Positions 1-64,000 of a stretch of 64,000 nt of DNA are shown piece after piece. The position numbers were made by a program, and so were the translations under genes. Under the pieces are notes generated by a model that ran no database searches, was not told where the DNA came from, and worked only from the letters and a program-made list of their open reading frames with translations. Position 1 is the first letter of the stretch; each line of letters starts with the position of its first letter. The DNA comes from Acarospora socialis (lineage: Eukaryota > Ascomycota > Lecanoromycetes > Acarosporales > Acarosporaceae): the NCBI GenBank assembly GCA_025617375.2, contig JAMYGW020000001.1, positions 496,001-560,000 of the forward strand, in the 5' to 3' direction.

Positions 1-172
1 GAATACGGAGGAGAGGAGGGGAGATGGGGTCTTTGATCCGCTGCGGGGTGAGGTGGAGGGCAGTAACCCATTCGCGAGCACCGTCTGGGAAGGGGAAATA
101 TTGCGGAACCATTACTGCCCTGATGTCAGGGAGGCTGTTAAGGGCTTGGAGAGAAATATCGTGGATGTACAT
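1..172 (-). CDS. Partial hypothetical protein, N-terminus only
   Basis: The minus strand opens with ATG at 172 and stays open for 57 codons to the window edge, starting MYIHDISLQALNSLPDIRAV. The DNA is GC-balanced and keeps CC, GG and CG, unlike what follows, so this looks like a live gene cut by the window. No family is recognised. The copia LTR begins at 227, only about 55 bp upstream of this ATG, so the retrotransposon sits where the promoter or 5' leader should be. If a larger N-terminal exon lay further upstream it has been displaced by the insertion. An internal Met would be the alternative reading. Confidence 0.45.
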   Translation of the reverse strand, partial: MYIHDISLQALNSLPDIRAVMVPQYFPFPDGAREWVTALHLTPQRIKDPISPPLLRI

Positions 173-226
173 TGATTAATCTTATAGAAAAGCCGACGAT
201 TCTATCGGGCTCATGAAGTTGATTTT

Positions 227-400
227 TGTTGGAATTAGGAGGCTCTTTAGGAGTTCAACCCTATCCGGCCTAGTGTCGGAATCTTCCGTGTCATGTGATA
301 TCACTTAGTCATCACACACAAAGTTATCCTTTGTGTATTCTAGTCTTCTAGATAATTAAGACATCTAATATCAAGCAATAGAAATGTTTCAATTTCAACA
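227..400 (+). repeat. 5' LTR of Copia-1 copy A
   Basis: The 174-bp LTR starts TGTTGGAATT and ends AATTTCAACA, giving TG...CA ends with a 10-bp imperfect inverted repeat. It aligns with 44,996-45,169 (same strand) and with both 176-bp LTRs of copy C (opposite strand). Bases 227 to about 300 are nearly unmutated and show the ancestral sequence of the family. Confidence 0.85.
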
Positions 401-409
401 GATTATGAG
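401..409 (+). promoter_or_regulatory. Copia primer-binding site (half-tRNA type)
   Basis: GATTATGAG follows the LTR directly and is the complement of CTCATAATC, the anticodon-loop region of initiator tRNA-Met. Copia-type elements are known to prime from a cleaved initiator-Met half tRNA, so this fits reverse-transcription priming. The same nonamer sits next to the 5' LTR of copy C at 60,152-60,160 on the minus strand. Confidence 0.7.
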
Positions 410-1039
410 TTTAGCTTTCTGTCTTATCTAAAATGTTTTCTTATCTTCAATTAATCTTGCTGTTGTCATTTCAACAGCATTTTTTTCATTTTGATAGTCT
501 ATCTGAGTACTTTCTCAAATGACTCTTTTATCATCTTAATATTCTTGAATGATGTTCTTCTTTTTCATCTTTTCAATAATTTATGTGTTTTGATGTTCAT
601 TCTGCAGAAATAATTCACATAATCATGACTTTCTTAAACAGCACTTTCAACTTTTCATATTTTACTGATGCTGATAACTATGTCTCATGAATTATTAATG
701 TTAAATTTGTTCTTATGAACAAAAATTTATAAACTGTTGTTTCTGACACTTTCTTTAAACTTATTATTATATCTGAAGCAGTCAACAATCTGAACTCAAA
801 ATTCTCATTAAAATACATTATCTGAAGTAGAGAAAACAACAGAATATGTGTTATTATAGTTTTTTTTTGTTAAAATAATTCTAAAAACTTCATTCAAGAT
901 TTATCTGTTTATTAGATGTGATTAAAACTGAAGAAGTTGTATAAAATTTAAGAATTCAATATTAAATATCTCATATTCACTATATTTCTTAATCATCATT
1001 ATAACATCTTCAAGTTCATTAAGAACTATATTGATCAAC

Positions 1040-3596
1040 TTAAGACTTTGTCATGACATTTAAAAAAAATGAATTTTATTTTTTCAAACTAAATTATACT
1101 CACAGTTCTTCTTAACAATCTGAGTTCTACTTTCAATGTTTTTGTTACAATTAAATGTCAATTTATTTGAGTTGTTACTTTTATCTTTGATACTCTTGTC
1201 ATCAAACTTATTAATGAGACTAAAATGAAGAATAACAAGATCTCAGTGATCATAAATTTTTGAGACAAAAACTTGAATTTAATCTTTAAATTGAATTTCA
1301 AATCAATATTGTCATCTCTTTACACTCACTGCAAGAAGACTGATCATGAGAAACATAACTGTTTTCTTAAATATCTTTATAAAAAGAAGAAATTTAATAT
1401 GATTAAGTTTGCTAAGCAAAAAAACAAGAACAAAGACAAAATGATTAAGTTATTCACTTCATTCAAGTCTAATAATAACAATATTACAATTCTTAACTTT
1501 ATAACTCACATCAACAAACTCAATTCTGATACTTATGTTGTCAAGCTTTATTCTGAAGTTTATGTTTCTGAGCTTCATTTTGAAGTTTATAATGTCATTA
1601 AACTTCATTTTCATGCTTATATTATTGAGTCTTGTATCATAAACATATAAATAGTCAATACAGCAGTCTCTGATCACTTGTGCTCAATATATAAATTTTT
1701 TATTATTTATAAATTTATTGATAGATCTCTTCTTACAGTTAATGAAGCAACTAAGATTATAAAAAAGAATCAAGTTTCTCTATGTCTAGTTTGTTTTGAT
1801 GAAGATATATAAGAGATTATTCTCAATAATATTATGCACTTTCTTACTATCTCTGCAAATCTTATTTTCAATATTTGTATATGAATTAGAGACATCATAT
1901 TCAACATAAAGAATTACATTTTACATCATAATAACAGAATCATTGAATATGCATCTGAAGTTGATAACTTATTTTGATTACAATTTGATGATACATCTCA
2001 GTCTCATGTCTTTGTGACTAATAAAGAATTCAAGATATCTTTTAAAACATAACATTGTTGACTAGATCATTTAAATCATGTCAATATTGAGCAATTAATC
2101 AAGATCATCAATGATATTAATCTTAAGAATCTTTCTAAATGTTAAGATATCTGTGAATTATGCATTAAGATTAGACAGATGTGTCATCTCTATAATGCTT
2201 TCATTGAGTAAGTAATTTAATCATTAAATCTTGTTCATTCAGATGTTGTTGAATCTATTATACTTATCATTTATAATAATTCAAAATAATTTGTTATCTT
2301 CACTGACAACTTTATCAAATTTATCTGAATATTTTTCATGAAGTTCAAGATCAAAATGATCAAGTATATCAAGAACTTCATCACTTTGATGAAGACAGAT
2401 CATTTTAACTATTCTTTGAAACATTTTCACACTGATTTTAAATATAAATATCTTGTTCTGAAGAACTGATTTGTTGTTAATGAAATTACATAAAAATCTA
2501 TTACATCTTACTCATCTGAAAAAAACAGCATTTCTGAGCAGCTGAATTGCACTATTTGTGAGTTCATTAAAGTTATACTCAAAGACTCTGATCTGAAGTC
2601 TTATCTTTGATTAAAAGTTATTCAGACTGTAATCTATTTAAAGAATTGATTTTTTACTTGTGCACTTGATACAACATTTTATGAAGCATGAACAGACAAT
2701 GTTTCTGATCTTTTAAGTCTTTGTGTTTTTAATATTATTGTTTAAACACATATTTCTAAGAAATAATGTCAGCAAGAAGTCAAATTTGATGATTACAGTC
2801 TTAAATGTCACTATTTAAACATAAATAGTAGCTCTATTTACTGTGTTTGAAACTTAAAATCAGAATGTGTTCTCATTATTTATAATTGTTTTGTGAAAGA
2901 AAATATTAATGTCTATAAAAACATAATTAATCTAAAGATCTACAGCAAGAAGAAAACATTTAGTACTGTCAATCTTTCTTTTAATTTTTCATTCTTATTC
3001 ATATCTTTGTTGTTACAATCTTCTTTCTCTTTAGAGAAAGTTTTCAGATCAGCTACATCACTATTATGATCTTTGTTATTATAGTGTTTTTAAGATCTTC
3101 AAGATGTTAATTCAAATGACTTTTGTTCATTGAACACATCTTAATTTAGCATGTTCAGCATGAGAAATTGAGACTTAACATCATTTATATAGTATTCAGC
3201 TGTTGAAGCTCACTCATTTTTTTTATCAACATCATTTAACATTACAGTTAATTATTCTTCTCTTCATTTCAATTCTCATTTTTGTTCTCTTTATCTCAGA
3301 ATTCTCAACTTTCTGACTTCTTTGACAACTCTGATGCACACTTTTTGTATGCATATATTGTGATCTCTTTGAGTAATATTGTCAAACTGTTTATTTATAA
3401 ACAAGTTGTTGAGTTGTCACTGTGTGAAAAGTGAAAGTAAGTGATGAAGAATGAGATACACTCTTTGAAAAAAAAACAACACATGAAAGATAATCTCTGT
3501 GTTGTTGAGTCAGTATGTTTTTTAAAAACACTGAATGTATAAGATTAAGTATGATGCTCATGATCAAATTAGTTGCTATAAGATTTACTGAGTGTA
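1040..3596 (+). pseudogene. Copia-1 gag-protease-integrase-RT (start) remnant, copy A
   Basis: Gag: the zinc knuckle lies at 1321-1362 with pattern YTHC-KKTD-H-EKHN-C; the first Cys of the CX2CX4HX4C box is Tyr here (TAC for TGC) but intact in copy C. Protease: IIESCIINI near 1621-1650 corresponds to the copia I-x-DSGAS-x-H motif with Gly and Ala lost. Integrase: the HHCC finger spans about 2050-2200 (HC*LDHLNH followed by CELC and CHLY), and VHSDVVES near 2240 is the first catalytic Asp region (VHTD in the family). The frame is broken by many TGA, TAA and TAG codons at former Trp, Arg and Gln positions, so no polyprotein can be made. Confidence 0.8.
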
Positions 3597-4153
3597 ACAT
3601 TCTCACAGAAGATTTCTCTCATATAAAAACTAAGAATTTGTGCTTATTGATATAAAAACTGATCTGAAATGATTCTGATCTTTAATTTTTAAATTGTTAT
3701 TTAAGTTGAATATGATTCTTTTTATAAGAAAAATAATCATAATTATATACTGAGTCTGCTCATCAATCTTGCTTTGAGCTCATTGAACTGACTTACTTAT
3801 GCAATCTGTTAAACTTGCTCATCAAACTTGTCATCAAGTATGTCAAGATATCATATAACTTCTGTCTTGACAGACAATCTGTTAAATATTCTTTTCACAT
3901 ACAAGTCAGTCTGTATTCTATCTTTTTAAATATGATTATAACATTATTTTTCTTCTTCTAGATGCTAATTCTCTAGATTTATATAAGTGAGAATATTTAC
4001 ATTATTTATCATCAGCAACAATGCTTTCTAAAAATTTCAATCATCTAAGAATTGTAAAGAAAATTCAGATTGATGATGCACTCATTTTGTTCTTTTGTAA
4101 ATATTGTGTCAGTTGTGATATCAATTGTTTTGTAATAAAATTCTAATCAAAAT
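3597..4153. other. AT-rich DNA between Copia-1 copy A and the hAT element
   Basis: No gene or recognisable transposon domain is seen. The stretch is depleted of CC, GG and CG like its neighbours. It begins where Copia-1 homology stops and ends at the hAT target-site duplication (4146-4153), so it is part of the older DNA into which the hAT element jumped. Confidence 0.5.
4146..4153. repeat. Left target-site duplication of the hAT element
   Basis: ATCAAAAT, identical to 16,227-16,234. It immediately precedes the TAAAG end. Since both copies are flanked by otherwise unrelated DNA, a perfect 8-bp match at exactly the two ends strongly supports the boundaries. Confidence 0.85.
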
Positions 4154-4176
4154 TAAAGTAATCATTGAGTCAAGTT
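4154..4176 (+). repeat. Left terminal inverted repeat (hAT)
   Basis: This 23-bp repeat begins TAAAGTRATCAT and pairs with 16,204-16,226 on the other strand. All six mismatches are transitions, as expected from C-to-T decay of an originally identical pair. Just inside it, to about 4275, short GACTCAA/CTCAACTC words recur and may be subterminal transposase-binding repeats, which hAT elements such as Ac are known to have. Confidence 0.8.
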
Positions 4177-4299
4177 AAATCAAAAATCTTTGACTCAACC
4201 TGACTCACAAGTCAAGTCAGTCTCAGATTTTTGACTCAACTCAACTCACAAATCAAGTCAGAGTCAATTTAAGTTTTTCTTGATGATTCTGCACTAGTT

Positions 4300-7200
4300 T
4301 CATACTCATTAACTGACTGATTACTAACTCTCTACATTATCTTAGTCATAGTTGTGCATACAATTATAATTGTTAAAAAAACACATTAGAAAGACACATT
4401 AGAAAAAAGTCTTAGAAGAAGAGTTCACATAATCTTCATTATTTAGCTACAAGAAATTTACTAATAGCATCATTGTCACAAAACTGAGTGTTGCTCAACA
4501 AAGATACTTCACTTAATCATGTATGTCTTGATCAATTTTATATTCTTTGTCTGTATTGTGATGCAATTAACATGAATACAGATCAGATTAATATCTGAAG
4601 TTAAGATTAACTGAGATTTGAACTGTTTGATGTACAGAATCTTGATTGCATACTCTCAAAAAACATAACAATATAGATCTCAGCAGTCTCTTACAATGCA
4701 TTAACTGCATCTTGCTGTCATTTATAGTTCTGTTCATAGTTTTGTTCAATTTTCTTGATGAGTTTTTGAAAAGAATGTGTGAAAATCAATGATGCTGTGA
4801 ACTTTTGATAGCATTTAATCTCTTACATGATGCACTTTGAATCTTGAGTGTTAGATTTGAGCATTAAATTAAGAGTAAACTATAACATATCTTTCAACTT
4901 CACAACAGAAGTTAATTTGATCAGAAAAAACTTCTAAAACTTTTTTTTCTTTGTCTTGATCTGCTTCTTGCATTTATTGTATGCTTTGATTTCATTGTTG
5001 TATTTGATAAATTTCTTAATATATTAAATCTGTTTTGACTTCTTCTGAACTGAGATAATAGATGATTTCTTTGATGTTTTGATAGATTTAAGTGTGACTT
5101 TTATTCATGTCATCTCACAAAACTATATAATTGTTAAAACTGAGCATTAGAAAAAGTGATTGCTCACTTACTTTAGAATAAATTAAATGAGAATCTCATA
5201 GAGCTGATCATAGATATAATGTTGATGACAATGTTATAGAATGCTGTCTGTTTTGATTGTGATTATGATTGTATAATTGTAATTGCTTTGTTATGCTGTT
5301 ATGTTTACATCTGAGATGTGATCAGTGAATATTAAACAACAACAACAGTTTATTCATCTCATCACTCATTTCTTCTCTCTCAGCTTCTTTTACATATCAA
5401 TTTTTCACTTTTGCAATTCATATTAGTTTCAATCAACAATAACAACATCATAAAGTCAGACATGCAAGCAGTGTGTAATTTAACAATTAATTCTAACAAT
5501 GATCTTAGTGCTGACAAGAATCAAGATGCTTAATGCACAGCTGCACTTCAAGATCTTTATGTTTAATTAGTCAAGACACAATGATTCTTTTGATGAAGCA
5601 GATGACTCAGAAAGCAATGCAGTTGTATGTTTTAATGTTTTGTTTTAATGCTCAGAGAATGATATACTGATTGTTGTTATAGTTTGAGTTGTCTTTCAAG
5701 AACACTGTGACAAGATTAAATATGAAGACTGTTGTTGTTCTGAATGATGTTGTTGAGAATGATTTTGAGAAAGATAATAATAAAAAAGATAATATTGAGA
5801 AGAATACTGTTGAGAAGAAAGATAATGAGAACAATAATGCTGAGAAGAACAGCAATGCAAATGTGTGTTTTAACACATCATTCTAGAACTGAGTTAATGT
5901 TGAGATACTGATAGCTGCTAAACTGAGTTGTCTTTTTATAAGAGTGATGTGAACAATGACAATATGAGAGAAAATGATGTGAAGATGTGTTCTAATGCAA
6001 TAATTTAATGTTAGCTCAATTAATATATTAATGAACAAAACATAGAGCTCTCATAACTCATCATTAAAAATTCATCAATCTAAGCAGACAAAACAGAAGC
6101 ACATCAATTTCAAATTTCTGACAAAGAAGAAGCAGTGATGAGTTAAGAGAAACTTTACATCATCATCATTTTCTGAAGCTGAAGACTTCTCATTGATTGA
6201 AGAATGATTGAGAAATCACTGTATTATCAAGACAAGAGATTGTTCATTGATGAATTCAAGTTTTGCTTCAAGTAAAACATCATTTAAGTATAGTACAAAT
6301 TCTGCAACAATTCAGATCAAAGAGTAATAACAAACACTACTCAATGATTTCACAACAAAACAAATTGAACATGCAGATGCAGCAGATCAAAATGCAAAGC
6401 ATGTAGTTTTGAAGAAATTGTGTGCATCAAAGAACTGAAAATTGACAACAAAGACTCAGCAAAAAATCTTAAAAAATAATGCTGTCAATGCATTGAAAGC
6501 TGAACACTATAATCTCAACATTTTTAATAAATGTTTCTGAATTCTAACAGTTAGTTCTAACACTCATGTTCTGATCTGCTTATAAAGAAATTTTTTATTG
6601 ATCAAATTGAAATTGAAATACATTAATTGCAGAGACAAGTCAAAGTTCAGAAAAAAGAAGATTGCATGATTCTGTTCAAGAAAGTTTATGTTAAATGAAT
6701 AATTGAAGAATTCAGCAAAGTTATTTCAATACTGATTCTTACTTCACTTAAGTTAATATATTGTTGCAGATTGAATCTGAAGACATTATGAGCAAGTTTG
6801 AAAAGATGTAAGCTGATAATTTCACAGTGATTATTAAACATCAAAAACACATAATCAATTTGTGCAGAGAAAAGCTCTTGAAGACAGTTGAAAATAAGAA
6901 CTTAAAGAAGATGATGAGAAGATTTTAATTGCAGATTGAGAATTCTAAGCATATTAAGTGTAAAAAGCATGAGTAAGAGTCAGATACATATCATATTGTT
7001 TTAATATGTTTTTTTAACACATTAGATCTCAGTGTCAACAAAACTGACATGTTTATAGTTATATTCTGTCATCTGTTGTAAAACAAGTAAATGAAAAGAA
7101 AAAGAGTGTTGTTGCAGAATCTTAAATTCATGTAAAGTTAAGTGATGATGAGCAGTTTGACAATACAATCTCATTAAACAATTTTCTTGTCAAGTCTTCA

Positions 7201-7700
7201 ACAGATACTTCTGAAATTGAAGTATTGTATTTTTTAATTTTAAGTTTTAACAGTGAAGACAAATATCAGAAAGATAATCTCAATGAAGATGAAGTTATTA
7301 ACAATGATGTGAATAAGAAAGCAAACAAAAAGATTAAGATTAGAATTTAGTTGAAGAGAGTGTGAGAATGAGAAGATGAAAGAAGTTAACATTGATGATT
7401 ATGCAAGAGAGAACTAATAATTGACTTAAAGAATCAGTTTGATAAAATGTTACATTTCATTGATCAGTAATACTGTAATCAGCTTGATTGATTTAGTGTT
7501 TGTAGTGTTAAAAATAATCATTAAAATGCTATCAATCTGATCAAATTATATGATAATTTGATTGAATAATCATTCTGTAATATCTCTATTTATATTTTAA
7601 GAAATTATGACTTCACAGAGCTCAATATCATATGAAGAAAAGACTGAATTAAGTTAGCAACTTAGTGAACTCAATGAAAGCTGAAGTTTCATGTACAACA
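4300..7700 (+). pseudogene. Left accessory segment of the hAT element, decayed coding DNA
   Basis: Plus-strand stretches read as Lys/Glu/Asn/Asp-rich protein interrupted by mutation-type stops. 5689-5886 has repeated NNKKDN/EKNTVEKK patterns. A second frame from about 6330 to 7370 includes a stretch rich in Lys, Asn and Glu around 7090-7350. No catalytic motif or known family is recognised; the composition suggests a disordered or coiled protein. 4300-5450 has no persuasive frame. Eight paired TTYTAAY heptamers between 5478 and 7251 lie in the plus-strand sense, while those at 4385, 4850 and 5133 are in the opposite sense, which may mean the leftmost part was transcribed on the minus strand. 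Confidence 0.4.
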
Positions 7701-10560
7701 GTATCATTTAACTTTCTCACACAGCAACTTCATTCACATATTTAATTCAATCTTCAAAAGCAGAATTCTTACATTATGACTCAGACATCAGTGAAGAATT
7801 TTAAGACTGATAAAAGACAACACACTAAGTTGTCAAACATTTATCTAAAATCAATTGAAAGAAATTACTTCTGTAAAATAATGCTGTACAAATTTTCAGA
7901 ATATGATTCATCTTTGAATCAGTTGTTTCTGTCATTGATAAAGAATTTAAGATGTTCTGTAAAAGATGTGAAATTTTGATGATACATTTTACTATGACAA
8001 ATGAAGAAATTAGTTTGATGAAAAGACATCTGAATTGTAAAACATGTCAAAGTGTGCAACAGTTACAAGATAAACAGCAAGATGATTTAGTTTTGACATT
8101 TGATAAACAGATCAGTTAATTACTTCATTTTTTTAATACTGATTTCTAATGCTCATGTCACTAGAATTCTGTCACAATCTCTATAAAGATGTCATTGTTT
8201 ACAGTTAAAGCATTCAAGCAGTAACTACTTACAATCATTCTTGAACTCAACTGATCTTTTCAATCAGTAGAACATTCTTACTTCAAAAAACTTATTGAGA
8301 TGCTTCATTCAGATACAAAGATTTCAGACTGTACAAAGATTGAAAATTTTTTGAAGAAACAATATGAGAAAGTATGTGTTTTCACTCTTGAAGAACTTGA
8401 ATCTCAGATCAAAGTTTTCATAGTTTTGAACTGTTGAATCAGTTCAAATAATCTTGATTTTATGAAAATTACTGACTATTTCATCAATAAAGACTGAAAT
8501 TATCATGAAGTTCTTCTTAACTTCAAAGAACTAAAAGAAGTGCATACTGATAAAAATTTAACTAGCTATATGATTAATATTCTTGAGTTATGAAAGCTGA
8601 AGACAAAACTTCTTGTCATTACAGCAAACAATACATACAATAATTAAACTCTTCATAAACATCTTAGTAAATTACTGAAATGATAAGATGTGAATTGAGA
8701 CTATCAGAAAAATACAGTGAATTGTATAACACACATTATTCAATTGACAATGAACAAACTACTTGAAAAACTCAAAGCAGAGATATTCAATGAGAAAATC
8801 ACTGAAACTTTTGATTTTACAATTCTCACTATCATATCAGTGAATTCTATCTTGTTTGATAACACACTGAAAAAAATACATTCTATTTTAACAAAAATAT
8901 TTAACATGCTGAATCAAATTATCACAGATTCAAACACTTGCTATTATCATCAATTATATTTCTCAGAGACTCAAGCAGTTCAAGTGATTACAAAATGTAA
9001 TTCTTGTTAAAGCTGTTGAGATGATTCAAGACATTAAGACACACTGAAATTCAACTCATAATATGTTAGTGTGAGCACTTAAATGCAGAAATAAGCTTAA
9101 AGAATAAACTTCTGCTCAAAGTGAATTAATGAGTATGCTGAAGATTTTTCATAAAGAATGAAAACAGATTAGATATATTGTCAAGCTTTTGAAGTCATTC
9201 AAGACTTTAATCAATGTATTTGATTTTACTGCTGAGTCAATTATCAATAAAGCATGATATGTCTACAATAACTTATTTAATCATCTTGAAGATTAACAAA
9301 TGAAAGTAAGTATTTGTGAATTGTTATTCACATCTCAATTAAATAATGCAATCAGAGATGTCAAGAATAAGCTTTCTCAGTATTACAGCAAAACTACTGA
9401 TAAACAAGACACATTATACAATCTTAACAGTATTTTAAATTCAAGCATCAAACTCAGTATCTATCAGATGTGTAGTTTCTTTTTAATACTTTAATTTAAC
9501 ATTCAGCTGTTAATAGCACTTCAACATTAAGAGTTCAGCATGAGAATTAAAACATTAAAAATACTATGAGCACAAGTTCAGATTATATTATAAAAGATAT
9601 TATCAATAGTTTGAGATTTGATCAGCTGCACATTCAAATGTCTCAGCAGTTAAAACTGCACATCTTAGTCTCAGAGCTGTCATTTGACTACAATAGCAGT
9701 TCAATGAGAAAATATCAAAAACAACTACATTCAAAGTCACAACATGACTGCAAACTGCACTTGTAAAAGATCTTAATATTCTAGATAAGTGAAAATTATG
9801 AGAAAAGATTAAATCTGTCATAACTCAATTTATTAAAAATGTACTTGCTATATCTATTGCAGAAGTGAATGTTGAATATCTTTTCAATATAATCTGTAAT
9901 GTGTGTCATTATCAACAAAACTGATTTAATGCTGAGACAATTCAGCACATTATGCTTATTAAGCATCATAATTTTCACTTATATGAGTACACAGTCAACT
10001 CAGACACAATCATTAAGATTGATACTGCTTAAAATTCTGACTTTAAAATGTTATCAGTCAACAAACTATTAAAGAATAAAAAGTATCTATCTATCATTAT
10101 CATCTCAGACAATGATGATGTATCTGATGAGTGTTTGAGCAATTTTTATGAGAAGAAGATGCATAAAGCATTACAAAAAGACAATAAAATGAGTTCTGAC
10201 TTGAAAAATGATGATTTGTTTAATACAGACATTAATGTTGTCATTATGCAGTCATCATCAGCTATTCAATCAATCAATATTAAACTCTCTGTCATCATAA
10301 CAGTCACAAATGCTACTCAATTCACTACTTCAAATTCTATCACTATCATTTCAGCATCTACAAATCAATCATTTCTTAAGTTATTACAGAAATCTGTTCT
10401 TCTTCAAACATATTCATTAATGCTGAACATATTACAAGATCAGCTGCTCAGTCTGATTAAATTAACAATAATATTTCAAGAACTCAAAGCAATGCAACAT
10501 AACTCTCAAAGTAAGTCAGACAAAGATAGTAACTCTGATGAGTCACAAGTCAGAAAATGA
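7700..10560 (+). pseudogene. hAT transposase, decayed
   Basis: A BED-type zinc finger reads MFCKRCEILM...SLMKRHLNC at about 7,945-8,045 (CxxC then HxxC). The core follows at about 8,190-8,760: a KAFKQ*LLTII segment, SFQSVEHSYFKKLIEML, NYHEVLLNFKELKEVHT, ITANNTYNN (the hAT TxDNxSNN box, catalytic Asp read as Asn) and NTVNCITHIIQLTMNKLL. TH*NST near 9,035 matches the hAT TRWNST box. IRYIVKLLKSFK and KLSQYYSKTTDK lie at about 9,170-9,400. The hATC region at about 9,810-9,960 gives LAISIAEVNVEYLFN then NVCHYQQN*FNAETI. Reading moves from frame 2 to 0 (9,010-9,120) and to 1 (9,490-9,780), through introns or indels. The last 170 codons (10,048-10,560) are open, with an acidic ISDNDDVSD segment. It acted on this element's own ends; now inactive. 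Confidence 0.85.
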
Positions 10561-10896
10561 TCTTGTTTGTGAGCAGAATTCTAACAATTATTTTTAATGC
10601 ATGTGATGTAATCATGAATTCATGTTAAACTCATGTCATCTTTGAATTTATTCTTGATCAATGTGTTCAAATTTCTCTCATTAATATACATAATGAATTT
10701 TGTAGAATCAAAACTCAGTACTGAAGTGCAGCATTGTGTGAGTGATGCATTGCTTAAGTCTGCACTTTAAGAAGAAAAAAAAGTTCAATAATCAGAGCAG
10801 TAATGTTGTCATCAACATAGTTTTCTCACTTAGTTAATGTTATTGACTTATTGTAGAACACTAAGCATCATATTATGACAGAGTGAGAACAGTAAG

Positions 10897-11205
10897 TCAA
10901 GATGTACATGCATTGAATTTACACATTAAAATCATCTCACATTCTTTTTCTGTTGTCAATATCAGTAGATGATCAAGACACATTTGCAATGAAAAACATC
11001 TTACTTGCATCAAGTCATCATTTGTATCATTCTTCTCACTGATATTGTTCTTTTCATCACTTTTAATCTTAAAATTTAACAATAAATCATCAGAGAACTC
11101 AGCAGCACTCAGAGACTCTTTTTTCATATTATTGATCACAAAGTCATTCAACTCTTCAGTATCAAGCAACTTCTCATTTTCATCTTTAGACAAACAGATT
11201 GTCAC
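10897..11205 (-). pseudogene. Acidic/Lys-rich accessory ORF, module 1
   Basis: This open minus-strand stretch reads TICLSKDENEKLLDTEELND and continues Glu/Asp/Lys/Asn-rich, with no Gly, Pro or Trp. It is homologous to the minus-strand ORF of module 2 (13,769-14,065 and its upstream continuation to about 14,190, which reads IYLSKNEVNDEALNSEKNDN). No family is recognised. The nearest paired heptamer lies upstream at 11,334, in the orientation that matches this strand. Interpretation as coding rests on the conservation between the two modules. Confidence 0.4.
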
Positions 11206-12649
11206 ATCTTCAATTATAACTTACTTTACACTGCTAAAAGTTATTACATCTACAGTTCAGACATCTTTAAAAACAGTAGAGATAATGATGACAGAAATAA
11301 TATAGTTACATGTAGTAGTAAGTACTTTATGCTGTTAAAATATATCATTAAATTATTTACTTTACTTTCATATTTCTGATATTTTCTGAATTCACAATCT
11401 GCTGTCAAAATTCTTACATACTTGCTTAAGAATCAGAATCTTCAGCTAGTTCAAGATTTCACTGTTCAGTCATGAACTCAATTTGCTCTCAGTGTCAAAT
11501 GAAAAGATCAAGATTTCATACTGTGATTTAATCAATCTAAAAGTAAATCTACATATATCAGTTAGTTCTAACACTCAATTTTAACAAACATCATCAACTA
11601 TTTATTTCTTCAGACACATCAATCTTCTGTATCTGCTCTGTTTTTATTTTTTTTGTGATTTTCAAGTCTTTTTCAACATAAAGTGCATTGATGAGTTTTT
11701 GTTGTACTTTGTTTTCATTTTCAGTGTGATTCATCTGTTCTTCAAGTCATTTCACTGTTGACTGTTAATAATATTTAACTAAATAACTGATTATCATATC
11801 ACTCTGTTCTTTACAGAAACAGAACTTCATTAAAATCTTTACTGCATTTATCTTTAATGTTTTACATCTATCTTGATCTGCTTCAAGTCATTTCATTAAT
11901 TTTCTCAGTTTCAGCATCTTGTGATGCTTGATGTTGCAATCACATTTTCTTGCTTGTTCAATAGCTTAAGATCTAAAAGAAAAATTCTTTTAATAGATGT
12001 GTGCAGCAACAGTGCATAAGTGTTAAGAATAGTTCTGTTTCTTTTTACACACTGATTTTACATCAGATTTAATGTTTTGTTCTGATGTTCTTAATATAAA
12101 TAATTGATCTTTGTGTTTCTGCAAGATTCTGATTGTTATTGCTGCAGTATTGAAATCTTTAACTGACTATACAGTATATCAGTCAGTAACATGTTGAAAA
12201 ACATTAGAAAAACACATTAAAAACTATGAGTGTAAAGAATGTTATAATATCAGTTACTTCTTCAATCTAAATTTCTTCTTTATCAAATGTTTCTGCTGCA
12301 GAGTCTGATCAGTAATTAATTGATTATGCTTTGATTTATTAATAGAAGTGAAAAGCAGTGATAACTTCTTGCTTAACTCATCTGCAGTTTCAGTTGTCTT
12401 AACTTTCTTCTTGTTCATTTTAAATTTAACACTTTGTTTTAATGCACAAGTTTTTGTATCAGATGTTTTTTGTTGTGCTGAGAGAAGATGTTGATTTGTT
12501 GAAGAGTTTGTTGTTTAAAAGATGAATCATTGTGAAAGATGCATGTACATACTGTTGTTTGACTATAATATTTGTTTGTTTTAATCAAATTCACTCAATG
12601 TATTAATGTAAATATTAAACAGAACAACATGATCTCAACTTTACATCAA

Positions 12650-13675
12650 GAACATCACTACATCACAAATTACAATACTACAACACACTGACACATCAAG
12701 CAACAAATACAAGTTCAAAATGATTTGTTTTCAATGTACAGTTTTAACAGTCAACATCTAGAATAACAACATCTAGAAAGCTAAAGAGAAAGAAGAAGAA
12801 GATATTCATTAAGTTTAAGTTTGTGCTCAAGCTCAAGCTCAATTCTGCACTCAAGCTCAAGACAGTTGCAAAGAATAAATTCACTGCATCAAATACAACA
12901 AATACTTAGATCACTGCAGATTTGCAGACAGCAAATCTTCAGACTGCATTCAATCTACAATCAGTGAACATTTCATCAACTATGTTTTCAAAAAAAAAGC
13001 AGTCATCAAAACAATTAGCACAACAGTCTGCAAAGATGATCATCAAGAGATGTGCTAAGTCAGATGATATGTATTACTTCATAATATTTTTCAATTTTAA
13101 CAGTTTTATTTAACACACTCTTAATTAATAACTACTCTAAAAGAGATTCAACAATATCAGAAGAATGTTAATTTGTTGATATTAAAACTTTTTTTCTCAA
13201 GAGTTGCTCAACAAATTTGTCTCTTCAATGAGAAGTTGCAAATTTCAAATATTCACTGACAAACAAGTGTCTTACAAGTGTTGCAGAAGACTGTGAAGAA
13301 ATTCTTGATGATATATTTGAAAGATATAGTATGATTGTTTGAAACTTCTGCAATACAAGATTCTAATAACTATTAAATATCAATTTCTGTGCTATTTATG
13401 TCAAGTGTGTTATGATTTAAGTTAAAGATATGATCTTGATTGAGTGATTTTACAAGTGACTCTTGTCTTATGATGTTACATCACTCAGATTTACACACTA
13501 GATTAAAATATATAATGTAGTTAAACTTGTAATCTGCAAATAAGAGATGACTTTGAGATCAGCATCAAATATTATGTAGTATGCTTTTACTGTGACAAAG
13601 TAATAAGTTTATCTTGAAAATTTAAAGAAATTATAGACACTAGCAAACAGACTGAGTCTATTGATATCTAGTCTT
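12650..13675 (+). pseudogene. Trp-rich accessory protein, module 1
   Basis: The first part (12,922-13,113) is open and Gln/Ser/Lys-rich. After the paired heptamer at 13,095-13,114 a long frame runs to about 13,670 (KFQIFTDKQVSYKCCRRL, then a CYLCQVCYDL segment with a CxxC pair). Nearly all its stops are TGA where Trp is expected, so the ancestral protein was strikingly Trp-rich. The same block recurs in module 2 at 15,455-15,915 with matching TDKxVSYKxxKRL and a similar cysteine segment. No known family is recognised. CxxC plus Trp-rich could suggest a small zinc-binding or DNA-binding domain, but that is inference. Confidence 0.4.
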
Positions 13676-13768
13676 TTCATTTTCAATTTATTAAAATTAA
13701 CATTAATAACTTCTGCTTTCTCAATCTTCTAGACAGCTGAAAAACACACAAAGTGTTAGAATGATGCA

Positions 13769-14065
13769 TTAGAAAAAAAAGTTCACTGAATTTACAGAAA
13801 AAAATACTAATCTGTGACATTCATCAAGCTCAACATATCTCTCATCATTCTCTGTAACACAATCTTGATTTTTTTCATCAGTTTGATCAACATCATTCTT
13901 TTCATCATTGTCATCACAACTTTCATCATCATCTTCATCAAATCTACAATTCTCATCATCATCTTCATCAAATTCACAACTTTCATCATCATCTTCATCA
14001 AACAAATACAAAGACAAATCATCTGAATGCTCAATCTTCTTCTTTTTTTTCTTATTCAAATTCAC
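13769..14065 (-). pseudogene. Asp/Glu-rich accessory ORF with 10-residue repeats, module 2
   Basis: The minus frame contains three adjacent copies of a 10-residue repeat of form FDEDDDESCE (13,913-14,003, 30 bp each), preceded by a Lys run (NLNKKKKKKIEHSDD) and followed by DDNDEKNDVDQ. It is the module-2 counterpart of 10,897-11,205. The stop is overlapped by the paired heptamer at 13,755-13,774 in the matching orientation. Acidic repeat next to a basic run is typical of disordered nuclear proteins; no family is assigned. Antisense and shifted ORFs over the same bases are shadows. Confidence 0.4.
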
Positions 14066-15454
14066 AATTCAGTTATCATTCTTCTCACTGTTTAGAGCTT
14101 CATCATTCACTTCATTCTTTGATAAATAAATTCAAATACTCTTCACAGTTTCAAGATCATAATCAGAGCTTTGTTCAATCAGATTCTTAGCAATGACTAA
14201 AGTTGAAATAGTATAGTTGAACAAGATAGTAAGTGTTTATGCTTGTTAGAATGTTTTGTTAGAATACTCACTCAACATTCATGTTCTTGATATTTTCTGA
14301 ATTCATGATTTACTGTCAAAATTGTCTCATATGAGCTTGAGAATTAAAGTTGTCTGCAATTTCAAGACTTTATCAATTCATTAAATATTCAATTCTTTCT
14401 CATCAACAGATAATTAAATCAAGATTTTAATTTATTAGATCATTAAGCTGTGAATGAATCTATAAGCATATATTAGTTTTAACACATTATTTTAACATAT
14501 TATTTTATTATAATGCTCTGCTATTTACATCTGAAGATAAGATTTTCTTTTTTGACTTGATGTCTTTGTTTATTGTGACAATCTCAAAGTCTTTCTTCTC
14601 ATTCTTCATATCTTTGAGCTCTGCTTTGAGTTGAATTTTATGTTCAATACATTGAATTTCTTTCTTAAGTTATGCAGCTAATTTCATCAGTGTGTGTTGT
14701 GCATGAAATAGTGAAATCATATTACTTTGTTTCACTCAATATCATCACTTCTCAAGATCTTCAATGACATCAATCTTCATCTACACTTTAATATTCTCAT
14801 CAACATCAATATACTCTTTGTTCTTTTTGAGCTTCTCAAAAACATAGAATTTCACATTTTGATTGTGTTTAAGAGCTTGATAACAATGTTTGAACATAGA
14901 GAACAAATTTTTGCATCAAATGCAATCTGATTCTGTACTGCAGTGTTTTGAATAATTATTCTTTGATTTATGAGATGTATCAAAGTCAGATTCTATTGCT
15001 CAATCAGATTTCTTGAATGTACAAATTTCATATTTTTTTTCTTTTCTTTGTTTTCAAATTCAGTTTGCAATGCTGTCATTCTCATCATTCTCTTTCTGAA
15101 AGTGAAGAGTCAGCTTGAAGTCTGTTAGAAAAATGCATTAAAAATACTGATTCAGTCTTCTTGATTTGATGCTTTTTCTCTGTCAACATTTTACAAATTG
15201 TTACACAATATTTGATGAATATAGAATGTTTATAAGACATGAGATAATAAAGTATAGTGTCTGAGAACTTGCAAGAGATTAAGTAATGTTTGAATTGCAA
15301 TGAGAGACAAATTGTCTGTTGACTGAAATACTGATATGTTTTGCTGTTTAAAATACAATAATATGCACTTCTCAGTCTTCTTCATCACACAGTACAAATT
15401 GAGAAAATAACTTCTCATTTTCTTCAATTCATTTGAACACAATGATTAGATAAA

Positions 15455-15915
15455 AGAGATGTGCAAAGTCAGATAGTAAGTATGATCACTTTGATATTTT
15501 AATGCTCAGTTTTAATGTGCTTACACACAAAAACTGCTCTACAAGAAATATATTGCTATCAGAAGTTTGCAGATCTGTTGATTTCAAGTTGACTTTTCAT
15601 TTAATTAATCAGAGTAATCTGTACAAATGACAGTTAAATATGTCTTGATTATGTTTACTGATAAAGAAGTGTCATACAAGCTTTACAAAAGACTGTCAAG
15701 ATCTTCTTGATGACTTATCTTAAAGATAAAACTTCATTATTAAGTTCTCTTGATGATCAGTTTTCTGATTTAATTGATAGACATAAATTTCTGTGTTATA
15801 TATGTCAAGTGAGTTATCATTTAAACAAAGAATATAACTTTTGTGCAGAAATTTTATGATTGTCTGACATCTTTTGAATTAATGAAAGATGTGAAACAAT
15901 AAAATAGTCTAAGTT
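15455..15915 (+). pseudogene. Trp-rich accessory protein, module 2
   Basis: Homologue of 13,045-13,670. The frame at 15,660 reads TDKEVSYKLYKRLSRSS followed by two TGA codons where the module-1 copy also has TGA-TGA, indicating a conserved Trp-Trp. It decays sooner than copy 1. A GTAAGT sits at 15,476 and a paired heptamer at 15,497-15,516 separates the upstream block from the conserved block, as in module 1. Confidence 0.35.
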
Positions 15916-16151
15916 AGTAGTAGAGTTATCAACTTATCATGTTATCATGTTTGATTGTTAGAAATAATTGTTAGAAATGTGCTCTACATAGCATATGAAA
16001 TATTATATATTAAACATGATGCTCTATGAGATTTTATAAGTTATATATGATGAATGTACACAAAGTATATATCACATAATTGACTCAAATTGATCTGCAG
16101 ATCAGATCAAAGCAATTAAACTGATTCTAACTTAATTTATAAATCAAGATT

Positions 16152-16179
16152 TTTGATCTGATCTGCAGATCAGATCAAA
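16152..16179. repeat. 28-bp perfect palindrome in the right subterminal region
   Basis: The sequence is its own reverse complement around a central CTGCAG (half-site TTTGATCTGATCTG). A shorter copy of the same core lies about 55 bp to the left, at about 16,093-16,115. Position near the transposon end suggests a protein-binding or hairpin site; the left end has no obvious equivalent. Confidence 0.6.
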
Positions 16180-16203
16180 GTTGAGTTAGATTGAGTTAGA
16201 GTC

Positions 16204-16226
16204 AGTTTGATTTGATGATCACTTTA
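16204..16226 (-). repeat. Right terminal inverted repeat (hAT)
   Basis: Mate of 4154-4176. Reading inward it gives TAAAGTGATCATC and continues into GACTC-type words, then into two copies of a GATCTGCAGATC palindrome between about 16,090 and 16,180. Confidence 0.8.
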
Positions 16227-16234
16227 ATCAAAAT
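16227..16234. repeat. Right target-site duplication of the hAT element
   Basis: ATCAAAAT, directly abutting the right terminal repeat and identical to the left copy at 4146-4153. Confidence 0.85.
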
Positions 16235-17289
16235 GCAATAAGTGTACTCACTATAATCATTCATGTATTAGTGTATTGTGAAAGTCTCTCAATAAAATTC
16301 ATCTTTCACTTCAAAAAAAAAAAAAAAAAGCAAACAGTGAACTAACAGTCAAGCATACTGAACTTATCACTTTGTTTTTAAAAGTTATGCATTTTCAAAA
16401 GATTCTGAATCAAATAAATTATCATGTTTTACAGAAGACTGACTGTCTTGCTGCTGAACTTGATAGTGATAATAATAAGATTGAGAATGAAAATTCTCAA
16501 ACAATATTACAACTCATAAACTCAATGTCTTCATTCTTCTGAACTAATATCAACTTCTTTTCTTAAAACATCAAAATATTCTTACACAGTTCTTAAGATT
16601 TTCTTTAAATTCTCAAATACTTTCTGAAATATCATATTCTTTGTTGAGAAGTGTGATGTTTTAACTGCTTTTATAGTCTTAGTTGAGACTAACATCAGAA
16701 GTTACTCATTATTCATATAGTCTGTGTGACAGAGTATGTAAATAGACAATCTTTACAACTCATGTCAATCATAATCAAGTTAACAGTGTATGTTTCACTA
16801 AATAGACAGTTAGTCAGCAGTATAGCATGAGTATTCTTTTATTTCTCAATAAATTATGAGTCTAAGTTAGCAAGAAGCTTTTCAGAGAAAATGTATACTG
16901 TTTTAGTGTCTTGACAGCTTGATATGAAAACTTAAAGATTGAACAAAATAAATATTACTGATCATTGATACAGAGCTTTAAGATTGAGCAAAATGACACT
17001 CTCAACAGCTTGATATGAAATCAAAATAAGTACTCTCAGTCATCAATATAAGACTCAAAGATTGAGCAAAATGACATTCTTAACACTCAATATAAGACTT
17101 TAAGATTAAGCAAAATGAAACTTACTAACAACTTAATATAATACTCAACAGTTAAGTAAACAAGCACACACACTTCTTCTTTCTCTTATTTACATTATCT
17201 TCTTCTGTACATCTTAATACTTCATTTTATTTATTTTTTATATTATATACTGACTGCTGTCAAAAGCTACATTATGAATTTTGACAACT
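16235..17289. other. AT-rich DNA with a poly(A) tract and ~60-bp repeats, upstream of Copia-2 gag
   Basis: An A-run of about 17 bases begins near 16,316, about 20 bp after AATAAA (near 16,293), which resembles a retrotransposed 3' end. At 16,900-17,155 the words AGATTGAGCAAAATGA and CTTGATATGAAA recur three or four times at spacings near 55-80 bp, a pattern common in promoter parts of LTRs. A Copia-2 5' LTR probably lies in this interval, but I could not find its two copies, so no boundaries are given. No gene is seen. Confidence 0.35.
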
Positions 17290-19320
17290 CTTTCACAAAA
17301 TGACAATTTATTTCAATTCTCAGTCACAAGAACTGCAATTAATGATTCACTTTCATAAGAAAATAATTGATAAATAAAGATCTATGATACATTGTTGAGA
17401 TCTTAATGATTGATACTTTTATCAGTGACTTTTTCTTTTTATTCAGCAATCTTAATTTTGAAAGTCAGAAGTCTGACATAAAACTTTATATTAACTTATT
17501 ATTTATATCAGTGCAGATGATCAGAAGTACATTGCAGACAAGATTAACACAAAAAATATTTGAAATATCTTGAAATTCAAATACAAGAAGAAGCTGCAGA
17601 TCACTGAAAGACAATATTTAATGAAGTTTATTGAATATAGAATATTGACAAATGTATTTATTAATGAAGCATAAACATATCTCAGCAAGCTGAACAGAAA
17701 AATTACTGCAACTCAGTCTGATATAACTGATCTATTTAAGTTTGAGCAACAATTTCAGACATTTCTTCAAGCATTATTTAAGAATTACACAGTGATTCAC
17801 AATACAATCAACACTCAAAACATCTCAAACATCAAAAGAAGTCTGCAGAAGCTTTATGAAAAAAAAACACAATTAAAAACTGTTGAGACTGTCTTGTAAG
17901 CAGATTGACACAAAGAGAAAGACTTGACACATTTATATTAATATGATGTGAAATATCATTATTGAAGATTGTCAAGCTTCAGCAACAATCATACTTCTTA
18001 GTATAAATCAATTAAATGTTTTCTCTGTTGTAATTCTCATTGCATTTAAAACTGTAAATATCTTTTTGCTGTTTGCAAGAATATTAAATTAAAAAAGTTA
18101 TTTGTCTTAATCACAATTAAGTCAGTCAGAAAGTCAGACAAGTTGTCTGTAAACAATTCACATCATAAAGACAAAATAAGATTTAAACACAGAAACAGAA
18201 AGCACAGAGTTTTTAATGTTGAAATTAAAAAAAACAATGACTCATTCTCATCTGAGTCTGATGCAGAGAAAGATAATGAAATTGTTACTCTGTTTAAGAA
18301 AGCTGTCAGTAAAATACTCAGCTTTGAATGAGTTGTGAATTTTAAATATTTCACACACATAATTAATCAACATCAATTCTTCAGTGATTCTTTGATATAT
18401 ATATGATGTTGAAGAATTAAAGTTAAGCAAAAATACTTATACTCTTACTACTATAAAGTAACTGTGATACAGAACAGATTTAGAAACTTTGTAAATTTGA
18501 GTTCAACACTTTATATGTTTGAACTAGAATTTAATCTTTTATCAAAAAAGCAAATATACAAAATGAAATTGTAGAGAAGCTTTGATCAGCACAGTTTTTA
18601 TATGTGAAATAAATATAACAATATTATGATAAAAGTGTCTGAGCAAGATGATGTCTATATAGTTATACACATTGTAAAAGAACTGAATGAGTTCACTCTG
18701 TTATTTATCATACATGTGTTATTTAATTCAGAGATAACTTTTTCAGTCACAGTATCAGATATGAATTCTCAGATGTAAACTGATTCATTAAGCTTTGCTG
18801 ACACTTCATCTTTTGTTGATATTTTGTTTTTAAGTGAAAAGATCAAGATTTACAAGTTATAACATCAACAATTTGTTTATCTTGACTCTGCAAAGCTCTG
18901 TAATCTTTATAAAGTTATAATTTTTAAGAAATTAATCTTCATTGTTGAAGACAAGAAGAATATCTGTGAAGTTTGTGTTCTCATTAAGTTTGTTAAACAG
19001 TGAGAACACAATATGAGCAAGAGAAAGATCAATATTCTTGTTTTGATTTTCATTGATATATGTGATTTTTTATCTCTGTCATTTATTGAATATCAGTACT
19101 TTCTGAAGATTGTGAACAATTATTCTTGAAAGACATGAACAATATTGATAAAATAATGCAATAATGTTTCACAAAAACTGCAAAAGTAACAATTAAAGAT
19201 TGAGCTTCAGATTAGTGTGAAAATGCTTGCTGTACAAAGTGACAATGTTACAGAGTTAAGATTAATTTTGAATGACTGATGTAAATTCTTTAACATTACA
19301 CTGCAGTACACTGCATCAGC
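17290..19320 (+). pseudogene. Copia-2 gag-protease-integrase remnant
   Basis: One plus-strand frame runs for about 1.8 kb, broken only by mutation-type stops. Gag (from about 17,515) has DQKYIADKIN and LLKS-type helical text and ends in a zinc knuckle CFLC-CNS-H-CI*N-C at about 18,015-18,055 (CX2CX3HX4C). A basic/acidic linker spans 18,143-18,331. The protease region is weak. Integrase has HQQFVYLDSAKLCNLYKV (the HxxxxH part), CEVCVLIKF (CxxC) at about 18,975, then FIDICDFLSLSFIEYQYFL and NNYS*KT, matching the copia first-Asp block, and QSDNVTELRLILND*CK with ITLQYTAS for the second Asp and following region. The frame degenerates after about 19,320 and no reverse transcriptase is found beyond. 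It is distinct in sequence from Copia-1. Confidence 0.75.
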
Positions 19321-22300
19321 AAGTTAAAAGTGCAGTTTAAAGCTGAACTAATTCAACTAAATTCAGCTCAGAGTACTCAAAGTTAAAAATCTTATGTCTT
19401 AGTTCATGAGTGCTTTGAGTGTTCTTGAAAACTCTTTTTAAAAAAAGATGCTCATATTTATTTTATCACTTCAAGTCTTTTTAACACATTTTGTGCTGAA
19501 GTCATGTTAACAAACATTATTATATATGTCAAAATTGTTTATGTTGTCAAATAACTGAATAATCTTGTTCTTGTCAATCTTAATCTCATAATTGCTTTGA
19601 TTATGATAGATGATCTGAATATACATTGCATTATCATCAGCATTTCTATTTAAAATTCATTGAATATGTTTTACAACATCAGTTAATTGAACATTTTTAT
19701 TTTAAAAGATTCATTGAATCTCTTCTATTTATTGATTATATCTGTCATAATTGATTCATTGAATTTGCAGTTCATCACAGATTATTTTAACATCATAGTT
19801 GCTCATAAAAGCAGTAACACTTAACAAGAATCACTGCATAATTTAGATTGCAGAGCAAATTCTTTAATGAACAAATTACTCATTACATTTTCATAATTAA
19901 TTTCTTCTCATACTGCACAGTTATAGAACTCTGATTTTTAAGTTTGTTCACAAACTTTCTGTAATTATTCTTGTTGTTCATAATAGTATTTTTATATCAT
20001 AGTTGTGCATCAGAATGCATCTTCAGATCAGTTTTTTCAGTAAATTTGTCTTATATTTAACTCAAATTGATATGAAGTCAATGCAGCTTTTTGACATCAC
20101 ATTTCTTTATCAGCAGTAAATAGTTGTGCTTTGATGTATATTTTAGTTAAGTTTCTGAAACATTCAATAGATCATTATCTGTGCAGAACATATCATTATG
20201 AATTGAATTTAATCTGATGTTGAGAACAGAAACTAAATTATTGCTGAGATTTATCTAATCAATATCATCAAGATCTTTATCATTCAAATCTGTTTTGTTT
20301 AACTTCTATTATCAGCATTGATCAGCTTATAAAAGTAGTCTTTTATATTTATCTTTTCTGTGCTCTTGCTGATAGTTGATGAGATAATGATTGATGTTTG
20401 AGTAAATGTGAAGATCAATGATTAACTTCTTTCAGTTAAGAACAAAATTGTTGATGAAGTAATTTCATCAATCTCATATGTGAACAGATCAGATAAAACA
20501 TCAATATATTGATTTTCAACAGCTGTGATGTTTATTGCTGCTTTAACTTTATCATTATTAAATTATACACAAACACAATATAGCAGAATCTTCAGAATTG
20601 TGCTTTATTGCTCTTTGAACTGATGATATTACATATTTTTAACACAAATTTATGTGACTGATATATCATTCTGAGTCAGAACAGTTTGTTATGACTGACA
20701 AACAAACAGTAAAACACATATTTAGCACTCTGAGATCATCAAACTTCTTAATTATGTACTTTTCTGACTCATACTCTTAAATGTAATGCACAATCATGAT
20801 TACAACAAAAAATACTGAATTGATCAGCAGCAGATTAAATATATTCTTAATATAAACATGAAAGATCATTTCATTCTTAATTCTGACAAACACTGTACAC
20901 ATTAATGTTCTTAATATTATCAATACACAGAATCTTATCTTTAAAGACTGTGCAGAGATCAGCTGTCAAATATATAAATGAATACTACTTATGTTTTTGC
21001 ATGTAAAGTTGTCATCTTAAAGAAGTTTCTTCATATATTTTATCACATCTTTTCTTGTTCTCTACAGCTGTCAATTGTAACTAGATCTGACAAGAATTCA
21101 TATTATTGTCATTAAATGCTCACAGAATGCACTGAATGCATTATAGAACTATAAATGTTAGTTAATTTATACACACTCATAGATGTAGTTGTATACTTTG
21201 TGAACTTCTGACAAAGTAAAAATATTGTTCATTTTTAGTTATCTGTGATTTAATTTATCATCTAAATGCTTCATCATTGTTCTTCATGTTTTCTTAATTT
21301 GATCACTAAGTCATTGTTTATTGTGATCTGATCATGATATACTCTTTAATTCAGCATGACTGCTGATAATTTACATCTTAATGAACAAAAGCATTATTAA
21401 TACAACTGACTTATACTTCAACATTGATCTATATAATTTTTTTCTTAATGTCTTAGTTCACAGATAGAAGTTCAATACTGTTGAACTTTCATTGCTGTTG
21501 AAATTAATGTTATTGTAACTCTGAGATTGAGAACTGACTTATTTATGTTTAATTGAAGAACTTGAGCTGAAAGACATCTGAGAACTTGAGAAATATTGTT
21601 GCTGCTTTGCTCTATTTTCTATAGTGAACTTTGTCTTTATGTTCTTTAGTCTTGTTGTGCATTTTATGCTCAACAGTTCATATTTTCATATTAATATAAT
21701 TGTCATTAAATGAGTTTTTTAAAATATCATTGCTCATAATTTTATCTTGTGCATATCTGTTGTTACAGTCATCAGATAGATATTGTTTAAAATACTTATA
21801 TACTTTAACTGAAGTTATACTGTCTATCTAAATGTGCTTTGTCTGCAAGAATATGTCAGTATGAATGAATTTGAACATCACAAGTATTTGAATGATGTAT
21901 ATCTTTCAAAGTAGTATTGCTATAAGCTTGAGACATCTCTGTCTTAAAATAGTGATGTTGTTAATCATAATTATATTGTGAGTATAAACAGTATTGATTT
22001 GAGAATGAATGTTGTTATTTTGATGCATTGATGATAGATTTGCAAATTTTCATCAAATTAACAAAGATCAAATCTGACATTTGCAAGAGTGCATTCAGTG
22101 AACATGTTCAATGAACTAATCATATTTAATGAACACATCATCATATTTCTCATACTGATCTTTCAACACTATAAATTAGATTCTGTTCTGACAGAATATG
22201 ATTGTTTTTCTTTTACAATATTTAAAAACATTTGATCATCATATCTGTCAGCTTCAATATTATTTTCTCTTGTTTTTTTGTTCTTTCTGAACACAAATAC

Positions 22301-24300
22301 TTGCAGATCAGTGATTAAACTTGTCATCAATGCTGACTATTACATTTATGATACTGAAAGCATCTTTGACACTATTCAGAAAAGAATGAGTAACATTAAT
22401 GTCTGCAATTATAATTGTATTCATTTGAAGAATTTCAAGCTTATTGTCAAAAAAAGATTTAATTTACATTTTCTTTCTTCAAATCAAACTTAAGCATGAA
22501 ATTTATCATGTATTAATATAAACAAGTCTCTTGTGCAAGCTTCTGATCTATTATGTAAACTGTATAAATGTTGTAAAGTGTGTCAGAAAAAAATCAATTT
22601 GTTTAATCTTCAAATTTAACTGAGCTGAGCTTGACATGCACTATATCATTTGATTAGTTTGATTCTGCAAAAAATATGCTTATGATAGTGTATATATATT
22701 GTGATAACATTAATGAGAGTTTCATCAGTCATTCTTGTTACTCTTCTCTTAATTGCAAAAAAGAATCTTATAGATCTCTCTGTATGCATCTTGAAAAGTG
22801 TTGTTTTTCATTTAAGTTTGTTGATAATATGCATGATAATTACTTCAATGCACTCATATATGATTATATTTTCACTATTGTTGTACTTCAGTTTTCTCAC
22901 AATCAGTGATATAAACTTATTGAAATTCAAGTTATTCACTTTAATCAATTCTTTCAATTCTCTGAATACTAACAGATCTTGTGATTTACAGAATATGCTG
23001 TAATTTATGTTTTAATAAATTTATATCATAATATTCTGAACTGTTTTCAGTAATTCAGACTTTTCATCATCAGTAAAAAAGAAAAAACTTGTGTCTGATA
23101 ACTGTGACATATTAAAAAATAATGTCACATTATGTTCATCAGATCTTCTAGAAGATCTTTTATTCTTTATTTATCTTTTCTTATTATAATTGCACTGTTG
23201 AGTCAGAAACATGAGATATTTATTTTTTTTATGTTTTTGAGACATTACAGAATACATTGTCAAAATTGTGATAAATAATTGTGAATACACATCAAAGTAA
23301 TGCTTTGACTCTGACAGTGTTCAGTTTCTTTTTTAAAAGATTAAGCATAGTTATTTAAGTCTGCAGCTTTGACAACAGAAGTGTGTACATGCACTCATTA
23401 ATATTCAATTCATGTCATACAATGTCTTTAGATTATGTGATGACATCAATCTTCTTGTATAACACATTTTGATTTGCTATAGAGATCATGTTGTGATTTT
23501 TGATTGAATAAGACTGATAATTGTTGCAAAATCATGATGATATTTAACTAATGTAAAAATCTTGTCAGTGTTTACTTCATTGAGTTTGACACTTTCTTGA
23601 TCAGAGAAAGTGCCTGTGCATTGTTTCTCATTACTTTGCTCACAAACATAAATATTCTCTTTTTTCTTACACTTCATTCTTCTTTTCTTCATTCTTCTTC
23701 ATCTCTTCTGCTCATTCTTTATGTGATTGCTTGATTTTTCATCTCTGTTCTGTGACACTTTGCTTAATTCTTAACTCACAACTTGTTCATCTTACTCACT
23801 GACACAGCTGTTAACAGTTTCTTCAGCTTTAATGTCACTCTGTTTTGATTAAATAATGAAGAATTTTTTACAGCATGATTATCAACTGATCATTTTCAAT
23901 CAATGTATCTTCACACACACACTCTCACACTCTGAAAGTCATCTTCAGTTTGTCTTTTCACATCTTTTTCTCTGCTTCTCAGTTTCTTTTTTTTTTACTC
24001 TGTGCAACACTTCAATGATTATTCTTGCTGACATTCTTTCTGTTTCAACTCTGTTGCATTTTTGATGACTGACTGAGCAATTAATGTGAGAATAAGAATG
24101 AAAGCTTGATGCTGCTCTTTCTGCAGTGATAGTCAATCAAAAAAATGTTTTACACTCTTAAGTAGGTTTCTACTACACTATCAATGCATAGTTTGATGTT
24201 GAGTTGTTAGACAGTCTGCTGACTGTCTCTGCATTAAATTGAATAAAAACTGATTGAGTCATGCTGATCAAACTTGACTTACATGTGATTTTTGTGAGTT
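19321..24300. other. Decayed AT-rich DNA, no identifiable gene
   Basis: The block lacks CC, GG and CG as its neighbours do. Short frames exist but none shows a known domain. 22,278-22,690 (plus) is the most coherent, including DYYIYDTESIFDTIQKRMSN and a Cys cluster CKLYKCCKVC, but I cannot place it. 23,486-23,692 (minus) has a CKKKENIYVCEQSNEKQC cysteine spacing faintly like a fungal zinc cluster and remains unassigned. No LTR pair, TIR pair or RT motif was found, so the origin of these 5 kb is unknown. Confidence 0.4.
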
Positions 24301-26540
24301 GATTTAATTGACATAACAATGACTGCAGCACACAGCATTGCCTGAATCAGAAAGTAAAGACTGAAGAGATCTGCACAATTTTAAATTAATGTTCTTCATG
24401 CATGACAGATTGTGGTGACTCAGTTAAATTACATTCTTGTTCTTTAACTTAAAGATCTTGTCAGAATTTAAGCATTCACAGATCTTTCAGACAGCAACTT
24501 GACAAATGAGATGACTGAAAAAGATCAGTTGATCAAAGCTGAAATATAATTTAAAGAGAATCTGTCATTCTGTGAAGTTCATGAAAGTGTTGATTGAATA
24601 ATGAAATAGCTTGAAGAAGAAGATTGTCATGACTGAGTTTTGCAATTGTTGTGTGCAGTGTTCACAGATAAAGACTTGAAGACATTGATCTGCTTTGTGT
24701 TGAGAATTGTGAAGATGTAACACAGTTGATGTGTCATGAAATAACTTGACTCAAAGATTCTCTTACTACAGTTGATGTGACTTCAGTGATGTGAATATCT
24801 CTGAGAAGAAAAAGAAAAGAAAGTAAAAAAGTGCAGTGAAACTGAAGTTGTGCAAGTGACTAGATTAAATACAAGATTTCAATGAGTTAAGAGCTGTATC
24901 AGTGCATATCAGCTGACATGAGAAGTAACTGATGATTGACAATTGAGTACTCTGTGATGAAGAAGAGAAAAAAGTGAATTTTGAAAGATGAGAAGATGCT
25001 TAATGAATGACATTGTAGCATTCAGCATAAATGACTCTTCTTTTGTTATCTTGCTTTCTATTTTGAATATCTCACTCAAATCTCTTCAACTCAAGCAAAT
25101 CAAGTTTATCTGAATCTTCTGATTCTGTTTGTACTTTGTGACTTAGAATGATTTTTATTAATATAAATACAATTAACTTTTATGAGCTGCTTCTGCACAA
25201 GACAGACTTGTTAAATAATAAGTGATTTTCAACATTCAATTACAACATTTACACTATTGATCAACAGTGCAAGAATCATCAAGCTTTTGAATCAAGCAAC
25301 TGATTAAGCTAAAGTCATCAAAACTATGATCTGATTGAGATTCAGAATATAATTATCTTGTTATTTAATGAGTTTCTCAATTCTTTGAACAAGTTAAAAT
25401 CAGAGATTGAAGTCACTGAAGTAGCTGCTGAAGTAGATGCTGAAGGTAAAATTTCTTCATTTTTCTATATAAATGATGATTGATGACTTCACAGACATGA
25501 CAAATGAATTCTGTGTTATCTATTGATAGAATTGCATCAACAGTGATGCAAGTCAAGATCTTCTAAGTGTTGAGAAACTGCTATCAGATGTCATTGAGAT
25601 GAGAAGATTGAACAAAAGTCTTAATCATGCTGTAAAGAACAATCAGAGAGAAAGTAACAGTCTTAATACTGAATAAAGTGAAAGCAGAAATGACTATATC
25701 AACTCTTTATGTCACTAAACACTATGCTGATGATCTGCAGAAAATCTGATACTATTAGATGATAAATCTTTAAAGATTTGTGAAACTCAGAATGCTGAGT
25801 CACAAGATGACAATATGCAAAATACTGAGTGAGAGATTGACAGTAATGTTAATGTCTATACAAGTGATGACTCAACTTCTGAGAAGCTGAATAGAAAGCA
25901 ATATGAAGAGTACAATTCACTAAGCACTTCAGTAACTTCTGTGACAAGCTCAGAAGCTAGATGAGATTGATATCTTAACTTAATAAATTTAATACTAATA
26001 GATCATCTTTGTTTCAGAAGTTTCACTCTGCATTGAAAGAATGAATTCTTGACACTGCAAGTCATCACTTCATGTTGTCATTTCTGCATTTTGTCAACAG
26101 TCTGTTTACAAATTCATGAGTTAATTGATGAAGATTGTCATAACATTGAGATTGATTTCTTAATCAGTGAAGACAAAAGAGATCAGTGAAATGACAAAAC
26201 TGTGAAAGCAAACAACAAGAAATGAGAATCTCAGAAGAATAACAATGAGAAGAGTGCTTTGCTGCATTTCACACAGAAAAGATATTGATCTGTTACTGAG
26301 AAGAAGCTTTCTTTGAAGTGTTGTGTCAAATGTTGTCACTTTTTGTCATTACTCTCTTCTGATAAAGAAGTCAAAACAGAGTCTGAGTTAAACATCAGCA
26401 GTTACATGTCTGAACTATATTACATCTCAAATCTTCAATTTTTCTCTTCTCTCTCAATAGATCATGAGAGAGAGTTAAGTGCTGATGATGTACTTGAGAA
26501 CACTAACAAAAGATTGAAGTATCATCTGCTTTCTTAAACA
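24301..26540 (+). pseudogene. Decayed plus-strand coding DNA, unidentified
   Basis: From about 25,500 to 25,960 a frame reads LLSVEKLLSDVIEMRRLNKS and continues Ser/Asp/Asn-rich with mutation-type stops. From 26,140 to 26,537 a second segment reads through LKCCVKCCHFLSLLSSDKE to HERELSADDVLENTNKRLKY. A likely intron sits at 25,445-25,495 (GTAAAA ... TGATTGATGACTTCACAG), where the GG of AAGGTA has survived. Occasional CC and GG reappear from 24,340 on, so mutation density is falling. This may be the 5' part of the gene whose 3' part is 28,552-29,983, but no continuous reading connects them. Confidence 0.35.
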
Positions 26541-27337
26541 GCAGTCATTTATCAGCAACAGTGTTGAGAAGAAGAGATCTTGCAAGAATGAGATGTGAGA
26601 CAAGAGTGTGAAAGATCTTGAAAGCAATATCTGATTCAATGAAAGAAGTTCTGAGTGAATAATGTCTGTCTCAAGACTTCAGAATTGCTGCAAAATTGAA
26701 GAAAGATGAAGATGTCATTGAAATGCAAGTACTGAATTGTCAAAGTTCTGCTCTTTGATTGTTGTTTTTTTAGGTGTGATGATTTTAGTGATGTGATGTT
26801 TCATCTTGAGCAATGAGTTTTATGTTTTATTGATTTTTGTGAAGAACACACACTCTCAGACTAAAAGTGAGTGTACAGAAACAGTAGCTCTACTTGCAGA
26901 CAAAAGAGCTGTTTTCTTAAATCTAGATGTCAAAGAAAGAATAGTGTTACAGACATAGTTGAAAAAGACAATGAAGTAGTGATCAATGTGCTTATAGACA
27001 ATGAAGCAGACACTAGTACTGTTTACACCACTACATTACTCAGCAGAGATAGACTGTAGAAGAGTGACAAGTCTGAATTAAATGTTCTCAACTACAACTT
27101 GTTCTATGTTGATCATTTGCAGATTGTCTGATTGAGGTTAATGATGAGAATGACAGTCACATTCAGACTAACAGTCATTTCAATTAGAGACTATCAGCAG
27201 AGCTCTTAGTATCACAAGATTTTGAATCAATGTATCACTCACATTAGCAAAAGTCTTAAGATACAGTATCTAGCAGAGGTTAATGTTTTGCAAGAGATTG
27301 ACCATCTTGTGGTATAGTGTTCTTTTTCTAAAGATGA

Positions 27338-27545
27338 CTCTCATCTTGAGATTCACTTAATCTCAAGATGAGCAATTTCTGAAGACTTGAAAACTCATAT
27401 GAAATTGTTGATGCTCTTCACATGCAGAGACTGATACTTCATAGAGAACTGTGTTTCTTAGAGCACTTCTCATCTTGAGACTCACTTGATCTCATGGTTG
27501 TGCCACTCTCAAGACTTGAAAAGCTGCAAGAAATCTGAGATGAAA
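27338..27545. repeat. Direct repeat pair with a perfect 14-bp-arm hairpin
   Basis: Two ~75-bp copies start at 27,338 and 27,466, both with CTCATCTTGAGAYTCACTTRATCTC followed by a GACTTGAAAA segment. In the first copy CTCATCTTGAGATT (27,340-27,353) pairs perfectly with AATCTCAAGATGAG (27,359-27,372) around a 5-base loop. The second copy has lost the right arm. Between 26,541 and 28,551 no convincing gene is otherwise seen. Confidence 0.55.
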
Positions 27546-28551
27546 CATCATTTTAATGCTTATTCTCAGAAAACAGTGATTCTCAAGATGTAATGACAGT
27601 CTCAAGATTCAGTAACTCTGATGATGTCAAGCTGATACTAAAATTAGCTCAGTTATAATTGAAAGTTTTATTTCATCATTCAGAACTGTTACAATACTAT
27701 GACATGATAGTGATTGTTGAGTAATCAGCAGAGTTGAGATAATCTTGACATCTTCATAGCACTTTGTCTCATTTCAAGTCTTCAACTGACACTCACACAT
27801 TTTCAATCATCAACACAAGTCTGACCTTCAGCATTCAATGATTTGAATATTATTGAATAGAGAAACATTCTTCATGTCTTTAGTGTGACTCAACTACTGT
27901 CATCAAGATCTAGAAGTATGATTCAGCTTTATTTATCATCTTGATACATTGTGAGATATGACAAGCTGCATAAGATATAAGCACTGTTCTTCACTTGTTC
28001 TTGATCAATCTTCACACTCAGAATCTGACAATTCTCTGTTCAGTGATTGTCATATGTTTGAAGTACAGCTCTTCAATTCACACAAGTGTCAATGATCAGA
28101 GCAGTGTTCACTTTAACTGAACAGAACATCACAATTTCTGTTAAAAAAACAGAGACTCAGTTATCTCAGTGAATCTCAACTGACAGCAGCATTTTAAGAC
28201 AACTTATTCAAAATCTGATTGATCAAATGTGCATTGAGAGAGTTAAATCAAAGAAACACTTGATCTGCTTCAAGCTCATCACATTCATTGTATTAATGAT
28301 GATTTCATCAATCTGTTACTCAACACATTCTTGCTGAGCTGAAGAACAATCATCAATTTACTCAATTTGTTGCTGACTTTCTTTGTCATTGTGCATCAAG
28401 ATGTTTGAAGAACATAAAGCTATTTGTTAGACACAGTGATTCAGATCTGTTGAATCTGAAAGATGTATGTAATTATTAAAATATCTGCTGATGTCAAAGC
28501 TGACTGTTTTCTCTTTAATACTTGAAATCTGTCAATTCTTTTAATCACACA

Positions 28552-29983
28552 ATGAGCTCAAGTCAGTTCAGTTCTCAGAGTCAAAAGTGAGATTCAACAT
28601 CTACTTTAAATATCAAATTCATCACAAAGATTACAACTACTAAAAGCATTAAGTTCTATGACTGTGTCTTTCAACAGAATCTCATTGATAATGATGTCTA
28701 TTCTCATACTTATGAGTATCTGAATGATTGAGTATCAGTGAAGTTAAATAACTGAAAGAATATCAATCAACAATTGTCACAATCTCAACTCTTTCTTTCA
28801 CCATCTAAATTCTCAGAGAAAGTTCATGAAAAATTCATATGAGTGAATGCACATGTCTTCAAAGAGAAACAAGTAACAAAATCAGTGATTTCAGTTATCA
28901 AAGACAATATCAGAGACATCAAATGCATTTTGAAAGAAATTCTCTTCACAAATCTTGATCATCTGATGAACAGCACACTTGTTTCTGACAATTTCAATCA
29001 CTACTATGATGCATGTTCTGAACAACTTGATCAATGAATTTGTGCAGAGCTTAGTGAACACATTATTTCTTTCACACAGCATGATCTCTCAATAGTGTCA
29101 ATCTTTTTTCTAGTCACAAAGAGATCAGATGAATCTTTAGTGATGACTGAATGACAGATCAACTATGATGATGCATTGAGAACTAGAGAGATACAGAGTC
29201 TTCAGTCATACAGACAAGACAAATCAATCTACAACAATTATGTCTACATCATTACATCAATTTATCATGATGACATCCTCAAGATGTACATCAGTCATCT
29301 TTCTCAGTCAACTGATTCTGAAGATTGATCAGAATATTTTATGACTCAAATCAATATCTGAGACATGACTGACAATCAAGAAATCTTTCAACAGAGAGTC
29401 ACTGCATATCAAAATGACATAGACTGAATCAAGAAGCAGAGAGACAAGATGATTAAATGTGTGAACAAGAGAGCAAATGATAGTCAAATCAGGATGTCAG
29501 CTGTTGATTCAAGCTTTGACTTGATCTTTAGCTTTGCAAGTGAAGCTTCACTGAATGAGTTCTACACAATTGAACCTCTAAGTCAAGAGTCTTGAATCTC
29601 ACTGAATGAACACTTCAATACAACTGCCAACCTTTGAGAGTTTGAGACTTCAATGAATGAGTTTGTGTTGAACTTCAGACTCCCAATCAAATGTTTCAAT
29701 AGGGATTCAAAGTGATCACATCAGTCTCAATGAAAGCGACACAACACCAGTGAATCTAATGGCACCAGACATAGCTATTGATCCGTCATCATATTCAACA
29801 CACAAAGCTCTTCGGCCAAAAGTCTAGCCAAAAGGGAACCTGAGCAAGAAAGACTTGTTGCAAGAGAACCAGAGAGACTTGCAAGAACAAAGCAAGAGCA
29901 GCTGACAAGGAAGAAACAGAAGAGACTCATAAGACCTGAGCAAGAAAGACTTGCAAGGGAGGAAGAGGCAAGACATTCCATTT
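28552..29983 (+). pseudogene. Decayed large fungal protein of unknown function with charged C-terminal coil
   Basis: A single frame from ATG 28,552 (MSSSQFSSQSQK) runs 1.4 kb with about 20 internal stops, nearly all TGA at Trp/Arg-type positions. Readable text includes FITKITTTKSIKFYDCVFQQ, NLIDNDVYSHTYEYLND, NAHVFKEKQVTKSVISVI, YRQDKSIYNNYVYIITSIYH and a repetitive end (29,800-29,975) KREPEQERLVAREPERLART, an Arg/Glu/Gln-rich coil. The text has the feel of a multicopy, uncharacterised fungal protein with conserved Tyr/Asn-rich segments, but I give no family name. CC, GG and CG return gradually across its length, so the 3' third is much less mutated than the 5' third. Antisense ORFs at 29,775-30,093 are shadows. 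Confidence 0.55.
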
Positions 29984-30108
29984 GATCGTTGCATATGATC
30001 TTGATGTACTCTTGGGGTCAGATGAGGCAGTGACTTCAGTATCCAAGTACTAGGATAAGAACTCTTCTTGATTAGCTTGACAAGCTTCTGCACTCTACTG
30101 AGAAACTG

Positions 30109-30390
30109 TTACTTTTGCTTTTGTACTTCAAACTTTGCAGCCTGGAAGTGAGCCTTTACTACAATGTCCTCAATTCTCTTTATGTCAATTGAGTTGACCA
30201 TATCCTTTTTATCAGAGTGGCTGTTCTGCCAGTTTTCTATAGCTTTGTTTGCTTCTAGGATTTCCAGATGGAGCTTCATATCGTCATCACCACTTGAGAT
30301 CTTTACTATTGTGGGTGTAACGCGGGCATAGACTTTTTGGACAAAGGCTGTGTCCTCTTCATCTTCTATCTCACAATAAAGAGTAATATT
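30109..30390 (-). pseudogene. Unidentified protein fragment
   Basis: The minus frame reads AFVQKVYARVTPTIVKISSG then MKLHLEILEANKAIENWQNS, DMVNSIDIKRIEDIVVKAHF, ending AAKFEVQKQK and TAA at 30,109. The amino-acid mix is protein-like and helical. Upstream of about 30,390 the same strand collides with the patatin-like fragment on the other strand, so only part of a gene remains. No family is recognised. Confidence 0.4.
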
Positions 30391-30540
30391 CAGGGCAGGT
30401 TCGACTCTGAGGAGTTGGCCCGAGCTGTGAAGGAGGTAGTCGCAGCACAACTACAGGAAGATGCGTTGCTAAAGAATGTATCAGAGGATGTCTGCAAGGT
30501 GTGAGTTTGCCTCAAGAGTGCCAGTGGCGAGTTCCCTCCT
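30366..30540 (+). pseudogene. Patatin-like phospholipase fragment
   Basis: The plus frame around 30,387-30,506 reads SNIQGRFDSEELARAVKEVV then LLKNVSEDVCKV, TGA, VCLKSASGEF. In fungal patatin-like phospholipases a GRFD...L..A...V block followed by a CKVFVCA-type segment lies C-terminal to the catalytic Gly-x-Ser-x-Gly, and this fragment matches that order. The catalytic region is absent and the TGA at 30,503-30,506 replaces what was probably a sense codon such as CGA. It is a relic of about 50 codons between two minus-strand sequences. Confidence 0.45.
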
Positions 30541-30553
30541 ATCACAGTCCTAG

Positions 30554-31501
30554 CTATATGATGGTGATCTCAATCTCGGCATGTATCTCATCCTCTCTTG
30601 CTTGAAGCAGTCGTTGACGTTGCTCAAAATGAGAAACGTTATCATCATCCATGCATTCCCAAATGTCATCCGCTCTCTCGTTCTCTAGCCTTGAGACCCA
30701 TTCACAGTGTTCTTTGTATTGCAAGTCGCTGAGCCATGAGTCAAAGGCTTCCTCGATGCCTCTGTCTATCCAATAAAGGCGCTCAAAGTCGGCAAATTTC
30801 TCATGGCCATTCCCGTACGGAACGCGCACGTATTGAGCATCGTAGTCAATTTTGGCGGTCCATGTGCACTCGAAGAGGATCTGGTGCGCGATGTCGCAGA
30901 CTGCCGCTCTTGCTCCAAAATGTCGTGCCATGAATCCTAAGGTCAGGCCAATGTCATATCCGTCGTCAGAATCGAGAATATGTTCGGCAACCTTTTGCTT
31001 TAGAAGATAAGTGGACGGGAGGAGTCTTCTACCGTTGGAATCCTCGCAATAGGGCTCCATGTCGAGCCCGCGTTCTTGAAGGGTTTGAACTGAGACCTTG
31101 TGTACAATGTACTTTTCTGGAATTTCCCATACAAAGATATATTCGTTCTTGAACTTGCCTGTCTTGTCCTGTCCTATTTCTTGTGCCAAATGCTCCGCAT
31201 GATGGTATGCACCTTTGTCTCTATACGGCACAGAGATGAAAGCAATCCAAATTTGGTCCGAATCGTCGCCCTCATAGAGTTTATCAAAAGCACGACGTAG
31301 CACTTCGATAAAATTGTCTGTCACCGAGATCAAGGCTGTTTTTGGCTGTGTCCTGTTGAACGTTTGATGGCTTCGGAATTCAGATTGGAGTTCGCGAGTA
31401 GAGAGCCGTCGACCTCCTTTGCCTTTACCAGACACCAGGCCACCAGCGCTGCTATTGGAAAAGCAGCGATAGAAAGACCGGGCAGCGTGAGGAACAGTCA
31501 T
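30554..31501 (-). CDS. Hypothetical protein, DUF7587-like
   Basis: An uninterrupted 315-codon ORF with ATG at 31,501 and good GC balance. After a variable N-terminus it reads GGLVSGKGKGGRRLSTRELQ, then FISVPYRDK, HHAEHLAQEIG, NEYIFVWEIPEKYIVHKVSV, ending in Asp/Glu-rich helices. The order (Gly-Gly-x-x-Ser start, Ser-Thr-Arg-Glu box, ALISVTDNF, then a WEIPxxxIVHxVS block) resembles the fungal DUF7587 domain, whose function is unknown; some relatives look ADP-ribosyltransferase-like, which I cannot test here. No signal peptide or membrane segment is seen. It is the only clearly intact gene in this island; all neighbours are broken. No intron is needed. Confidence 0.65.
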   Translation of the reverse strand: MTVPHAARSFYRCFSNSSAGGLVSGKGKGGRRLSTRELQSEFRSHQTFNRTQPKTALISVTDNFIEVLRRAFDKLYEGDDSDQIWIAFISVPYRDKGAYHHAEHLAQEIGQDKTGKFKNEYIFVWEIPEKYIVHKVSVQTLQERGLDMEPYCEDSNGRRLLPSTYLLKQKVAEHILDSDDGYDIGLTLGFMARHFGARAAVCDIAHQILFECTWTAKIDYDAQYVRVPYGNGHEKFADFERLYWIDRGIEEAFDSWLSDLQYKEHCEWVSRLENERADDIWECMDDDNVSHFEQRQRLLQAREDEIHAEIEITII

Positions 31502-32133
31502 TGCTGCGCGTGTGCTGCGACTGGGGCTAAGGATTTGAGGTCGGAATAGAAGAAGGTTGACGGGGTCCAGGGATAGTCAGGACTGTGATCTCGAGTTCTG
31601 TCGCCGCGTTTGCTCGTTAGCAACTCTACTAAAGACATAAGAATTAGCTAGGCTGCTAACTTAGAAGATGGGGTAGGTATCAGAATACCTTTGTATTCCT
31701 TTGGATTAGATAGTATTTCGCTCTGCAGAGTCCCTCAAGGTAACTATCGCAGTTATTGAGTCGGCTCAGAGCTGGCGGCAGAATTGTCTATTGGAAGAGG
31801 GAGGGAAGTGGGCACCACTGTCAATGCGTAAACCAGCTGTTCAATAATCCTATGTTACCATTAGGTTGTTTATTCTGGACTATCGAGAGGCAGAACAGCG
31901 GCCAGCAGGAAGAGGAGTATATTGAGCCGGTAGGATCGGCGTGGCGTTGGCTCCGAACAACCCAGCAGATGCATGCAGATGCAGGGTGCACTTGCGCTTC
32001 GCCTTGCCTGCAACTATACTCCGGGAAGTTGCAGCCGTGAAGACTGGAGGAGAAAGTAACTACTCTTATCACGGCGTCTCGAAGTACGTCTCCTATTGTT
32101 GCTCTGATCGTTGATCCGGCTGACATCATCTGA
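31502..32133. other. GC-balanced intergenic DNA
   Basis: Upstream region of the DUF7587-like gene. Open frames on both strands (for example 31,756-32,040 plus and 31,821-32,129 minus) overlap each other and show no domain-like text, so none is called. No RNA gene was recognised. Confidence 0.45.
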
Positions 32134-32457
32134 ATGAGAGCTCAACCTCAGCCACAAGGCCCGAAAATCACCATACCGCTGCACAAGGCAACTAGGCCCG
32201 AGAGACCCTACCTTTGTCCCCTCAAGTCTTGCACCTTCAAGCGTTCTTTCTCGCGCAAAGTCGACCTCAGGGGTCATATGAACATCCACTTTCTCTCACC
32301 TCCCGAAGAACACTTTGGATGCCGGTTCCCGAATTGCGAGCAAATAGAGTTGGAAGGGTTTGTCCAATAGGACAAAATGTTACAACATCAGAGGAAGGAG
32401 CATGGAGGGTTGTGTGAGCATAACACAGATCATATGTCTCCATGATGGAGATTTCTG
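32134..32457 (+). pseudogene. C2H2 zinc-finger protein fragment
   Basis: From ATG 32,134 the frame gives YLCPLKSCTFKRSFSRKVDL then RGHMNIHF: a C-x4-C...H-x3-H finger with two extra residues before the Phe. A second finger starts FGCRFPNCEQ and, beyond a TAG at 32,368-32,370, continues DKMLQHQRKEHGG. The TAG interrupts this second finger, so the ORF of 78 codons is truncated. Fungal C2H2 proteins with a PPEEHF linker between such fingers occur next to ankyrin-type genes, and an ankyrin fragment lies 300 bp away on the other strand. Probably a relic; a stop-codon bypass or intron is the only alternative. Confidence 0.55.
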
Positions 32458-32757
32458 AGGCAGGAGGAAGAGTGCAGGAATATAGAACGAAAGAGGGTCT
32501 TTGAGAATACGCGGGCAGGTGGACAACGGAAGTTTTGGCTCCAGATTCTCAGGGTCAAACACATTTTTGCACAAGAGACAACTTACAAGTCACATGATGA
32601 AAGATCTTCACTTGTTCCTCGGCGCTTAAATAATAAGAATAGGAATTCGGGCACAGGCATGCGTCATAAATGTTTCATCTAGCCTCTGTTTGCGGAACCA
32701 CGGTCCTGATCACCGGCAAGTTTTCCAGACCTTTCCCAACTACTAACCTCAGCGGCC

Positions 32758-33363
32758 TCAGCGTCCCCTTATTCGATCGGAATGGTACACGGCTACGCAT
32801 AGATTGAGAAACCAGTTGGTGAGCTCCCAGTCTCTGACAACGAATCTAGCAGGAGTTATTTGAGCCACGAGAAGAGCAGATCAACATACTTACCCAAGGG
32901 CAGACGGCTCATAAATATCTAGTGGCCGGTTAATGTCCCATCCATTTCGGAGGAACACTTCGTAGACAGCAATTGACTTCACCTCAGTGGCTTTGTAGCA
33001 GTGCACTTTCTCCAACGGGACGCCGGCGGATAGAAGGAAGGAGATGATATTTGGTTGCTTCCACTGAATGGCTTCGGTAAGGACATTATCAAACTTGTAC
33101 AGTTTGGGATCATTGGAACCGTGTTCTCGAAGATAGGAGTCAAGGGTCTCCTGAACCTTACCAAGATCTCCGGCGATGCTGGTTTGAGACATTGGTGTGA
33201 TGTCTCTCGTTACCGGTGGCAGATCTTCCATAGAATGATGTTGAAAGTGTGAGAGGACGTTGAGATTACCTTTAGAGCCGCACAACCCACATTTTGACTG
33301 CGCCAATGCCAAGCACCAATCAATGGCGCTCGAGTTGAACTTGTCTGACCACTTGGTCATCAT
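32758..33363 (-). pseudogene. Ankyrin-repeat protein, N-terminal remnant with one intron
   Basis: Exon 1 (32,894-33,363) begins MMTKWSDKF; a later Met (MSQTSIAGDLGKVQETLDSY) may be the true start. It contains ankyrin-like helices: VLTEAIQWKQPNIISFLLSA then GVPLEKV and YEVFLRNGWDINRP. A 48-bp intron (32,846-32,893; GTAAGT ... CTCCTGCTAG) joins in frame to FVVRDWELTNWFLN, the start of the next repeat, after which sense is lost and TGA follows at 32,758-32,760. Family members continue for many repeats, so this copy is truncated. A CGLCGSKGN Cys pair lies at the N-terminus. Confidence 0.6.
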
Positions 33364-33366
33364 CTT

Positions 33367-33920
33367 TCAATCAACATGGCCAATCCGGGTTCTACAGGGT
33401 TGTTTCGCCCAGGCAAAAAGAGAGAACCGACTTTGCGCCGTTGCAATGAACGAGGTCGAGTTTTTGGCCTTTCATCAAGGCATAAAATCCGCCATCGAGA
33501 CCGAAGGCCTCAACGGCTGTTCTGTGGTTATGGTCACCTCGCAGTTCGGAGCGATCCTGGGCCACATCGCCCCACGGCCCCCGATGACAGATCCACAGAA
33601 CGAACTACGAAGGGGAGGTGGCGCTGCCGGATCAGAAAAGAATCATCGAGGGCAACATATCCCAGATGGGCCTGTCACAGCTATCGTCCCTCTTCTACGA
33701 TGTCCCCACAAACCGTGCAAATCCGGGCCAAGGAACTACTCTTATCGATGCCAAGGATCATGTCGGACAGAAGCCTGCATTTTATGTGGAAGATAAGCTG
33801 GTATCTGGAGGAGAGATCATACAGCTGCAAGCGCCGGCTTCTAGCTCTGAATGGGTTCTTGATTCGACCCATCAGCGTTACAGGAGGGTTGTTGATGGAA
33901 AGTGGGAGTGGGCACCATAG
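33367..33920 (+). pseudogene. Hypothetical fungal protein, frame broken
   Basis: Frame 2 reads WPIRVLQGCFAQAKRENRLC, VEFLAFHQGIKSAIETEGLN and VVMVTSQFGAILGHIAPRPP to about 33,600. Then frame 3 gives GEVALPDQKRIIEGNISQMG, LFYDVPTNRANPGQGTTLID, AFYVEDKLVSGGE and ends DGKWEWAP with TAG. Both halves look like one protein with a short deletion or indel between them near 33,600. There is no ATG in a convincing place, and the start overlaps the 5' end of the minus-strand ankyrin remnant. No function is known to me. The long Arg-rich ORF at 33,376-33,966 is an out-of-frame shadow. Confidence 0.5.
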
Positions 33921-34136
33921 GACTGTAATCAGACGTTTTGTGAAGCATATAATTGCAAGCAAATGATGTAATAGGCAAGATATCAAGCTTAAACAAACTA
34001 ACAAAACTAATGAGTGGCTTAGGTTCGAGCACTTGAAGACATAAAGATAAAAAAGACAACTCATTAAATCAGAATGAAACGCAAGAAAGTACTGCAGTCA
34101 GCTGAACCCCAAATATATCTCTGTGTTTCTCAATCA

Positions 34137-34620
34137 TTACTCTTTTGACTTGCCAGCTCGCATCTCCGCCATCAGCATATTAAATTTTGTATCCAGATCT
34201 GTTTTTAGATCCGCTATCTGGTATCTTAATTCTTTCTGCTGATCCTGGGTCTCCTTCTTCAGTTTATCCAGTCGTGTGCGAAGCTCTTCCTGACCGTCAG
34301 TAAGAGCCCTGATCTCTATTCCCGACAATGCTTTAATCTCATTGGCTGCCTCGATTGCTGCTCTGGCACGACCCAGAAATGACACTGAGGTAAGCTTGAT
34401 TCTTCATGAGCATCTTTCTGGGCGGGGCTTCGTCACTGGGTACAAATTCATGTTTCTTTGACCAGTCATGGATGTCAAGATCTGCATCTCTCTTCCCTGC
34501 CACTTTCCTTAAAGTGGTTCTAAACATTCAGTGTTCTTTGGGTGGATTCTTAAATTGTGTCCGAGCAAGAGTGATTGGGCATCGATCACTGTAGTTGCTT
34601 GACACCACCTGAAGTGGCTT
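34137..34620 (-). pseudogene. Coiled-coil protein remnant in two frames
   Basis: The 5' part (34,620-34,400) reads YSDRCPITLARTQFKNPPKE, stop, MFRTTLRKVAGKRDADLDIH and DWSKKHEFVPSDEAPPRKML. The 3' part, one frame over (34,385-34,137), reads SFLGRARAAIEAANEIKALS, QEELRTRLDKLKKETQDQQK, then ends MRAGKSKE with TAA. The second segment shows heptad-like Leu/Ile spacing typical of a coiled coil. A stop plus a frame change shows decay, although an intron near 34,386-34,400 could explain the frame change. Not recognised. Confidence 0.45.
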
Positions 34621-35261
34621 GTACACCACACCTGTGATGCCGACATGCCTGTCTACATCCTAATGTATCATAAGGGAGTTTTACCCTACTTTATAGACTT
34701 TTAGTTACTACTGCACGCCCAGCACACTAATTGTTCCCGCGTCCTTGTTCTCCCAACACATACTCCTGTGCCGTCTTGGGCATGGTTGTAATATCTACAA
34801 AGTGATTGATGCTCTGCTGGTTGCTCCCTTCTAGCTACTGATAGCTGCACTTATGCGTGAAGACCATACTGTATTCCTTATTGAGTTGATTGGAAATGCA
34901 GCGGGGTTTGGCAAATATTTCAAGACAGCACATTACATATGAAGAGAAAATGGCCCAATCACGTCCACAAAGCCCATTCTTAGTTGCTTATTGAGATTGT
35001 GCCTTCAGAAGTGTGTGAGTAAAATATGAAATGAATTCTATTGAAGCATCTGTGTGTTTCATTGACACTGCTGCAGCATCATCTGTAGCTCTTTTCTGCT
35101 TCTGCACATGTCATCTTTGTTGTTGCTGATGCTGATGTCACTGCTGTGATGATGATGTCTGTCTTCTTTTCTTGAGTATGAGAGTGATGTTATTTAACTG
35201 TCTATAGCTGTTAAGTCATTGATATTTATTATTTTCTACAAATTTTCTTTCCTTTTGTAAT
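34621..35261. other. Transition from gene island to AT-rich DNA
   Basis: GC falls and CC, GG and CG disappear near 34,980. No gene is supported. 34,850-34,990 retains protein-like text on both strands but nothing that can be assigned. Confidence 0.4.
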
Positions 35262-37668
35262 TCATGTGCTCAATGCACTTTATCATCACTATTTTCATCT
35301 TTTGATTGATGCTTTGCTGCTTGATTCTTTTGATTCTGATCACTTGAGACTTTATTTTCTTGTGCTTAATTGTTTTAAATCTGATTTCTTTGAGCTTGAT
35401 TCTCTTGAATTTGATTTTCTTGAGATCAATTTTTTTGAGTGTGATCTTGTTTAATTCAGCACTTTCTTACTTGACTCTTGCATATCTGATTCTGCTGTAC
35501 TTAATCTTTGTATACTTGACTCTTGTGTACTTAATTTTCTTGTGCTTGATCTACAGTCACTGATGCTGAAATATTGACTTGAGTGTCATGTTCTCTGATC
35601 AACTCTATTGAGAATATGTCTGCTTGAGTCTTTCCTATTTCTTGTTCACTATAGTGTCTTAAATGCTCAAACTCTTGAGAAGATGAAAGTTTCAGATCTG
35701 CTAGCTCTGCTTGACTTTGTCTCTGTAGTTCTTCTCTTTCTCTCTCTTCTTGTTTCTGACTTCTTAGTACAATATTTGTTCTTTGCTGCTGCTTCTGTTC
35801 TTTGAGCACAATAGTGTTTCATGCAAGCTTTTGAAGTTGCTCTTGTTCTCTGACTTGCTCTTGTCTTTGCTCTTGTTCTTTGAGTACACTTGTGTCTGAG
35901 ATCAGTTTCTGTCATTGTTGCTCTTGTCTTTGCTCTTGTCTTTTTAGTGTGTTCATGTCAAATATAAGCTTTTGCTGTTGTTGCTCTTGTCTTTGCTCTT
36001 GTTCTTTGAGTATACTTGCATCTGAGATCAGTTTCTGTCATTGTTGTTCTTGTCTTTGCTCTTGTCTTTTTAGTGTGTTCATGTCAGATATAAACTTTTG
36101 CTGTTGTTGCTCTTGTCTTTGCTTTTGTCTTTTTAGTGTGTTCATGTCAGATATAAGCTTCTGCTGTTGTTGCTCTTGTCTTTACTCTTGTTCTTTGAGT
36201 ACACTTGCATCTGAGATCAGTTTCTGTTGTTGTTGCTCTTGTCTTTATTTTTGTCTTTTTAATGTGTTTGTGTCAGATATAAGCTTTTGCTTTCAGTGTT
36301 TCTGCTTTTGTTTCTTCTTTTCTAGTATGCTTATATCAGATATAAGTTTTTGCTGCTGTTGTTTCTGCTCTTGCTTCTTGTTCTTTAGTGCACTTGCATT
36401 GAGTATGAGTCTTTAATGTTGTTGTTCTTGCTCTAGCTCTTGCTTTGTCAATGCATTTGTGTTTAACATGAACTTTCTTTGTTGTTGTTCTTGCTTTTGC
36501 TTCTTATTCTTCAGTGCACTTGTATTGAGTATGAACATTTATTGTTGTTGTTTTTGCTCTTGCTCTTGTTCTTTTAGTATGCTTACATTGAATGTGAATC
36601 TCTGCTGTTGTTGTTTCTGCTTTAGCTCTTGCTTTTTCAGTGCATTTGTGTTTGACATGAGCATTTTTTGTTGTTGTATTTGCATAATTCTTTTCTGTAT
36701 GAAAATATCTTGTTTTTACAATGAAAATCTCTGTTCTTCATTATCTTACACTGTCTTATCTTTTATTTGATTGCACTCTTGCATCTGAATTTGTTGTAAT
36801 GAGTAAATTGATTGAGCTGAATAAGAAGTTGAAGATAATAAACTTTCTGTCACTGAAATAAGATGTTTCAACAGATTAAAATTGATCATTGTTCTGACAG
36901 TGTTGACTGATTCTGATATCTCAAGATATTTTAAGTATATGAATCTTAATCAAAAGAAAGACATGATTTTCTCTCTCTGTTTGTCTCTATCATCATGTAA
37001 ATGACTTATATACAGATATTTATGATTCTCTTTGTAATTCTGAATATATAATATTTCATATTTCTTCTTTCTTGCTTGTTCTGAACTGTCTGTGATGAGT
37101 AAAGATCTATTGCTTTCTGTTATTATCATTGAATCTTTAAACTTCAAATATTACTTTAGAGCAGTAATCTCAGAAGACTCAAATCTCAACTGAGTGATGA
37201 GATCAGTCATCTCACACAACTTTGTAATATCTATCATGATTCTTGACTTTGTCAGAAGATCTTTCTCACTGAATTTCTTGAGAATTTCATGATAGTATTG
37301 CATAGCAAAAGTGTGTAATTGTCAATATTTCAGATCTTTTTGATCAGTAAAACCTGCTGAGACAAAAATAAAGATAAACTTCATTTTCTGCACTGAAGCT
37401 GAGTTCATCATCTGATTTGCACTGCTATAGATCTGCTTTATAACTGTGAATAGAATGTTGTGAAAATCTAAAGATATCAGTCACTTCAGACAATCTGTAC
37501 AGATGTTAAAGTATTTAAAGTTCTTGAAGAAGATGAACAGAGAAGATATCAGATCATGAATGACTTGCAATTTAATTCAGATTTCTTCACATTCTTGTTG
37601 ACTGAAAGAGCAGAAGACATTCTCATTTAGTATTTTATTATGTAAGATCTTTGTATCTAATGTCAATA
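35262..37668 (-). pseudogene. Decayed gene with Gln-rich coiled-coil repeats, possibly DUF3723-type
   Basis: One minus frame is readable for about 2.4 kb with scattered mutation-type stops. N-terminal part (37,660-36,780): AMQYYHEILKKFSEKDLLTK, RFESSEITALK, YLKFKDSMIITESNRSLLIT, YIQNYKENHKYLYISHLHDD. Middle (36,710-35,830): about 13 Gln-rich 21-residue repeats. C-terminal part: RSQKQEEREREELQRQSQAE and a QENQIQENQAQRNQ pentapeptide-like tail. The N-terminal text reminds me of fungal DUF3723 proteins, but I am unsure. The frame is the same before, within and after the repeats, which supports a single gene. The Cys/Ser-rich plus-strand ORFs over the repeats are antisense shadows. Confidence 0.5.
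35892..36710 (-). repeat. 63-bp tandem repeat coding a 21-residue Gln-rich heptad array
   Basis: Thirteen units start at 35,892 and recur every 63 bp (35,955, 36,018, 36,081, 36,144, 36,207 and so on to 36,648), with a partial unit beyond. The coded unit is of the form QEQQQQKLISDMNTLKRQKQ plus one residue: three heptads. Two subtypes, with LKEQ...ISDAS/T and LKRQ...ISDMN, partly alternate, suggesting duplication of a 126-bp pair. Indels are absent, so the reading frame was under constraint until recently. Confidence 0.8.
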
Positions 37669-38790
37669 CTCATGATGTAATGAGCTTTAATGTCTTCATC
37701 ATGACTTAATTTACTCTTCTCATCATAATCTTGTCATACTGAAGCAGATCAAATCAGATCTTCTTAATATAATGAAGATAATGAAGAATCTTCTGACAAT
37801 CAATCAGCATATAAAGAAGATCAGTAAAAGTGTTCTTATTTCATCACATTTAAAGACAAACATTTTATGCAGTGTACTGATTCTCATATCTCTCATGAGT
37901 TCAAGTATATTCAATAAAGAATTAAACACACTGATGAAGTACTTATGCTATAGAAGTTGCTTCAGATTTGCAGTTTTATATTTGAACAAATAAGTTTATC
38001 ATCACATTTTTAAGTTGAGTTGATTTTGAAAGTGATATTCATGTATCTTTTGATAAATTTCATCATCAGACAATTTAACTTCATTTGCATACTCTTTAGT
38101 CAAGAGTGTTTTCAGCTCACTACTGATATCTAAATCTTTAATCAGCAAGTGTGAAGTAAAGAAATGTTATTATATCTGTGAGATAAAAATCTACTGTTTA
38201 TCATTTATTTAATGATGATAGAAATTGTTTTGCTGTCTGAATTCTATGTTGTTCATGTAAGCACTTGAGCTGATAGCTCACTCAAAAGTTTAACTTCAGA
38301 TATTCATGTTGTGAATTTGTTAACAATACACTCTTCAAAATCTTAGAAATTCATAATACAGAATTAAAATTCTGCTGATTGATTAAAACAGAAATTTGAT
38401 TGTGTATATTAAGTCAACAACAGTCTTTTTAAAAATGTAAGATAAAATTCTGAACTATCTTGCTGTTAAGCTTTCTGAAGTTATTCAATTGAAAATGAAG
38501 TCATTTAAGTTTAATGTGAGCTGTTTTCTTGTATTTGATGCTTTTTTCTTCTTCATTCTTTAACTCTTTCTTCAAAGTCTGAGTCAACTGCATATCAAAT
38601 GAATTTGATGATATTAGATGAAAAAGAAACACTTTGATATTTTGAATTGAATAGTCTGCTCATTTATCTTTAGTATTTTCTTTCAGAACTGAGAATAGAG
38701 TGAGTGAGTCAGTATTAAATCAAGAGATAACATGCAATACTAGATCTTCTGAGAGAGCAGACTCAGAAGATCTTTTCTAAAAGAATCAGA
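37669..38790. other. AT-rich DNA, no gene assigned
   Basis: Probably includes the decayed 5' part of the minus-strand gene at 35,262-37,668, because minus-strand text remains protein-like to about 37,900, but no start is identifiable. Nothing is recognised between 38,000 and 38,790. Confidence 0.35.
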
Positions 38791-38795
38791 AATAA

Positions 38796-39140
38796 AGTGC
38801 AGAACTGAAGCAGACTGCTAAAACTGAAAAGCAGAGTGCTAAAACTGAAGCAGAGTGCAGAACTAAAGCAGACTGCTAAAACTGAAGCAGAGTGCAGAAC
38901 TGAAGCAGACTGCTAAAACTGAAAAGCAGAGTGTCAAAACTGAAGCAGAGTGCAGAACTGAACCAGAGTACAGAACTGAAGCAGACTGCTAAAACTGAAA
39001 AGCAGAGTATCAAAACTGAAGCAAAGTGCAGAACTGAAGCAGACTGCTAAAACTGAAAAGCAGAGTGTCAAAACTGAAGTAAAGTGCAAAACTGAAGCAG
39101 ACTGCCAAAACTGAGAAGCAAAGTGTTAAAACTAGAGCAG
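38796..39140. repeat. Minisatellite of AAAACTGAAGCAGAGTGC-type units
   Basis: About 17 to 18 head-to-tail units of 17-21 bp, all variants of (A)AACTGAAGCAGASTGC. They are organised into ~57-bp triplets in which CAGACTGCTAAAACTGAAAA recurs at roughly regular intervals. The array lies just upstream of a TATA-like box at about 39,313 and may be part of an LTR or promoter. Confidence 0.7.
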
Positions 39141-39178
39141 AAAGTCAAAGTCAAATGAGAGTGAAGATGAAACAGAAT

Positions 39179-39470
39179 GTTAGAATGTCAGAATCACAGA
39201 TAGTGCATCACTTCATTCAACTTATCTTGCACTTCATTTCACTTCATACTCTCATCAACACTTAGTGCAAAAAACACACCAATGCACCTTCACTTACCTG
39301 ACCCTGCAGAGATATAAATAGAAGATTATATTCACACAATGTTGTGTTCTTTTCTTAGTCTTAATCTTTGGTTTTTAAATAGTTATCTGTTGACTTAGAA
39401 ATCAAGATTTTTCTCTGAACCTCTCAGCTCTTTGAACTTCACATAGCAAGCAAATGTTCAGAGTGTTATA
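39179..39470 (+). repeat. Possible solo LTR or promoter segment
   Basis: Begins TGTTAGAATGTCAG, has GATATAAATAG at about 39,311, a CT-rich segment and, near 39,460, GAGTGTTATAAC resembling a degraded inverted end. 39,285-39,345 keeps several CC pairs unlike the surroundings. No second copy or target duplication was found, so the call is weak. Confidence 0.25.
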
Positions 39471-39849
39471 ACTGAAGCTGCAAGTACTATCATTGTTGCT
39501 GATATGTAAGGTGAATTTGAGATAGTACTGTGACTGCATAACATTATAAAGTTTAAAGTTTACACTATCAGAAACTCATTTGAATAATCAAAGATTATAA
39601 TTCTTCTCAGATGTTCATTCTGCTGATAGATGCTCAGAAACAAGAAAAGTGAAGAATTGTTGAATCACTTCTCATTCATGTGTCACCAGAAAGTTTATTC
39701 AACTCTGAGACTATATCATGTTTTAGTGTGTGCATACTGCAGATCAAATTCTGCAGAAAAACTTGTCAAAAATTCACTTTCAAGATCTATTCTCTTTCTT
39801 GTATGTCAGTAAGCACTGCTTATTCAGATTTGATTATCAGCTCTGTTTA

Positions 39850-41982
39850 TTTATGATTGAGTAAGTTTGTTCAGTCTTACTTAAATACTCATCATTGTCA
39901 TTGCTGAACTCAGAATTGCTGTTGCTCAAACTGTCATTGTCATCACTGTTTGAAAACTCACTTCTTTATGATGCAAGAGTTTCAACATCAACAGTGCTGT
40001 CATTCTGAGATCAAATACACATCACATCAATATGATTGCAGTCTGTCTCTGCAGCAGTTGACAGAGTTGCTTTATTAAATGAGAACTGAGATGATGTATA
40101 TTGACTGAAGTCAGTCAAGAAAAACAAATGTTGTTTTATTAACTTGATGATGAAGTCATCAATCTTTGTTAAATGATCAATGCTCTCAATGAGTTGAATA
40201 AACTGATTGAACAAAACTTCTCATTCATCACAACTGTTTCAAATGACTGCTGCAAAGAAGCAGCAGTATAAGAAGTGAAAATAAAATATAATTTTGATCA
40301 GAATCAGTAAAATATCACTAGATGATGAGTTGTTACAGTTAAACAACAAATCTGATTCATTACATGTGATGCATCAGACATCAGCAAAAATAATTGAATC
40401 TTGATGTTAAAGACTGCAGCAATTCTTGAATTGTGATCATGAGAAGAATGTGACTTTGAAGAGTGTCAATAAAATTTGAAAAATATTCTACTTTGACAGA
40501 TAGATCTCTGCTGAAAATAATGCTTATATTTTTTCTGTGCTGAGTTTACATCAAATAAGAATGATTGTTTCTGCTTAAGAAAATATGATCTTTTATCTTT
40601 TTTATCTGACTTGATGTGAATGCTGTTAAACTCATTGTTGCTGCAATTATTGTTATGACTGTCTTGCACATCTTGATCTGAATTTACAGATAAATCATAA
40701 GAGAAAAGCAGTCTCTGTTGCTTGATCAGCTTTGTGTTTTTATTCATTTTTTGAAGTAAATAGTAACTAGATATCTTAATCATCAGTGCTGCTTCAGCAC
40801 TATTTGTTTTTCATTGTGATCATACATCATCAATCTTTTCTTACTTCTTCTTCTCATCACTGCTGCAGCTTATCTTCTGCTTTTTATTCTTTTGTTATTT
40901 GTTTTTATGAAAGACATGAATATTAAGTGAAAGACAAGTCTGCTTGTGTTTGTCTACTGCACTTCAATTGATATGAAGATCATTTTTTTGACTCAGCTGA
41001 TTCAATGATGATGATTTGAAGTGATGTGAAGACTGATTGCATGAAGAAGTGATATGAGATGTTGTAAACTCAAATCTGACACAATTCATGAATTGATCTT
41101 CTGCATCAATGCAGTTGTATAATAGTTTACTTAAGAAACATAAAGAATCATAAAATTGCATGAGATTGAATGTTGCAGCATCTTGTTCACTATGTTACAA
41201 GTGCTGAGCAGTTTTAATATTGTGACATTCTTCAAAACTAGTGAACATCAAAGTTCTGAAGTCAAAGATGATCTCTGAACTATCAAAAGAAACATTATCT
41301 GACTCTGCACTCTGAGCATGCTGACTGTCACAATTAATGTTGATTTCATAGTTGTTTGAATCACCATCTCTCAAAACAATTGAATCATCTATACAGAATC
41401 TAAAATTAAAGTTTGTTTCATGATGAACAGTAACAAGCACACTCATCTTGACTCTTGTCTAAACTGTTGCTTGAGACTAATTCACTATGACTGATGAAGA
41501 ATTTTCTCTTGCTCAAAGTCATCTTCTTAAAGTCTCTGTGTGTATTGTTTGTGCTGTCATTTTTTGTTAAAAAGCTCTACTCTTGAAGTGTGTTATTTAG
41601 AATATTCTTAATTGTTGAGAAGTTATAGTTGTCATCATTATTGTCATTATCATTGCTGTCACAGATAACATCAATCTCTGCTGAAAATTTGCAACAGTTA
41701 ATTTTAATTTCTGCAGTCAAGATTCAGATTTCAGAATATATCTTAAACACAAGCTTTGTCACTTTTCATATCATGAGCTGCTGCTGCTGCTGACAATTGA
41801 ATGCTTTCAAGTACTTCTCTGTTGAGCTTGCTGCTCTGATTTTTGTCATGAATGCTGAAAGACTTAAAATGTAATTTTTTATGAGCTGTTGTGTGCTTCT
41901 TGAGATGTGAAGTTGTTGAGACATAAGTATATGATATGAGATCAAATGTCATGTTGTGTGTGAAAACAGTTGAAAATGTCAA
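39850..41982 (-). pseudogene. Decayed minus-strand coding DNA, unidentified
   Basis: Successive minus-strand frames are open and share composition: 41,982-41,743 (THNMTFDLISYTYVSTTSHL, ending in an Ala run), 41,446-41,195 (HHETNFNFRFCIDDSIVLRD then Asp/Ser-rich), 40,783-40,466 (Lys/Gln/Ser-rich) and 40,214-40,011. They lack Gly and Pro as elsewhere. Frame changes between segments may be introns. No known domain was found. 39,471-39,849 has only a short plus-strand frame (39,630-39,812) of no known family. Confidence 0.3.
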
Positions 41983-43469
41983 AAAGAAACAAAATTGTGA
42001 TTACAGTGAAATATGAACACAATATGAATAAAATGAGAAGAGAGAGAATTCAATGACTGTATTATATGCTCATTCTGTTCTGTTCTTCTATCATATTTTA
42101 CTCTGTGATCTGCTGTTCACTTGCTGCTGTGTTATTATCTCTTTGACACTTTCTTTACTTCACAAATTTCTCATTATTAATGCTTTCTGTCTCACAGAGA
42201 GCTTCATTACAGCTGATTAAACTCTGAAACTGTGTTTTCTGTGCTCTCATACTGAAATATTTTCTTTTGTGACAAGTATCTTCATTTTGCTGTGCATTAC
42301 AATTGGTTGATTACAGTATCATTGCTCAATTATTATTTTGAACAATGCACTCATTTGCTCTCTGTATCACTTTTCTCATTTCTTGAGACTTTGATTAATC
42401 TGCAAGCAGTTAGTGTCATTTGTCAGAGAAGAAAGTTGTTGTGATCACTAAAATGAATGACTTTCTATACAAAATTGAATGATGATCAGAGATATATGTA
42501 TACAGCAGTTTAGAAAAGACTTGACTGTGTTTCAGCAACCAATTTGTCACAATGAGATTGCTGGTTAAAGTCTCTTTTGTACATCAATCAAAGAACACTG
42601 TAGTTTGAAGTACAGTTATGTTTTAGAGTAAGATGAAAGCTTTAGTATTGCTGAGTGTTTGTGTTCTTTATTATTTCATTTTGACAATCTGTATTCTCAA
42701 ACAATTCTGTAAAATATCAAAATATTTCTTCTAGAGCATAATATTCAGCTTATTTAATCTGATTGTTTCACACTCATAACTGTTTCATGAAAGAAGATCA
42801 TACTGCTTATCAGAACATAATTAACATAAAGATTCACAGCAAGAAGAAGACATTTAGTGCTGTTGATCTTTCTTTTAAATTCTCATCTTTATTCACATCT
42901 TCATCATTGCAATCTTTTTTCATTTCAAGAAAAGTCTCTAGATTAACTACATTACTTACATGACTATTATTTTTACAGTGCTTTCAAGATCTTCATGATG
43001 TTAATTTAAATGACTTTCATTCATTGAACACATTTCAACTTAGTATGCTCAGCATGAAAAGTCAAGACTTTACATCATTCATATAATATTCTTTCATAGC
43101 AATCTTCTCACTGATGTCATTCAATGTTGCAGTTGATTATTCATCACTTCACTTCAAATTCTCATTCTTGTTTTCTTCACATCAAAATTCTTAACTTTCT
43201 GACTTCTTTGATGACTCTGATGCACACATTTTATATGTATATTCTGCAATTTCTTTGAGCAATATTGTTGAACTATTTAATTACAAACAAGCTGTTAAGT
43301 CATCACTGTGCAAGAAGTGAAAGCAAGTAATGAAGAATGAGATACACTCTTTAAAGAAAAACTACACATAAAAGATGATTTCTGTGTCATTAAGTCAGCA
43401 TGTTCTTCAAGAATGTTAAATGTACAAGATTAAGTGTGATGCTCATGATCAAGTTAGTCACTATAAGAC

Positions 43470-44480
43470 TCATTGAGTAGTCAAAGACTACAAACAGCAA
43501 TTTGACATTGATTACAATTAAATCTTTGTGTCTGTCATTAAGTCACAAATTTACAAGACTCTCTTTGTTCTCATGACACATTATAATCTTGAAGCAAAGC
43601 AAATGAATATAACTACTGCATTTCTTTATGATTCTATTGATTAAATTATTTATGTGAAACTTTCTCATGAATATGAGCTGTCTGACATGATTGTCTTGCT
43701 TAATAAAACTTTATATGATTTAAAGAAGATCTTACATCTTTAATATAAGATCATACACAATCATCTTATCTTGCTTAACTTCAGTCATCTCAATTCTGAT
43801 CATAGTGTCTTCTTTTAAATTAATGATAATGTTATTATTGCTATCTATATTGATAATCTTCTTCTTATAGAAGAAGATAAGTCAGTCATTTAAGATATCA
43901 AAGTACATCTTACTAATATGTTCAAGATGTCAGATCTTAATTCTGTGTTTTATTATCTAAACATAAAGATCAAATGTGACTGTTCTGAGCATATTATTTG
44001 ACTTACTCAGACAGTCTATACTCTTAAAGTTCTTAAGATCTTTCAGCAGTCACAGATAGTTTTTGTTGACATTTGTATGAATTTTGATGCAATATTTATG
44101 AAGAAGTTCATCACTCAAACTGACATTATTATTATTCAGCACTATCAGAAAACAGTAAAATCACTGATGTATCTTATGTTACAAACATGTTCTGACATTG
44201 TCTTCACTATCTTTACTGTTAATCAGTTTGATCAGAATCTGAATGTCTCACACTACAATGCTGTCAAGCAAATCTTTAAATATCTTACTGACACTACAGA
44301 TCTTAAAGTCACATACAGCACTGTTAGCACTGATCTTATAGACTACACTAACACTGATTGAAATAATTGTCATAATACTCACAAATTTACAGAGACTTAT
44401 TTCTTTCTTCTTTATGAAGAACTCATTAGCTGATGTTTTAAGTGACAATAAACTGTCATTTTGTTCTTTATTGAGTCTGA
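43470..44480 (+). pseudogene. Copia-1 reverse transcriptase and RNase H remnant, copy B
   Basis: Plus-frame text follows the copia RT order: SKTTNSNLTLI-type KAR...GYKQ block near 43,482, then KQMNITTAFLYDSID and YVKLSHEYELSDMIVLLNKT and LYDLKK near 43,610-43,730. The catalytic YVDD box reads AIYIDNLLLIEEDKS near 43,838 (second Asp mutated to Asn). MSDLNSVFYYLNIKIKC follows near 43,929. RNase H has VKSLMYLMLQTCSDIVF (44,155-44,210) and YTNTD*NN near 44,345, matching the copia YxDADWA box. Stops are TAA and TGA at Gln, Trp and Arg positions. The 158-codon minus-strand ORF 44,248-44,724 is antisense. Confidence 0.8.
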
Positions 44481-44995
44481 GTATATGACTGAAACTCAGA
44501 CTACAAAGAAAGTCATATGACTTTGTCATTTTCTTATGAAAATTAATCTTTTTAATGATGATAATTCTATCATCATTCATGCTGACAATCATGATGCTAT
44601 GAATCTTGCTAGAAATTCTGAGTTTTACACTCACATTAAACACATCAATATTCAGTATCACTTTGTTCATAAAGCTGTTGATTAAGATCTTGTCAATTTT
44701 GAATTTATATCTTTCTCTGAGCAAGTCACTGACAATCTTATTAAATCTTTACTTGCTGTCAAGTTTTATTGCTTTCTTAGTTAGTTAGAACTTATGCTGA
44801 CAGTTTTATAAATTGATTTCATCTTTTGTGTCTTTGTTATAATATCTTTCTCTTCTATATCTTATTCTTACTTTATTATCTTGCTGTCAGATTTACTTCT
44901 TAGTAAAATTGAAGAATCTACACTGATTAGTGAATGAGTATCTAGATCATCTAAAATGTCTAAATCAGCTAAATTTAAGAAAAAGTGTTGAAATT

Positions 44996-45169
44996 AGAAG
45001 ACTTCTTAAAAGTTCAATTCTATTTGATCTAGTGTCAAATATCTGTGTCACAAGATGCTGTTTAGTTAGTGTACACATTATTGTTGTATGACTTAGTATT
45101 CTAGTTCTTAAGACAAGATAGAATTAAGATATTTAATAATTAAGCAATAAAATGTTCATTTTTTCAACA
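44996..45169 (+). repeat. 3' LTR of Copia-1 copy B
   Basis: Starts TGTTGAAATT and ends CAACA after TTTTT, 174 bp. A purine tract AAGAAAAAG (about 44,987-44,995) abuts it and can serve as the polypurine primer site. It aligns with 227-400 and with the copy C LTRs. Confidence 0.8.
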
Positions 45170-46857
45170 AAAGTTAATATTAGTGTTACAAAACTTAGTA
45201 TGACTGAATTAAAGTGCAAGTTAAAGTTAAAAAAGAAAATTCAATAAGTAACAGAACTGAAGAAGAAAAAAAAATTTAAAGAAAATTAAATTTAACAAGA
45301 AGATAAAAATATTTGTGAAAAAGTTGAATTTTTGATTTAAAAATAAAGCAGCAGCTTTTAAACATAAAACTTTTATAAAAGAAGATTAAACTCTTAATAA
45401 ATTTTCTTTCTTTTGAATCTGTTTTTATACTCAAAGAACAAAGTGAGTTATACATTAATATCATTTAAGTATAATATAATGCTTATTTTTAATGCTTATT
45501 GTTTAATGTCTATAATGCAGAAAAGATAACACTAGTAGAAATTGCATTTTTTTTATAATTAGAAGTTCTTAAATAGTATAACTTTTTAACACAAAATCAG
45601 CTCACACAACTCACTACTGATGTTATCTCAATAAAAAACTTTATGAATGTCATTTTTCTTGTTTTAAATGCTTTACAAAATAAGTCTTGATTTAAATTAT
45701 AATTACATTGATTAAATCTCACTAGTTTGGTCAAATTAATCAACTAAGTTATTATTAGCTTTTATTATTCACATCTTTCAGCTGTTACACTCACTTCAAC
45801 AAGAAAACAGTCTGTTTTCAAATGTCATACAAATTAATATAAAGGTGAAAACAATAAGTATAACTATAATGACTATAAAATGAAAAGTTTAAGTGAACAA
45901 CACATCAGTAATAGAAAAAATGAAAAGTATAAACTAAACTACAGTTATGCTCACAAGTAAGAACTTTTACTGTCATTTTAAATCATCATATTAACATTCT
46001 TAATATCAGTTTTTTATGCAGAGAATATTAGCTATTTTAATTCACATTCAAATGAGATTTACAGCAAGAACAATATTATTCAAACTGAAAAAAACATCTA
46101 CTATCAAGATGTTCACTTGTTTCTCAGTTAAACAAAGATCACAGCTATAATTAAGAGTTTTTATTTTATTTATATTAGTTTACACATATGTTTTTGTGAA
46201 GATGCTTAACAATAATATGTTGCTAAGCTTTTAAATCTACAATAAAATAACATACATGCTAATTTAGAACTAAATAACTGAATTAAAATTCTTACTTTTT
46301 ATTTTAAACAGTTTAAACAAATAACTTTAAACATTTTACTTTTCATGCATTATATTTTTAAAGACTTACAAAACAAAAAAAGTCTTACTTACTATGTTTA
46401 AATTATTGTTTAACATGAAAAGAACACTCAATTACTCACACTTAATCAATTAATTCTAGCTTGAAACAAGTTACACTCAGAACTTTAGTGAAATACTTTT
46501 AAGTCTTAAAATGAGACAAAAATAGCTAGTTTTATTGAGCAATTAAAAAACAAAAAGAATATATAAAAACAACTATTAGTATATTGACAGCTCTCATACT
46601 GATATAAAAAACAGTGATGTTATGAAGAATTATCTTGAGATTATAAATTACAATTGCACTGTTAAGACTTGTTATACAATTTCAGTACAAATGAACAATA
46701 GTTTCATTGCATTGAGTATTTGTTTAAAAACATCTTCAAAATAATCTTCAAAAATGCTTGAAATTGTTACTATAAAATGAAAAAAGATTATAATTTGAAA
46801 TAGCTCTGTTGTGACTCATTATACAAATTATATAATAATGACTAACAGTTAATTGCA
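45170..46857. other. Very AT-rich DNA, no gene
   Basis: TA-rich sequence with more TpA and less CpA than the flanking copia DNA. No frame longer than a few dozen codons shows protein-like composition. It resembles 60,400-64,000 in base pattern and is probably older, more completely mutated repeat DNA. Confidence 0.5.
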
Positions 46858-47732
46858 GTGAATATTGACAGAATGAGCAACAAAACAAGTCTTAAAATGA
46901 ATACTGAAATGAATTTTATTTTAAATATTGAAATAAATTCTTATCATCACATGAATCAGTTAATTTTACTGCATCAAACAAGACTCACAATACTTCATCT
47001 ACTCAGAAAAACTTTATTAAACTTAAGTCTTCACTTTCATAATCATCTTATGCTACAAATATCTTTTTCAACAATTTGTCTCAGTCTTATTATGATAATT
47101 CATCTTATTTGTGTAATTTATGCACAATGATCTTTTAGAACAGTAATGATCTTTATATACATATAATAGACTGACATGATATGAATACTCATGCACTTAG
47201 TGTTAAAGAAATTACTCAATAGACTTATTATGCAAATTATATAACTTAGTATGTCATTATCATTTTATAGTCTTCAGTGCATAACTACATCATTATTAAG
47301 ACTTTCTTATTTAGTTTTAATAATTAAAATGAACAAATGATTTGTTTAAATACTAAAAGCACAACTATTTTTATGAATCAAAATCTAGCTGTTAGAACTA
47401 ATGTCAAAATCATGTGAATATCTTTTATTACTGTGAAAGACATAATTGATAATTAAGTTCTAAATTAAATAGTAGATCTACTTATTATTGTATCAAGCAT
47501 CTTGTTGTTATTAACTAGACTCAAAACAATAGTCTATCTTGTGAACAATCTTTGCACTGAAGTTTTACTAGAAATAAATACTCTATCTAGAGCAGAGATT
47601 ATCATAGATCTGAAAAGAAAAACATTTACTATAGATCATAAGAATACTGATATAGTGTTCAAGCAGCCCAATAATTCTACTGAAATGCACATCACAATGA
47701 GGTCATCTATGCACAAAATTCTTTGTCAGTGA
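46858..47732 (+). pseudogene. Ty3/gypsy-like gag-protease fragment
   Basis: The clearest part is 47,500-47,732: LLTRLKTIVYLVNNLCTEVL then LEINTLSRAEIIIDLKRKTF. Gypsy aspartic proteases end with an ILGMDWL...IDxxxKTI segment, and this text fits that. 46,858-47,130 is open and His/Leu/Ser-rich but not diagnostic. No RT or LTR for this family is seen in the window, and the DNA becomes GC-balanced directly after it. Confidence 0.45.
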
Positions 47733-47739
47733 AGACTCA

Positions 47740-48650
47740 ATTACATTGCATTTTCAAGTCAATTTTGAAACAGAACACCACCCATTCAAGTCAATTCACC
47801 AATATCTATGTTTGCAAGTACCTTACTGACTATTTCACTATGTGAAGATTCCTCACCAAGTTGTTGGATTGACACGAAACCATACCTTACTGTCGCCGAC
47901 TTATATGCTTGATTCCACCACAAAGTGAATGTGCCACAAGGCTTTATACCGATACGGAGGAAGGCTACCACCAAGCCTTATGTGAAGGCTACCACTAAGC
48001 CTTACCTGACGATAGCCGACCTACGCAAACGATTCGCCCAAAGCACCTCGTCGGCGTCCCACCATTAGGCTCTATGCCTAGACGAAATCGAGGCTTCCAC
48101 ACCACGCGACCACGCCGCCGCCACACGAAGCCTTTAGGGCATAAGGGCCATGCGCATGCGGTGGGGGCATCGCCTTTTCTTTCGTTGTGGCATATTGTTA
48201 CGTATTTAGCCTACCCATGGCTATGGCACATGGCCCACGTGGCTACCACGTGCTTTTCGCGTGTTTTCGCTTCGTGTTTAGCCTCGCGTTTGCACATTCA
48301 CTTGCCCAGCCATGAACCTAGCTATAAAACAGCCTCCTAGCCCTTGAAGTCACTCAACATCTTCTACATACACTTATAATTACAGTCACATAGCCATCGA
48401 GCATGATAGATTGTAACATTCTTGCTTGTAGTTCGCCCGAACACTAGAAAACACAGCCTTTGTAATGTAGTGATTGACTCTTCAAGCTAGCGCACAGTCA
48501 CGTGGAGCCTGCTGCAATAATTGCTTCACGCTGGTCCGCTCAAAGGCACCTCAAGTACACTTTTCTTGCACGTGGAGCTCTGGCACTGTTGTTGTTGATG
48601 GCTTAGGGCATGTGCACACCCTTGCCCATTAAACTGGGGTGCCACGCAAA
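47740..48650. other. GC-balanced non-coding DNA with short repeats and a TATA box, possible LTR
   Basis: The words GCCTTAYGTGAAGGCTACCAC and GCCGACTTATATGC/GCCGACCTACGC recur at 47,895-48,030. A TATAAAA box lies at 48,322-48,330, followed by a CACTCAAC/CTACATAC tract and TTGTAATGTAGTGATTG, an arrangement often seen in gypsy LTRs (U3-R). No partner copy is visible. ORFs here (47,786-47,974; 48,074-48,340) look fortuitous. Confidence 0.3.
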
Positions 48651-48661
48651 ACCAGTCTGGT

Positions 48662-49048
48662 CTAAGGTTTGCCGAATATTGCGGTAATGGGATTGACAAA
48701 AGCGTCGGGAGGCCAGGACGAAAAGAGGGGATCGACACCCTTGGTGCCAAAGTAACGAGTGTACGGCTCGAGTAGGATCTCGCAGCCGATGTCTTCGTTG
48801 AAGAGAGAGTCGGGAATGGCTGGTTCACCAACGAAGGCTTGCATTCGAAGGAGACGGCTTCCTGCAGCCTGAAGGGACAAAGATTTCTGTTCTATATCGC
48901 GCCATTCCTTGGTCGCTTGAGCTGGCGAGAGTGGGCAAATGGAGGCCGAGAAGGAAGTGCCCCGGAAGCTCGGTAGCATTGGGACTATGGCGTGAAGGTC
49001 GCCGGAGAAGAAGAGAAGTTGTAAGAAGATCCTAAGTGACGGCGACAT
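48662..49048 (-). CDS. Hypothetical secreted protein
   Basis: ATG at 49,048 starts MSPSLRIFLQLLFFSGDLHA, a positively charged start with a hydrophobic stretch like a signal peptide. The remainder includes ATKEWRDIEQKSLSLQAAGS, LFNEDIGCEILLEPYTRYFG and ends ITAIFGKP, about 128 codons in total. It begins only 83 bp after the stop of the GT31 gene on the same strand. No family is recognised. It might also be the remnant of a longer gene or a misread 3' flank, but the composition is protein-like and the DNA is not mutated. In-frame extension upstream of this Met is possible (to 49,111). Confidence 0.45.
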   Translation of the reverse strand: MSPSLRIFLQLLFFSGDLHAIVPMLPSFRGTSFSASICPLSPAQATKEWRDIEQKSLSLQAAGSRLLRMQAFVGEPAIPDSLFNEDIGCEILLEPYTRYFGTKGVDPLFSSWPPDAFVNPITAIFGKP

Positions 49049-49130
49049 GTTCTGGCCGGTAGGTCTTCCTGTTTCGTCCGTAATGCGACCGAAGATAGGC
49101 AAGCATGCCAATCCGGGCAGAGGTACCCCA

Positions 49131-50639
49131 TTACCGAATGGTTGGTTTCAGCCAACGAGCCCCCTCGCACGTACCGCTTGTATTTCCATCTGTCTTGAAG
49201 CCCATGTCTTCCATCCTTTTAACGTTCCAGCCAGATGTGAACTCCCCACTCTTGTCATTGACAGGTTTTCCAGACATTAGGAAATGTGCGAATCGACACG
49301 TTTTCTCGGAATAGGAATACTGAAGGCAGTCAGGGTCGGCAGCGCAGGCAGAGCTGCATTCTGATGCAGAGAAATGGGCACGAGAGTCGGCAGGTGGAGT
49401 GTCACCGGAGAGATTATCCCAGAACTCTCGGGTCGGTCCATCGCGGAGGTGGGAATGGGTATAGGCGAGGAGAGTGGAGTGGAGAAACGGTTCCTAGCAG
49501 ATTGAAGTTAGCACTCAATCACAATTCGCAAGGAATCGTAATATGAATTCACGCACCTCGTTATACAGCCTCGTGCGCTCCCACTGCCATAGTGCCATCA
49601 TTTGCTCAGGCGACATTCTATGCAGCGCAAGCAGTGGGATGCACCACCTCTCCCTGTCTACTTTGAGCGCCTGGAGCTCGTCGCCAGCAAAAGTAGGATA
49701 CAGCGCCTCGAGTTTCACTCCCGTCCTATCCAGAATCGCATAACCAAGCACCGCATCCCCGCAAGCGTCGTTCCTTACCCATTTCTCGTACTGATCACTC
49801 AGCCGAGGCTGGGTAGGATTGCCGACCAGGCGCTCCATCAGTCCCCGTGAAAGCACCGTTCCAGCACCGCCATACGCAAAGAAGCGACCGTCACTTCCTG
49901 GCACAGGCGATCCCATATAATGCATCGTGGCCGGGTCGAGCTGATCGAGTAGGCGAAACAACGTGTCCCAAAAATAGTAGACATCAGTCTCCATAAAGAC
50001 GTACCAATTGGCGTGCGGGCTCATCTCGTAGGCCTTTTCGACCATGGGCAAAAATTTGAATTTGTCAAGCCGCCAGCCTTCTGGTGAGTGGCCGACGGCG
50101 AGTCCTTGCGACTGGGCTTGTTTCTGAGCGGCATAGGTCTCGAAATCAGGGTTCTCGACCGCGTAGGATGCGGGAAGGTCCGCAAGGATGTCAATGAAGT
50201 TTTGATCGCCAACATTTTCTTCGACGTCGGAAACGACGATTAGGTTCGATATGCAGGAAGTTACGGTCGCTACATGGGCTTTGTTCTTCGCTGCTTCTCC
50301 CACACCGGTTTTCAGGACGACTTGGACGCTGTCAAGGAGCTTCGTGGGGAAGCCTGCACAGAGGTCAGGCGGCTGAGAGCCGCTGCGTTCCTTAAGCGGT
50401 GGGAAGAAGGACCGGGTCGTCCATGAGTAGTACGGCGGTTGATCTTTCGAGTAATAAAGCGATTCGGCCTTCTCAAGCTTTTTTGAGTCAAGCCATGACG
50501 AGGACAGCTTCGAAAAAACTGGATTTTGCGAATGGCGGTTGAAGTGACCGAGCAGGATCACGAAGCTGACAAGCAGAAGAATGGGGATGAAGATTTTAAA
50601 GGGCCTTCGAAGCAGCCTGGCTGATAGAGAAGTGAGCAT
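49131..50639 (-). CDS. GT31-type glycosyltransferase, type II membrane protein (two exons)
   Basis: Exon 1 is 49,557-50,639 (361 codons) and exon 2 is 49,131-49,493 (120 codons plus TAA). The 63-bp intron 49,494-49,556 has GTGCGT, a GTGCTAAC branch site and CTAG, and joins in phase, giving 481 residues. Residues about 13-32 (FKIFIPILLLVSFVILLGHF) form one N-terminal membrane anchor, as in Golgi type II transferases. The core has a stem, ANWYVFMETDVYYFWDTLFR (the acidic E-T-D stands where DxD metal-binding residues are expected in Fringe-like GT31 enzymes), then FFAYGGAGTVLSRGLMERL, the Gly-Gly block typical of fungal GT31 proteins, and NDACGDAVLGYAILD. Exon 2 adds ECSSACAADPDCLQYSYSEK and CRFAHF, a Cys-rich tail. 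Likely transfers a sugar to protein or lipid glycans in the Golgi; donor and acceptor unknown. Without the intron the ORF would end after 374 codons. Confidence 0.8.
49494..49556 (-). other. Intron of the GT31 gene
   Basis: 63 bp, 5' GTGCGTGAATTC, branch site GTGCTAAC, 3' CTGCTAG. Splicing joins codons for Tyr-Asn-Glu and Glu-Pro-Phe in phase 0 and opens a Cys-rich exon that the unspliced frame lacks. Confidence 0.75.
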
Positions 50640-51272
50640 TGCCAGTCGCTGAAGGACGTATGGGCATTAGCTGAAAAGGGTGAAGATAGATGTTTGGGAT
50701 GCAGTCGGACTGAAAGGCCTCTCTGAGAGTCTTAATAATGAACTGTTGTTGAGATATGTATGAAGAGGGATCAGGATCAATGCCATATGACACGGCTGGC
50801 TGGCAAAGATAACCTTACAATACAACGAAGTACTGGTTGTATATGTACTCCATGTCAAACTGTGACGATCATTGTTACATGTAAGCTCTAAGTAGGGAAG
50901 GATGTGATTTCAGAACTTATATATATGCCTTTAGTAGATGAATTAGTAATAGTAATTCATCTAATGACCTTTTGGTATCACGTGTAGTTTTTTGCACTTT
51001 GCCTGTAAGCGCCGGCCCCAAAGTCCTCCTGTAGGTTTAGTCTTGTCAACTCATGCATGGGGCCTGAGTGAACTAAGGTATTATAGGAGGGATCAATCCA
51101 ACACGCGCCGTGGCACACTCAAGATGCATCTGCAGTTGCCTACAAAAGGTCCTGCGGGAAGCAGTGAGGTGTCCACTCACCAAACCTGTCTTCGGTGCAT
51201 CTGCGTCCATACCGGTGAACTTCCTTCGTTGGCTCCCTGCTGGGTTCCACCTCGATTTTGACATCACGCAAG
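50640..51272. other. Divergent promoter region between the GT31 and Cys-rich membrane-protein genes
   Basis: The two genes diverge across this 630-bp interval. A short AT-rich, partly palindromic stretch lies at 50,915-50,965 (CTTTAGTAGATGAATTAGTAAT ... GTAATTCATCTAATGACC). ORFs here overlap each other on both strands and are not called. Confidence 0.4.
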
Positions 51273-52216
51273 ATGGCGACAACTTGTTATTTTCCCAGTG
51301 GTGACAACACTGCTATCTCGGGCAGCACATACATACCGTGCAACCAAACAGCCGTTGCAAACGGTGAACATAGCGCTTGCTGCGCTCCTAATGATATGTG
51401 CTTCACGAACGGCCTATGTAAAGCTGGCCCGGACAATTGGAACTGGAACTGGCGTATTGGTTGCACCGACCGGACCTGGCAGGCTCCTGCGTGTCCGAAC
51501 TATTGTAGGGGAATTGGTAGGCCTGTCTCAGCAATGTTCAGGATGCTCCCAACTGACACTTGGTGTACCTAGGTCGGGATGACCAAGCTCATTTAATCTT
51601 CCAGTGCCAGAACGATGGGACATGGTGCTGTTCAACCGGCGACCCGGCCCCGTTCGTGCGGAACTTCAACTTCACATGCTGCAATATCAGCAACCTTTCG
51701 TTCAAGGCTGCGGGAGCAGAGGTCTACACACACGCATCAGTTAACCTCGCCCTTACTACCCTCGTCACCTCCAACTTTTCATCCTCGCCGACCACAAGTT
51801 ATCAACCACAGCTGGCCACTCAAAGTAAGAGTGACGTGACAGCGTCGACGACAGAATCCTTTACCCAAACGGCGCTTTCTCCAAGCAACACAGCGACCGG
51901 TTCCAAACCGACAGCCCTCCCAATCGGTCTCGGTGTCGGTATACCTTTGGCGATTATTCTCATCGCCGTTGCATGCTTCGCATCCTGGCGATTAGGTCGA
52001 CGGCAAACCGAACAGGCTTATGCTCAAGTCAAAAAGAACCAAGCTAAGGAGTGCAGCATGTCTGAAGGAGGATACTCAATGCAAGAGATGGGTGGTGATA
52101 CGCTCAGAGCAGAGATGCCTTATCGCAACTCTCCTGTAGAGCTGGAGGGCCCAACCAAAAGTTCTGCCTCGTATCGTCCATCAACCAAGCAACCAGGTGG
52201 GATGGAACTTTTTTAA
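51273..52216 (+). CDS. Cys-rich ectodomain, single-pass membrane protein (two exons)
   Basis: Exons 51,273-51,516 and 51,573-52,216 flank a 56-bp intron (GTAGGC ... CCAACTGACAC ... CCTAG) and give 295 residues. ATG 51,273 is preferred because the upstream frame opens only with TTG. The ectodomain starts MATTCYFPSGDNTAI, has CNQTAVANGEHSACCAPNDM, GCTDRTWQAPACPNYCRGIG and, after the intron, FQCQNDGTWCCSTGD: a conserved Cys series seen in many uncharacterised ascomycete membrane proteins. A Ser/Thr-rich linker follows, then one membrane segment GVGIPLAIILIAVACFASWR, a basic RLGRRQT stop-transfer and a 75-residue cytosolic tail (SEGGYSMQEM). No cleavable signal peptide is visible at this start, so a missed 5' exon is possible. 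Role unknown; surface sensing is a guess from architecture. Confidence 0.7.
51517..51572 (+). other. Intron of the Cys-rich membrane-protein gene
   Basis: 56 bp, 5' GTAGGC, branch CCAACTGAC, 3' CCTAG. Splicing changes frame and joins CRGI to GRDDQAHLIFQC; the unspliced frame stops at 51,572. Confidence 0.75.
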
Positions 52217-52937
52217 TACTTCAGCTATGTTAGGGCGAAGGTTGTTACCGGTGTTTTTGTTCTGATTGGCTTTTTTACTTTCATAGCGGGGTCTTATTTA
52301 GGTGCGGCCCGAGACGTCAAAGAGCCAGGTTTGAAGCTACACTAGGTTACTGTAATAAGATACCTTACTGTGAATGATTAGAATAGCGCTAAAAGAAGTA
52401 CTAGTAAACAAACCGTTCACTCCTGAAGTGGCTGGAGACGCCATCACATCAGTACGTTGAATGAACCACCAAGCACATGAGTATCCCCCCTTCAACCGAC
52501 AAAGCTCAACGACCACCTGGCAAACAGTCAATAGCGAGGCAATGACCGCGTCGATGAGATAATCCGAGCATTTCGTACCGTCGCTGGAAAAAAAACCCGT
52601 AAGAACACTCGTAGATAATCTGCTAGTAGGTGACGGCATGAAGAATGTCGAGGTCTGTTTTCGCAGTGAGTGCAGTCAAGCTACAAGGACCTAACTGACT
52701 GGCGCTATAGTGTATGTACACAGACTCCTGTGCTAAAGGGAGTTGGGCGGTATGACAATGGAGGGCTTCAAAGGGAAGACGGTAAGATGAGAGGTTTTGA
52801 GCCCTCTTGTACCGCACCACCTGTCGTTACCTTACTCTTTGTTGGTCCGCCAGAAATCCGTCGGTCTATGCTCTAATGTTGGGGCCAGCAAACCGTGGAC
52901 TCGTCTTTGTCTTCAGGCTCAAGCAGGCTCGAGGAGC
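52217..52937. other. Intergenic DNA
   Basis: No gene is supported. A 100-codon minus-strand ORF at 52,337-52,639 starts MPSPTSRLSTSVLTGFFSSD and contains hydrophobic text, but shows no domain and its codon use gives no clear signal. It is recorded as unlikely coding. Confidence 0.35.
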
Positions 52938-53896
52938 CTAGTAACCGTCTGTGAGGCGTTCATGTTCGGTGTTAGCACACGATACTACGGATCTAGATTT
53001 CGCACTGGGACCTCGGACACGACCAACCACTTCATCAAGCCAGTTGTATGAACCACCCGGCGTCATCAGCGCAAGCCTCCGTCTCAAATCCACATTGACC
53101 AGCTGGTACACATCCGCGGGGCTCCTGCCGTCTGATGTCTCAAATCGTCGGTGAGATCCATGAGGGCGTCGACGACGGCTGGATCGGTGCCGCCGGGTTT
53201 CGTGTCTACCGTCGGCCTCGAAAAGGTGACGGTCACGAAAGATTTGATGTTAGGCACCACGTTGATGTCAGGTATGACGGGTGCCTTGAGACCGTACGTG
53301 CCAATCCGCCAGTGCCGACGTTTCCGAGAATACACTTGTAAAAGAGGAACTCGGCCAGCCTGCGCATGATCATTGGCGTCGCTCGGATGCCGGGAGACTG
53401 GCCTGGTTTGACGTGGCTTAAAGCCAGGTCGACGGTGATTTTGCAGTCGCCTAGCCAGACCACAACATGTTCGTCAGCATCTGAGCTGCTATTGCTCTTT
53501 TGACTGCCGATGCTACATGCGTCCCACAGCATGCGTGTAATTGTCAAACAAACAGAGCCGGGAGTATGTTTTGAAGCTGAAGTCAAGCTGGTGATGAGAC
53601 TGGACCAAGGTATTATCTTTGTTCAAGAACTTACAAGACTCGTACGTCAGTGGGAGAAGATAGCGGTTGCGTGCTCCAGCATCACAGGAGTTTGTGTATG
53701 TGACAAAGTTGTTGTTCAAAGGCATGCGTGCCAGCGCATCTCAACAGTCAAAGTAACTCAAGTTCTCGCCATATACCGGTCTGCATATCTCAATATCACC
53801 GTTCAAGAAAATCTCAGGTACAGCCAAGGTGCCAGGAATGATCAGAAGAAAGAGGGCAAGAGCAGTGATGGTGAGAACATGGTAAGAGAAGGGCAT
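52938..53896 (-). pseudogene. Secreted-protein pseudogene (one stop, two frameshifts, one intron)
   Basis: ATG at 53,896 starts MPFSYHVLTITALALFLLII, a clear signal peptide, followed by PGTLAVPEIFLNGDIEICRP and ENLSYFDC. A TGA then interrupts before DALARMPLNNNFVTYTNSCD (probably CGA to TGA). The 58-bp intron 53,577-53,634 (GTAAGT ... CTTGACTTCAG) joins in frame to SKHTPGSVCLTITRMLWDAC, HVVVWLGDCKITVDLALSHV and EFLFYKCILGNVGTGG. Near 53,315 the frame slips by one to GTYGLKAPVIPDINVVPNIK, and again near 53,130 to SPADVYQLVNVDLRRRLALM, ending LTDGY-TAG at 52,938. Both slips fit 1-base deletions. Spaced Cys residues suggest a small disulphide-bonded secreted protein of unknown role. It lies at the island edge, next to mutated DNA. 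Confidence 0.7.
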
Positions 53897-53959
53897 GATG
53901 TCTGTGCTTCTGCTCTCTTGATGCTTACCCCTTTTGAAAAGCTTCAACATGAATATTAT

Positions 53960-55093
53960 GAAGCGCTCTTCTTTCTATAGTGGTAAAAGATGAAAGCACC
54001 CCTTCATACCTACTGAACAGTTTAACAGAAGAAAAGGTGTTGCATGTTGAACAACTTTGCATTGTTTTTGTATTGCTTTATATACCAGCAGTAGTCTGAG
54101 AAACTTTCTGATTGCCATTGTTAACACATGCACCTGCTTCACAGCTATATAACTTAGATGAAATGCTACTACAATGTTTTATGTTGTTACAGTCTCACAC
54201 AAACTCAATGTTAGGGTATAGAATGAGACACAGTCACATAGTAAGGTGTGACTAAGTACTCTAAGTGAGAATTCATATATACTGAGCTTTTTCACTCTGA
54301 AGCAGTCTTTAAAGATTAGTTTTGACATCAATCTAAGATATTACTGTCACTTCACTATCAAATATTCTGCATATAATCATACTTTACACTGTTAAGAAAC
54401 CTGCCCTAATATCTGTTTGTAAAGAATAGATTTAAAGTTTCACACTCAAGCTGAACAAGACTTTAAGCAGATATTATATCTATCTTACAGTACTTGATGA
54501 TATCAACAATGCTACACATCACATGTGAAGATATGATATGCTTGCATACACTGATCAGTTAAGTAAGTCTCACTTGTCAACATGTATAAGTATATCATAT
54601 TCTGACACATAATGTGTAACATTGTTAATATTATTAAGTATAGTACAGTACAGTTCAGTACAGCACAGTACTCATGCAAATTAATATGATCACTTACTTT
54701 AAATAATTAAGATACAAGTAACAGCATTTACTAACAACTTAATAAACAATTAAACATCACATACTTACTGTAGCATTCATCTTCTTAATCAATAACACTG
54801 AGTTGTTATTTACTCTTTATTAACATTCTTTAGCATTTTTAAGATCTTATCATTAATAAAGTTCATGACAATGTATTCTTCATATTCATTGTTTAAGAAG
54901 TATCAGTGAACTTTTGAAATGCAGACAATTCAGAAATTAACTAATATATAAACTTTTAACTGATTAATAGTCTCTGTCTTTCTTACTTTAACATTAAACT
55001 TAATAACTGCTTAACTTGAGATTAACACAACTGTATTATTATAAGATGTACTGTCAACAACACAGTTGTACAGCAAATTAACACAGTAATTTA
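53960..55093. other. Island-to-repeat transition, AT-rich DNA
   Basis: CC, GG and CG thin out between 53,990 and 54,420 and are then nearly absent. No gene is seen. GC skew and composition after 54,450 match the copia blocks. Confidence 0.45.
54209..54411. repeat. Possible solo LTR
   Basis: TGTTAGGGTATAG at the left and ACCTGCCCTAATA at the right form an imperfect inverted TGTTAGGG...CCCTAATA pair 203 bp apart, a common LTR end style. No target duplication or second copy was found, so the call is tentative. Confidence 0.3.
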
Positions 55094-55098
55094 TAAGT

Positions 55099-55274
55099 TG
55101 TTGAAATTGAAACATTTCTATTGCTTAATATTAGATGTCTTAATTATCTAGAAGACTAGAATACACAAAAGAATAACTTTTGTGTGTAATAACTAAGCAA
55201 TATCATGTGACACAGAAGATTTCAACACTAAACTGAATAGAGTTGAACTTCTAAAGAGTCTTTTAATTTTAATA
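55099..55274 (-). repeat. 3' LTR of Copia-1 copy C
   Basis: 176 bp, plus-strand left boundary TGTTGAAATT, right boundary AATTTTAATA (ancestral CCAACA end). The two LTRs of this copy differ by transitions only in the parts I compared by eye. Confidence 0.9.
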
Positions 55275-55399
55275 CTTTCTTTTAAATCTAGCTGATCTAG
55301 ACATTCTAAACAATCTAAATACTTATTCACTAGTCAGTATAGATTCTCTGATTCTATCAAGAGATAAACTTGACAGTGAGATGACAAAGAAGTCATAAA

Positions 55400-58300
55400 A
55401 AAGATTGAGACAACAGTGAGATGAGAAAGTGAGAACAAGACAAAAAGAAAAGACATAGCAAAGATGCAAAAAGTAAAGCAATGATGAGATCAGAACTCAA
55501 ATGTGCAATTAAAAAATTAATTGACAATTTGAGAAACTGACTTAATTACTATGATGTAGACTATGATCTGTCATACTTCATGAATAAGTAAGTCAATTAC
55601 TCAGATTGCAACTAGTTATTGTTTCATTGATTTGATTTATAAAGTCATCACAGCTAGAAGATCTAACTGACTAAGAAAGCAATAAAACTTAATGACAAGT
55701 AAAGACTTAATGAGTTCATCAGCTGCTTATTCAGATGTAGAAACAAATTTAAAATTGATAAAACTGCAATTAACAGTCTCATGAACAAAGTGATACTGAA
55801 TATTAATGTGCTTGATGCAGACATAAAACTCAGAATTTCAAGCTAAATTCATAGCATCACAATTGTCAGCACAAATGATGATAGAATTACTGTTATTAAG
55901 AAAGTCAATTTTCATAAGAAAATGATGAAGTCATATAACTTTCTTTATCACTTATGTTTCAGTCATGTATTCTGACTCAGTGAACAACAAGACAACAATC
56001 TGTTGACATTTAAAACATTAATTCATAGAATTTTCAAAAAAAAGAAAGAAATAAGCATCAGTGAACTTCTGAGTATCATAACATCTGTTTTAATCAGTAT
56101 CAGTATAGTCAATGAGATCTGCATCAATGATGTTATAGATGACACTCAAGTCTGTAGTGTCAACAAGATATTTGAAGACTTGCTTAACAGTATTGTAGTG
56201 TGAAACATTCAAATTCTGACTGAATTAACTGACAGTAAAGACAGTAAAGACAATGTCAGAATACATCTGTAACATAATGTACATTAGTGACTTTACTGTC
56301 TTTTGATAACATTAAATAGTGATGATGTCAGTTTGAGTAATGAATTTCTTTATGAGTACTGCATCAAAATTCATAAATATGTTGACAGAAACTGTCTGCA
56401 ACTGTTGAAATGTCTTAAAAATCTTATTGATGTAAGTTATCTGAGTAAAATGAATAGTGCATTCAGAATGATTACACTCAATCTTTATGTCTAGATAATA
56501 AAACACAGAACTGAGATCTGACATCTTGAAGATGTTAGTAAAACATACTTTGATGTCTTGAATGACTGATTGATTCTTTTTTATAAAAAGAAAATCATCA
56601 ATGTAAATAGTGATGATAACATTATCATTGATTTAAAAGAAGACACTATGATCAGAATTGAGACAATGAAAATTAAATGAGATAAGATGATTGTGTAAAG
56701 TCTTATATCAAAGATGAGATGTCTGCTTTAAATCATATAAGATCTTATTAAGCAAGACAATCATGTCAGAAAGTTCATATTCATGAAAAAGCTTTATATA
56801 GATGATCTGATTGATAAAATCATAAAGAAATGCAGTTATCATGTTCATTTGCTCAGTTTTTAGATCAAAATGAGTGATTAAGATGAAGAGAGCTTTGTAG
56901 ATTTGTGACTTGATGATAGATGCAAAGATTTGATCATAATTGACACTGAATTGCTGTTTGTAGCTCTTGACTACTCAGTGAGTCTTATAGTGACTAACTT
57001 GATCATGAACATCATACTTAATTTTATACACTCAACATTTTTGAAAAACATGCTGACTCAATGATACAGAAATCATTTTTCATGTGTTGTTTTTCTTCAA
57101 AGAGTGTATCTTGTTCTTCATCACTTGCTTTTACTTTTCACACAGTGACAACTCAATAACTTATTTATAGATAGAAGATTCAACAATGTTGCTTGAAAAG
57201 ATTGTGATGTATGCATATGAAAAGTGTGCATTAAAGTCATCAAAGAATTCAGAAAGTTGAGAATTCTGAGATAAAGAGAACAAAGATGAGAATTTGAAAT
57301 GAAGAAAAGAATAGTTAATCATAATGTTAAACAGCATCAGTGAGAAAGATAAGTGAGCTTTAATGACTGAATACTGTATGAATGATGTTGAGTTTTAATT
57401 TCTCATGCTGAACATACTAAATCAAGATGTGTTCAATGAACAAGAGTCATTTGAATTGACATCTCAAAAATCTTAAAAACACTGTAACAGCAAAGATCAT
57501 AACAGTGATGTAATTGATCTGAAAACTCTTTCTGAAGAGAAAAGAAATTGTAATAACAAAGATGTGAATAAGAATGAAAAATTGAAAGAAAAATCAACAG
57601 TATTAAATGTCTCTTTCTTGCTGTAGATCTCTAAATTAATTATGTTTTTATAGATATTAATATTTTCTTTCACAAAACAGTTATGAGTGATGAAAACATA
57701 TTCTGATTCTAAATTTCAAACATAATAAATAGAGCTACTGTTCATGTCTAAATAGTGATATTTGAGATTGTGATCATCAAATTTGACTTTTTGCTGACAT
57801 CATTTCTTAGAAATATGTGCTTAAACAGTAATATCAAAGACACAAAGACTTAAGAAATCAGAAACATCATCTGTTCATGCTTCATAAAGTATCATATTAA
57901 ATGTATGAGTAGAAAATCAATTCTTTAAATAAATCACAGTTCAAATGACTTCTGATCAGAGATAAGACTTTAAATTAGAGTTTTTGAGCATAGTTCTAAT
58001 GAACTCACAAATAGTGTAATTTAGTCACTCAGAAATGTTGTTTTCTTCAGATGAGTAAGATATAGTAAATTTTCATGTAATGTTATTAATGATGAATCAG
58101 TTCTTCAGAACAAGATATTTATGCTTAAGATTAGTGTGAAGACATTTTAAAGAATAGTTAAAACAGTTTGTCTTCATTAAAGCAATGAAGTTCTTGATAT
58201 GCTTGATTGTTTTGATCTTGAACTTCATGAAAAACATTCACATAAATTTAGTGAAGTTGTCAGTGAAGATAACAAATCACTTTGAATTGTCATAAGTGAT

Positions 58301-59300
58301 GAGTGTAATAAATTCAACAATGTTCAAATAAACAAGATTTAGTGATCAAGTTACTCACTCAATGAAAGCATTGTAGAAACAATGTGTCTGTCTGATCTTA
58401 ATGCATGACTTACAGATGTTTTGACATTTAGAAAGATTCTTGAAATTGATATCATTGATGATCTTAATCAGTCACTTGATATTGACATAATTTAAGTGAT
58501 CTAGTCAACAGTGTCACATTTTGAAAGATATCTTGAATTCTTTATTAACTGCAAAGACATGAGACTAAGATATATTGTTGAGTTGTAATCAAAATAAGTC
58601 ATCAACTTTAGATGTGTATTCAATGATTTTGTCATTATGACATAAAATACAATTCTTCATATTGAACATAATGTCTTCAGCTTGTATACAGATACTGAAA
58701 ATGAGATTTGCAGAGATGATAAGAAAGTGCATAATATTATTGAGAATGATCTCTTATATATCTTTGTCAGAACAGACTAGATATAGAGAAACTTAATTCT
58801 TTTCTATGATTTTAGCTGCTTCATTAGTTGTAAGAAGAGATCTATTGATAGATTCATAAATGATGAAAAACTTATATATTGAGCATAAGTGATCAGAGAC
58901 TGCAGTATTGACAGTTCATATATTTATGATATGAGATTCAATGACATAAACATGAAAATGAAACTCAACAACATCATGAACTTCAAAATAAAGCTTAGAA
59001 ACATAAGCTTCAGAATAAAGCTTGATGACATGAGTATCAGAATGAAGTTTGTTGACATAAGTTATAAAGTTAAGAATTGTAATATTGTTATTACTAGACT
59101 TGAATGAAGTGAATGACTTAGTCACTTTGTCTTTGTTCTTTTGTTTAGCAAACTTAATCACATCAAATTTCTTCTTCTTATGAAGATATTTGAGAAAGCA
59201 ATTATACTTTTCATGATCAGTCTTTTTGCAGTGAGTGCAAAAAAGTGATGATGTTGATTTGAAGTTTGATCTAAAAATTGAGTTCAAGTTTTTGTTTTAA
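55400..59300 (-). pseudogene. Copia-1 gag-pol remnant, copy C
   Basis: Gag ends with an intact zinc knuckle CTHCKKTDHEKYNC (about 59,240-59,198; CX2CX4HX4C) followed by basic KYLHKKKKFDVIKFAKQKNK. The protease motif VIESHIINI (58,942-58,916) has lost its Gly-Ala. The integrase finger and catalytic blocks lie at about 58,520-57,900, RT at about 57,130-56,300 with the YIDDFL-type box at 56,605-56,588, DLSSVFYYLDIKIECNHSEC at about 56,515-56,455, and RNase H to about 55,500. The plus-strand ORFs 56,003-56,203, 56,303-56,494 and 58,889-59,107 are antisense shadows. Confidence 0.8.
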
Positions 59301-60160
59301 AAGATCATGATCACTGAGATTTTGTTATTTTTCATTTTAGTCTTATCAATGAGTTTGACAGCAAGAGCATCAAAGATAAAAGTAATGACTCAAATAAATT
59401 GACATTTAATTGTGACAAAGATGTTAAAAGTAGATCTCAGATTGTTAAGAAGAACTGTGAGTATAATTCAGTTTGAAAAAATAAAATTCATTTCTTTCAA
59501 ATGTTGTGATAAAGTCTTAAGCTGATTAACATAGTTCTTAATGAATTTAAAGATGTTGTAATGATGATTAAAAAGCATAATGAATGCAAGATATCTGACA
59601 TTGAATTCTTAAATCTTATACAACTTCTTCAGTTTTAATCACATCTGACAAACAAATAGATCTTGAATGAAGTTTTTAGAATCATTCTGACAAAAAAGAA
59701 TTATAATAACATATGTTCTGTCATTTTCTTTACTTCAGATAATGTATTTTAATGAAAACTTTGAGTTCTGATTGTTGATCACTTCAGATATAATGATGAG
59801 TTTAAAGAAAGTGCTGAAAACAACAGTTCATAGATTCTTGTTTATAAGAATAAACTTGATGTTGATAGTTCATGAAACATAGTTATCAATGTCAGTAAGA
59901 TGAGAAAAGTTAAAAGTGCTGTTCAAGAAAATCATAATTATGTGAGTTATTTCTGTAGAATGAACATCAAAATGTGTAGACTATTGAAAAGATGAAAAAG
60001 AAGAACATTGTTTGAGAATATTGAGATGATGAAAGAGTCATTTGAGAAGACACTCAGATAGATTATCAAAATGAGAAAAAATGCTGTCAAAATGATGACA
60101 GCAAAATCAATTGAAGATAAAAAAACATTCTAGATAAGAGAGAAAGCTGAGCTCATAATC

Positions 60161-60336
60161 TGTTGAAATTGAAACATTTTTATTACTTAATATTAAATGT
60201 CTTAATTATTTAGAAGACTAGAATACACAAAAGAATAACTTTTATGTGTAATAACTAAGTGATATCACATGACACAGAAGATTTCAACACTAGATTAAAT
60301 AGAGTTGAACTTCTAAAGAGTCTTTTAATTTTAATA
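60161..60336 (-). repeat. 5' LTR of Copia-1 copy C
   Basis: Same boundaries as 55,099-55,274 and followed on the right by TAAGT. Its bases 60,261-60,336 correspond to the unmutated 227-302 of copy A and show 16 C-to-T/G-to-A changes against it. Confidence 0.9.
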
Positions 60337-60341
60337 TAAGT

Positions 60342-62384
60342 TCTTTTTTTATTGAAGACTCATTTAAAGATAGTGATGAAGTTATAAACATTGATATACA
60401 CAGACTTGAGAGTAACAAGTAATTTTATAACAACTTTTCATGTAAGATTTAACTTAGAACACTCAGAACAAGAATATAGTTAAGTGAGTAACAAATTGCA
60501 GATCAGTAATAATGAAAATTAAATATACTTTTAAAAAATACAGTTTTAAAGTGAAACAAACTAAATAAAAACTTAATGATATATAATATATTATAAAGTT
60601 AAAACTTTAAAGTTTATTTATACACTTATATGATTTAGTATTTTGAATAAATTTCTTCATATTTAAACAATTATCTCATGTGCTTGTCTATATAGTTATT
60701 ACAGTTTGTTAAATAAAATTGTAAGATGTTATAGTTAAGTAACTCACTAATACTATAGACTACACTTAAACATATATATTATAGTATAAAATTACTTTAT
60801 TTATAAGTAAACAGAATAAATTAATTTATAAAATTCATTAGTGAGCAATGTGAGTAAGTCAATATATAAATAGATTTTTTTTTAAAAAAGATTAATATAT
60901 TCAATAATAATCATTATTTTATCAATAATTATTTACTAATTTATTTTAAGAGACATGTGTTGCAAATACACTTATATTAATAAGTTAAATCTTTAAATTC
61001 TATATTAAAAAAAACTTAATTAAAATGTAATATATTAAATATTTTTACAATATAAAATAATATTTAACATTAAATTATAAACTTTAATAAATGATTTTAA
61101 TACATTATTATTAAAATTAACTTTCATTAAACAAATTAGTTTTAAAGATTTTGAAAGTTTATAAAAAGTAAGTACTGTATTAAAAATTTAATCATTAAAT
61201 ATCTTTATTAACAAATAAGAAAAGTTCTGAAATTTTTTAACTAAATTTGATTTATACATAAATTTTAATTTTAATAAATTTATAAGTAGCATAAATAAAA
61301 ATATTTATATTATTTTTTATTTAAAGAATGCAGCATTCAATTAAATTCATTTAAAGTTATAAGAATTTTTTTAATAATTATTTTATAAATGAGAGCAAAA
61401 TGAAAATTTAATTTTTAATAGTTTTAAAAAATTTAAAAAAAACTAAAATGAGTATTTAAAGTAATTAATGAGAAATAAGTAATGAAATAATAATTTTATA
61501 CATTATAAATAAATAAATTAATAATTAAATATTCAGTAAAGTTTTAGTACATTATAACTTTAATAGATTGAAATGATAATACTTTAGTGTTATAATATTA
61601 TTAAGATTTTAACAATATTATTAAGAATAAAATAGTATAATTTTTTTTAAAAAACTTTAAAATATAATAAATATTTTCATTAACATTAACAGTTAACAGT
61701 AAAAATGATAAATAAAAAAGATAAAATTATAAATAATGTTAAAAATGTAAAATTATAAAAGATAAAAACAGTGTTTAATACTTCTTAACTTTATTGTTAC
61801 AATCATACTTTATAAAAATAAACATATAAGTTTAAGTTTAAAAAGTCTGTCTGTATAATATATAGATTAATATAAAGTATATTAAATATAATACTTAATA
61901 AAGTATATAATAGTATTTAAAATACTATTAACACAAGAAATATAATAATATATAAAATATACATAGTAAATTAGTAATTTTCTAGTATATATAAGAATTA
62001 TTTTTTTTAGAAAAATAATTATGTTTAATTTAATCAGTTACTTAACAATTTACTAAGAAATTAAATTTTACTGTTGCAGTTAAGTAATTATTATATTAAT
62101 AAATATAAACTTTTAACTCATATATTAAAGAAATCTCTGATTAAAATGTAATATTTATTAAATAAATAAACTTTTTATTAATTAATGTACTTTAACTTTG
62201 TATTAAATATTTAATACAATAAATAATTTATAATATTTACATATAATGTTTATAAAGTATATTATAAATATATAGTTAAATAAAAAGTACTTTGTAAAAT
62301 TATTATTAAACAATTTTATGTTAATAATATTTATCAGTTAAATTTTACTTAATTATTATGTATTAACTGATTTTAGTTTATTCT
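60342..62384. other. Extremely AT-rich DNA, no gene
   Basis: Long TA/TTAA-rich runs. In contrast to the copia blocks, CA and TG are also scarce and TA is very common. No frame, RNA gene or tandem array is recognised. Likely old repeat DNA that has lost nearly all C and G outside a few contexts. Confidence 0.5.
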
Positions 62385-62521
62385 GAACTATTAAAAAAAA
62401 TCTGATTCAGTTTTATCTGAAACTCAGTTCTGAACAGAATTAAGTTAAGTTATAAAGTTAAACTCAGTAAACTGAATCAGATTTTAAAATCTAAGTTTAA
62501 TTTAATTCAGTGATCACTTTA
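62385..62521 (-). repeat. Old hAT terminal region (1)
   Basis: The right edge reads (inward, minus strand) TAAAGTGATCACTGAATTAA, matching the termini of the 12-kb hAT at 4154 and 16,226. To the left lie CTGAATCAGA/TCTGATTCAG inverted words like the GACTC-rich subterminal region of that element. The other end of this copy was not found. Confidence 0.5.
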
Positions 62522-62739
62522 ACTATTAAAAGTTATGTCAGTAATATAGTTAATTTAAAAACTTTCTTTAAAGAAAAAAAAATTATAATAATAAAAATAT
62601 AAAAATTCATGAGTTTAAATCTATAAGTTTAGAAAGTAAATATAACATAAAATTAATAATATTAAATATCTTTTTTACTAATTATAATTATAATCATTAA
62701 AATTTAAACTAAATGTTTAAATTAAGTTAAACTTTTAAA

Positions 62740-62845
62740 TTAAATCTGACTTAAATCTTTAAACTTAAAATTTTAACTTAACTCAGTTTAAATTAAAAGT
62801 TCAGGTTAAATCAGTCAGAATTGACTTAACTCAGTGATTACTTTA
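62740..62845 (-). repeat. Old hAT terminal region (2)
   Basis: The right edge reads inward TAAAGTAATCACTGAGTTAA and continues into GTCAATTCTGACTG. Same orientation as the copy ending at 62,521, so the two are successive or nested ends rather than a left-right pair. Confidence 0.5.
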
Positions 62846-64000
62846 GTTATAGTATTTTTATAATTTTTAAAACATTAATTTTTGACTATTATTTATTAAA
62901 TACATTATAACTTAATATATCTGATATAGAAAATTAAAACTTAATATTTTTTATTTAATATTTTATTATTACTCATTTATTTTTTTTATTAATATTATTT
63001 AATGTATTAAAAATTAAGTCTAGTTACTCATCTGTCTTACTGTATTACATAGAAAATACTCACAGTATTTAGTTTAATAATAATAATACTAATTATTTTA
63101 ACAAATTATGAGTTTAAACTTCATGTAATTTACACTTAAATCTGCTTCATTGTTATTGTTCTGTTTTAAACTACAAAAAGTTTTATGTTCATAAGTTATT
63201 TTTTATCTTATTATTATCTTTATTACAATGTTAAATCTTAGTGTTAACATCTTTATTATTTTTAAACTTACAGAATATAACTTTACAAAATGACTTATTA
63301 ATATATAAATTTATTTATAATAAAGTAAACTATAAAAGTATATTCAGAAGACTGCATCAAAAAAAACTAAGAAAATTAAATGAAAAAAAAGCAGTAAATA
63401 TTATAACACTAACATTATCTGTTAAAATTAAAAGAAAACTGACAGAAAAAAACTTTAATGATAAGTATAAAATATTTACAGAGTTAAGTAAACTTTTGTA
63501 ATTTAATAATGATACTCAGTTTATGCATCTTATCTGTAAATATTATACTTTACAGTATAATGAGTATAAAAATAAATTTTTTTTTAACTTTCTTATACAT
63601 GTGAAAGTTCTTAAAGAATGTATTAATTTAATAAACATTTAAATAAACAATGATAAATAAACTCTTCTTTATTTATTAATAAGTCTGTTAGTTCAGTATC
63701 ACTTTCTTATATAAATCTAAAGTGTTACTGATGATATAATAACAGTAAAGATAACAGAAATGTTACTAGAAAAAAAGTAAAAATTAAAGAACAATAATAA
63801 ACTTAATAATAAACTTATTATGATGTCTATACAGAGTGAAAAAAAAGAAATAAACAAGAAAATATAATACAGTTACTGTAAATAATCAGAACATACTGTT
63901 AATTAATGCTGAAAGAAACATCTGAAATTAACTTTAAAAAAAAAACTAACTCTTTAATAACTTTAAGTTTTTAAAATATATTAATGATACATTAATAGTT
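62846..64000. other. Extremely AT-rich DNA with one short ORF
   Basis: An 86-codon plus ORF (63,241-63,501) is Lys/Leu/Asn-rich with no family and could be chance in TA-rich DNA or a relic such as KYKIFTELSKLL. Nothing else is supported up to the window edge. Confidence 0.35.

Follow-up and report, generated by a model that had tools for sequence, protein, structure and literature searches.

The 64,000-nucleotide window of Acarospora socialis DNA analysed here (assembly GCA_025617375.2, contig JAMYGW020000001.1, positions 496,001–560,000 of the forward strand) contains a hAT element of 12,073 bp at positions 4154–16226. Very probably, this is a defunct cut-and-paste transposon copy: the complete element measured ~12.07 kb, and its extra DNA consists mainly of element-specific companion genes. 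Both the hAT identity and the 12-kb mobile unit follow from the inverted ends, the 8-bp duplications, a transposase gene with a dimerisation domain, the occurrence of the whole unit at several sites and the existence of miniatures. hAT elements usually count as one-gene transposons. If a hAT of 12 kb does carry conserved companion genes, the superfamily can turn multi-gene in fungi, and whether such proteins aid mobility becomes testable.

Ends, target-site duplications and empty sites

The element is bordered by two identical copies of ATCAAAAT (4146–4153 and 16227–16234; 8/8). Its terminal inverted repeats, TAAAGTAATCA on the left (4154–4164, plus strand) and TGATCACTTTA, as read on the plus strand, on the right (16216–16226, minus strand), are 11 bp long and complementary at 10 of 11 positions, and further inward the pairing is imperfect. 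Related ends are present in other copies and in the miniatures. The window element thus has both the 8-bp target duplication and the short inverted repeats of the hAT superfamily, for which repeats of 5–27 bp are quoted in PMC12506042. Subterminal repeats typical of the superfamily were observed at both ends as well: short GACTCA/GATCTGA-like motifs, picked by eye after the sequence had been seen, occur 8 times in the left 200 bp (4154–4353) and 9 times in the right 200 bp (16027–16226), as compared with 2.6 per 200 bp inside the element. An inverted copy of the module at 15495–15874 was located at 4500–4871 (minus strand, 60% identity) with E values of 1e-6 in the window and 2e-10 in the sister copy C13; a control with the reversed sequence reached 8e-6 at best, which makes the window match marginal taken alone. 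An Rfam search gave no match.

Both flanks (3854–4153 and 16235–16534) belong to the same high-copy repeat, which served as the insertion target. When they were joined with one copy of ATCAAAAT, the alignment ran unbroken at 38 paralogous places elsewhere in the genome; 40 of 316 candidates were scored, and the remaining two were the element's own flanks. Over 13 end pairs, the target-site duplication was perfect in five (the window element, C13, C5 and two miniatures) and 6/8 or 7/8 in five more, where the one or two differences per pair were transitions only. The C12 pair agreed at just 5/8, and no duplication match was found for the C4a and C4b pairs. Among 156 unpaired-end controls, scored without tolerance for transitions, 8/8 was seen once, 7/8 twice and 6/8 nine times. 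The 13 pairs exclude partnerless ends (C2b, C3b, C7, C6, L060, L061 and L068), and for some copies the end was extrapolated beyond the match edge, by at most 14 bp. Because other copies have the same ends with different 8-bp duplications, and because the genome also contains paralogous sites that are uninterrupted and have a single ATCAAAAT, chance is excluded as the source of the element boundaries. The initial annotation of the window had proposed a 12,073-bp hAT with a perfect 8-bp duplication, and its ends, duplication and transposase are borne out.

Hypermutation of the element

A single CC, GG or CG pair is left in the 12 kb of the element, and heavy C-to-T damage was present in every family copy or fragment measured. 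The copies examined have lost most or all of their CC, GG and CG pairs. This damage sits at CpC and CpG, not at CpA. Over the 24,142 codons of the six frames, Gly and Pro occur once each and TGG never, since the hypermutation removed CC, GG and CG. Given that no TGG remains, every apparent "Trp" is a TGA read through, and TGA is frequent because this mutation converts TGG as well as CGA into it. The Lys/Glu/Asn-rich and Trp-rich CxxC proteins first described here therefore prove to be largely a mutational artefact, and intact proteins other than transposase could not be upheld: the longest stop-to-stop frame without read-through is 175 aa, and many of the listed frames overlap across both strands. 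An alternative code with TGA as Trp was rejected, as window frames 30554–31576 and 49515–50666 are unmutated and open with the usual stops, the latter having relatives in many named fungi.

Transposase gene

The hAT transposase gene lies in broken pieces on the plus strand at 7607–10584 (7607–8128, 8225–9010, 9012–9476, 9560–9766 and 9775–10584). Read-through of 9697–10032 with TGA as Trp points to a hAT C-terminal dimerisation domain (PF05699, Dimer_Tnp_hAT) at 9751–9966 on the plus strand, at 22.4 bits (E 1.1e-4), only just above the cut-off of 21.4. With X in place of TGA the score fell to 14.9 bits, and two of four copies matched at E 0.1. The same domain was found above cut-off at seven other places in the genome, all seven shortly downstream of the matched core of a distant transposase relative; such relatives occupy 18 places in this genome, with 36–45% transposase identity.

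The superfamily is further marked by an RNase-H-like catalytic domain with an acidic triad and a conserved Trp motif. Candidate motifs were noticed by eye only. Searches of the core against Pfam and PDB gave no convincing match (E at best 0.022 and 0.078, respectively), nor did a PDB search with the dimerisation-domain alignment. AlphaFold models of the module A piece (see below) and the transposase core reached pLDDT values of 43 and 37, respectively, too poor for a fold search. Among 5.8 billion proteins, no relatives were retrieved with read-through queries of the transposase (810 of 938 residues) or of module A. An intact host gene did retrieve fungal proteins in the same search; since the words for Gly, Pro and most of those for Arg have disappeared, the nulls obtained with read-throughs are uninformative.

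Putative companion genes

The putative upstream companion gene is represented by broken pieces at 5656–7360 (plus strand), of which 6770–7000 and 7045–7221 were used in tests. Between copies its length changes by 15 bp near 5810, by 30 bp near 5831 and by another 15 bp near 6210, and there are several changes of 1–2 bp besides. Of 29 genome matches to this piece, 24 fall within the 12-kb family and 5 outside it. Three of the latter precede the transposase of a distant relative, at E values of 1e-4 to 3e-4 and 1.50–1.54 kb before the core, a spacing similar to the 1.41–1.43 kb of the window element; at least three distant relatives of the same transposase lineage carry the piece. The other two matches lie outside this arrangement: C5:121566 is 6.9 kb ahead of the core of a relative, and C2:2209531 is on the opposite strand.

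Downstream of the transposase, two related modules were recognised. Module A (13916–15877, minus strand) has a Cys-containing, then helical piece (14511–15134, minus strand; 208 aa read through, low-confidence model) and an acidic-repeat piece (13772–14236, minus strand) with a 30-bp tandem repeat at 13915–14002. The acidic-repeat piece varies between copies by large steps of 24, 30 and 60 bp and also by 1–2 bp. Module B (10996–13473, minus strand in the best reading) is an older tandem copy of module A, and its coiled-coil part (11597–12115) was recovered by the module A reading. Similarity between the modules was detected at E values of 4e-47 and 7e-39. When used as genome queries, two module A readings gave 14 and 22 matches, all of them in copies of the 12-kb family, with module A present in 11 copies and module B in 7; no module A matches were found in the distant hAT relatives of the same genome. 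In C8, the sole relative read (within one 1.5-kb piece), the mutated DNA ends ~0.55 kb past the dimerisation domain, and 17 of 20 other matches stop at the same base as its 3′ end, where the 3′ part of the relatives seems to finish. The 5-kb 3′ part with its old tandem duplication therefore looks peculiar to the 12-kb family. The extra frames gave Pfam matches to ELF, HGAL, Sp-CxC, zinc ribbons and others, all of them under the cut-off and set aside as chance.

That the extra DNA is passenger cargo captured from host genes, as in the histone H3 hATs, is unlikely. Fungal hATs with captured genes do exist, as described in PMC6710886, and capture would suit both the family-specific look of the 3′ extension and the common base at which C8 and the 17 of 20 matches end. 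However, genome searches with module A and the upstream piece alone, both damaged and hence less sensitive queries, turned up no unmutated host homologue of either, and the upstream piece is common to distant relatives, while the modules recur across the family. The extra DNA still looks meaningful, in view of the upstream piece in relatives and the A/B duplication; no captured host gene was found.

It is less probable still that the extra regions are non-coding and that the frames in them arose by chance in mutated, AT-rich DNA. No frame is intact and many overlap on both strands; no clear codon periodicity is visible among the transversions that separate the copies, the A/B codon-position pattern is weak (86/67/96), and 1–2-bp indels occur in both repeat tracts. 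Against this, the tandem units (15 and 30 bp) and the large length changes are all divisible by three, the A/B similarity peaks in a single frame pair (176 bits versus 117 for the next best), and protein-level matches to the upstream piece lie at an almost constant spacing in three distant relatives.

The 12-kb transposed unit

Two sister copies have nearly the length of the window element: C13 (12,067 bp), with its own perfect 8-bp duplication differing from that of the window, and C5 (12,072 bp, its right end extrapolated by 5 bp), again with its own perfect duplication. A scan that scored 32 of 43 candidates did not include C13 and C5, which were located by their ends; comparison of C5 with the window covers the ends only (3,486 positions). 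At least 99% of the window's 12,073 positions are covered by each of C9 (12,071), C13 (12,064) and C4a (11,961). The window element and C13 differ by 1,389 mismatches, comprising 1,367 transitions and 22 transversions, and by 4 indels. Because these differences are almost solely transitions and collinear copies lie elsewhere, the 12 kb is the transposed unit, with no nested stack. The sister copies are not duplicates of one locus, since their target duplications differ.

A 3–6-kb hAT that was enlarged at this site by other repeats nesting within it is very improbable. The genome is repeat-rich, and the end positions of C9 (24.4 kb), C3a (18.3 kb) and C4a (43.7 kb) imply that these copies do carry inserts, but the whole 12 kb is collinear at other sites and C13 and C5 match in length, each inside its own duplication. 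The initial annotation had named copies of 3–5 kb with these ends as the sign of nested cargo; among the 15 and 21 end matches, several of them partnerless, no left and right ends lay 3–5 kb apart, and the short end pairs were miniatures of about 380–391 bp with related ends. The other copies with the same ends and extra DNA, and the empty sites, that it had proposed to look for were both found.

Proposed mechanism and relation to known elements

The transposase would have bound the ends and subterminal repeats, excised the element and reinserted it elsewhere via cuts staggered by 8 bp, and may also have mobilised the 380–391-bp miniatures. The extra DNA would comprise an upstream gene that is a long-time companion of this transposase lineage and a family-specific 3′ extension, probably a tandem-duplicated coiled-coil/acidic-repeat gene peculiar to the 12-kb family. 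The most likely role for the putative companion proteins, in which we place about even confidence, is that of helpers or regulators of transposition, for instance factors that bind or bridge DNA. Once the copies had transposed, repeat-targeted mutation at CpC and CpG would have silenced them. A fuller scheme is offered tentatively: a multi-gene hAT lineage might combine the transposase with an old companion gene that distant relatives also have and with a duplicated, family-specific protein pair needed for, or protecting, 12-kb transposition, opposed by a host defence that erases CpC and CpG almost fully but spares CpA.

That this is a non-hAT element merely housing a hAT gene, for instance a Starship or, like ToxTA, a Tc1/mariner-like element, is scarcely credible: large cargo-bearing fungal elements are often Starships, and the 14-kb ToxhAT was originally filed as a hAT before being renamed ToxTA (PMC12506042), but the 8-bp duplications, short inverted ends, central hAT gene and empty sites agree here, and the DUF3435 tyrosine recombinase that marks the 5′ edge of Starships was not matched in 20 read-through frames, a test weakened by their damage. 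ToxTA, according to PMC12506042, is likewise a large DNA transposon of fungi that has extra genes; it bears RIP damage in two species and is no longer regarded as a hAT. It differs in its 2-bp TA duplication, which the present element lacks, its 74-bp ends, its single copy, its probable status as a non-autonomous Tc1/mariner and its transport of a virulence gene.

Restless and other ordinary fungal hATs have a hAT transposase, an 8-bp duplication and short ends, and normally one transposase gene only.

The closest parallel is a 9.5-kb hAT with histone H3 from Pseudocercospora fijiensis and its relatives, described in PMC6710886, where ordinary fungal hATs are given as ~5 kb and Gulliver (7,144 bp) as the longest previously named. 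Both elements are hATs of unusual length with 8-bp duplications, inverted ends (20 bp in P. fijiensis), extra coding sequence present once or twice and copies inactivated by C-to-T changes. The present element is larger and apparently multi-gene, and the distinct class of mobile element at first suggested is unneeded, since fungal cargo hATs are already in print there. According to PMC6710886, the P. fijiensis hAT has a recognisable histone H3 captured from a transcript, whereas no host gene was recognised here, and 133 full-length copies, against few for the 12-kb family; no dimerisation domain was reported for it there, in contrast to the PF05699 match obtained here. Its RIP is CpA-biased, whereas the mutation here is biased to CpC and CpG.

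The classic RIP thresholds quoted in PMC3828140 are TpA/ApT of at least 0.89 and (CpA+TpG)/(ApC+GpT) of at most 1.03; the element, at 0.67 and 1.62, lies outside both. So extreme a CpC/CpG mutation process can escape the standard RIP indices and make damaged genes resemble odd Trp-rich proteins.

Boundaries and Insertion Site of the hAT Element

The initial annotation placed a 12,073-bp hAT transposon at 4154–16226, and these coordinates proved exact when the ends and duplications were re-read. The window spans bases 496001–560000 of contig C1. The left target-site duplication, ATCAAAAT (4146–4153), precedes a left end, TAAAGTAATCA, starting at 4154, and the right end, TGATCACTTTA, has its last base at 16226 and is followed by the second ATCAAAAT (16227–16234). 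Empty sites were sought in the genome (31.15 Mb, 38 contigs) with 300 bp of each flank joined by a single ATCAAAAT. This gave 316 candidates, 40 of which were scored; 38 aligned through the junction without the element at 78–85% identity, and the other two were the element's own flanks. These sites are paralogous, not allelic: insertion was precise, and its target is another high-copy repeat, which flanks the element at 3854–4153 and 16235–16571. The target repeat was also found within the C9 copy of the hAT (C9:1093011–1093509), and 16279–16571 is an insert-free paralogue of the site hit by a 380-bp miniature at C3:1704381 (75% identity, ungapped junction).

Twelve Kilobases as the Transposed Unit

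The first and last 247 bp of the element gave 15 and 21 genome matches, respectively, and copies were defined by position-based pairing of left and right ends. Pairs spanned 12,067 bp (C13), 12,072 bp (C5), 12.1 kb (C4b) and ∼12.4 kb (C2a, including an insert of roughly 0.36 kb); those at C3a (18.3 kb), C9 (24.4 kb), C12 (36.8 kb) and C4a (43.7 kb) would contain inserts if both ends belong together. The 8-bp duplications were identical in 5 of 13 end pairs and one or two transitions apart in five more, these 10 comprising six copies of the 12-kb family and four miniatures of 380–391 bp. The C12 duplication matched at five of eight positions, the mismatches again being transitions, and within the 13-pair table the flanks of C4a and C4b showed no match. 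Among 156 unpaired combinations of ends, 8/8 matches occurred once, 7/8 twice and 6/8 nine times. Miniatures, at L058, L059, L067, L069 and further positions, make up two families, one of 380 bp and one of 391 bp; their ends are related and they too are bounded by 8-bp duplications. Right-end-like motifs AGTGATCACTTTA and AGTGATTACTTTA at 62521 and 62845, within strongly AT-rich DNA (16% GC), are possibly fragments of related elements.

Comparison with C13 revealed 1,389 differences over 12,065 aligned positions (1,367 transitions, 22 transversions) and four indels. Coverage of the 12,073 positions reached 12,071 in C9, 12,064 in C13 and 11,961 in C4a; the interior of C5, a copy whose sequence was read at its ends only, matches the transposase, both 3′ modules and the upstream piece. 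Transversions relative to the window element were about 0.2% for C9 and C13, 0.3–0.7% for C5, C3a, C2a, C3b and C7, and 1.4–1.9% for C4a, C2b, C12, C2c, C5b and C4b; younger and older layers of copies are therefore distinguished. C4a, from the older layer, shares this layout along its full length. Twelve kilobases is the unit of the family. The contrary prospect, 3–5-kb copies sharing these ends, was looked for: no left and right ends lay 3–5 kb apart among the end matches, several of which lack a partner, and the short relatives are the 380- and 391-bp miniatures. The large size originally proposed is upheld.

Mutational Damage

The element contains one CC, no GG and no CG, against ∼717 expected from base composition. 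A 19.4-kb run of the window (4199–23613) has none of the three. Other copies are similarly damaged, the mildest case being the left end of C3a, which keeps eight CC and two GG in ∼1 kb. Given that CpA is spared, classic RIP indices would miss the element (TpA/ApT, 0.67; (CpA+TpG)/(ApC+GpT), 1.62). The process looks like a nearly saturating repeat mutation specific to CpC and CpG, a pattern for which no description was found in the literature searched on repeat mutation, including PMC2621366, PMC4014442 and PMC3828140. Sixteen codons are never used in any frame, Gly and Pro each occur once among 24,142 codons, TGG is missing and TGA is plentiful. The "Trp-rich" and Lys/Glu/Asn-rich cargo proteins of the initial annotation are explained by this mutation. 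Across the window, CC, GG and CG are nearly absent, and CpA and TpG enriched, at 329–29500, 35000–47500 and 54400–64000.

Transposase and Putative Companion Modules

The hAT transposase lies in pieces on the plus strand from 7607 to 10584. Its hAT C-terminal dimerization domain (PF05699) scored 22.4 bits with TGA translated as W (cut-off 21.4) and 14.9 bits with TGA as X. Elsewhere in the genome, 18 distant relatives, a second hAT family, were matched at 36–45% identity (C8:409241–411540; C9:218626; C3:2522432; and 15 others); PF05699 exceeded the cut-off at seven genome places, in every case shortly downstream of a distant-relative core. Searches of Pfam and PDB with the catalytic core produced nothing convincing. 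Six stop sites in the core are common to all four aligned copies, a pattern that mutation at one shared set of TGG or CGA codons would produce.

Extra DNA upstream of the transposase occupies 5.6–7.4 kb (plus strand). The piece tested gave 29 genome matches, 24 within this hAT family and five outside (E 1e-4 to 5e-4). Three of the latter (C2:2204298, C9:217089 and C3:2524463) share the strand of a distant relative's transposase core and lie 1.50–1.54 kb upstream of it, compared with 1.41–1.43 kb in the window element; the other two are at C5:121566, 6.9 kb before a relative's core, and at C2:2209531, on the opposite strand. The piece could belong to a companion gene or to the transposase itself, as an N-terminal portion.

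Downstream, module B (10996–13473) and module A (13916–15877) form an old tandem duplication: their DNA is 59–64% identical, with E-values of 4e-47 and 7e-39 against 8e-6 for the best control hit. The outer part of the module is repeated in inverted orientation at 4.5–4.9 kb. The best protein reading of the pair is on the minus strand and scores 176 bits, against 117 for the runner-up. Module A includes a predicted helical piece with Cys residues, and a 10-residue acidic repeat. Large length changes in this repeat and the upstream one (15, 24, 30 or 60 bp) are all multiples of three and fit coding tracts, but this is only suggestive because 1–2-bp changes, as expected of dead copies, occur in both. 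Two module A readings matched only copies of this hAT family (14 and 22 matches) and nothing elsewhere in the genome. In the distant relative on C8, mutated DNA stops ∼0.55 kb past the dimerization domain, at a base that is also the endpoint of 17 of the 20 other matches; the distant relatives therefore seem to be without the 3′ extension. That family probably has no 3′ companion module, although a truncation peculiar to the C8 copy would look alike.

The encoded transposase would move the element by hAT-type cut and paste, with subterminal repeats as putative binding sites. The companion proteins have roughly an even chance of acting in transposition or its regulation.

Comparison with Known Elements

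Among published elements, the one that comes nearest is a 9.5-kb hAT of Pseudocercospora fijiensis that carries histone H3; the same source puts fungal hATs typically at ∼5 kb, with 7,144 bp the top of its quoted range (PMC6710886). The hAT status of ToxhAT is withdrawn, according to PMC12506042. No multi-gene fungal hAT architecture was found in the part of the open-licence literature covered.

Other Features of the Window

Two unmutated gene islands (29500–35000 and 47500–54000) have sharp borders with the mutated DNA. The second holds an intact glycosyltransferase-31-like gene at 49515–50666 (minus strand). Its closest named relatives (∼61–65% identical) come from filamentous ascomycetes, among them Penicillium, Seiridium and Neoarthrinium, which makes a member of the Pezizomycotina the most likely host; PF02434 is precomputed for many of the gene's relatives. 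At the edge of mutated DNA, 35835–36416 (plus strand) holds a 193-residue open frame with Cys/Ser/Leu-rich repeats.
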